In this document: piece after piece, positions 1-25,878 of the stretch | How positions within the stretch are numbered: position 1 is the stretch's first letter | Layout of the letters: each line of letters starts with the position of its first letter | From: a virus | Length of the DNA: 25,878 nucleotides | Virus record (IMG/VR): IMGVR_UViG_3300034404_000014 | Coordinates: 1-25,878 of that record | Reading direction: 5' to 3' (one strand) | Notes under the pieces: model-generated | Told to the model about the DNA's origin: nothing | Databases searched by the model: none | What the model saw: only the letters and a program-made list of their open reading frames with translations | Position numbers and translations under genes: made by a program

Positions 1-1
1 G

Positions 2-127
2 AATTGTGGGGCGCTCGATTGGGACAGGGTTCTGGGTTACTGGTGCTGGAATATTGAAGATAGCCCAGACCCGGAGCATCCACAATGCATCAGAAAAAAA
101 CTCAAGGAGGTGGAGCCATGGATGTAA
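2..127 (+). CDS. C-terminal part of an unknown protein, cut by the window edge
   Basis: An open frame enters from the left edge and stops with TAA at 125-127, giving about 41 residues. The segment is rich in Trp, Asp and Pro (WDRVLGYWCWNIEDSPDPEH) with two Cys, and ends in a Lys/Glu-rich tail. The last codons (KEVEP) are the ones that spell out the SD of the next gene, whose ATG at 118 lies 10 nt inside this frame. The same end-of-gene arrangement recurs at 6911-6970. I do not recognise the family. The start is outside the window, so length and domain content are unknown. The frame may be real coding or a chance open stretch. Confidence 0.45.
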   Translation, partial: NCGALDWDRVLGYWCWNIEDSPDPEHPQCIRKKLKEVEPWM

Positions 128-519
128 AGGGAGTATTGTATCAATTGTATGATTACTTATTTACTTATTTGTTGTATCGTCCTAATGATGGCAAGGCGGT
201 AGTTTTAGTAGAGGATATGTTGTATGCGATGGAGAGTAAGCATCCGAGATTGCGGATTTTTCCTGATGATCCTATAGAGCGAGCGATTTTAGTAGTGCTC
301 CCATTTTGGATTTATCCGAGTGGAGCAATGCTGAGGCGTGCTAAAAAAATATTAGAAATTGATACAAAAACGACTAAAAAGATTTTTCGATATGCAGAAG
401 CGTATCCATCTGAAAAGTTTGATGAATATTGCATAAAAAAGATGAAAGAGTTGTCGCAAGAAAACACTGAAGGAATATTCGAAATACTTGAAAAGATAGA
501 GAGAACATATGCAGAGTAG
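118..519 (+). CDS. Early-region protein of unknown function, 133 aa
   Basis: The ATG at 118 is chosen because AAGGAGGTGGAGCC ends directly before it; an upstream in-frame ATG at 85 has no SD. The protein starts MDVKGVLYQLYDYLFTYLLY. It has an aromatic, hydrophobic N-terminal third, a mixed middle (LPFWIYPSGAMLRRAKKIL) and a charged helical C-terminus. I see no signal peptide, Cys motif or nucleotide-binding motif. It is the first complete gene of the plus-strand accessory block and is followed by a strong hairpin at 527-553. I do not recognise it. A small helical host-takeover protein is possible from context alone. Confidence 0.75.
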   Translation: MDVKGVLYQLYDYLFTYLLYRPNDGKAVVLVEDMLYAMESKHPRLRIFPDDPIERAILVVLPFWIYPSGAMLRRAKKILEIDTKTTKKIFRYAEAYPSEKFDEYCIKKMKELSQENTEGIFEILEKIERTYAE

Positions 520-526
520 CCTTATT

Positions 527-553
527 GCCCCTGTGCTGAAGAGGCGCAGGGGC
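527..553 (+). other. Strong intergenic RNA hairpin without U-tract
   Basis: GCCCCTGTGC (527-536) pairs with GCGCAGGGGC (544-553) over 10 bp with one G-U pair and a 7-nt loop. It begins 8 nt after the stop of the 118-519 gene. It is followed by TGAGGGAGGAGG, not by T residues, so it is not a classical rho-independent terminator. A processing site, an mRNA 3'-end stabiliser or a translation-modulating element are the options. Confidence 0.6.
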
Positions 554-574
554 TGAGGGAGGAGGTGGGGAGTG

Positions 575-598
575 ATGCAGTGTAGGGATCCGTGCTAA
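575..598 (+). CDS. Possible 7-aa leader peptide MQCRDPC
   Basis: The ATG at 575 follows GAGGAGGTGGGG, as strong an SD as any real gene here has, but the frame ends after seven codons (TAA 596-598). The stop abuts the AAAAGGAG that precedes the next mini-ORF at 616. It could be a leader peptide, the relic of a longer gene, or an accidental start codon after a leftover SD. Confidence 0.25.
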   Translation: MQCRDPC

Positions 599-602
599 AA
601 GG

Positions 603-656
603 AGCGAAAAATCGAATGAACGAAAAAATGAGCGAAAAATCGAATGAACGAAAAAA
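603..656 (+). repeat. Exact 26-nt tandem direct repeat, period 28
   Basis: Positions 603-628 and 631-656 are identical. Each starts AGCGAAAAATCG and ends in six A, with TG between them. A degenerate third partial copy (CGAATGAAAAATGCGAATGAAAAA) follows to about 680. The repeat is A-rich with no T-run, and contains the start and most of the mini-ORF at 616. It could be a protein-binding (iteron-like) array, a slippage product, or part of an A-rich 5' leader for the gene at 709. Confidence 0.8.
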
Positions 657-663
657 CGAATGA
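616..663 (+). CDS. Possible 15-aa mini-ORF inside the A-rich repeat
   Basis: ATG 616 to TGA 661-663 encodes MNEKMSEKSNERKNE, a hydrophilic Asn/Glu/Lys peptide whose periodicity (MSEK/SNER) simply reflects the 28-nt DNA repeat. AAAAGGAG lies about 11 nt upstream, a weaker and more distant SD than for neighbouring genes. Its coding status is doubtful. It is listed because it fills the gap between the genes ending at 519 and starting at 709. Confidence 0.2.
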   Translation: MNEKMSEKSNERKNE

Positions 664-708
664 AAAATGCGAATGAAAAAGATAAAAAACCAAGAGGAGG
701 TGTGAGTT

Positions 709-924
709 ATGATGAAAGAGCTCAGAATTGCAAAAGTGGGCAATAATGATTTAATTATCAAGCCAATACTAAAAAGTTTCTATTGTTGTTATTGCGATAG
801 TATTGCACAGTGTGCAAGTTCTCCACACCGCAGTGGTTTCTGGGTGGTGTTTGAGGCAAGCCGATATCGGGGGAAATTCTACTTGGGGGGCAATCTGTAT
901 ATAGACATTAGGCCGTTAGAGTGA
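709..924 (+). CDS. Small Cys-containing protein of unknown function, 71 aa
   Basis: The ATG at 709 lies 8 nt after AGAGGAGG; a second ATG at 712 is also possible. The protein has a cluster FYCCYCDSIAQC (Cys at about 26, 27, 29 and 35) and one His nearby (SSPHRSGFW). It then has an aromatic beta-rich C-terminal half ending in LGGNLYIDIRPLE. The cluster could bind a metal, but the spacing does not match a zinc ribbon I can name. A perfect 10-bp hairpin begins 9 nt after the stop codon. Function unknown. Confidence 0.65.
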   Translation: MMKELRIAKVGNNDLIIKPILKSFYCCYCDSIAQCASSPHRSGFWVVFEASRYRGKFYLGGNLYIDIRPLE

Positions 925-933
925 GTATATAAA

Positions 934-958
934 CCCCTCTCCCTTAGCGGGAGAGGGG
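934..958 (+). other. Perfect 10-bp hairpin followed by an SD with no start codon
   Basis: CCCCTCTCCC (934-943) pairs perfectly with GGGAGAGGGG (949-958) around a 5-nt loop. There is no U-tract. The next bases, GAGGAGGTGGAGCC (960-973), are the same SD-plus-spacer used by real genes here, but are followed by GTAG instead of ATG. The hairpin may mark the 3' end of the 709-924 gene's message, or cover for a gene lost after the SD. Confidence 0.65.
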
Positions 959-988
959 CGAGGAGGTGGAGCCGTAGGAGGAGGTGCT

Positions 989-1045
989 ATGGAGGAGGGT
1001 TATAAACAGTATAAGCAAGTTTTGAAAAAAATCAAGAGGAGGTGA
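989..1045 (+). CDS. Possible 18-aa leader peptide coupled to the next gene
   Basis: ATG 989 follows AGGAGGAGGTGCT. The frame encodes MEEGYKQYKQVLKKIKRR and stops with TGA at 1043-1045. Its last codons (AAG AGG AGG TGA) are themselves the SD of the gene starting at 1050. Ribosomes translating it would therefore end on the next gene's initiation site, a typical coupling arrangement. The peptide is basic. Its coding is plausible but cannot be settled from length alone. Confidence 0.4.
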   Translation: MEEGYKQYKQVLKKIKRR

Positions 1046-1049
1046 GGTT

Positions 1050-1262
1050 ATGTCTACGAGTTTTAGATTGTTTCCCGAGGCGTGTATTGAAAAGATAGTG
1101 GAGTGTGCTATTGAAGAGGGTAAGTTGTTTGAGTTGCTTTTTACGGATGAGGGTAAAAAGCTATGGGAGAGGTGGGGCGAGGATAGGATTAGGGCTTTAG
1201 TGATGCAGAAGCTGGGTATTAAGTTTGAAGAAGGAAAAAAACAGAGGAGGTGGCGGAGATGA
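1050..1262 (+). CDS. Small charged protein of unknown function, 70 aa
   Basis: Starts at ATG 1050 behind AAGAGGAGGTGAGGTT. The protein (MSTSFRLFPEACIEKIVECA...) looks all-helical, with a strongly basic C-terminus (KKQRRWRR) whose codons carry the SD of the next gene. Its TGA overlaps the ATG at 1259 as ATGA, so the two genes are translationally coupled. I see no catalytic motif. It could be a small DNA- or RNA-binding regulator by charge, but the family is unrecognised. Confidence 0.7.
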   Translation: MSTSFRLFPEACIEKIVECAIEEGKLFELLFTDEGKKLWERWGEDRIRALVMQKLGIKFEEGKKQRRWRR

Positions 1263-1513
1263 AGAGAGAAGAGAGGTTAGAGAAAATCAGAAGTGAGCTA
1301 CAGGATTTTGAGAGGTGTTTGAATGAGGCGAATGGTAATGTAGCGGTTGCTTTTGATAGGTGGTTAGAGAGTTGGCGTATGTTAGGGGTAGTTGAGGCTA
1401 TATGGTATTGGGTGAATATGGGTTGGACGGAGGAAGAGGTGCGAAATGAGTTGGAAGAAGTATATAAGTTAATAGATGAGGAGTTAGCAAAAATAAAAGC
1501 GGAGGAGGTGTAG
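1259..1513 (+). CDS. Small acidic helical protein of unknown function, 84 aa
   Basis: The ATG at 1259 is preferred over the GTG at 1250, because that GTG is part of the SD AGGAGGTG itself. The protein starts MKREERLEKIRSELQDFERC. It is almost wholly charged helix, with an aromatic centre (EAIWYWVNMGW) and an acidic C-terminus (DEELAKIKAEEV) that again encodes the next SD. It overlaps the previous stop by ATGA and precedes the next gene by 2 nt, so 1050-2010 reads as a tight three-gene unit. No family recognised. Confidence 0.7.
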   Translation: MKREERLEKIRSELQDFERCLNEANGNVAVAFDRWLESWRMLGVVEAIWYWVNMGWTEEEVRNELEEVYKLIDEELAKIKAEEV

Positions 1514-1515
1514 CC

Positions 1516-2010
1516 ATGGTTGAGAGGAGGGATGATTTTTTGGTGCAGATTTTGGGGGATTATAACCGTATTAATGGCAGGAAGATTTTAGAGGCGTTAC
1601 GGAGGTTTGAGTTTAATCATGAGGCGAAAACCTTTGAAAGGGCATGTCTTGAGAAAGCGGTTCAGTATTTAGAGCAAAAGGAAGAGCTTACTGATGAAGA
1701 GGTTTTAGCGTTGCTCATTCGTCTTTGTATGATGCATTTTGTGCAGGAGGGGCACCGCAAAAATTTGTGGTTTCTTATAATGGCGGGGTTACTTCCGCAA
1801 GAGATACAGCAGGCGAAGATGAGCGAAGTAGTGCTGAAGTTTGAGGAGCAGTTTATAGAGTATATGGAGATGATAAGTGCGTTGCGAGGGGATGAAGTGG
1901 TTAGGGATGCGGTGTTGTTTTTTTTGTTTCAAGAGAATGCGGATTTTATTTTTGCGGTGTTTCAGGCGTCTGATATGTTGTTATCGGGTGTAAAGAAAAT
2001 GTTGCATTAG
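1516..2010 (+). CDS. Helical protein of unknown function, 164 aa
   Basis: The ATG at 1516 follows GGAGGAGGTGTAGCC. The protein (MVERRDDFLVQILGDYNRIN...) appears all-helical and acidic, with hydrophobic stretches LLIRLCMMHFVQ and AVLFFLFQENADFIFAVF. The second could be buried core or a short membrane-associated helix. There are no Cys pairs or Walker motifs. It is the third gene of a closely spaced trio (1050, 1259, 1516) and is followed 25 nt later by the small gene at 2036. Function unknown. Confidence 0.75.
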   Translation: MVERRDDFLVQILGDYNRINGRKILEALRRFEFNHEAKTFERACLEKAVQYLEQKEELTDEEVLALLIRLCMMHFVQEGHRKNLWFLIMAGLLPQEIQQAKMSEVVLKFEEQFIEYMEMISALRGDEVVRDAVLFFLFQENADFIFAVFQASDMLLSGVKKMLH

Positions 2011-2035
2011 ACTAAAAACAGAGGAGGTGGGAGCG

Positions 2036-2176
2036 ATGAAGAAAGAACTACAGGAACCCAAATATTTAACACTCTGGAAAGATGGCAAATTAATTTTCCT
2101 AAAAAGAGAGGAGTTTGAGCGTCAAGGGATTGTGAAAAAAATAACGAGGTATTTAAAAAAGTTGATTAGGCGTTAA
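2036..2176 (+). CDS. Small basic protein, 46 aa
   Basis: The ATG at 2036 lies behind GAGGAGGTGGGAGCG and the frame ends with TAA at 2174-2176. The protein begins MKKELQEPKYLTLWKDGKLI and ends in a basic amphipathic stretch (VKKITRYLKKLIRR). The N-terminal part reads like a short beta hairpin (LTLWKDGKLIFLKREEF). The strong SD and the position between a coding trio and tRNA-Arg support real coding. Function is unknown; nucleic-acid binding is possible from charge. Confidence 0.65.
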   Translation: MKKELQEPKYLTLWKDGKLIFLKREEFERQGIVKKITRYLKKLIRR

Positions 2177-2186
2177 ATTTTAAGAA

Positions 2187-2260
2187 GCCCCTGTAGCTCA
2201 ACAGGATAGAGCAGCGGATTTCTAATCCGCGGGTTGGGGGTTCAAATCCCCCTAGGGGCT
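2187..2260 (+). tRNA. tRNA-Arg (anticodon UCU)
   Basis: The complete cloverleaf can be read by eye. The acceptor stem is GCCCCTG (2187-2193) with TAGGGGC (2253-2259), one G-U pair. T8 A9 are followed by D-arm GCTC/GAGC (2196-2199, 2209-2212). The anticodon stem is GCGGA/TCCGC with loop TTTCTAA (anticodon TCT at 2221-2223), and the T-arm is GGGGG-TTCAAAT-CCCCC (2236-2252). CCA is not encoded and the discriminator base is T, unusual for Arg. It decodes AGA, used freely by genes in this window. It lies just upstream of the ring nuclease gene. Confidence 0.95.
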
Positions 2261-2293
2261 TATAACGAAAAAAAAACAGAAGGGGGTGGAGCT

Positions 2294-2626
2294 ATGCTTT
2301 ACATTTTCAACACACTAATTATACCTGTGGATTTTCAAAACAAACAGGGGTATGTTGTCTCTTTATGGAAAATCGACTTAGAGACAGCTCGCAAGATTGT
2401 TAAAGAGATAAGGTTTACATCGGCAGTCGGCCACGAGGCGACTGCCAAAGTGCTCACGGAGCTTCTTGGGGTAGAAATTCCATACAACCGCATCACTGTA
2501 AAAATGGTGGAAGGTGATGCGGGTCTTCATTTTGTCCTCAGGACGAGGTTGCCTGAGGGCAAAGTCTTATCTGAGGAGGAGCTCAGGCAATTAGACTTCG
2601 ACCTTGTTCTTAGCCGAGTATGCTAA
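2294..2626 (+). CDS. acrIII-1: DUF1874 cA4 ring nuclease, AcrIII-1-type anti-CRISPR
   Basis: 110 aa from ATG 2294 behind AGGGGGTGGAGCT; the upstream in-frame start at 2234 would lie inside tRNA-Arg. The protein opens MLYIFNTLIIPVD, as DUF1874 proteins do. It carries the family signature FTSAVGHEATAKVL, with catalytic His at residue 47, then PYNR (Arg66) and RTRLPEG (Arg85, Glu88). In SIRV1 gp29 (AcrIII-1), His47 and Glu88 are active-site residues. That enzyme cleaves cyclic tetra-adenylate, the second messenger made by type III CRISPR complexes, and so shuts off Csx1/Can1-like effectors. Length and residue numbering match without gaps in the core. Host CRISPR-associated Crn2 proteins share the fold, but the phage context favours the anti-CRISPR role. 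It sits between two tRNA-type genes. Confidence 0.92.
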   Translation: MLYIFNTLIIPVDFQNKQGYVVSLWKIDLETARKIVKEIRFTSAVGHEATAKVLTELLGVEIPYNRITVKMVEGDAGLHFVLRTRLPEGKVLSEEELRQLDFDLVLSRVC

Positions 2627-2636
2627 GTAAGCTAAA

Positions 2637-2712
2637 GCGGGCTTAGCTCAATGGAGAGCGTCCCTAAGGATAAGACCTTAGGGGAGGAGGGGTTCAATTC
2701 CCCCAGCCCGCT
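2637..2712 (+). tRNA. tRNA-like gene with expanded anticodon stem, identity unassigned
   Basis: The acceptor stem GCGGGCT (2637-2643)/AGCCCGC (2705-2711) is perfect. T8 A9 and the D-arm GCTC/GAGC (2646-2659) are normal. The T-arm (2688-2704, loop TTCAATT) has four good pairs plus one A-C. The anticodon arm is abnormal: CCCTAAGG (2662-2669) pairs perfectly with CCTTAGGG (2676-2683), an 8-bp stem around a 6-nt loop ATAAGA. A weaker shifted fold gives a 7-nt loop with T33 and anticodon AAG (Leu). CCA is not encoded and N73 is T. It may be a degenerate tRNA, a specialised tRNA, or a tRNA mimic. Confidence 0.6.
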
Positions 2713-2743
2713 TTTAAAAAAAATCAAAAAGGAGGTAGGAGTT

Positions 2744-3511
2744 ATGCCAACAGTAATTGATGTCAGCATTACATACATTACACCCATTCTTGGTATTAAT
2801 CCCATTGATGACATCGGCACAGCTTATTTTGAGGAGCGTATCAAAAAAGAAATCGAAAAAATAGAGAAGAAGTTATCGAAGGTAAAAGATGACAATGAGA
2901 GGCAAGCTTTAGAGATGAGACTTGAGCGGTTGCAGCAGGAGCTTATGGGAATGACAAACGGTGAGGAAGATGAGTTTGAGAATAAAAAAGTTAAGGTATT
3001 TCTTCGCAATCAAGAGGGTGCTTTGTGTTGGAGCCATCATCAGGTTAAGGGGCATCTAAAAGAGATAGTTCAATACAGGATGAGTGAGAGTTGGTTGCGC
3101 AATGCAATATCGAGGTTTGTTGATATTTTTCCGTATGGATGGGATATTGAGAGGGGAATAAGTTCGGAGGCGGATTTAATACCTATTTTGAGAAATGGAG
3201 AACCGATAAAACAGCCAGATAGCATTTTGTCGAGACCCCTGACATCTTGGGTAGGGACACAGAGGATAGTTACAATATCAAGTTCAGAGTTGATAAATCT
3301 GCCAGCGGAATTGCAGTTTAGGGTAGTCATTTGGGACATTGAGAAAAAGGACAAAATACCTACTCCAGAGCATATTCAAAAAATCTTAAGTTATGGCATT
3401 CAGTGGGGGCATTCGGGGTGGCGGACTGCGAGGTATGGGCGGTATGAAGTGAAGGAGTTCAAGGTAGTATCTGGAGAGAGGAAGATGAAGAAGATTGTGG
3501 TAAAGAAATAG
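2744..3511 (+). CDS. Possible RAMP/Cas7-like RNA-binding protein, 255 aa
   Basis: ATG 2744 follows AAGGAGGTAGGAGTT; the longer frame from 2651 would run through the tRNA-like gene. Residues 28-68 are a charged coiled coil. Residue 82 onward reads as a beta strand followed by HHQVKGHLKEIVQ (about 98-110), comparable to the strand-then-GxxLKG helix of Cas7/Csm3-type RAMP proteins. Near the C-terminus, ELINLPAELQFRVVIWD is followed by a helix and WGHSGWRTARYGRYEV (about 220-235), which resembles the RAMP glycine-rich loop. I infer a RAMP-like fold from this pattern; it is not proven. Next to a ring nuclease, an RNA-binding decoy or inhibitor of type III complexes is conceivable. Equally, it could belong to an uncharacterised phage family unrelated to CRISPR. 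Confidence 0.75.
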   Translation: MPTVIDVSITYITPILGINPIDDIGTAYFEERIKKEIEKIEKKLSKVKDDNERQALEMRLERLQQELMGMTNGEEDEFENKKVKVFLRNQEGALCWSHHQVKGHLKEIVQYRMSESWLRNAISRFVDIFPYGWDIERGISSEADLIPILRNGEPIKQPDSILSRPLTSWVGTQRIVTISSSELINLPAELQFRVVIWDIEKKDKIPTPEHIQKILSYGIQWGHSGWRTARYGRYEVKEFKVVSGERKMKKIVVKK

Positions 3512-3915
3512 GAGGAGAAACGAGGCAAGATTTAGCGACGAGTAACGAGTTAGTAAAGTGGGAAACTATGACAACTTATGGTGTAGAGTGGGGGATGGGT
3601 GCTGAGAGATGTGTCGTTAAGTAAGGGAGTTGAGAGGAGGTAAGATGTTTAGAATGGAATTGGTAAAGAAGGGTGGAATGAGGTGGCGGTTGTGAGGAGA
3701 GCTAAGCAGAATAGTAGAGGTAAGAAAAAGGAGCAGTAGAGGTGTTGTTATGAGAGGATTGGTTGAGGTTGTGAATTGAGGTTGTCTGGGTAAAGAGTTG
3801 TAGCGTCAGGAGTTGTAGTGGTGAAGTGTGGAGGTGTGCGGAGATGGTGAGGTGGGAAATGGACATGAGGTGTGATGAATTGGTGAAGAACTATGCTAAA
3901 ATAGGGGGTGGGGCT
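3512..3915 (+). other. 404-nt stretch without a convincing gene
   Basis: The plus strand here is strikingly G-rich and C-poor, with repeated GAGGTG/GGTTGTG/GTAGTG words. No long frame has an SD. The best candidate is a 16-codon ORF (ATG 3645, SD GAGGAGG, stop 3693-3695). An 18-codon ORF at 3568-3624 has no clear SD. It may be a decayed gene, an untranslated leader for the gene at 3916, or a replication-related region. I found no clear promoter, iteron or hairpin in it. Confidence 0.6.
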
Positions 3916-4128
3916 ATGATTGTCAAACTTGGCAGTGCTTATATTAATCTCTATTTAGTTCCTATCGTAGAATTCGACAGGGACGATGAAAACAGAGAAA
4001 GAGTGATTTTTTGGCTACATCAGGGACCTGTTGCTTATGTGAAAGGAGAAGAAGTTTCAGAAGAAGAATTCGCTAAGTTAAAAGAAGCATTAGAAGTTAT
4101 GAAAAAAGGGGTTGTTTCTTGTCTATAA
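3916..4128 (+). CDS. Small beta-rich protein of unknown function, 70 aa
   Basis: ATG 3916 lies behind AGGGGGTGGGGCT; an upstream frame extension to 3826 has no SD. The protein begins MIVKLGSAYINLYLVPIVEF. It shows strand-strand-helix organisation: two beta strands, a hydrophobic strand ending ERVIFWLHQG, then an acidic linker (GEEVSEEE) and a helix. Its second half looks like that of the protein at 7867-8100 (VRFWFRSG...EVTEEE plus helix), so the two may be paralogues. It immediately precedes the primase gene. Function unknown. Confidence 0.65.
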   Translation: MIVKLGSAYINLYLVPIVEFDRDDENRERVIFWLHQGPVAYVKGEEVSEEEFAKLKEALEVMKKGVVSCL

Positions 4129-4151
4129 TTTAAAATTTGTGGAGTTAAAAA

Positions 4152-6896
4152 ATGAGCGAGTTAAAAAAGTTTTTGCGCTTGTATCGAAAGTATGGTCTTG
4201 TTGTAATACCTCTCGCTCAACTCTCTAAAGTTCCTATTAAAGGATTTGATTTAGAAAAAGTCTACGATACAGGACAGGTGGAATATTATTGGGAGAAGCA
4301 TCAAGGCAATATAGGCATAGTATCTGGATTTAACAATTTGCTGATTATTGATTGTGATAGTCCTGAGGCTATTACTTGGTTTGAAGCTCAGGAAGAGTTT
4401 ATCCCGACAGTCACAGTTAAAACTCGCAGGGGACATCATTATTGGTATGGGCTTTACAATGTTCCTGAGAACTTTGAGAGGCGGTCAATTAAGCTTTCCG
4501 ACCCTGATGAAGTGTTCAAGATTGAATTTTTGTTTGGTCGAAGGTATGCAGTAGCGCCCCCTTCTGAAGTTCGACACAATGGAACCATTTATAAGTATGT
4601 CTTCATAGATGGTTACGATGTCATAAAGCATGAGCTTAATATTGCTTTGCTTGATTTTGAGGCGTTCAAAAAGCTCCTTGTAAAAGCGTATAAGCGTTCA
4701 GGTAAAGAATACGAAACGGAAAGAGTTCAGGCTAATGTTCAAGTATTTGCTCCGAAAGTAGGCGATGAAACGAAGGTATCAAAGTTTTTGCAGATAGTCG
4801 AGCTTTGCAAGAAATATTACACAGAAGGGGTTCGACAAACGATTTGGTTAGGGCTTTCAGGAATTGCAAGAAAGTTGCATTTGCCGAAAGAGGTCGTTGA
4901 AGACATTTTGCGAAAGGAGCTTTACGAAGGGTTGAATGATGATGACAGCATAAAACAGCGGTTGTCTGCAATTGAAGAGACCTACAAGAAGTCAATTGAA
5001 GAAGTAGCAGGCATTAGCATTCTTACTCAGCAAGTTTTTAATGAAGAGGATGCCCGAACGGCTCTTTACATTTTAGGAAGGTTTGGCAAACCGAAAGTTT
5101 CAGGGGTTCCCGTTTTTACGGAAGATGACCTTGGTCGAGCCCAAGAAGTTATCAAACATGGAACTAAATTATTTGCGTTGATAGAGAATGACTGGTATTT
5201 GCTGACTGAGAATGAAAAATCAGAAAAAGATGAGAAAAGGATTAAGAAACTGAAGCCTGTTTGTGCTGGATTTTTATTGAAAGACAGAGGGTTTAAGTTT
5301 TCGACAAATGAACCTATTTACATTATTTATAACTGCGAGACCCGCAGAACAGGAAGGATAACTTTGGATATTAATCGTTTGCAAAATTTTCTTGGACGAC
5401 CTATACTTGATACGCATAATGTTAAATTTTTGCTTGATGCTTTGATAAGAAATCATCAAGAAAAGCTCTTTGTTTCAGAAATTGGTTGGTTTAAGACGGG
5501 GAGCAAGCGAGTATTTATACATCCTCTTAATCAAAGTGCTCTTCTTGAGTATGGTTTATATTGTGATCTTGACCCAAAAGATGTAGAGCATTTTAAATAC
5601 ATCAACGCTTCGAAACAGCATGAAATAGTGAGAGAGCTTTTGGTTGAAGGGCTTTGGTTGGGAGTTAAGATAGTTTTAGGTGTGGCAAGTTTATTTATAG
5701 ATGAGAACATAGCAGGTTTTACTGTTTTTGATGTAGGACCTCGTGGAGTAGGGAAAACTACAACATCTCAGTTTATTATGAGTTTATTTTACAATATCAA
5801 TGTTCCGATGACTTTGAATGCTACAGAGACAGGGTTTGAGTTATATATGAGAAAGTTTCATAATTTGCCTGTTCTTTTTGATGAGACGGCGTTAATTTCA
5901 GACAGCAAGCTTCAGGAGCGTGTTTTTAAGATAGCAGGTGGGATGGGAAAGTTAAGAGGCACGAAAGATTTATCGATTGACATTACGCTACTAAAATCAG
6001 TAGTATTTGTGACAGGTGAAGTAGATCCGCAGTTTGAGAGGAGAGGTGCGGAAAGGCGTTATGTTATAGTTCCTGTAGATCACTGGGGGAACTATACGAT
6101 GAAATATGATCCGCAGACATTACATCAGGTTATGCGGTCAGCTTGCGGGGCTGGATTTGATTACATAAAGTTTTTGGAGCAAGAGGGGGATGTAGAGATA
6201 GAAATTCCGATGCCTGAGCATTTTCAGATTTTTACTTTTACGAAGTTGATAGAGAAGAGCTTTAATTTTTTGAAGAAGTTTTACAATCTTTCACGGCAAG
6301 AGATTAGCGTTTTAGAGAAAAATCTTTATGCATTGTTGAGTTATCAATTAGAAAAGCTTGATTTAAGTTTGGAGAAAATTTTAGCGGATTTTGCTGAGTT
6401 CTTACTATCCAGAGCTCCGCATTTTGTCATTAGGAATTCATCGGTGCAACAGGTGCCCAGACACCATGTCTACGGTGAAATAGACCCACTTGCGGAGAAA
6501 GCTTATATTACACGGGAGTGTCTCGAGGACTTTAGAGATTTTGTGAAGCTTGATTTGAGGACTATATTGAAGCTTTTTGAAGAAGTGGAAGTGGTAACAG
6601 TGCATTACACAACAGATAGCACTGGAACGGTAAAGAGGTATACAAAGGCTAAACGGATTAAATACATGGAGACCGATATAGTGGCATCTGTGTATGAAAT
6701 CAATTTAAAGAAAATTTCGGAGGGGTTAGCATCTGATTTAGCTGGTGCAGTGAGACGGAGTGCAGGTCCTCCGAACCCTTTAGCTCAAATAATAACCATG
6801 CCTAAGGAAGAGGAGCCTAAGGAAGAGGAAGAGGAGCCTAAGGAAGACCTGAAAGAGATTAACATCCCAACCCCTGATGATAATTTACCTTTTTAG
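4152..6896 (+). CDS. Primase-polymerase/helicase replication protein, 914 aa
   Basis: The N-terminal ~160 residues match the bifunctional primase-polymerase (archaeo-eukaryotic primase) fold: LLIIDCDS gives the metal-binding Asp67/Asp69, RGHHYWY gives His96/His97, and IEFLFGRRYAVAPPS gives the third acidic residue Glu126. The C-terminal half is a DUF927-like ATPase/helicase with Walker A GPRGVGKT (529-536, Lys535), Walker B LPVLFDE (Asp577, Glu578) and an arginine-finger region ERRGAERR (629-636). Such proteins prime and unwind DNA at phage and plasmid origins. The last 30 residues are Pro/Glu/Lys repeats ending PDDNLPF, very like the acidic tip of bacterial SSB. The SD before ATG 4152 (TGGAGT) is weak compared with its neighbours. 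No DNA polymerase is seen next to it. Confidence 0.9.
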   Translation: MSELKKFLRLYRKYGLVVIPLAQLSKVPIKGFDLEKVYDTGQVEYYWEKHQGNIGIVSGFNNLLIIDCDSPEAITWFEAQEEFIPTVTVKTRRGHHYWYGLYNVPENFERRSIKLSDPDEVFKIEFLFGRRYAVAPPSEVRHNGTIYKYVFIDGYDVIKHELNIALLDFEAFKKLLVKAYKRSGKEYETERVQANVQVFAPKVGDETKVSKFLQIVELCKKYYTEGVRQTIWLGLSGIARKLHLPKEVVEDILRKELYEGLNDDDSIKQRLSAIEETYKKSIEEVAGISILTQQVFNEEDARTALYILGRFGKPKVSGVPVFTEDDLGRAQEVIKHGTKLFALIENDWYLLTENEKSEKDEKRIKKLKPVCAGFLLKDRGFKFSTNEPIYIIYNCETRRTGRITLDINRLQNFLGRPILDTHNVKFLLDALIRNHQEKLFVSEIGWFKTGSKRVFIHPLNQSALLEYGLYCDLDPKDVEHFKYINASKQHEIVRELLVEGLWLGVKIVLGVASLFIDENIAGFTVFDVGPRGVGKTTTSQFIMSLFYNINVPMTLNATETGFELYMRKFHNLPVLFDETALISDSKLQERVFKIAGGMGKLRGTKDLSIDITLLKSVVFVTGEVDPQFERRGAERRYVIVPVDHWGNYTMKYDPQTLHQVMRSACGAGFDYIKFLEQEGDVEIEIPMPEHFQIFTFTKLIEKSFNFLKKFYNLSRQEISVLEKNLYALLSYQLEKLDLSLEKILADFAEFLLSRAPHFVIRNSSVQQVPRHHVYGEIDPLAEKAYITRECLEDFRDFVKLDLRTILKLFEEVEVVTVHYTTDSTGTVKRYTKAKRIKYMETDIVASVYEINLKKISEGLASDLAGAVRRSAGPPNPLAQIITMPKEEEPKEEEEEPKEDLKEINIPTPDDNLPF

Positions 6897-6910
6897 GAGG
6901 AGTTGACAAA

Positions 6911-6970
6911 ATGGAAAATCAAGTTATATTACAAGCAAAAGCAAAAACTAAAAAGGAGGTGGAGCCATGA
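6911..6970 (+). CDS. Possible 19-aa leader peptide overlapping the next start
   Basis: ATG 6911 sits behind AGGAGGAGTTGACAAA. The peptide MENQVILQAKAKTKKEVEP ends with a TGA that overlaps the next gene's ATG as ATGA. Its last codons (AAG GAG GTG GAG CCA) are the SD and spacer of that gene. The arrangement suggests translational coupling. An identical KEVEP ending occurs in the partial frame at 2-127. Length alone cannot prove coding. Confidence 0.4.
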   Translation: MENQVILQAKAKTKKEVEP

Positions 6971-7599
6971 ACGAGCCTTTCAACACAACAGCCCAGAACG
7001 GGCAGTCTCAAGAGGTAGTTGACACTCAAATTATCACCAACGGGGATCCTGTTGTAGAGGCGTCTTCTGGGTTACCTTCAGTAGTTGAGGAGAAGGATTA
7101 CTTCGTTGAGGAGATAGAAAAAGCTGAAAAGAGGCTTGAAGCTCTTGCTAAGCAGAGGATGCTCATTCTCAAGCTTACGAGACCTTACGACTGGGTCAAT
7201 TTTGGGGGTCGAGCTTATCTTTCAGCATACGGAGCGGAACGCTTAATGCTCCTATTCAACATTTCTTACAAGATTGGGGAGCCTGAAATCAAATACGACC
7301 CTGATGGGCACTTTACAGTTATCTTTCGGGGCACTTTTACTTGGGGCGATAAAACCATAGAGGAAATCGGTATTCGTTCTTCCAGAGACCCCTTCTTTAG
7401 TAGAGCAAAAGGACAAAACATTCCACCGCATCAAATCAGGCTTTCTGATGTTATCAAGTCGGCAAGGTCTAATTTGATTGCGAGGGGGGTATCTACGCTG
7501 TTAGGGTTAAGGGGGTTAAACATTCAGGATGTTACAAAAATGGTTGGGAAAATAGAACAACAGGTTGAGTTCAAGTCCAAGGAGGTAAAAAATGGATAG
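6967..7599 (+). CDS. Candidate single-strand annealing (recombination) protein, 210 aa
   Basis: ATG 6967 follows AAGGAGGTGGAGCC. After a polar ~45-residue N-terminus and a short helix, the core reads PYDWVNFGGRAYLSAYGAERLMLLF, a stretch of beta strands, IGIRSSRDPFFSRAKG, then SDVIKSARSNLIARGVSTLLGLRGL. The final segment resembles the helix of Rad52-like annealing proteins (KAAxxDALKRALRxxG), and a similar layout occurs in uncharacterised phage proteins. The RecB-like nuclease gene lies two genes downstream, and phage annealing proteins are normally paired with an exonuclease. Both points are suggestive only. An unrelated DNA-binding protein is possible. Its stop overlaps the next ATG by 8 nt. 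Confidence 0.85.
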   Translation: MNEPFNTTAQNGQSQEVVDTQIITNGDPVVEASSGLPSVVEEKDYFVEEIEKAEKRLEALAKQRMLILKLTRPYDWVNFGGRAYLSAYGAERLMLLFNISYKIGEPEIKYDPDGHFTVIFRGTFTWGDKTIEEIGIRSSRDPFFSRAKGQNIPPHQIRLSDVIKSARSNLIARGVSTLLGLRGLNIQDVTKMVGKIEQQVEFKSKEVKNG

Positions 7600-7879
7600 A
7601 CCGATTAAAGACATAGTAATTCGAGACATACGCCGAGCAACAGGGTCTCTTTTGCAAAGATTAGAAAACGTGATGAATTCATACGCTTATACAGCATGCA
7701 ATTACATCATGGCAGATATGATTGAGAAAGCAAAATATTATGTTAAGCTTTTTTATTACGCAAGGAGCTTGTTTTTAAGAGAACTTGACAAAGCGATTGA
7801 AGAGCTGACAACAAAGACAGAAAATATTGAAGTGCTTGATAAAAAAATTAAAGAGGAGGTGAGAAAGTGGCATTCATAA
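7592..7879 (+). CDS. Small helical protein of unknown function, 95 aa
   Basis: ATG 7592 overlaps the previous stop (ATGGATAG), and the SD AAGGAGG lies inside the end of the previous gene. The protein begins MDRPIKDIVIRDIRRATGSL. It is all-helical with many aromatic residues (YAYTACNYIM, YYVKLFYYARSLF), then an acidic/basic coiled C-terminus whose codons contain the GAGGAGGTG of the following gene. There is no catalytic motif. It is embedded between a candidate annealing protein and a nuclease, so a partner in DNA recombination is a reasonable but untested guess. Confidence 0.7.
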   Translation: MDRPIKDIVIRDIRRATGSLLQRLENVMNSYAYTACNYIMADMIEKAKYYVKLFYYARSLFLRELDKAIEELTTKTENIEVLDKKIKEEVRKWHS

Positions 7880-8100
7880 TTATTGGAGATGATGAAGACA
7901 TCCTAAGACAAGATGACATAGTTGCAGTAACTTTTGGCAATAAGAAAAAGCATCCAAATGAAGCAGATGTTCGTTTCTGGTTTAGGTCAGGGTTTTATCT
8001 TGACTATACTGAAGTTACGGAAGAAGAAAAACAGCAAATAAGAAAAATTTTTGAGGAGCAATTGGGCACTATAAAAATTGGCGGGAAAAGAAAAAAATAA
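7867..8100 (+). CDS. Small protein of unknown function with GTG start, 77 aa
   Basis: A GTG at 7867, 8 nt after GAGGAGG, is the only start that fits; the frame overlaps the previous gene by 13 nt. The protein begins MAFIIIGDDEDILRQDDIVA. It has beta strands (IVAVTFGN, VRFWFRSGFYLDY), an acidic turn (TEVTEEE), a helix, and a basic tail (KIGGKRKK). The strand-turn-helix part resembles the 70-aa protein at 3916-4128. Function unknown. The pattern is common among small phage proteins of the replication region. Confidence 0.7.
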   Translation: MAFIIIGDDEDILRQDDIVAVTFGNKKKHPNEADVRFWFRSGFYLDYTEVTEEEKQQIRKIFEEQLGTIKIGGKRKK

Positions 8101-8115
8101 AAAAGGAGGGCTAAA

Positions 8116-9108
8116 ATGATAGTAGAAAAAATCAGAGAAAAATATCAGCCAGTGCAATTCCCAATTAATAGCAACAGATGTTCTTCTTTGGGGCATCCTT
8201 GTCTTAGATATTTAGTCTTTGAAAGACTGCATTGGGATCAAAAGGCACCTTTGCCTACTTCAGTGCTTATGAAAATGGAAATGGGAAAATTAATTGAACG
8301 ACAGACCATCATCGACTTACTCCAAACTGGCTTCGAAGTCATCCATCAGCAAGTTCCCTATTTTCTTAGAGAATATCAAATCTCTGGAAAGATAGATGGG
8401 AAAATATTAACCAACGGAAAGGTGCATGCTATTGAAATCAAGTCGATGGAAAGTTGGAACTTGAGAAAGTTTAATAAGGCTGAGGACTTCTTAGAGGCAG
8501 ATAAGTTTTATTACAGAGGCTACTATCACCAGCTCAATCTGTATCTTTACATGATGCGTGAACAAGGCGAGAAAATAGAAGGTGGCATCTTTATTCTGAG
8601 AGGTTTCGACGGCTCTTGGAAAGAAATTCACATGTCTTTGGATGAGGACCGAGCTTTAGAAATTCTGGAAAAAGCTAAAAAAATTAACGAGCATGTAGAG
8701 AAAAGAACCTATCCAGAGCCACTCTGGAGAACTAATCCAGATGATTTGGCTACTTGTCTCGTTTGCCCATATAAACACATGTGCCTGACTGAAATGCAAG
8801 GAGCTGAAAAAATCATCTTTCGTGAAGATAACGAGCTTCTCATGATGCTAAAAGAAAGAGCTGAGCTTGAAGAATATGCCAAGAGATACGAGGAATTAAC
8901 CGAAAAAATTAAAGAAGCTTTTACCATCCCAAAAGACATGCAAGCAGAAATGCTTAACAGAAATGAAACCGAGAAGTTTTATGTTGTTGATAAGTTCGTT
9001 ATCAAGCAAAAGCTCTATTGGCAAACTGAATATCAAGTGCCTAAGGAAATTAAACAGCAATACGCTGTCAAAGCTCCACGGTGTAGAATAACGATTGAAA
9101 CTCTGTAA
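8116..9108 (+). CDS. RecB/Cas4-like PD-(D/E)XK nuclease with putative Fe-S cluster, 330 aa
   Basis: ATG 8116 follows AAAAAGGAGGGCTAAA. The nuclease core is visible: ISGKIDG (Asp94), AIEIKS (Glu107, Lys109), and the RecB motif QLNLY (Gln139, Tyr143). Cys22 or Cys29 in the N-terminus and Cys214, Cys217 and Cys223 (CLVCPYKHMC) are spaced like the four cysteines that hold the 4Fe-4S cluster in Cas4 and AddB nucleases. The family digests DNA ends, usually 5'-3'. Here it probably makes the 3' single strands used by an annealing protein (candidate at 6967). The C-terminal ~90 residues are helical with no recognised domain. It is a stand-alone nuclease, not fused to a helicase, as is common in phages. 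Confidence 0.88.
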   Translation: MIVEKIREKYQPVQFPINSNRCSSLGHPCLRYLVFERLHWDQKAPLPTSVLMKMEMGKLIERQTIIDLLQTGFEVIHQQVPYFLREYQISGKIDGKILTNGKVHAIEIKSMESWNLRKFNKAEDFLEADKFYYRGYYHQLNLYLYMMREQGEKIEGGIFILRGFDGSWKEIHMSLDEDRALEILEKAKKINEHVEKRTYPEPLWRTNPDDLATCLVCPYKHMCLTEMQGAEKIIFREDNELLMMLKERAELEEYAKRYEELTEKIKEAFTIPKDMQAEMLNRNETEKFYVVDKFVIKQKLYWQTEYQVPKEIKQQYAVKAPRCRITIETL

Positions 9109-9110
9109 AA

Positions 9111-9755
9111 ATGGGCAAAGAACGCAGAATAGGCAATCGTTTTTTATATGCCTTCCATGATGTTATTTATACAACGATGACCTTAATGTTTATTGAGCAT
9201 GTGAAAAACAAGAAGACGTTTGAAGAAGTCTGGCAAACCATCATGCGAGAATTCAATATCAACCTCGTTGACTTCAAAAATTTAAAAGAGGTCCTGAAGG
9301 CTGAAGCGACCTTTTTCAGGAAGCTTAAAGCGAAATATGCCAAAATGTTTATTCCTCCTGACCTTCAGGACCTCGCTTGCGAAGTAAGGGTGCTTTACCT
9401 TTACTTCCTTCTAAAATTCCCTAAAGAAATGGCAAAAATGTGGGCTACTCTGTATGGCTTAATTCACCCCATCTTTTTACAAAACCCTCTACCTATTGCT
9501 CTCTTAGTCCTTACAGATGCCTTAGCCATCAGAAAACTTCAACGCTTCTACACAAGAGATAAACTCGAAAGAGCATTTGAAAGATTAAAAACCAAAGGCA
9601 TCCTCAGAGGAGAAAAAATGACTTTCGATGAACTTTTGTCTAATTTTGTCGTTGAAGAAGATAATATCGTCGACAATTACATTCTGCATCGTTACGAAGT
9701 AGCAAAAAAAGAAGAAGAACTTAAGAAAAAGAAGACAAAAACAGTTCTGATTTAA
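9111..9755 (+). CDS. Helical protein of unknown function, 214 aa
   Basis: ATG 9111 is 2 nt after the nuclease stop and has no SD of its own (CTCTGTAAAA), so it probably depends on coupling. The protein begins MGKERRIGNRFLYAFHDVIY. It is helical, with hydrophobic aromatic stretches (VRVLYLYFLLKF, NPLPIALLVLTDALAI) and a C-terminal basic run (KKEEELKKKKTKTVLI). I see no catalytic motif and do not recognise it. Its stop overlaps that of the convergent terminase gene. Confidence 0.75.
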   Translation: MGKERRIGNRFLYAFHDVIYTTMTLMFIEHVKNKKTFEEVWQTIMREFNINLVDFKNLKEVLKAEATFFRKLKAKYAKMFIPPDLQDLACEVRVLYLYFLLKFPKEMAKMWATLYGLIHPIFLQNPLPIALLVLTDALAIRKLQRFYTRDKLERAFERLKTKGILRGEKMTFDELLSNFVVEEDNIVDNYILHRYEVAKKEEELKKKKTKTVLI

Positions 9756-11503
9756 TGTATCGGGATAGTAACATTCCCAATCCTAATAACCTTTTGCCCT
9801 GAAGAAAAACTCTGCTTCAATGAATGCACTCTTCCTCGAATATACCTTACCCAATACTCAACTGCTAAAGCTCCTGCTATTACTCTGTCATCATGAAATC
9901 CACTTTCAGCCTCAATTACCGACCCATCCTTAACTACTTTTGCCATCTCTTTTAGCAAAGCTCTCGACCTTATCACAGTTTTTTTCTCATGAACACAACC
10001 CTTAAACATCTGCATCAAATCAACTTTCAGGTCAGGAGTTGTCTTCCAATGCCTCAAAAAGCTTCTCCTAAAGCTGTCAGCTCTGTAATAAAGATAGTCC
10101 CGCATGTATCTGATATTATTCTGAAGAACTTCTTTAGTAATGTCATCCATCACAACTTCAGGCACCCAACTTTGAGCTCTCAAATAGTCAAACTCTTTCA
10201 AAGTGGATTGCCCAGGTCCCGTTACTTCCAAATTTACATAAGCCCCATTATAAAGCCCACCTAAAAGCAAAATATACCGAGCAAAAATCTGAGGAGGGAC
10301 TTGATTATCTACAAATTCAGCAACCTGAATTATTTTGTCCTCTTCGCAACGCCAAATAGAAATCACAGCGTTATCACTATCAGGATTAGCTCCCATTGTC
10401 GGATCAGCCCCCAAAACATAAACACAATGAGCCGATGGAAACTCCCAAACAGTCAAATTTGCTTTATCCGAACCAGTCTCCTCAAACACAAATCTTTCCC
10501 CATCATAAGTAAGCCTGTAGTATTTTTCTTTGATAGTCCCATTCATCAATTCTTTTTTAATCTCCTCTTCATACTGTTTCAAAATGACAGCATCAAAGAA
10601 CCTATCTCCAGAAAGTTGAAAAGCTTGGTCTTCAAAAAAGGGTAACTCCTGCAAAGCATACATCTTATGACCACGATATCTATCCCACATCTGATATCGC
10701 CACCAAGCCAATTGCTCCATCGTTATCTCATAACCATATAACTGCTTCACCGCCTTAAGCCACTCTTTCTCTTCTTTGTTCGGCGGATAAGAATAATGCT
10801 TGTAAATATTGCTATCAGGTTTTAAACGATAAGTCTCTTTAGTCCACCAACCAATGAAGACAGCTTTCATCGCAGGAGAAGTCTTCGCTATCTCATAGAG
10901 GTCATAAAACTCATTATATCCATTAGCCGTGCTTTCATAGATATAAAGCCTATAAGGATGCACATCAGAAAGAGAAGCTTGCATCGCATTTAAGTCATCC
11001 CAAGAGTTAAAATAAGCAACCTCAGTTGCATGAAGATAATTATAACCCCTACCACGACCAGCCTTACCTTGTCCTGTAACCCGCTTCGAAGTGTAAATGA
11101 AGTGAATAGTAGAATTGTTAGCAAATCGCAAGCCTTCTCTTGAACTATGCGTCAACATCACCCTAACCTTTTCATCAAGCATATCATAAAAATCATGAAT
11201 AATGGTTTTTCTAATGTAATCAATGTCGTTGTAGTTAGCTACAAAAACAGCTCCCTTAGAGTTCGAAATGTATTGATGGTAAAAAAGAGTTAGAGCGTTG
11301 CAAAGAGAAGTGATGCCAAGCTGTCTTGCTTTGAGAACTACAAAAGTTCGCTGGTCGTCATCTGCAGTATAAATAGCCTTGAGCAACCACTTCTGAGAGC
11401 CCCACCATTTGTCAGGACTAAATTTAATAAGACCATAATCTTTCGAGTTGATTTTCAGATACTTTGACCACGCCCAGAATTTCTTGATTAGCTCTTTTAA
11501 CAT
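9752..11503 (-). CDS. terL: Terminase large subunit (DNA packaging ATPase/nuclease), 583 aa
   Basis: The ATPase part shows the variant Walker A of many terminases (LKARQLGITS, about 57-66), Walker B with catalytic Glu161 (YLHATEVAYF) and the coupling motif IYESTANGYNEFYD. The C-terminal nuclease has VLGADPT (metal-binding Asp near 366) and GFHDDRVIAGALA (Asp-Asp near 537). It pumps DNA into the prohead through the portal and cuts the concatemer. Length is normal. Its ATG overlaps the preceding small gene by 7 nt (ATGTTAA). It is the last gene of the minus-strand late block, as gene 19 is near the end of the T7 late block. Confidence 0.95.
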   Translation of the reverse strand: MLKELIKKFWAWSKYLKINSKDYGLIKFSPDKWWGSQKWLLKAIYTADDDQRTFVVLKARQLGITSLCNALTLFYHQYISNSKGAVFVANYNDIDYIRKTIIHDFYDMLDEKVRVMLTHSSREGLRFANNSTIHFIYTSKRVTGQGKAGRGRGYNYLHATEVAYFNSWDDLNAMQASLSDVHPYRLYIYESTANGYNEFYDLYEIAKTSPAMKAVFIGWWTKETYRLKPDSNIYKHYSYPPNKEEKEWLKAVKQLYGYEITMEQLAWWRYQMWDRYRGHKMYALQELPFFEDQAFQLSGDRFFDAVILKQYEEEIKKELMNGTIKEKYYRLTYDGERFVFEETGSDKANLTVWEFPSAHCVYVLGADPTMGANPDSDNAVISIWRCEEDKIIQVAEFVDNQVPPQIFARYILLLGGLYNGAYVNLEVTGPGQSTLKEFDYLRAQSWVPEVVMDDITKEVLQNNIRYMRDYLYYRADSFRRSFLRHWKTTPDLKVDLMQMFKGCVHEKKTVIRSRALLKEMAKVVKDGSVIEAESGFHDDRVIAGALAVEYWVRYIRGRVHSLKQSFSSGQKVIRIGNVTIPIH

Positions 11504-11769
11504 AGCTCATGATACTTAATAAAATATTCAAGCAAAAGATAACCAACTTTGCCATAATGATGTATCAAGTAGCCTCCCACCTGTTTTGCTCGAGTAAATA
11601 AATCAGCATCATATCTACTGTCTACTTTTTCGCCTTTCCCTAAGACAAATGGCATAAGCTCCTCAAGTATCTTTGTAGCAATAATCCTTCGCCTTGCAGG
11701 ATGGGCACTCTCAAGCAAAGTATAAAACATCTGAATAAGCTTGAGTGTCTCTTTGTCAGGATTAATCAT
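11497..11769 (-). CDS. Putative terminase small subunit, 90 aa
   Basis: The protein opens MINPDKETLKLIQMFYTLLE. It is a compact helical, moderately basic protein (HPARRRIIATKILEEL; KQVGGYLIHHYGKVGYLLLEYF) directly upstream of and overlapping terL. In T7-type phages the small terminase lies between the holin and terL, the position held here. No sequence motif proves it, and 90 aa is about the length of T7 gp18. The start is an ATGATTAA overlap with the previous gene. Alternatively it is an unrelated small helical protein. Confidence 0.8.
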   Translation of the reverse strand: MINPDKETLKLIQMFYTLLESAHPARRRIIATKILEELMPFVLGKGEKVDSRYDADLFTRAKQVGGYLIHHYGKVGYLLLEYFIKYHELC

Positions 11770-12004
11770 TCTTGCGCTTATAAAAAATCGGAAAATAACT
11801 GATAGCTAAAAACCCTAACACAGGCAAAGTAAAAAGAATATCTTTGGACATCGCCTCATAAAACAAATAAGCAGACAAAGAAGTCGTATAGACATAAAGA
11901 ACATTTTTCATGTTTGCCAAAATGCCAATTAAAATACTTACAAAAGACCCTACAACTTTACTATTTTTGTTTGGGGTCTCAGAAGTAGTTTTCTGTTTGG
12001 GCAT
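11762..12004 (-). CDS. Holin-like membrane protein, 80 aa
   Basis: A polar N-terminus (MPKQKTTSETPNKNSK) is followed by two or three hydrophobic segments (VVGSFVSILIGILANM; VLYVYTTSLSAYLFYEA; ILFTLPVLGFLAISYFPIF) and a charged end (YKRKND). Size and layout fit a class II/III holin, which makes lesions in the inner membrane to time lysis. In T7 the holin gene (17.5) lies directly before the small and large terminase, the same place as here. No endolysin is seen nearby, which weakens the lysis reading. SD AGAGGGG lies upstream. Confidence 0.8.
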   Translation of the reverse strand: MPKQKTTSETPNKNSKVVGSFVSILIGILANMKNVLYVYTTSLSAYLFYEAMSKDILFTLPVLGFLAISYFPIFYKRKND

Positions 12005-12017
12005 TATTTACCCCTCT

Positions 12018-12497
12018 TTAAGTTTTTTTCTTCACAATCCCCCTCAAAATCTGCTCTAAAGTTACTACGCTGTCACCTACCTTGTTTTTTATTTTTTCTT
12101 TTTGCGAGACGAGCCAATCATCAGAGGCCCCCACTTCATCTTCATTGTCCTCAATTTCTTCTTCAATTTCTTCATCGTCATCGGTGTCAAAATCTTCTTC
12201 CTCATCTTCTTCTCCTTCCTCTTCTCCTTCAATTTCTTCTTCTATTTCTTCGTCTTCTTCGTCTTCTATCCCTAAAATCTTTTCAATATCATCATCCTCA
12301 AACTCTGCTTCTAATTCCCCTGCTCCTTGAGCTATCATATTCAAATCCCCAGCTGTCTTAATCGCATTCCTAAACTCTCTCGTCAACAATACTCCTCTAT
12401 CTATGTCCCCCTCTTGAAAAGCTTCCTTAGCTTTTTCAAGTATAACCTCAGCTAATATCTTTAACTCCTCTGCTAATTCCTTCCAAGTCTTAGGCAT
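12018..12497 (-). CDS. Strongly acidic protein of unknown function, 159 aa
   Basis: The start follows GAGAGGAGGTGAAATA. The first ~65 residues (MPKTWKELAEELKILAEVIL...) form charged amphipathic helices. Residues ~70-125 are nearly continuous Glu/Asp (GEEEGEEDEEEDFDTDDDEE), and the C-terminus returns to a mixed sequence (KNKVGDSVVTLEQILRGIVKKKT). It overlaps the stop of the 1295-aa gene's frame region by one base and precedes the holin-like gene. Acidic low-complexity proteins can act as scaffolds, chaperones or DNA mimics. Nothing here decides among them. Confidence 0.8.
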   Translation of the reverse strand: MPKTWKELAEELKILAEVILEKAKEAFQEGDIDRGVLLTREFRNAIKTAGDLNMIAQGAGELEAEFEDDDIEKILGIEDEEDEEIEEEIEGEEEGEEDEEEDFDTDDDEEIEEEIEDNEDEVGASDDWLVSQKEKIKNKVGDSVVTLEQILRGIVKKKT

Positions 12498-15400
12498 TAT
12501 TTCACCTCCTCTCTCATTTGTTTTTCCTGAATTCTTCTTTCTATAACCTCAGGTAAATCTCTCTTCGCTATAGTTTTATATGCATCCCATAACTCACTAT
12601 TAAACCGCTTCCTAATAGTCCGCCATAAATCATGCTTCATCTTATCAGGTAAAGCTGATGCTTCTATATCCTCCTTTATCAAAAGCAAAATATCCTCCGC
12701 TCCTTCCTTAATCTCACTAAAATCTCTGTGAGCATTTTTTCGCAACCATGGATGCATGTAATAATTATAATACGCATGACTTAAAGAAGCAAGCAAGCTT
12801 TTGTATACATCCTGAGATTTGCCTACTTTTAGCCCAAACTCCTTTTTTAGCTCTCTTTCTGCCTGCTTTATCTCTCTGTAATTTTGCAACCATCGAGTTA
12901 AAATCTCAGAAACCACCTGTTCTCTGTGCCTGTTTTCAAATAACAGATAAGTTAAATTATCCCGCACCTGAGTTTTTAAACCTACCATATTAAAAACACT
13001 CGCAACTCTTATTACTTCTCTTACTTCAGGTGTTCCCTTGTAAGGATACCTGAGCGTTCCAAACATCTGCACTAACGCAAGCGGAGCAAAATCTTGAATT
13101 GCTTCCAAAAAAATCTCCTGAGCTGTAGGAGCTTCCTCTTTTACAGAACCAAATTTGGGTCTCGTTGCTTCATACATCTTTATAAAAAACCTCATTATCA
13201 TACTTGCTTTTCTATACCAAAACTCAATCCACTCCCCTAACGTTTCTAAACTGACTTTCAAAATCCGCTGGTCAAAACTCATAGTAGGATGAGAAAGAGC
13301 TGTATATAAATTCCTCATGAATGGCAAAATTCCAACCATCTCCAAGGGCTCAATATCAAACCCTAAAAGGTTAAAAGTAAACACTCTGTGATGCCCCCTA
13401 CTATCCACTATAGGAACATGAAGCTTAAACAGTTCAGGCCAATCTTTTAAAAATAATCTTAACCACTCCTTGGGATCTCGCAAATTATAATTATCCCACA
13501 AAGAATGACCATTAAACGCATAATTAGCGTAAACAGACAAATAAAACCTCATCCTCAAAATAGCAGGGAAAAAGTTCATAACCAAAGGAGCATCACCATG
13601 CAACCAAGTTCTAAAGTTATGGAATAAAGTCAAATACCAATCAGGAGCAAACAAAAGCAATCTGTAAAGCTGTGCTCGATTTGGATTAACATAATACCAA
13701 GTATGCAAACCACCATAAATGTAGTTAATAGTGTTCAAATTCTTGACCAAATCATCAGCAGTTAGCAAGCCCTTCTTATAAGCATTAACCAAAGTATATG
13801 CTGTTCTCAGCTTCAACGCTTGGAAATAACCAGCCCAAAGCCATCTCTCAAAACCATGAATTGCATTCAACACCTTATCTGCTTTTAATTTAAGCTCATA
13901 TTTCTCAAACTCTTTCATCAACTCTTTAAAAGCTTCCGCATCCCCCTTCTGTAATAACTCATGAAGAATGTTTTTCCCTGTCAATATATAATTGCCCCAT
14001 AAAGCTTCTCCTTCATTCCATCCAGATAACATAATCTCATTAACCTTATATCCTTGCTTAGTTAATTGATTGATTGTTTCAGCTACTTCTTTCGCCATAT
14101 AACCAAATTCAGGATGGCTTAACCCTCGAAAAGTAACTTGCAAACTATCCATTAAAGCCCTTCCTACAATATCCCAAGCAGTAATCTTATAATTCCCTTT
14201 CAACGCCAAACCAGATAAACTTAACGCTGAAGCATGGAAGAAAGGGGATAGAAATAAGAAAGCCCTTTTCCATAAACGGTTAATAGTATACACTTTACTT
14301 TCTTGCCAAGCTCCAGATGTTCTACCCGTTATTGCTATGAAATAATCCTTCAAAGCATCAAGCATCCCACCCGTCATCTTGACCTTCTTGTCCATTAAAG
14401 TGAATTCATGAACTTTTGTCAATGGATCACCAAGTTTCGCAACTATTTCTGGATGCGCTAAAATTTCATCAATGTGATTGTAAAGATTATGCATGAATTG
14501 AGGCACTATAAACTTATTCGCTATCCATTTAGGAATAGTTAACCCGCCAGTAAACCCAAACTCTTTCAAAACAGCCTCAGCTAATTTTTCTGGTTCATGC
14601 ATTAAATTAGGATGCTTGATTAAAGTTCTTACTATTGTGCTCGGAATACCAATTACTAAAACATCTTCAATACTGTTGTAGAAACGGGGCTTCAATACAG
14701 AATAAGGATGATGACGCATCATGAATTTATACACGCTGTCTGAATAAATACGGTCAATATCTAAAGGCTCCAAAATATCTTGCGGAGTTGCTTCCTTTAG
14801 TCCTAACCTACGTAAAGGATGCTTAAACCCTAAGCGTGGTATATATTGCTCAAAAAATTGCTCAACAATCGGCACATATTCTCTTTGCCACAACTTCTGT
14901 AAACCTTTATAATCGCCTTTCATCAAATTCCAAACTCTGTTCCTGATAAAGAAAAAGTCAGTCCCATGTTTATATGCATACTCACCTAATGTCTCTAAAA
15001 ATGCAGAAAAACTTTGCTCTCTTTTTTTCACTAAGTTTTGAACCATCGAACCAAGCTTCTTTGTGTCAACATTAACTTTTAATCCTTCAATTAATAAAGC
15101 AAATGGGTCATGCCCATGTGATTTAAGAAGCGGTTCAAATAGATAATGTAAAATAACAACCCTACCAGTTCTGTATTTTTTCATTCCCTCTTCTTCATAA
15201 AGACGCCTCATAAAATATAAAGCCAACTTGTTTAACTGTCTTTCTTCTTTTGGTTTACCCTTCAGTGTCAATTCAGGTCCTCTCGCTCTCTTAACAGCAC
15301 CAAGCGTCATACGCCAAGCATTCTCAACAAATGCCTTTTTGCTATCTTCCCAAATCCCCCCTAAATCAGCTTTTATTTTTGCCCAAAACAAATCCCTGAA

Positions 15401-16384
15401 AGTAGGAGCTGGATGCCCTTGTATCACTCGTTCTATAAACGATGCTAAAATAGGACTATTTAAATTGTCCATCTGTAAAAGCTTTAGATAAATTACATCA
15501 GATAATTGCTTCAAAGTATCTCTGGTAAAATTAGGCACATAAAATCTTCGTATATTTTCGTAAAAATGATCATCAAAAAGGTCAGCCCTTCGATGTAAAC
15601 CCTGACGCAGATGCTCTACATACTGTTCAAGCTCTTTTTTAACTTCAGGATGGTCTAAAGCTGAAAAAAGCTCTTGAGCTACTTTAGCTTCTAATAAATG
15701 TGGTTGTAATTTTCCAGAAAGCTTGTTTAAAGTGAGCCAAGCTTCTCTGGAAATTCCAAAAAAATTTTTGTAAAACGCATTTAAAGCCTTATTTACATGG
15801 TTAGGCAACTGTGGAAATTTACTATAAGCAAAATCTACTAAAGTTTTAGATATTTCCTTGCCTGCTTTATACCCAGCCTTCAATCCCTTGCCAAAAGCTC
15901 CTATAAAAGTCCTGCCCAATAAAAAGTCTTTATACACTTCAAACAAAGGCGTAGGCTTGACTTTATCTGTAAAGTGACTAACTGCTTGTTCTCCTAAATA
16001 AACAGTAGATGCTACCTTAAATTCCTCAGCAAAGGGCTTGACATATCTAAACGCCTTTAATTTATCAACATTAGCCAAAAAAGCTCCAATAGCTTCAGCA
16101 GTTTTACCCATTCGCAGAAGCCTTGCAGGCCAAGTCAAAACCCCCACTGTAGGGACAAAAAAGCTAACGACAGTAAACACCGTATCAGTAGCAAATTGAT
16201 ATGCAAACGATTTTATTTCTTCTTTCCTTTTCTTTATCTCCGCTTTGACTTCAGGTGGAGCTGTAAGTTCAAAAACAGTCTCTTTTACTTTTGAAGGAGT
16301 TGGTTGCTCTATAACAAGAGATGACTTCTGAAATTCAAGGTCAGGAGGTAAAATTATGGTTTGGTCTTTCTTTTTAGTACTCAT
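12497..16384 (-). CDS. Very large internal virion / DNA-ejection protein, 1295 aa
   Basis: This is the longest gene in the window. After a disordered N-terminus (MSTKKKDQTIILPPDLEFQK), the protein is helical throughout, with a hydrophobic patch near residues 65-95 (VFTVVSFFVPTVGVL) and many Trp/Tyr-rich helices. Size and position match the T7 gp16 class (about 1300 aa), which sits inside the capsid and enters the host envelope to pull DNA in. I see no N-terminal lytic transglycosylase motif such as gp16 has. A hairpin lies just upstream, and no SD precedes ATG 16384. Function is assigned by length, composition and context; no catalytic domain was recognised. Confidence 0.85.
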   Translation of the reverse strand: MSTKKKDQTIILPPDLEFQKSSLVIEQPTPSKVKETVFELTAPPEVKAEIKKRKEEIKSFAYQFATDTVFTVVSFFVPTVGVLTWPARLLRMGKTAEAIGAFLANVDKLKAFRYVKPFAEEFKVASTVYLGEQAVSHFTDKVKPTPLFEVYKDFLLGRTFIGAFGKGLKAGYKAGKEISKTLVDFAYSKFPQLPNHVNKALNAFYKNFFGISREAWLTLNKLSGKLQPHLLEAKVAQELFSALDHPEVKKELEQYVEHLRQGLHRRADLFDDHFYENIRRFYVPNFTRDTLKQLSDVIYLKLLQMDNLNSPILASFIERVIQGHPAPTFRDLFWAKIKADLGGIWEDSKKAFVENAWRMTLGAVKRARGPELTLKGKPKEERQLNKLALYFMRRLYEEEGMKKYRTGRVVILHYLFEPLLKSHGHDPFALLIEGLKVNVDTKKLGSMVQNLVKKREQSFSAFLETLGEYAYKHGTDFFFIRNRVWNLMKGDYKGLQKLWQREYVPIVEQFFEQYIPRLGFKHPLRRLGLKEATPQDILEPLDIDRIYSDSVYKFMMRHHPYSVLKPRFYNSIEDVLVIGIPSTIVRTLIKHPNLMHEPEKLAEAVLKEFGFTGGLTIPKWIANKFIVPQFMHNLYNHIDEILAHPEIVAKLGDPLTKVHEFTLMDKKVKMTGGMLDALKDYFIAITGRTSGAWQESKVYTINRLWKRAFLFLSPFFHASALSLSGLALKGNYKITAWDIVGRALMDSLQVTFRGLSHPEFGYMAKEVAETINQLTKQGYKVNEIMLSGWNEGEALWGNYILTGKNILHELLQKGDAEAFKELMKEFEKYELKLKADKVLNAIHGFERWLWAGYFQALKLRTAYTLVNAYKKGLLTADDLVKNLNTINYIYGGLHTWYYVNPNRAQLYRLLLFAPDWYLTLFHNFRTWLHGDAPLVMNFFPAILRMRFYLSVYANYAFNGHSLWDNYNLRDPKEWLRLFLKDWPELFKLHVPIVDSRGHHRVFTFNLLGFDIEPLEMVGILPFMRNLYTALSHPTMSFDQRILKVSLETLGEWIEFWYRKASMIMRFFIKMYEATRPKFGSVKEEAPTAQEIFLEAIQDFAPLALVQMFGTLRYPYKGTPEVREVIRVASVFNMVGLKTQVRDNLTYLLFENRHREQVVSEILTRWLQNYREIKQAERELKKEFGLKVGKSQDVYKSLLASLSHAYYNYYMHPWLRKNAHRDFSEIKEGAEDILLLIKEDIEASALPDKMKHDLWRTIRKRFNSELWDAYKTIAKRDLPEVIERRIQEKQMREEVK

Positions 16385-16395
16385 TGTTCATTGTT

Positions 16396-16419
16396 AAAAA
16401 GTCATTTCGATGACTTTTT
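16396..16419 (-). terminator. Perfect 10-bp hairpin between virion genes, terminator-like
   Basis: On the minus strand, AAAAAGTCAT is followed by CGAA and ATGACTTTTT: a perfect 10-bp stem with a tetraloop, ending in five T. It includes the stop codon of the 436-aa gene and ends 11 nt before the ATG of the 1295-aa gene. The stem is symmetrical, so it could act on either strand. It may attenuate transcription into the longest gene or set its translation. The GC part of the stem is short, so termination may be weak. Confidence 0.55.
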
Positions 16420-17712
16420 CTTCAAACCGCCTTTCAATTGTTCTGGTATAGAAACACCATAAGCTCCTAATATTTCTATTACCTCTTCGGGGCTTTCTGC
16501 TTTCCTAAGTATATGTGGCAACCAAACACCGGGGACTGACCAAGGCGTTAACAACTTCTGTTTTTCTAATTCGAATTTGCCACCAAATATTTTTGCATAG
16601 TAATTTTTAATCGCTAACATTTGCTTTTTATACCACTCATTAAATTTTAATTGTTCAAGCGCTATTGCTTTTGCCAATTTTTGAACCTCTGCCCAGTCTT
16701 TATAATGCTGTGCCTTCAATTTTAAGTCTTGCAATGTTAATAAATACCCAATACTATCATTTATAGCTTTCACTCTTTCTGTAGCCAACTTCTTGAAAGC
16801 ATCAGAATAAGTGTAATAATTTTCCATCAATAATTGCCCGGTTAAAACGACAGGTAATAGTTCCTTCTCTTTTTGTAAATCCAAAATAGCTAAGCTGTGT
16901 TCCATAATTTGATTATAAAAATCCAACTGTGTTCCTGCCACTTGCAAAGCTAACTCAAATTTTTTCATCGCTTTTTCAAAATTTTGCATATCTTCATTGT
17001 ACCAATACTGAACTACTTGCGGTATCGCCATATAAAAATAAGGAGCATACTCTGGATGAGCCACCGCCGAAATCGCCCCTAAAGCCATCGCTAAACGCCT
17101 ACCAAACTCAGTCCACTTGTCTGGCTCTAAATTGGGCTTCTCTTTCATTAAATCTGTAAAAATATTCGTAATCAAATTTAATTGTTGCCTCAATAAATCC
17201 ATTTTCTTATCTGCATATTTTTGGTTTATCTTTACTTGCTCTTCTAAATTTTTTTGAATATCATTGTAAATCTTGTTCATTTTTGCTTCATAAGCCTCTG
17301 CTTCTTTTTTAATATTTTCGGGTAAACTTTGAATTAGATTGGCTATCATGTTATAAAGATTGTCAGCCGATAAATCTTGCTGTGCTGAGTTTTTTAAAAT
17401 TTGCTGAGCCAATGGTGGGCTTATTTTCCCTTGATTAAGAGCCGAAATTAACCCCTCAGAAGTATAAGGTAAAATAGGAATAGAAATTTGCTCTACAGTT
17501 TTTGCAGTTAAAGGCTTTTTTGCTGTTGCTTTTTGAGTGCTCTTTAGTTTGGCAGAAGTTGTCTTTTGCGGTTGCGATGCTGTTTGTGAAGCTTCACCAG
17601 ATGAAGGAAATGTTTTCGGTGGAATGTAAAATTCCCCTGTAAGAGGATTTATTGCACCTTCCTGAGTTCCGCTGTGAAAATCAGGGAAAGGTTGCTTAAT
17701 CACCTTCATCAT
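16402..17712 (-). CDS. Coiled-coil internal virion protein, 436 aa
   Basis: The N-terminal ~75 residues are low complexity with Ser/Thr/Lys/Gln (SGEASQTASQPQKTTSAKLK). A long charged coiled coil follows (about 130-180, EAYEAKMNKIYNDIQKNLEE), then helices with aromatic residues to a basic C-terminus (GGLKKKSSK). Position between a 249-aa and a 1295-aa protein corresponds to the middle T7 core protein (gp15). The match is by place and helical character only; it is shorter than gp15. ATG 17712 is doubled (ATGATG), preceded by GGGGGA. Confidence 0.8.
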   Translation of the reverse strand: MMKVIKQPFPDFHSGTQEGAINPLTGEFYIPPKTFPSSGEASQTASQPQKTTSAKLKSTQKATAKKPLTAKTVEQISIPILPYTSEGLISALNQGKISPPLAQQILKNSAQQDLSADNLYNMIANLIQSLPENIKKEAEAYEAKMNKIYNDIQKNLEEQVKINQKYADKKMDLLRQQLNLITNIFTDLMKEKPNLEPDKWTEFGRRLAMALGAISAVAHPEYAPYFYMAIPQVVQYWYNEDMQNFEKAMKKFELALQVAGTQLDFYNQIMEHSLAILDLQKEKELLPVVLTGQLLMENYYTYSDAFKKLATERVKAINDSIGYLLTLQDLKLKAQHYKDWAEVQKLAKAIALEQLKFNEWYKKQMLAIKNYYAKIFGGKFELEKQKLLTPWSVPGVWLPHILRKAESPEEVIEILGAYGVSIPEQLKGGLKKKSSK

Positions 17713-17715
17713 TTT

Positions 17716-18465
17716 TTATCCCCCAAAATCATAATCTCTAAAGCTCCATTGACTTGGCTGAAACACCTGCTTTAACTTACTTGCTATATCTAAATCCTGA
17801 AACGCTAAGTTTAACCCTTGAGTAGTTCCCGTAGAAATTGCTCCTGTTGCACTTGCTAATTCTCCTAAACTCTTACCTAAAGTTGCCCCACCTTGACTTA
17901 ATCCAATCATTCTCCCTGTCCAAATTTGACTACCCGCTTGCATTCCAGTCCCTATTCCTACCCAAGTTACTCCTAATGCCTTCAGCTCCTCCATTAACGC
18001 CTTAATATCAGATTGACCCAACCCCGCCATAGTCAACGCATCCTGCAACTGTTGATTAAGTAAAGCATAATAATTCTGTTGATACCATTTGTCTATCTCA
18101 TTCATTACTTCCTGCTCTATAGAACTTCCCTCTAATCCTCTTGCTGATAACATCGCTTTTGCTTGAGCCTTCTTCTGTGCATATAGTAAATCAAGCTGAG
18201 CCCTATATCTATCATCTAATTGCCCCGTCCTAAATTTTTCTAAAGCTTGAGTAGCTATTTTTCTTGCTTCTTCAGATAAAGGGGTCATCGCCTGTATCCG
18301 AGCGTTCAACCTGTCAAATACTTCCTTTGGGAATTCAAACTTAGGCAACTTAGGCGGCTTAAAAGCACTCATTATTGAAGCAATACCAGATACTATTCCG
18401 ACAATAGAACCAATAGGACCTAAAACTCCCGAAATAGAACTAAAAAGTTTCCCTATAGCACCCAT
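17716..18465 (-). CDS. Probable internal virion / ejection protein, 249 aa
   Basis: The start follows AGAGGAGGTGAAAAC. The N-terminal ~35 residues are Gly/Ile/Ser-rich and hydrophobic (MGAIGKLFSSISGVLGPIGS), a membrane-active profile common in podovirus ejection proteins. The middle is helical and Gln/Ala-rich (YAQKKAQAKAMLSARGLEGSS), with SARG-type wording seen in many phage internal proteins, and the C-terminus is Gly/Thr-rich. By place it corresponds to T7 gp14 or one of the P22 ejection proteins (gp7/gp20/gp16). Function inferred. Confidence 0.82.
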   Translation of the reverse strand: MGAIGKLFSSISGVLGPIGSIVGIVSGIASIMSAFKPPKLPKFEFPKEVFDRLNARIQAMTPLSEEARKIATQALEKFRTGQLDDRYRAQLDLLYAQKKAQAKAMLSARGLEGSSIEQEVMNEIDKWYQQNYYALLNQQLQDALTMAGLGQSDIKALMEELKALGVTWVGIGTGMQAGSQIWTGRMIGLSQGGATLGKSLGELASATGAISTGTTQGLNLAFQDLDIASKLKQVFQPSQWSFRDYDFGG

Positions 18466-18755
18466 GTTTTCACCTCCTCTAAATCTCTAAACCATATTAT
18501 CCGTTTTATATCTTCTTGCTTCCATCTTCGACCCAACTCCCTAAATACAGAAAACTTTGGCTTCCCATAACATTTAAGCAACCAAACTTCATCCTTAGGA
18601 GCATCCATCTTCGCTAAAAACTCCTCAGCTGTTTTTGCTTGCCTTAGTTCCTCATTAGTATAAACCCAAATTAAAAACATTTCATCATCAGCATAAAACC
18701 ATCCCAAATCTATACAAGCTTTAATTAAATCCTGCAAACGCTTTACACTGTCCAT
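18453..18755 (-). CDS. Small protein of unknown function within the virion cluster, 100 aa
   Basis: The protein opens MDSVKRLQDLIKACIDLGWF. It is rich in Trp, Glu, Lys and Asp (ADDEMFLIWVYTNEEL, KDEVWLLKCYGKPKF), with no membrane segment, and looks like a small alpha/beta domain resembling an acetyltransferase-like phage protein by general look only. It overlaps both neighbours by 13 nt, so it belongs to the virion operon. Its SD (AGGA, 5 nt from ATG) is weaker than average here. No family recognised. Confidence 0.75.
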   Translation of the reverse strand: MDSVKRLQDLIKACIDLGWFYADDEMFLIWVYTNEELRQAKTAEEFLAKMDAPKDEVWLLKCYGKPKFSVFRELGRRWKQEDIKRIIWFRDLEEVKTWVL

Positions 18756-19336
18756 ATCTGTCCTAAAATATCCTCAGCCTTTATCCCCTCAAGCCCTATC
18801 TCTTTTAAGTAATTCTGTATGTTTTCTACTAAAGAAGCATAAGATTTTTGCACATCCGCAAACTGTTGTTCTACCTGCGGTCTTGCTTTATACCATTCCC
18901 TGCTCAACCATTGCGGTGCCGTCTTAGCTAAACCATAAGTCACCGCAACCTCAGGCTTATACAACTCCCCTAAAAATTGACTAAGGTTCTCTATATACTG
19001 AGGCGTTAACTCTTTCATTTTCCCTTCAACTGCCTCTTCTTTCCGCTTCGCAAAAAATTGCTTCCATGCCTCAGCTGGAGACCCCGCTACCGTTGATGCT
19101 AACGCTACCCCTGATTGCTCCGCTGGCTGAAAAACCTTAGTATACTCTTCAGAAACTTTATCTCTCACTTTCGGTAATAAATCTCCTAAAAGCTTTTTTA
19201 TCATCTCATCCTTTGATGTCTTCGGAGCTTGCGTCTTTAACCTCGCTATATACGCACTTAAATCTTGTGCACTTCGCATAGCCTTTTTAGCCTTCTTTAT
19301 CTTCTTCTTTTTTTTGCTACTCCCAAATAAACCCAT
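18743..19336 (-). CDS. Putative internal virion or tail-associated protein, 197 aa
   Basis: ATG 19336 is preferred over the GTG at 19345, because that GTG is part of the SD GGAGGTG. The protein begins MGLFGSSKKKKKIKKAKKAM: a short Gly/Phe lead and a very basic run, then helices (QTP-rich region, EAWKQFFAKRKEEAVEG, QWLSREWYKARPQVEQQFAD). The MGLFG start resembles small podovirus internal proteins that begin with a hydrophobic-Gly motif. Its SD lies in the last codons of the upstream gene (GGA GGT GGC TAA). Function is inferred from place in the tail/core cluster. Confidence 0.75.
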   Translation of the reverse strand: MGLFGSSKKKKKIKKAKKAMRSAQDLSAYIARLKTQAPKTSKDEMIKKLLGDLLPKVRDKVSEEYTKVFQPAEQSGVALASTVAGSPAEAWKQFFAKRKEEAVEGKMKELTPQYIENLSQFLGELYKPEVAVTYGLAKTAPQWLSREWYKARPQVEQQFADVQKSYASLVENIQNYLKEIGLEGIKAEDILGQIWTV

Positions 19337-19337
19337 C

Positions 19338-19715
19338 TTAGCCACCTCCTAAACTTATCAAAAATTGCTCTATATCCCGATGCATCAGATACTCTTTATA
19401 AATCGCATCCGCCTCACTTGAAGCCTTAAGTATCTTCGGTATTACCACTATCGGTGGAGTTAACCTTGCCCCTAAATCAGCTATAAACTGATATAAATCC
19501 AAATGGATACGATAATTCCAAAACATTATATCATTCCAATCTTCGTGTTTGATTAACTGTTTCAATGCTACTAAACTCATCAACCGTTCCTCGCCAGTAT
19601 AAGCTTTATACAACGATTGCAAAGTATCCAAAAATTGCAAATGGTCTCTGTCCATATCATACATCCAATCTTCAAGATTGCTATAATACTTTTTGTTAAT
19701 TTTCACATAAAGCAT
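19338..19715 (-). CDS. Small virion-cluster protein of unknown function, 125 aa
   Basis: The protein begins MLYVKINKKYYSNLEDWMYD, helical and acidic/aromatic in the first two thirds (DRDHLQFLDTLQSLYKAYTG), with an Ile/Pro segment (RLTPPIVVIPKIL) and a Gly tail. By order (after the hub/nozzle, before core proteins) and by length it is placed like T7 gp13 (about 138 aa), but I see no shared motif. The SD is weak (AGAAG). Function unknown. Confidence 0.72.
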   Translation of the reverse strand: MLYVKINKKYYSNLEDWMYDMDRDHLQFLDTLQSLYKAYTGEERLMSLVALKQLIKHEDWNDIMFWNYRIHLDLYQFIADLGARLTPPIVVIPKILKASSEADAIYKEYLMHRDIEQFLISLGGG

Positions 19716-19721
19716 CTTCTA

Positions 19722-21125
19722 CTAACCTGTATAATAAAAGTAGTTCACATGACCAAGCACATGCATCGTTAAATTAATTTTATTCACAAAAGCAAAAGCC
19801 CCACTGTCATCAGAGTTTATCTGTATGCCTATCCGATAACCCTTTCTTCCAAAACTTTTCCGATAAATTGATAAATCAGGTCCTATAGCACTATAAAAGC
19901 CCTGATAAAGCCCATAATTGTCATATAAAAAGCTCACTTGAAAATTTCCCTGTCCGTTTATCCACGCTTCTTTAATATATTTGAACCGATTTTGCCCATA
20001 ATCATGCAAAACAGAAAGATAGCTAAATTTATAGTAAGGCCCCCTATCAGAAAATAACTTCCTCAAATTTGTCTGAGAAAAATCATAAGTTTTGCCACTT
20101 GGAGTAAAAACACAATTAACCGCTTTAAACGGCAAATAGAAAAATTGAGCATACTCTAAACTATAAGCTAAAGTTTTATCTTGGGCTAAATATGGCACAA
20201 AAAGAAAACCTTGACCTTGATAATAACCACATCCAGCCCTTACAAAATCCAGATTGTTTAATTGATCAGCAACTATCCAATCTATTCTTTCCAAATTCAT
20301 TCCAGATAAATAAAATATGCCTACACTTGAAACAATTATCAATCTATTCCCTATCTGCAAAATTTTAGCTTTAGAAAAATCATAATTAATCCCCGCATCT
20401 ATGATGTAAAAAGTAGAAGGAGAATTACTCGCCAAAGAAACAGTTAAAATATAAAGCCCCCCATCAGTAAAAATATACAACATATCTTCCCATGGCAATA
20501 AATAACAGATTTTTGAGACCTGAGGATAATTCAAAATTAAATACCCACCACCATTAGCAGTAGCAAATGGATCATCATCAAAGCTCGGGTCTGTAATGCT
20601 TGCACTTGTAAAATGCAAAATCTTGCCATCTCCTATAAAAAGACGTCCCTTAAAGGTTGCTAAACATGTTCCATTCTTACTATAACTTTTTTGCACACCA
20701 GATTTGTAAAATATCACCCTTAAAGGATTTGTTGATAAAGTAACCAAGCAAGCTATCGTAACGTCATTTATAAAAATAGCAGAAACGATATTGCCGTCTA
20801 ATGTAGTTTGATAGGCAACAAACTGATTTTCTAAATCGTAGATATACAAACTGTTTTCCAGCCATCCAACCAACAAATTTGTCGGGGAACTTAATTGATT
20901 ATGATTAAGTGAAGACAAAGATAAAACCACCTCTTTTGGAATACTTATCCAACCATAACGCAAATCAGGTAAAGCATAAAGTTCTAAAGCGTGAAACGGT
21001 TCACGCTTAGTATCCTCTAAATTGGTCGCAAGCCCAAGAATAGGGCTCTCAACATGAAATAAATTACCAAGCCCTTGATATTTTTTATCTACTTGAATGT
21101 TTACAATTCTCTTTCCTTTAGCCAT
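19722..21125 (-). CDS. Probable beta-propeller tail hub/nozzle protein, 467 aa
   Basis: The protein is almost wholly beta, with a repeated pattern of short strands and Gly/Asp turns. Blade-like segments include NLLVGWLENSLYIYDLENQF, GTCLATFKGRLFIGDGKILH, WEDMLYIFTDGGLYIL and GNRLIIVSSVGIFYLSG. This fits the six-bladed propellers of the P22 gp10 (472 aa) and T7 gp12 tail proteins that continue the portal channel and seal DNA inside. The immediate upstream neighbour is adaptor-sized, as in those phages. Family inferred from repeats, length and order. ATG overlaps the previous stop (ATGGCTAA). Confidence 0.85.
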   Translation of the reverse strand: MAKGKRIVNIQVDKKYQGLGNLFHVESPILGLATNLEDTKREPFHALELYALPDLRYGWISIPKEVVLSLSSLNHNQLSSPTNLLVGWLENSLYIYDLENQFVAYQTTLDGNIVSAIFINDVTIACLVTLSTNPLRVIFYKSGVQKSYSKNGTCLATFKGRLFIGDGKILHFTSASITDPSFDDDPFATANGGGYLILNYPQVSKICYLLPWEDMLYIFTDGGLYILTVSLASNSPSTFYIIDAGINYDFSKAKILQIGNRLIIVSSVGIFYLSGMNLERIDWIVADQLNNLDFVRAGCGYYQGQGFLFVPYLAQDKTLAYSLEYAQFFYLPFKAVNCVFTPSGKTYDFSQTNLRKLFSDRGPYYKFSYLSVLHDYGQNRFKYIKEAWINGQGNFQVSFLYDNYGLYQGFYSAIGPDLSIYRKSFGRKGYRIGIQINSDDSGAFAFVNKINLTMHVLGHVNYFYYTG

Positions 21126-21696
21126 ACAAGTAACTCGCTTTAGTTGCTTTCAAAAGTTGCAGTTTGTATTCATTTTCAAAATACTGTTTCACGGCATACT
21201 GCAAATCATTCTCCGCAAGCCTCATGCAAACTTGTAAAACCACTAACTCCATTAACTGTTCGGGCAAATCACTTTCTTCATCTGTTAATTTGCTCATATC
21301 TTGACACTTTGGAATATAATAAATTTCAAAAACACCATCTATTTTATGGTCAAATCCAAATGGCAAAATGTGAATTTGGTCAGGATAAACCAAATAATAA
21401 TTAGTAGGCAAATTAGACCATTTTTCAGTTGGATAAAATGGAGTTGCTTTGTATCTCAGTTCATACAAAAAGCTAAGGTCGCTTTTTCTGAAATAAATTT
21501 TCCTTACTGCAAGAAAAGGTCTGTCTAAATAAATAATGTGCTGATTGGCCGCTTTCTCTATACGCCTGACTACATCACAATCAAGAGCAACTTGGTTTCG
21601 AGCAAAATTGAGCTGTCTGTATAAAAAAGGACCTTCATCCCATGCTACTGGGTATCTATCAAAAACTCTCTGAAAATATTCCTGTGCTGTTGGCAT
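21118..21696 (-). CDS. Head-tail adaptor (T7 gp11 / P22 gp4 position), 192 aa
   Basis: The protein opens MPTAQEYFQRVFDRYPVAWD. It has a helical start, a beta-rich middle (IIYLDRPFLAVRKIYFRK, YLVYPDQIHILPFG, FEIYYIPK) and a helical C-terminal part (EQLMELVVLQVCMRLAENDL). That helix-sheet-helix layout and the ~190-aa length are those of adaptors that ring the portal (T7 gp11 is 196 aa, P22 gp4 is 166 aa). It lies between the capsid protein and the propeller. Assignment rests on place and layout. Confidence 0.82.
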   Translation of the reverse strand: MPTAQEYFQRVFDRYPVAWDEGPFLYRQLNFARNQVALDCDVVRRIEKAANQHIIYLDRPFLAVRKIYFRKSDLSFLYELRYKATPFYPTEKWSNLPTNYYLVYPDQIHILPFGFDHKIDGVFEIYYIPKCQDMSKLTDEESDLPEQLMELVVLQVCMRLAENDLQYAVKQYFENEYKLQLLKATKASYLYG

Positions 21697-21702
21697 AGCA
21701 TA

Positions 21703-21984
21703 TTATTCAATACCTTTCTTCTTGCCATACTTAACTACTGTCGCTGTAGTAATGCTGTCATGAATTTTCAAAAAATCCTCATAAGACAATTCATTTTCCA
21801 AAGTCCTCAATCTGTTATAGCATTCTTTTAACTGCGCCTCTGTCTCTAAACCATAACCAAAAAACACATAAGCATAATTATCAGGTATCTCATACTCAGC
21901 CTCTGCAGGTATCTCTATCCATTCAGTCTCAAAACCAAATTTTATCCTAATCGGCTTTGAAGTATGATTATATAGAAGTGGCAT
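21703..21984 (-). CDS. Small virion-cluster protein of unknown function, 93 aa
   Basis: The SD TTAGGAGGGCGAGC precedes ATG 21984, right after the T-tract of the capsid gene's terminator. The protein (MPLLYNHTSKPIRIKFGFET...) is beta-rich in its first half, with acidic and aromatic residues (EIPDNYAYVFFGYG). The second half is a helix (QLKECYNRLRTLENELSYED). Its basic tail (VKYGKKKGIE) could contact DNA. A head-decoration or completion role is possible by place, but nothing confirms it. Confidence 0.75.
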   Translation of the reverse strand: MPLLYNHTSKPIRIKFGFETEWIEIPAEAEYEIPDNYAYVFFGYGLETEAQLKECYNRLRTLENELSYEDFLKIHDSITTATVVKYGKKKGIE

Positions 21985-21996
21985 GCTCGCCCTCCT

Positions 21997-22030
21997 AAAA
22001 AAAATTAAAACGGGGAGATTATCCCTCCCC
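21997..22030 (-). terminator. Rho-independent terminator after the capsid gene
   Basis: On the minus strand, GGGGAG (22030-22025), a 7-nt loop GGATAAT and CTCCCC (22017-22012) are followed by G and a T-rich run TTTTAATTTTTTTT. It lies 9 nt after the stop of the major capsid gene. This would hold most transcripts at capsid and let a fraction read through to the tail genes, giving the high capsid:tail ratio. T7 has its terminator at the same place, after gene 10. Confidence 0.85.
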
Positions 22031-22038
22031 TTTATCTA

Positions 22039-23133
22039 TTAAACAGCCATAGATGGAACGCCCTTAATTACAAAATGCGCCCTTGGTCTATCAGTGTAAA
22101 ATTGCCCCGTAAGCAAGCAAAGAGAGCTAAATGCAAGTTTGCCGTTTACAACTTCAGACCACCATTCATGCATATAATACTCAATCGGGCTTGCTCCAGT
22201 AAAGAAAATGTGGTCAAAGTTAATGAAATAAATATCCCCTACTGTGCGGTCTCCAGTTGTATATGGCTGTAAGTATGGGTCAGGAAAGATTGCTATACCG
22301 CCAATATCAATTCCTCTGATGTTGTATTCCCTAATGTCTGCAATGTTTCTAATATCACCAACAATGTATCTCTCAAAGGACATGAAGCTTTCAGCAATCT
22401 TAGCAAAAGTCATTGTGTCAGTAAATCCAACCTTTGGCATGCCATAAACATTACCATGGTCGTTCCAATATTTATTAATCCCACGATTGATTACAGCATA
22501 AATAGGTATACCAGTATCGCCCGCAAGTAAATCATCGTAATTGTAAATCGGACTATTCCACCAAGGATGAGTAGCCCTATCTAATCCACCAAAAGTTGGT
22601 TGGTTAACTCCGTTATCAATGATATCTTTTAATCCATAGAACTTTTCGTCGTGAGTTTCTCTTGACCCCATCAAATCAGTTTGCAAAGCAAGGAACATCT
22701 GCCTAATCGCTTCCTCAATCTTTAATTGCACAGTATCGATAATGTTATTTGGGCTTTCCATAATAAGCCCTTCAAAGAAGTTCACAGTGAAGGTTTGATA
22801 TAATCCAGAGGGGGTAAACTTCGCATACTCCACATCTACAAAGTAGTTTTGTTTAGTGAACTCCCCTGTGGTGAAATCGATATAACGAGGTTGCATATTA
22901 GCTTGGTTAGTAGCATCAGGCCCACCATACACAGGAAAAATCACAAAATCATGCTGGAATGGCTGACTGTCTTGCTTCTCAATCAAAAGCTTAAACAGCG
23001 CTGATACTTTGGGTAAGTTCTGAGCTAAAGCATACATCAAAAGGTTTCTTCGAGTTACATTCAACCATCTGGTTAAAGTGGCGGTGTCTCGAAAACCGCC
23101 TCCTATGTCAGTTACATATGGTGTTATTGGCAT
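22039..23133 (-). CDS. Major capsid protein (HK97-fold), 364 aa
   Basis: Begins MPITPYVTDIGGGFRDTATL behind AAAGGGAGGTGTAGAGT. The mid-region LDRATHPWWNSPIYNYDDL is the Arg-x3-Pro-Trp-Trp-type motif typical of many phage capsid proteins, and the N-terminal RRNLLMYALAQNLPKVSALF helix and the beta-rich remainder fit. The C-terminus holds a long mixed segment with aromatic residues (HIFFTGASPIEYYMHEWWSE). The scaffold gene lies directly upstream and a strong terminator directly after, as in T7/P22-type heads. Length 364 is within the usual range. Confidence 0.9.
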   Translation of the reverse strand: MPITPYVTDIGGGFRDTATLTRWLNVTRRNLLMYALAQNLPKVSALFKLLIEKQDSQPFQHDFVIFPVYGGPDATNQANMQPRYIDFTTGEFTKQNYFVDVEYAKFTPSGLYQTFTVNFFEGLIMESPNNIIDTVQLKIEEAIRQMFLALQTDLMGSRETHDEKFYGLKDIIDNGVNQPTFGGLDRATHPWWNSPIYNYDDLLAGDTGIPIYAVINRGINKYWNDHGNVYGMPKVGFTDTMTFAKIAESFMSFERYIVGDIRNIADIREYNIRGIDIGGIAIFPDPYLQPYTTGDRTVGDIYFINFDHIFFTGASPIEYYMHEWWSEVVNGKLAFSSLCLLTGQFYTDRPRAHFVIKGVPSMAV

Positions 23134-23155
23134 ACTCTACACCTCCCTTTCTAAT

Positions 23156-23674
23156 TTAAATGTTTACAATGTTTCTATAAATTTGTAGCAAATCTTCTTT
23201 CAAATTAGCCTTCCCCTCCTCACCTGCATAACGGCTCATTAAGTCTTTATTCCGTCTGTGAGGAGGCTGATTGATGGTTAACGACTGCAACTGCTTTTGC
23301 TCCAAAGCATAAAGCTTACACGCAGTCTCCCATTTTTGAATGCCATTTTCCCTCGCATACTTTTCTACCTCGGTAATCATCTCCCGAGGGATATTATATT
23401 TGTCCATTATCTCATAAGCCTTTTGAAGTTTCTTTTCATTCTCAAAAGCCTGAAGCTTAGTCTTTATTTCCTCTTTTTCCTCTTCAATCTTTTTTATCTC
23501 ACTTTTAATTTTTTCCTCTACCTTTTTTTCTTTTGGCGGGGGAACAAAATATCCAGTCTCCTCCAAAATTTGATTAAACTTTTCCCTTAACTCATCATCA
23601 TACTGAATTTCTTCAATAAGTTTCTGTAAAGCTTGTATCCCCAACTGGTCTAAACTAATAGCCTTCTCTTCCAT
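23156..23674 (-). CDS. Probable capsid scaffold protein, 172 aa
   Basis: Starts at ATG 23674 behind AGAGGGGGATAGTTT. The protein begins MEEKAISLDQLGIQALQKLI. Residues ~45-85 form a strong coiled coil of Glu/Lys (PPPKEKKVEEKIKSEIKKIE onwards), with helical segments after it, and the C-terminus is basic-polar (NQPPHRRNKDLMSRYAGEEG). Charged, coiled-coil scaffolds sit directly upstream of the capsid gene in T7 (gp9), P22 (gp8) and many phages. No protease is seen in the window. Identification by position, charge and coiled coil. Confidence 0.85.
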   Translation of the reverse strand: MEEKAISLDQLGIQALQKLIEEIQYDDELREKFNQILEETGYFVPPPKEKKVEEKIKSEIKKIEEEKEEIKTKLQAFENEKKLQKAYEIMDKYNIPREMITEVEKYARENGIQKWETACKLYALEQKQLQSLTINQPPHRRNKDLMSRYAGEEGKANLKEDLLQIYRNIVNI

Positions 23675-23687
23675 AAACTATCCCCCT

Positions 23688-23849
23688 CTATTTTTTCCCT
23701 TTCTTCCCACGAGAAGGCTTAATAAAATTCTCATAAATAGGCTCATCCTTACCAGCAATCTGCCCCCCAGATAGAGGAGCTGTCTTGCCAGTAATAATTC
23801 CCGAATACTTCTCGGGAGTAAAAACTTTAGTCTTTGCTTTCTTAGCCAT
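23688..23849 (-). CDS. Small basic protein, 53 aa
   Basis: ATG 23849 follows AAAGGGGGTGACAAC; the frame stops with TAG 23690-23688. The protein starts MAKKAKTKVFTPEKYSGIIT, has a Gly/Pro/Ser-rich middle (APLSGGQIAGKDEPIYENF) and ends basic (KPSRGKKGKK). The strong SD, codon use and a tidy 13-nt spacing to the scaffold gene support coding. It may be a capsid-associated small protein. Family not recognised. Confidence 0.75.
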   Translation of the reverse strand: MAKKAKTKVFTPEKYSGIITGKTAPLSGGQIAGKDEPIYENFIKPSRGKKGKK

Positions 23850-23863
23850 TGTTGTCACCCCCT

Positions 23864-24292
23864 TTAAACTTCAATTCCTTCTAAATTAGGAGCTCCTTCA
23901 GGTGAAGCTCCCCCTGCAGGTGGTAGTGGCGGTGGTGACGGTGTAGGACCTCCAGCCATAGGACCTCCAGCCATAGGAGCCTCCGCCCCTAAACCACCCA
24001 TTACAACTTGAGCCTTAACCAAAGCTTCATTCACATCTATAACTTTCCCTATTCTTTTCATAATATCTAAACTTGCTTCAGTTAGCTCATCATAAGGAGG
24101 AGTAGTCGCAACAGTCTGAGCCAACAGATACATAAACGCCATCATCCCTTCCTTAAGCGCATCCAATCCAGCTGGTGCAGGTCCTCCTAACTCCGCCCTT
24201 AAAACATCGGGCGATATAGGACCGCTCCCAGTCGGTGGTGGTACAGGCTTGTCTAACCCTAAAGCTCCTAAAATTTCTTCTTTTTCTGGCAT
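23864..24292 (-). CDS. Pro/Gly-rich protein of the head cluster, 142 aa
   Basis: Starts behind TTAATAGGAGGTAGCC. The protein begins MPEKEEILGALGLDKPVPPP, then a polyproline-rich stretch, a helical middle (residues ~44-95, LKEGMMAFMYLLAQTVATTP) and a low-complexity end with two tandem copies of PMAGG followed by PTPSPPPLPP. It lies just upstream of the 53-aa protein and the scaffold gene. A small structural linker or decoration protein is possible. The tandem repeats make homology searches unreliable. Function unknown. Confidence 0.75.
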   Translation of the reverse strand: MPEKEEILGALGLDKPVPPPTGSGPISPDVLRAELGGPAPAGLDALKEGMMAFMYLLAQTVATTPPYDELTEASLDIMKRIGKVIDVNEALVKAQVVMGGLGAEAPMAGGPMAGGPTPSPPPLPPAGGASPEGAPNLEGIEV

Positions 24293-24347
24293 GGCTACCT
24301 CCTATTAAAAAGGGGGCACTGAGTATGTAAAAGTAATTTACAAACAT

Positions 24348-24404
24348 TTATCTCTTTTTCTTACGAGAAGTTCTTTTCTTAGTCCTTCTTTTCCTGCGAG
24401 CCAT
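24348..24404 (-). CDS. Tiny arginine/lysine-rich protein, 18 aa
   Basis: ATG 24404 sits behind GAAGGAGGGGAAGAAT, and the frame ends with TAA 24350-24348. The product is MARRKRRTKKRTSRKKKR: 13 of 18 residues are Arg or Lys, and there are no acidic residues. Such a peptide should bind nucleic acid tightly and resembles protamine-like or DNA-condensing tails. It lies in the head gene cluster, where DNA-binding internal peptides occur. The strong SD supports translation. It may also be a leader for the downstream genes. Confidence 0.6.
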   Translation of the reverse strand: MARRKRRTKKRTSRKKKR

Positions 24405-24474
24405 ATTCTTCCCCTCCTTCAGTTAGTCTTCTTTTGCTATCTTTATTTTTTAAATTTGCAATAGTCAACTTCAT
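24379..24474 (-). CDS. Possible 31-aa mini-ORF overlapping the basic peptide gene
   Basis: ATG 24474 lies 7 nt after AAGGGGG (24489-24483 on the minus strand). The frame encodes MKLTIANLKNKDSKRRLTEG and continues to a TAA at 24381-24379, overlapping the start of the 18-aa gene by 26 nt in another frame. Its late codons contain the SD of that gene. It is the first frame downstream of the promoter-like site, so a leader-peptide role is possible. Coding is uncertain. Confidence 0.35.
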   Translation of the reverse strand: MKLTIANLKNKDSKRRLTEGGEEYGSQEKKD

Positions 24475-24494
24475 CCCCAGTGCCCCCTTGTTCT

Positions 24495-24524
24495 ATAATT
24501 TAAATACATTTCCATATTTGTCAA
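24495..24524 (-). promoter_or_regulatory. Promoter-like site for the head/tail genes
   Basis: On the minus strand a perfect -35 box TTGACA (24524-24519) is followed 18 nt later by AATTAT (24500-24495), four of six matches to TATAAT; a 16-nt spacing gives TAAATT, also four of six. The region between is A/T-rich. It lies in the only sizeable gap upstream of the small genes and head genes on this strand, so it is a good candidate for a host-sigma70-type late promoter. Confidence 0.45.
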
Positions 24525-24538
24525 GTTATTTTGACAAA
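24517..24538. repeat. 8-bp inverted repeat overlapping the -35 box
   Basis: TTTGTCAA (24517-24524), spacer GTTATT and TTGACAAA (24531-24538) form a perfect palindrome. The left arm contains the -35 TTGACA of the minus-strand promoter, and the spacer holds the stop codon of the gene ending at 24526. It could be an operator for a repressor, a weak hairpin at the end of that gene, or a second -35 pointing right. Confidence 0.55.
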
Positions 24539-24900
24539 AGTATTAAAAACATTAATCCACTAACAGCACCATATATAAACCATTTACCTTTCTCAAACAA
24601 ACCAAGCTTCTGCTTCTTCTCACACTCTTTCAACATCGTCTCATACAACTGTTTCTGATTTTTATAAAGCTCTATTTGCTCCCTTAACAACTGATTTTGC
24701 TCTTTCAGTATCTCATTTTGCTTCTTCAAATTCTCAATTAAAGCCTCATACTCCTTAACCTCTTGCTCCAAAATCCGCTTCTGCTTCAACTCTACTACTA
24801 TCTGTTTTGCCTGCTCTTCAGTAAAACACACTTCATATGCATAAACATTCGTTGCCAAAAACAAACCTACTAACAAAACACCTACAATCCGCTTAACCAT
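24526..24900 (-). CDS. Coiled-coil protein with signal sequence and C-terminal membrane segment, about 124 aa
   Basis: From ATG 24900 the protein starts MVKRIVGVLLVGLFLATNVY, a good signal sequence with possible cleavage after VYA. It continues in a long Glu/Lys/Gln coiled coil and ends in a hydrophobic segment (WFIYGAVSGLMFLILLSK). The ATG overlaps the upstream stop as ATGGTTAA, the pattern used repeatedly here. A longer version from ATG 24945 (SD TTGGAGAG) would add MNMVGILMIVAVAGV and overlap the upstream gene by 53 nt. Spanin-like or host-envelope function is possible. Family unrecognised. Confidence 0.7.
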   Translation of the reverse strand: MVKRIVGVLLVGLFLATNVYAYEVCFTEEQAKQIVVELKQKRILEQEVKEYEALIENLKKQNEILKEQNQLLREQIELYKNQKQLYETMLKECEKKQKLGLFEKGKWFIYGAVSGLMFLILLSK

Positions 24901-25105
24901 CACACCAGCCACCGCAACAATCATCAAAATCCCAACCATATTCATGAATTACTCTCCAATAACAATGCACAGAACATACCCACTTGCCCCATGCTTCACT
25001 ATTCTTCAAACGCCAATCATCAATCCAACTGCCATCTATAAATTTACCTTCTGCACTTTTCTTTCTTTCCTTACCACAATGAAAACACTTAATAATTTCT
25101 TGCAT
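24893..25105 (-). CDS. Small Cys-rich putative zinc-binding protein, 70 aa
   Basis: ATG 25105 follows AGAGGAGGTAGAAT. The protein opens MQEIIKCFHCGKERKKSAEG with CxxC at Cys7/Cys10, then CSVHC (near Cys44/Cys48) and a Cys/Gly-rich end (DDCCGGWCDG). The two Cys pairs ~35 residues apart fit a zinc-ribbon/treble-clef type of metal site. Tryptophan content is high. It lies between two membrane/coiled-coil genes, an odd place for a zinc finger. Function unknown. Confidence 0.7.
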   Translation of the reverse strand: MQEIIKCFHCGKERKKSAEGKFIDGSWIDDWRLKNSEAWGKWVCSVHCYWRVIHEYGWDFDDCCGGWCDG

Positions 25106-25117
25106 ATTCTACCTCCT

Positions 25118-25438
25118 CTATCTTATCTGCGCTTCATACCCTAAATCTTTAAATTCCCGCACTATTTCTTCAACATTCCGTGGTTTCTGTATTTGCATCC
25201 TCTGCTTCTTTAATACTATCACTTTCCTTTCCCGTAAAACTTGCTCCTTTCGTAAACTTTCTAACTGCTCTTGCAATTGTTGTATTTGCTCTTCCTTCTG
25301 TTTAATCATCTGCTCTTGCTGTTTAATCGCCTGCTTAAAAACAGTTTCTTGTTTTTTTGTATGCATAATTAATGTTCCAACTACAACTAATAAAATTACT
25401 ACCAATAAAACTTCAAACAACCGCCTCGTTGACACCAT
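25118..25438 (-). CDS. Membrane-anchored coiled-coil protein, spanin-like, 106 aa
   Basis: The protein opens MVSTRRLFEVLLVVILLVVV, a single N-terminal transmembrane helix after a short basic start (N-in/C-out). It then has a continuous Gln/Glu/Lys coiled coil (residues ~30-85) and a short C-terminal domain (VREFKDLGYEAQIR). That layout is shared with inner-membrane spanins (Rz) and also with other phage anchors. No outer-membrane lipoprotein partner is recognisable. It has no SD; its ATG lies 2 nt after the previous stop. Confidence 0.75.
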   Translation of the reverse strand: MVSTRRLFEVLLVVILLVVVGTLIMHTKKQETVFKQAIKQQEQMIKQKEEQIQQLQEQLESLRKEQVLRERKVIVLKKQRMQIQKPRNVEEIVREFKDLGYEAQIR

Positions 25439-25440
25439 AT

Positions 25441-25875
25441 TTATGCATTTTCAAATTTTATTTCTATCGTTTTCAACTCCTCTAAACTTGTCGCATTCCT
25501 TATCATTTGCTTCATTTGCTCATTCCAAGCTCGAATAGCTTCCCTTTGCTGTAATTGTGATGAGTATTTTTGCTTGAGGGTTTCTACTTCTGCTGTGTCA
25601 TTCTGTATCTGAGCCTCAGCTATCTTTGTAATTACATAATCAGTTTGAGCAAGTAAACCTGCTACATAAGTTTTTAGCTCTGATAGCTTTTGAGCCTTAA
25701 GCTCCTGTAGTTTCTCGTCTTGAGTTTTCAATCTAATTTGAGTACCGTCATATACAACATCATCAGGGCTTTCTACTTCAAGTTCTACAGCTTCAATACC
25801 TTTGGGAACTGCTTCTTGTAGTAAAGCACAACAAAGTATGCTAAGCTCTGGATGTATATAAGCCCATATCTTCAT
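25441..25875 (-). CDS. Putative tail-fibre assembly-type protein, at least 144 aa
   Basis: The protein starts MKIWAYIHPELSILCCALLQ, with a small beta-rich N-terminal domain up to about residue 50. The rest is helical, and the end, REAIRAWNEQMKQMIRNATS followed by LEELKTIEI, resembles the C-terminal helix pair of tail-fibre assembly and DUF4376-type phage proteins. Such proteins help fibres fold or occur next to fibre genes. The ATG at 25875 is 3 nt from the window edge, so its SD is unseen and the true start may lie further upstream. Confidence 0.65.
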   Translation of the reverse strand: MKIWAYIHPELSILCCALLQEAVPKGIEAVELEVESPDDVVYDGTQIRLKTQDEKLQELKAQKLSELKTYVAGLLAQTDYVITKIAEAQIQNDTAEVETLKQKYSSQLQQREAIRAWNEQMKQMIRNATSLEELKTIEIKFENA

Positions 25876-25878
25876 TAT

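Follow-up and report, generated by a model that had tools for sequence, protein, structure and literature searches.

A probable VIPR system beside a viral ring nuclease gene in a Hydrogenobaculum phage 1-like virus

Introduction

The RAMP proteins of CRISPR systems include the Csm3 and Cas7 subunits, which bind RNA targets. In 2026, the phage-encoded VIPR system was proposed as the ancestor of the CRISPR RAMPs, and the preprint describes it as an ancestral RAMP, Vipr, that acts together with vrRNAs of 9 to 16 pentanucleotide repeats (PMC13142463). The repeat is given there as GGY/NN "or a related consensus", with staggered arrays also mentioned, and the vrRNAs are described as reading double-stranded DNA under a 1-nt skip rule and as silencing competing elements (PMC13142463).

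Here, we describe a locus of a hot-spring phage that resembles VIPR in its protein and in the tract adjoining its gene. The locus lies in a stretch of 25,878 nucleotides, which is referred to below as the window. It comprises a vipr-like gene, a periodic tract directly downstream of it, and an upstream gene for an AcrIII-1 viral ring nuclease.

Results

The vipr-like gene and its predicted fold

The gene and the parts of its product that are discussed below are as follows.

2744 to 3511, + strand: vipr-like gene for a 255-aa protein of predicted RAMP/Cas7 fold (family HMM 65 bits; AlphaFold2 pLDDT 88.6; Csm3/Cas7 Z 13; SUSP1-type Vipr profile Prob 95.5)
2810 to 2956, + strand: long helical hairpin, residues 23-71, initially annotated as a coiled coil (model secondary structure; family alignment)
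3044 to 3070, + strand: VKGHLKEIV helix, residues 101-109 (Lys106 invariant in 91 sequences; model)
3392 to 3445, + strand: glycine-rich RAMP G-loop YGxxxGxxxWRxxxxGRY, residues 217-234 (invariant residues in 91 sequences)

The open reading frame begins with an ATG at 2744, its stop codon ends at 3511, and an AGGAGG ribosome-binding site at 2730-2735 lies ahead of the ATG. An alternative in-frame ATG is located upstream at 2651, but translation from this position would run over a tRNA-like gene, and the protein aligns with four relatives, to which it is 82-85% identical, from the same MPT start. The start was therefore placed at 2744 rather than at 2651. The 255-aa gene of the initial annotation is thus confirmed, and the motifs quoted there were all found in its product: VKGHLKEIV at residues 101-109, LINLPAELQFRVVIW at approximately 183-197, WGHSGWRTARYGRYEV at 221-236, and the helical hairpin at 23-71. 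Given the high identity to the four relatives and the recurrence of the C-terminal motif in a large phage family, these motifs go beyond chance.

The AlphaFold2 model, built with 91 sequences, has a pLDDT of 88.6, and its best Foldseek matches are Csm3 and type VII Cas7, with E-values of about 1e-6 to 1e-5. In VIA-align, the best Z-score was 13.2 over 175 residues (rmsd 4.1 Å), and the 50 matches listed, with Z of about 13 over 150-180 residues, were CRISPR RAMP proteins such as Csm3, Cas7, and Cmr4, as were the Foldseek matches listed. PDB entry 36pp was absent among the Foldseek and VIA-align matches listed, the structure library being dated to April 2026. The model thus supports a RAMP/Cas7 fold with a G-loop, and bears out the Csm3/Cas7-like layout that had been read from the sequence.

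The glycine-rich loop is common to Vipr, Cas7, and Csm4. The alignment of 91 family sequences contains no invariant acidic residue, and a Csm3-type RNase site is therefore not apparent in the 255-aa protein. In the family alignment, the hairpin formed by residues 23-71 exceeds its length in the rest of the family, and in the model it is possibly thumb-like.

Family membership and relation to Vipr

Homologues with 82-85% identity are found in Hydrogenobaculum phage 1 (HP1), as gp16, and in metagenomic viral contigs. The assignment of HP1 to Hydrogenobaculum rests on CRISPR spacer matches (PMC7689252), and the window is accordingly regarded as an HP1-like Aquificae virus. In Pfam, PHROGs, and NCBIfam, there was no family model for the 255-aa protein, the matches being to coiled coils or at chance level only.

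The wider family was gathered through its C-terminal motif, YGxxxGxxxWRxxxxGR[FY]: a scan of viral contigs for this pattern yielded over 100 phage loci, and the ORFs at these loci have the whole layout in common. An HMM of members from outside the Hydrogenobaculum phages gave the window protein a score of 65 bits, with an alignment covering almost its whole length. As a guard against circularity, the C-terminal motif and the coiled coil were deleted before rescoring; five homologues so truncated still scored 27-35 bits, and shuffles scored negative. In a profile-profile comparison, the window protein matched the phage family with Prob 98.6 and an E-value of 1e-15. On these sequence grounds, the 255-aa protein belongs, as a divergent member, to a large family of phage proteins.

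The relationship to Vipr was assessed against six sequences, namely SUSP1 Vipr and relatives from other phages. The family profile aligned with this set over 184 columns with Prob 95.5 and a pairwise E-value of 1.5e-8 (single comparison), and the alignment runs end to end, closing in a common GxGxWRxxxGRF loop. By sequence, the family profile also matched type VII Cas7 at 2e-5 and Csm4 at 1e-3, while the direct match to 36pp ("SUSP1 Vipr protein") had an E-value of 0.2, which is below significance on its own.

A period-5 tract downstream of the gene

The roughly 400 nt located 3′ of the vipr-like gene contain 40% G and 5% C and hold no convincing gene until an ORF opens at 3916.

3512 to about 3893 (3′ limit approximate), + strand: candidate vrRNA array (held-out model score; unit parse; lag-5 autocorrelation)

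This tract can be parsed into about 75 units, 59 of which are 5 nt long (N-G-[T/A]-N-N) and 14 of which are 6 nt long (mostly GGTNNN). The recurrence of G at a 5-nt lag has a z of 15.9 when pooled over six phages and of 4.0-7.7 in each individual phage, and known VIPR arrays were positive in the same test. When hidden Markov models of several periods were compared on the downstream tracts, the preferred period was 5, with a unit of N-G(0.87)-[T.58/A.41]-N-N, interrupted by a +1 slip every 25 nt or so. A scoring model trained on the relatives, with the window held out, gave the tract a score of +27, as against -36 ± 6.5 for 300 dinucleotide shuffles, and among 538 window segments taken from both strands, a positive score arose only where the segment overlapped the tract. 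Neither Tandem Repeats Finder nor an Rfam scan reported the tract, which Tandem Repeats Finder misses because the units are mostly variable. No promoter or terminator for the tract rose above chance level, and no vrRNA tails were recognised within it.

Comparison of homologous array blocks shows that 19 of 21 changes at the W position exchange T and A, while transitions dominate at the other positions. These swaps would fit a position that is read by the protein and tolerates either base. Conservation of the NN pair exceeds that of the spare position only slightly, a weak trend with the expected sign. Homologous blocks are short and shuffled between phages, the arrays turn over fast, and the unit is kept in every relative. 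To judge from these patterns, the tract looks like the guide-RNA array of the vipr-like protein.

In L003, the first 270 nt after vipr contain three similar guide-like runs with a nearly constant NN series (GC AT CA AA GG; GC AT CA AA GG; GA GT CA AA GG), in which W and the spare base vary, as if several guides addressed one target.

Arrays in relatives

A period-5 tract follows the vipr gene in every Aquificae-virus relative examined. Among the 93 family loci examined, a strong period-5 tract lies no more than 1.5 kb from the gene in 86, the GGCNN tract of L053 being one example. Distant parts of the same contigs (n = 71, at least 4 kb away) served as control regions, and 95% of these fell under a level that was exceeded by 88 of the 93 near regions. 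They replaced antisense flanks, which were dropped as a control since GGC-type arrays are periodic in C as well. The tract is also present in four viruses whose protein is only 40% identical (L180-L183), where it takes the form GANNN with z of 6.5-9.5.

Neighbouring genes

The locus is flanked by two further genes.

2294 to 2626, + strand: DUF1874/AcrIII-1 viral ring nuclease (PF08960, 9.4e-26, nearly full length)
3916 to 4128, + strand: 70-aa ORF directly after the array (conserved in HP1, G001, G003, and G005; no Pfam match)

The AcrIII-1 neighbour named in the initial annotation is upheld by a DUF1874/STIV_B116-like Pfam match, and the gap between it and the vipr-like gene measures 117 nt rather than the 132 nt originally given. 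The product has a histidine at residue 47, in ...AVGHEATAK..., and in SIRV1 gp29 the H47A substitution yields an inactive form (PMC7213978). DUF1874 adjoins vipr in all 11 contigs that span both genes (the window, G001, G002, G003, G005, HP1, and L179-L183), with a few small ORFs or a tRNA sometimes intervening, so that the co-occurrence proposed as a check at the outset holds in the Aquificae viruses. No vipr was present in the stretch fetched around the more distant DUF1874 loci L184-L186, and no significant DUF1874 match was obtained near the non-Aquificae family loci. The pairing is therefore specific to the Aquificae-virus group, and VIPR as such does not require DUF1874.

The 70-aa ORF at 3916-4128 is possibly an accessory gene. 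In L180-L183, and also in L179 and L048, the array is directly followed by the gene of a conserved ribbon-helix-helix protein (RHH_3, E-value of 5e-7 for the L180 copy), which is a candidate vap-like DNA-binding accessory gene.

Between AcrIII-1 and the vipr-like gene, at 2636-2713 (+ strand), ARAGORN calls a "tRNA-???", the anticodon of which is unreadable; its anticodon arm resembles an 8-bp stem capped by a 6-nt loop (CCCTAAGG-ATAAGA-CCTTAGGG). This tRNA-like gene is not conserved, some relatives having only a gap of 65-70 nt there. A normal tRNA-Arg(TCT) lies just upstream of AcrIII-1, at 2186-2261 (+ strand), and Rfam finds tRNAs in HP1 (L005) and L004 too. Further upstream, noncoding DNA at 597-677 (+ strand) holds 2.9 copies of a 28-nt tandem repeat, AAAACGAGCGAAAAATCGAATGAACGAA.

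At 8116-9108 (+ strand), the window encodes a Cas4/PD-(D/E)XK-type exonuclease, annotated in HP1 as a "Cas4-domain exonuclease". Apart from this Cas4-like exonuclease, no cas effector gene was identified among the window ORFs, and repeat searches of 1-4200 and of the whole window detected no CRISPR array.

Discussion

Interpretation as a VIPR system

The protein at this locus has a RAMP fold and belongs to a large phage family; a periodic array is conserved beside its gene, and in the Aquificae viruses the two are linked to DUF1874. We consider it very likely that the locus is a VIPR system, in which a Vipr-type RAMP and the adjacent array would silence rival DNA.

A first alternative is that the RAMP and its array RNA act not on rival DNA but on RNA, or else on genes of the phage itself, in regulation, counting, or packaging. 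In the search for targets, guides were decoded as the two bases after GW in each unit, over 9 units and with skips of 0-3. In the Aquificae-virus contigs, the match counts of these guides equalled those of shuffled guides at any skip length, with no excess of self-matches, and one 18-base guide pattern had no match in viral contigs. The lack of targets in the viruses searched would suit either of these modes of action, as would the fast turnover of the array and the kinship of the protein to the RNA-target-binding Csm3/Cas7 subunits. However, null searches are expected if the targets lie outside the elements searched, and would then be uninformative. Self-matches that do not rise above shuffles argue against action on the phage's own genes, and the family has no invariant acidic residue of the kind to be expected in a Csm3-type RNase. 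Furthermore, the Vipr relatives are described in the preprint as reading DNA and repressing rivals (PMC13142463). This alternative is thus very unlikely.

The initial annotation had proposed instead that the protein is a RAMP decoy, or a binder of crRNA or target RNA, that poisons host type III complexes, in which case the downstream repeats would be unrelated. The Csm3-like fold and the constant AcrIII-1 neighbour are in keeping with such a role, and Hydrogenobaculum CRISPR spacers do target HP1 (PMC7689252). Yet many family loci, those outside the Aquificae viruses among them, lack a DUF1874 neighbour, a period-5, guide-like array as in VIPR is kept beside the gene across hosts, and the protein family aligns with Vipr. 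The decoy proposal is therefore not supported, and we regard it as highly improbable.

It is scarcely credible that the tract consists of decayed DNA or of G-rich sequence of low complexity and that the protein is an unrelated RNA-binding protein of the phage: although the tract is G-rich and C-poor, escapes Tandem Repeats Finder, and has no promoter or terminator beyond chance, composition is insufficient to explain its score (-36 for shuffles against +27), the period is 5 and not 3, and the unit is kept in every relative despite its quick turnover.

Proposed mechanism and implications

For a VIPR system at this locus, the transcription of a vrRNA, its assembly with protein, the skip-rule reading of DNA, silencing, and the choice of rivals as targets would follow by analogy with the VIPR preprint (PMC13142463). 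The array from 3512 to about 3893 would be transcribed, and the RNA would be bound along a series of Vipr subunits. In each pentanucleotide, the protein would hold on to the fixed G and its T or A neighbour, which would leave the variable NN to pair with DNA. Guided by a run of such units, the protein would bind a gapped DNA target and so block the transcription of rival elements, which would probably be competing phages or mobile elements of Aquificae hosts. Next door, AcrIII-1 would independently degrade cA4 produced by host type III CRISPR.

It is possible, if somewhat doubtful, that the two genes form a two-sided module of Aquificae viruses, in which type III signalling is disarmed by AcrIII-1 and competitors are silenced by a VIPR whose code is altered (GW, or GA in the sister lineage, in place of GGY) and whose continuous, phase-slipping array holds overlapping guides. 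If so, the T-to-A and A-to-T swaps and the shift from GW to GA between lineages would show evolution of the protein's repeat reading, and a changed code that can be compared between relatives of 40% identity would make code evolution directly testable. The fixation of VIPR beside an anti-CRISPR in Aquificae viruses would similarly make a link between CRISPR evasion and inter-viral warfare testable. In addition, the VIPR assignment would provide a putative function for a large phage protein family that has no model in Pfam, PHROGs, or NCBIfam, and would explain why repeat finders miss the arrays of the vipr-like family.

Comparison with known systems

AcrIII-1 (DUF1874, SIRV1 gp29) is represented at this locus by the upstream gene at 2294-2626, with its full-length Pfam match and His47; it is a neighbour, however, and not the 255-aa vipr-like protein itself. 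With the Csm3/Cas7 proteins of type III and type VII CRISPR-Cas, the vipr-like protein shares the RAMP fold, an LKG-like helix, and a glycine-rich C-terminal loop. Unlike these proteins, it is a phage protein that stands alone, no further cas effector gene and no CRISPR array having been noticed next to its gene; identity in the structural alignment is 8-18%, and the phage family has no invariant acidic residue.

The closest likeness is to VIPR from Escherichia phage SUSP1 (PDB 36pp). Both are minimal phage RAMPs with a G-loop, outside any CRISPR array or cas operon, and in both a long intergenic pentanucleotide tract with fixed and variable parts adjoins the gene. The present locus differs in that its tract is unbroken and slips by +1 roughly every 25 nt, no tails were recognised, the helical hairpin is longer, and DUF1874 is a fixed neighbour. 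The locus also departs from the exact GGY fixed part, the unit being N-G-W-N-N here and GANNN in L180-L183. Since the preprint allows for "a related consensus" (PMC13142463), the use of GW or GA in place of GGY marks a variant of VIPR rather than an exclusion from it.

What the first reader, a model, noticed from the sequence alone, without database searches (positions are those of the whole stretch)
6801..6896. SSB-like acidic tip on the primase-helicase
The 914-aa replication protein ends in Pro/Glu/Lys repeats and PDDNLPF. Bacterial SSB proteins end in an acidic tail with D-D-x-(I/L)-P-F that recruits primase, RecO, exonuclease I, Pol III chi and others. A primase-helicase with this tip may mimic SSB to capture host replication and repair proteins. 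That would fit the absence of a phage DNA polymerase in this window.
Basis: partly seen in the sequence, partly recalled or inferred. Interest (0 to 1): 0.55.

Follow-up and report, generated by a model that had tools for sequence, protein, structure and literature searches.

The report
SSB-like tail on phage primase-helicase
A hot-spring phage's combined DNA primase and helicase ends in the same short tail that bacterial single-strand-binding proteins use to hold other DNA enzymes; close relatives keep it and some related helicases of other phages have it too, so it may let the phage borrow DNA-handling enzymes, although binding has not been tested.

Summary
ORF 4152-6896 (914 aa; Prim-Pol plus DUF927 helicase) ends INIPTPDDNLPF. 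The window and all three full-length relatives found end in an SSB-type tip (PDDNLPF, PDDGIPF, PDDGIPF, PEDDIPF) behind an acidic linker that varies in length and sequence. Aquificota SSBs end alike (52 of 60 read). No PF00436 SSB, PolA or PolB matched in the window or four related records. The tip recurs on divergent DUF927-type helicases: 12 of 34 identity groups, against 20 of 398 other ORF ends, of which 15 look like SSBs. Named hosts of tip-bearing ones are Clostridia, and several of these phages encode an SSB with a similar tail near the helicase. The tip is not universal: plasmid and Pseudomonas-phage DUF927 proteins lack it. Most likely it mimics the SSB C-terminus and tethers proteins with an SSB-tip pocket to the phage fork; the partner is unknown. 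The nearest precedent is the T7 gp4 tail. New variant of a known kind.

The parts
4152..6896 (+). Gene of the 914-aa primase-helicase
   Evidence: ORF; PHROG DNA primase 1.3e-14 and DNA primase/helicase 3.8e-11
4179..4598 (+). Prim-Pol domain, residues 10-149
   Evidence: PF09250 E 1.5e-13, 51.9 bits, cut-off 22.8
5430..5969 (+). DUF927 helicase domain, residues 427-606, with a Walker-A-like GPRGVGKTT at residues 529-537
   Evidence: PF06048 E 8.6e-9, 35.9 bits, cut-off 22.6; the GPRGVGKTT stretch is invariant in 4 of 4; its reading as Walker A is recalled
6801..6857 (+). Acidic linker, residues 884-902, variable in length and sequence
   Evidence: Alignment of 4
6858..6893 (+). SSB-like tip, residues 903-914, INIPTPDDNLPF
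   Evidence: Kept in 4 of 4 full-length members; like 52 of 60 Aquificota SSB ends
6967..7599 (+). Probable Rad52/Sak-like annealing protein, a candidate partner
   Evidence: 89-92% identical in 3 relatives; the first 10 of 50 VIA-align rows are Sak or RAD52, Z 7.8 to 6.6, all under 8, followed by an unrelated row at 6.3; no Foldseek match at E 0.001 or below; model mean pLDDT 67.6; no Pfam or PHROG match
8116..9108 (+). Cas4-like exonuclease, a candidate partner
   Evidence: phrog_1990 Cas4-domain exonuclease E 8e-47; annotated so in NC_028651

Best explanation
The last 12 or so residues mimic the C-terminal tip of bacterial SSB, on a flexible acidic linker at the end of a phage primase-helicase. 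Shown: the tip, its presence in the close relatives, its likeness to the host phylum's SSB tip, and its recurrence on divergent DUF927 helicases. Inferred: the terminal Pro-Phe and the acidic residues dock into the pocket that partners use for SSB, so that the helicase (several tips per ring, if it forms a ring as DUF927 relatives are thought to) holds such a partner at the phage fork. Most likely partner class: a host replication protein that extends or makes primers. Reasons: no PolA or PolB was found in the phage records, and in related Aquificae viruses the DUF927 helicase is reported to be fused to a PolA polymerase. The exact partner is unknown.
For: Tip in 4 of 4 full-length members over a drifting linker. 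Host-phylum SSB tips alike: 52 of 60, and 26 of 32 further loci where my heuristic found an SSB-like ORF. DUF927-type helicases: relaxed tip in 12 of 34 groups at 80% identity, strict in 5; without the discovery group 11 of 33 against 20 of 398 other ORF ends, p = 2.9e-6; at 40% identity 3 of 10 groups, p = 0.015. In phages with a PF00436 SSB just upstream (L298, L304, L316) helicase and SSB both end in such a tip. Precedents from paper passages: T7 gp4 acidic tail with terminal Phe binds the polymerase (PMC5997990, PMC12230644); B. subtilis SSB tip holds DnaE polymerase among 12 proteins (PMC3000357); DUF927 fused to PolA in Aquificae viruses TOSV and TGBSV (PMC7689252).
Against: No binding evidence. 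RecO_C 0 of 5 over cut-off and PriA only below cut-off in the probable host cluster. Many DUF927 proteins lack the tip (22 of 34 groups), L268 lacks it beside a phage SSB that has it, and 0 of 7 distant Prim-Pol phage proteins have it. Relaxed tips also occur on unrelated proteins: five hydrolase-type ends, one of them scanned. The helicase survey was made after the fact, through tip-bearing seeds, with patterns set after seeing tails.
Confidence: 0.52

Rival explanations
1. The tip recruits the phage's own recombination proteins, the Rad52/Sak-like annealing protein and/or the Cas4-like exonuclease, and so couples annealing to replication.
For: Both genes lie just downstream and are conserved beside the helicase in the 3 full-length relatives. 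Phage annealing proteins are described as recognising the last residues of the host SSB (PMC10711431 passages). Fold likeness of the 210-aa protein to Sak/RAD52.
Against: Fold match under Z 8. I did not establish that the tip-bearing Clostridia phages encode a like protein. The cited SSB-recognition work concerns RecT/Red-beta proteins, not Rad52-type.
Confidence: 0.2
2. The acidic tail works within the helicase: it competes with single-stranded DNA for the enzyme's own DNA-binding surface or regulates its assembly, and the SSB likeness is secondary.
For: Acidic tails commonly do this (recalled for SSB and T7 gp2.5).
Against: That would not need Pro-Phe at the very end, which is invariant here and recurs elsewhere.
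Confidence: 0.12
3. The tail is a degradation signal: LPF at the C-terminus is recognised by ClpXP in some Streptococcus mutans strains.
For: LPF alone made GFP degradable there (PMC5143411 passages); the window's protein ends LPF.
Against: The paper reports no recognition in E. coli, S. gordonii, S. sanguinis or three other S. mutans strains, and 3 of the 4 family members end IPF; whether IPF is recognised was not seen in those passages.
Confidence: 0.05
4. A chance or neutral acidic tail without a binding role.
For: Relaxed tips do occur on unrelated proteins such as a metallo-beta-lactamase-fold hydrolase ending LDIIPF; 22 of 34 DUF927-type groups lack the tip.
Against: Chance about 5e-6 for this end; kept in 4 of 4 relatives over a drifting linker; enriched among DUF927-type helicases.
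Confidence: 0.08

Closest known systems
Bacterial SSB C-terminal tip (SSB-Ct, DDDIPF in E. coli)
   Same: Acidic residues followed by [ILV]PF at the very C-terminus after a variable linker; same form as Aquificota SSBs.
   Different: It sits on a primase-helicase with no PF00436 match, not on an OB-fold SSB.
Phage T7 gp4 primase-helicase acidic tail
   Same: A phage primase-helicase with an acidic C-terminal tail and terminal Phe, reported to bind the polymerase (PMC5997990 and PMC12230644, passages).
   Different: Here the helicase is DUF927 and the primase Prim-Pol; the tip follows the bacterial SSB consensus; no phage polymerase partner is known. That T7 gp4 has a DnaB-type helicase and a TOPRIM primase is recalled.
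DUF927 helicases of mobile elements (SCCmec Cch, SaPIbov1 Rep)
   Same: DUF927 domain; Cch is described as DUF927-containing and MCM-like (PMC7581432 passages); PrimPol-DUF927 fusions are described in mobile elements (PMC5862659 passages).
   Different: The passages seen say nothing of an SSB-like tip; the C-terminus of Cch itself was not examined here.
Pyrovirus (TOSV and relatives) DUF927-PolA polyprotein
   Same: Aquificae viruses with a DUF927 helicase and a Cas4-like nuclease; Hydrogenobaculum phage HP1 is a peripheral member of their gene-sharing network (PMC7689252, passages).
   Different: There the helicase is fused to a DNA polymerase (TOSV, TGBSV) or a separate ORF (AJCSV, ACSV); here it ends in an SSB-like tip and no PolA matched. 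Their sequences were not examined here.

Membership tests
Bacterial SSB protein | SSB OB-fold domain (PF00436) | tested here: not met
   Pfam scan of the 914-aa protein lists Prim-Pol, DUF927 and a weak AAA_7 only; no PF00436 match in the window
Bacterial SSB protein | Acidic tip ending [ILV]PF | tested here: met
   PDDNLPF, PDDGIPF, PDDGIPF, PEDDIPF
Carrier of a functional SSB-type tip | Terminal-Phe-dependent binding to SSB-interacting proteins | not testable with these tools
   Needs binding assays
Prim-Pol primase fused to DUF927 helicase (mobile-element type) | Prim-Pol domain over cut-off | tested here: met
   PF09250 51.9 bits, cut-off 22.8
Prim-Pol primase fused to DUF927 helicase (mobile-element type) | DUF927 domain over cut-off in the same protein | tested here: met
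   PF06048 35.9 bits, cut-off 22.6
DUF927 helicases with an SSB-like tip as a general trait | Tip present across the family | tested here: not met
   12 of 34 groups relaxed, 5 strict; absent in plasmid and Pseudomonas-phage members
T7 gp4-type primase-helicase | Acidic tail with terminal Phe | tested here: met
   Sequence; definition from PMC12230644 passages
T7 gp4-type primase-helicase | Tail binds the replicative polymerase | not testable with these tools
   No partner known
Rad52/Sak annealing protein (6967-7599) | Rad52-like fold | tested here: inconclusive
   First 10 of 50 rows Sak or RAD52 but Z 7.8 at best; no Foldseek E of 0.001 or below

The most novel reading that the evidence does not exclude
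SSB-tip mimicry is a recurrent device of mobile-element replication proteins. DUF927 helicases, and in a motif scan also SF2 helicases, an Erf-type annealing protein, a phage DNA polymerase and AAA ATPases, present the SSB tip of their host or of their own phage, so that the same SSB-binding enzymes can be held by the helicase ring as well as by SSB. In the window's family, where no SSB was found, the helicase would be the only phage-made carrier of the signal and would do by a peptide what related Aquificae viruses are reported to do by fusing the helicase to a polymerase.
Probability: 0.38. Interest if true: 0.75.

Novelty: new variant of a known kind. Interest (0 to 1): 0.58.

Why it matters
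If true, phages plug their helicase into the bacterial SSB-binding hub with a handful of residues. That would help explain how a small phage with a primase and helicase but no recognised SSB, PolA or PolB gathers the rest of a replisome. It offers a peptide-scale test, carries the T7 tail logic over to another class of helicase, and gives a handle for finding replication partners of uncultured phages.

Tried and rejected
Hidden phage SSB in the window: no PF00436 match. The conserved unknown 2651-3511 has no Pfam or PHROG family over cut-off and gave a low-confidence model (mean pLDDT 46.9), so it was not searched further.

Relatives in bacterial genomes: none by peptide patterns; by profile 2 of 112 genomes of the Aquifex order hold a distant relative, one without a tip (L117) and one running off its locus (L118). 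No plasmid relative of the full protein at E 0.01.

Distant Prim-Pol phage proteins L271-L277: 0 of 7 have the tip. Only L277 was scanned by Pfam and showed no DUF927; the other six were not scanned, so 'the tip goes with DUF927, not with Prim-Pol' is a lead, not a result.

DUF927 in Bacteroidota: 1 of 395 genomes, below cut-off, no use as a survey.

I analysed the 80 listed loci; about 39 further stretches were not looked at. Of these 80 gene ends, 65 distinct proteins of 70 aa or more were scanned: 15 match PF00436. The pattern demands P-x-P, so the sample is biased.

ClpXP degron: considered, set low.

Not in print: the claim rests on searches of the held open-access library, whose listings were capped (25 of 400; 12 of 14; 15 of 747). 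Subscription papers are mostly missing. Papers were seen as listings or passages, none as a whole.

Rows dropped and mended counts: 51 helicase loci went into; L311 (contig end) and L321 (stop 11 codons after the match start) were dropped, 49 kept. L278-L284 repeat contigs of L297 and L304-L309 and were left out. L295, whose frame stops early, was kept as tipless. Control ends come from stop-to-stop ORFs on both strands, spurious ones included. Of the 20 distinct relaxed control ends I read 15 as SSB-type and 5 as hydrolase-type by their tails; my scripts had counted 16 and 4, because one hydrolase end escaped the filter, and repeats the test with 15 and 5. Of 9 SSB-type ends scanned, 4 match PF00436 (L268, L298, L304, L316); L315 is annotated SSB in its record; L297 has a weak SSB PHROG match; L269, L320 and L323 are unconfirmed. 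One hydrolase-type end (L299) was scanned. DUF927 over cut-off was confirmed for P0001, L268, L269, L270, L297, L298, L304, L315, L316 and L320; L266 and L287 match below cut-off, L267 and L292 not at all, so the 13-member group holding L266, L287 and L292 is DUF927-like by weak similarity only.
Full report
WHAT IS THERE. The gene at 4152-6896 (+) encodes 914 residues. Pfam finds Prim-Pol at residues 10-149 and DUF927 at 427-606, both over the curated cut-offs; PHROGs call it DNA primase and DNA primase/helicase. The end is an acidic linker, PKEEEPKEEEEEPKEDLKE, then INIPTPDDNLPF and the stop.

CLOSE RELATIVES. The window goes with Hydrogenobaculum phage 1 (NC_028651). Three full-length relatives were found, L001, L002 and L003, the last being the IMG/VR copy of Hydrogenobaculum phage 1. 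They end INIPTPDDGIPF, INVPTPDDGIPF and INIPMPEDDIPF. Invariant in the last twelve residues are I, N, P, P, D, P and F, while the linker just before differs in length and order. Pairwise, the last 12 codons carry 1-3 synonymous and 1-4 amino-acid changes, too few to prove selection by themselves. No other ORF of 60 aa or more in the window ends in PF plus up to two residues. Chance for such an end at one given C-terminus is about 4.7e-6.

THE HOST'S SSB. Hydrogenobaculum phage HP1 was assigned to Hydrogenobaculum by CRISPR spacers, according to PMC7689252 (passages). PF00436 matched in 104 of 112 genomes of the Aquifex order. I read 60 SSB ends from matches without a locus, in table order, leaving out the weakest: 52 of 60 end [DE][DE][DE][ILV]PF; the others are variants such as VPL, IPW, LSF, IVF or ILL. 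Of 32 further loci, 26 gave an SSB-like ORF with such a tip and 6 were not resolved by my heuristic. Window DNA (1000-20000) against these five: a tRNA-like match in 4 of 5 and one further match of about 32 bases at 91% in G039, possibly a CRISPR spacer, not followed up; no prophage.

WHAT THE PHAGE RECORDS DO NOT SHOW. PF00436 has no match in the window or in four related records of 19 to 43 kb; PolB and PolA have 0 of 5. The records may be fragments; Pol III alpha was not searched. Downstream of the helicase lie a 210-aa protein and a Cas4-like exonuclease. The model of the 210-aa protein (mean pLDDT 67.6; ten-residue blocks from 49 to 92 between residues 41 and 200) best matches the Sak annealing protein of phage 80alpha and RAD52: the first ten of 50 rows, Z 7.8 to 6.6, with an unrelated row at 6.3 next and a warning that Z under 8 can be a common arrangement. 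Foldseek had no match at E 0.001 or below; its top rows mix PX domains, RAD52 and Mgm101.

OTHER DUF927 HELICASES. Weak similarity in the helicase part led to other phage helicases. Several end in SSB-type tips, some with one or two extra residues: L297 DYEQEELPF, L320 (Faecalibacterium phage FP_Epona) DDTDDLPF, L315 (Roseburia phage Jekyll) DEQEELPFK, L316 (Ruminococcus phage) TQEKLPFS, L269 (Anaerostipes phage) EQEELPFD, L304 KDGELPFK, L292 TQDDEDVPF, L287 GEQDLPF. DUF927 is over cut-off in L269, L297, L298, L304, L315, L316 and L320, below it in L287 and absent in L292. The named hosts of tip-bearing ones are Clostridia; the IMG/VR contigs carry no host here. In the six with the Cch winged-helix domain HTH_56 that were scanned, the tip follows that domain after a short stretch.

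COUNTS. Of 49 proteins, clustering at 80% identity gives 34 groups: 12 with a relaxed tip ([DE], up to three residues, [ILVM]PF, up to two residues) and 5 with a strict one; at 40% there are 11 groups, tips in 4. Other ORF ends in the same loci: 20 of 398 relaxed, 2 strict. Without the discovery group: 11 of 33 against 20 of 398, p = 2.9e-6; against 5 of 383 once 15 SSB-type ends are left out, p = 4.6e-10; strict, 4 of 33 against 2 of 398, p = 3.9e-4; and with 40% groups, 3 of 10 against 20 of 398, p = 0.015. These tests are after the fact: patterns were set after seeing tails, and the loci were reached through tip-bearing seeds, so the p-values overstate the case.

SSB AND HELICASE TAILS IN ONE PHAGE. 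Several of these phages carry, within about 1.1 kb before the helicase, an ORF ending DGFMNIPDGxxEELPF(N) or similar. It is a PF00436 SSB in L268, L298, L304 and L316 and is annotated SSB in Roseburia phage Jekyll. There the SSB ends ADGFMNIPDGIDEELPFN and the helicase DGFMQISEDEQEELPFK. L268 is a counter-example: its helicase ends SDPVFD. In L323 (an Eubacterium plasmid) the SSB-type ORF ends PDDELPF and the helicase LDDDF.

WHERE THE TIP IS ABSENT. Pseudomonas-phage DUF927 proteins (L270, L322), Geobacillus, Antarctobacter and Streptomyces plasmids (L324-L327), and contigs L310 and L312-L314 lack it; L299-L301 have IPF followed by 16-20 further residues; L319 ends EETPPF, a near miss not counted. 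None of seven distant Prim-Pol phage proteins has it.

OTHER PHAGE PROTEINS. Among 65 distinct proteins from 80 loci, 15 match PF00436; others include SF2 helicases (phrog_16; L137, L176/L197), an Erf-type annealing protein (L175), a phage DNA polymerase family member (phrog_4210; L184) and AAA ATPases (phrog_249; L189, L124).

HOW IT MOST LIKELY WORKS. From papers (passages or abstract only): the SSB tip of B. subtilis holds at least 12 proteins, among them DnaE, PriA, RecG, RecO and RecJ (PMC3000357); E. coli DnaG binds the SSB tip (PMC5872125, start of abstract); the T7 primase-helicase uses an acidic tail with a terminal Phe to hold its polymerase (PMC5997990, PMC12230644); in the Aquificae viruses TOSV and TGBSV a DUF927 domain is fused to PolA, and HP1 is a peripheral member of their gene-sharing network (PMC7689252). 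My inference: this phage's helicase reaches a partner through an SSB-type tip where those viruses use fusion. Which partner is open. The phage's own annealing protein is the main rival partner.

NOVELTY. SSB tips, acidic primase-helicase tails and PrimPol-DUF927 fusions are known. An SSB-type tip on a DUF927 primase-helicase, kept in relatives and recurring in the helicase family, was not seen in the listings of my searches, some of them capped and all limited to the open-access library. I therefore call it a new variant of a known kind, with the mechanism untested.

Noticed in passing
window 6903-6930 (+): Promoter-like TTGACA-16-TATATT (11 of 12) starting 7 bases after the helicase stop; the same two hexamers stand after the helicase gene in 4 of 4 family members, spacing 16-17. 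It may start the annealing protein and exonuclease genes.
   Followed up: partly
window 6967-7599 (+): Protein annotated hypothetical in NC_028651 whose model resembles Sak/RAD52 annealing proteins.
   Followed up: partly
window 2186-2261 (+): tRNA-Arg (TCT) found by ARAGORN, with a match at about 75-87% around it in most of 112 Aquifex-order genomes; a phage tRNA or a remnant of an attachment site.
   Followed up: no
window 2651-3511 (+): Conserved early protein (81-85% identical in 4 relatives) without a family over cut-off; AlphaFold2 model poor.
   Followed up: partly
window about 9752-9755: The early genes (+) meet the terminase and structural genes (-) tail to tail with a 4-base overlap of ORFs 9111-9755 and 9752-11503.
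   Followed up: no
window 19674-19705: About 32 bases match genome G039 at 91%, possibly a CRISPR spacer and so a host link.
   Followed up: no
L137, L176, L197, L175, L184, L189, L124: Phage proteins other than SSB with the SSB-like end: SF2 helicases, an Erf-type protein, a DNA polymerase family member, AAA ATPases.
   Followed up: partly
L304, L315, L316, L298 (upstream ORFs): Phage SSBs with a long shared tail DGFMNIPDGxxEELPFN, one residue beyond the usual terminal Phe.
   Followed up: partly
L064, L065, L075, L080, L081, L084, L093, L096: 8 of 60 Aquifex-order SSB-family ends depart from the PF end (VPL, IPW, LSF, IVF, IGF, ILL, LIL).
   Followed up: no
genomes G035-G039: RecO_C 0 of 5 over cut-off and PriA only below cut-off in the probable Hydrogenobaculum cluster.
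   Followed up: no
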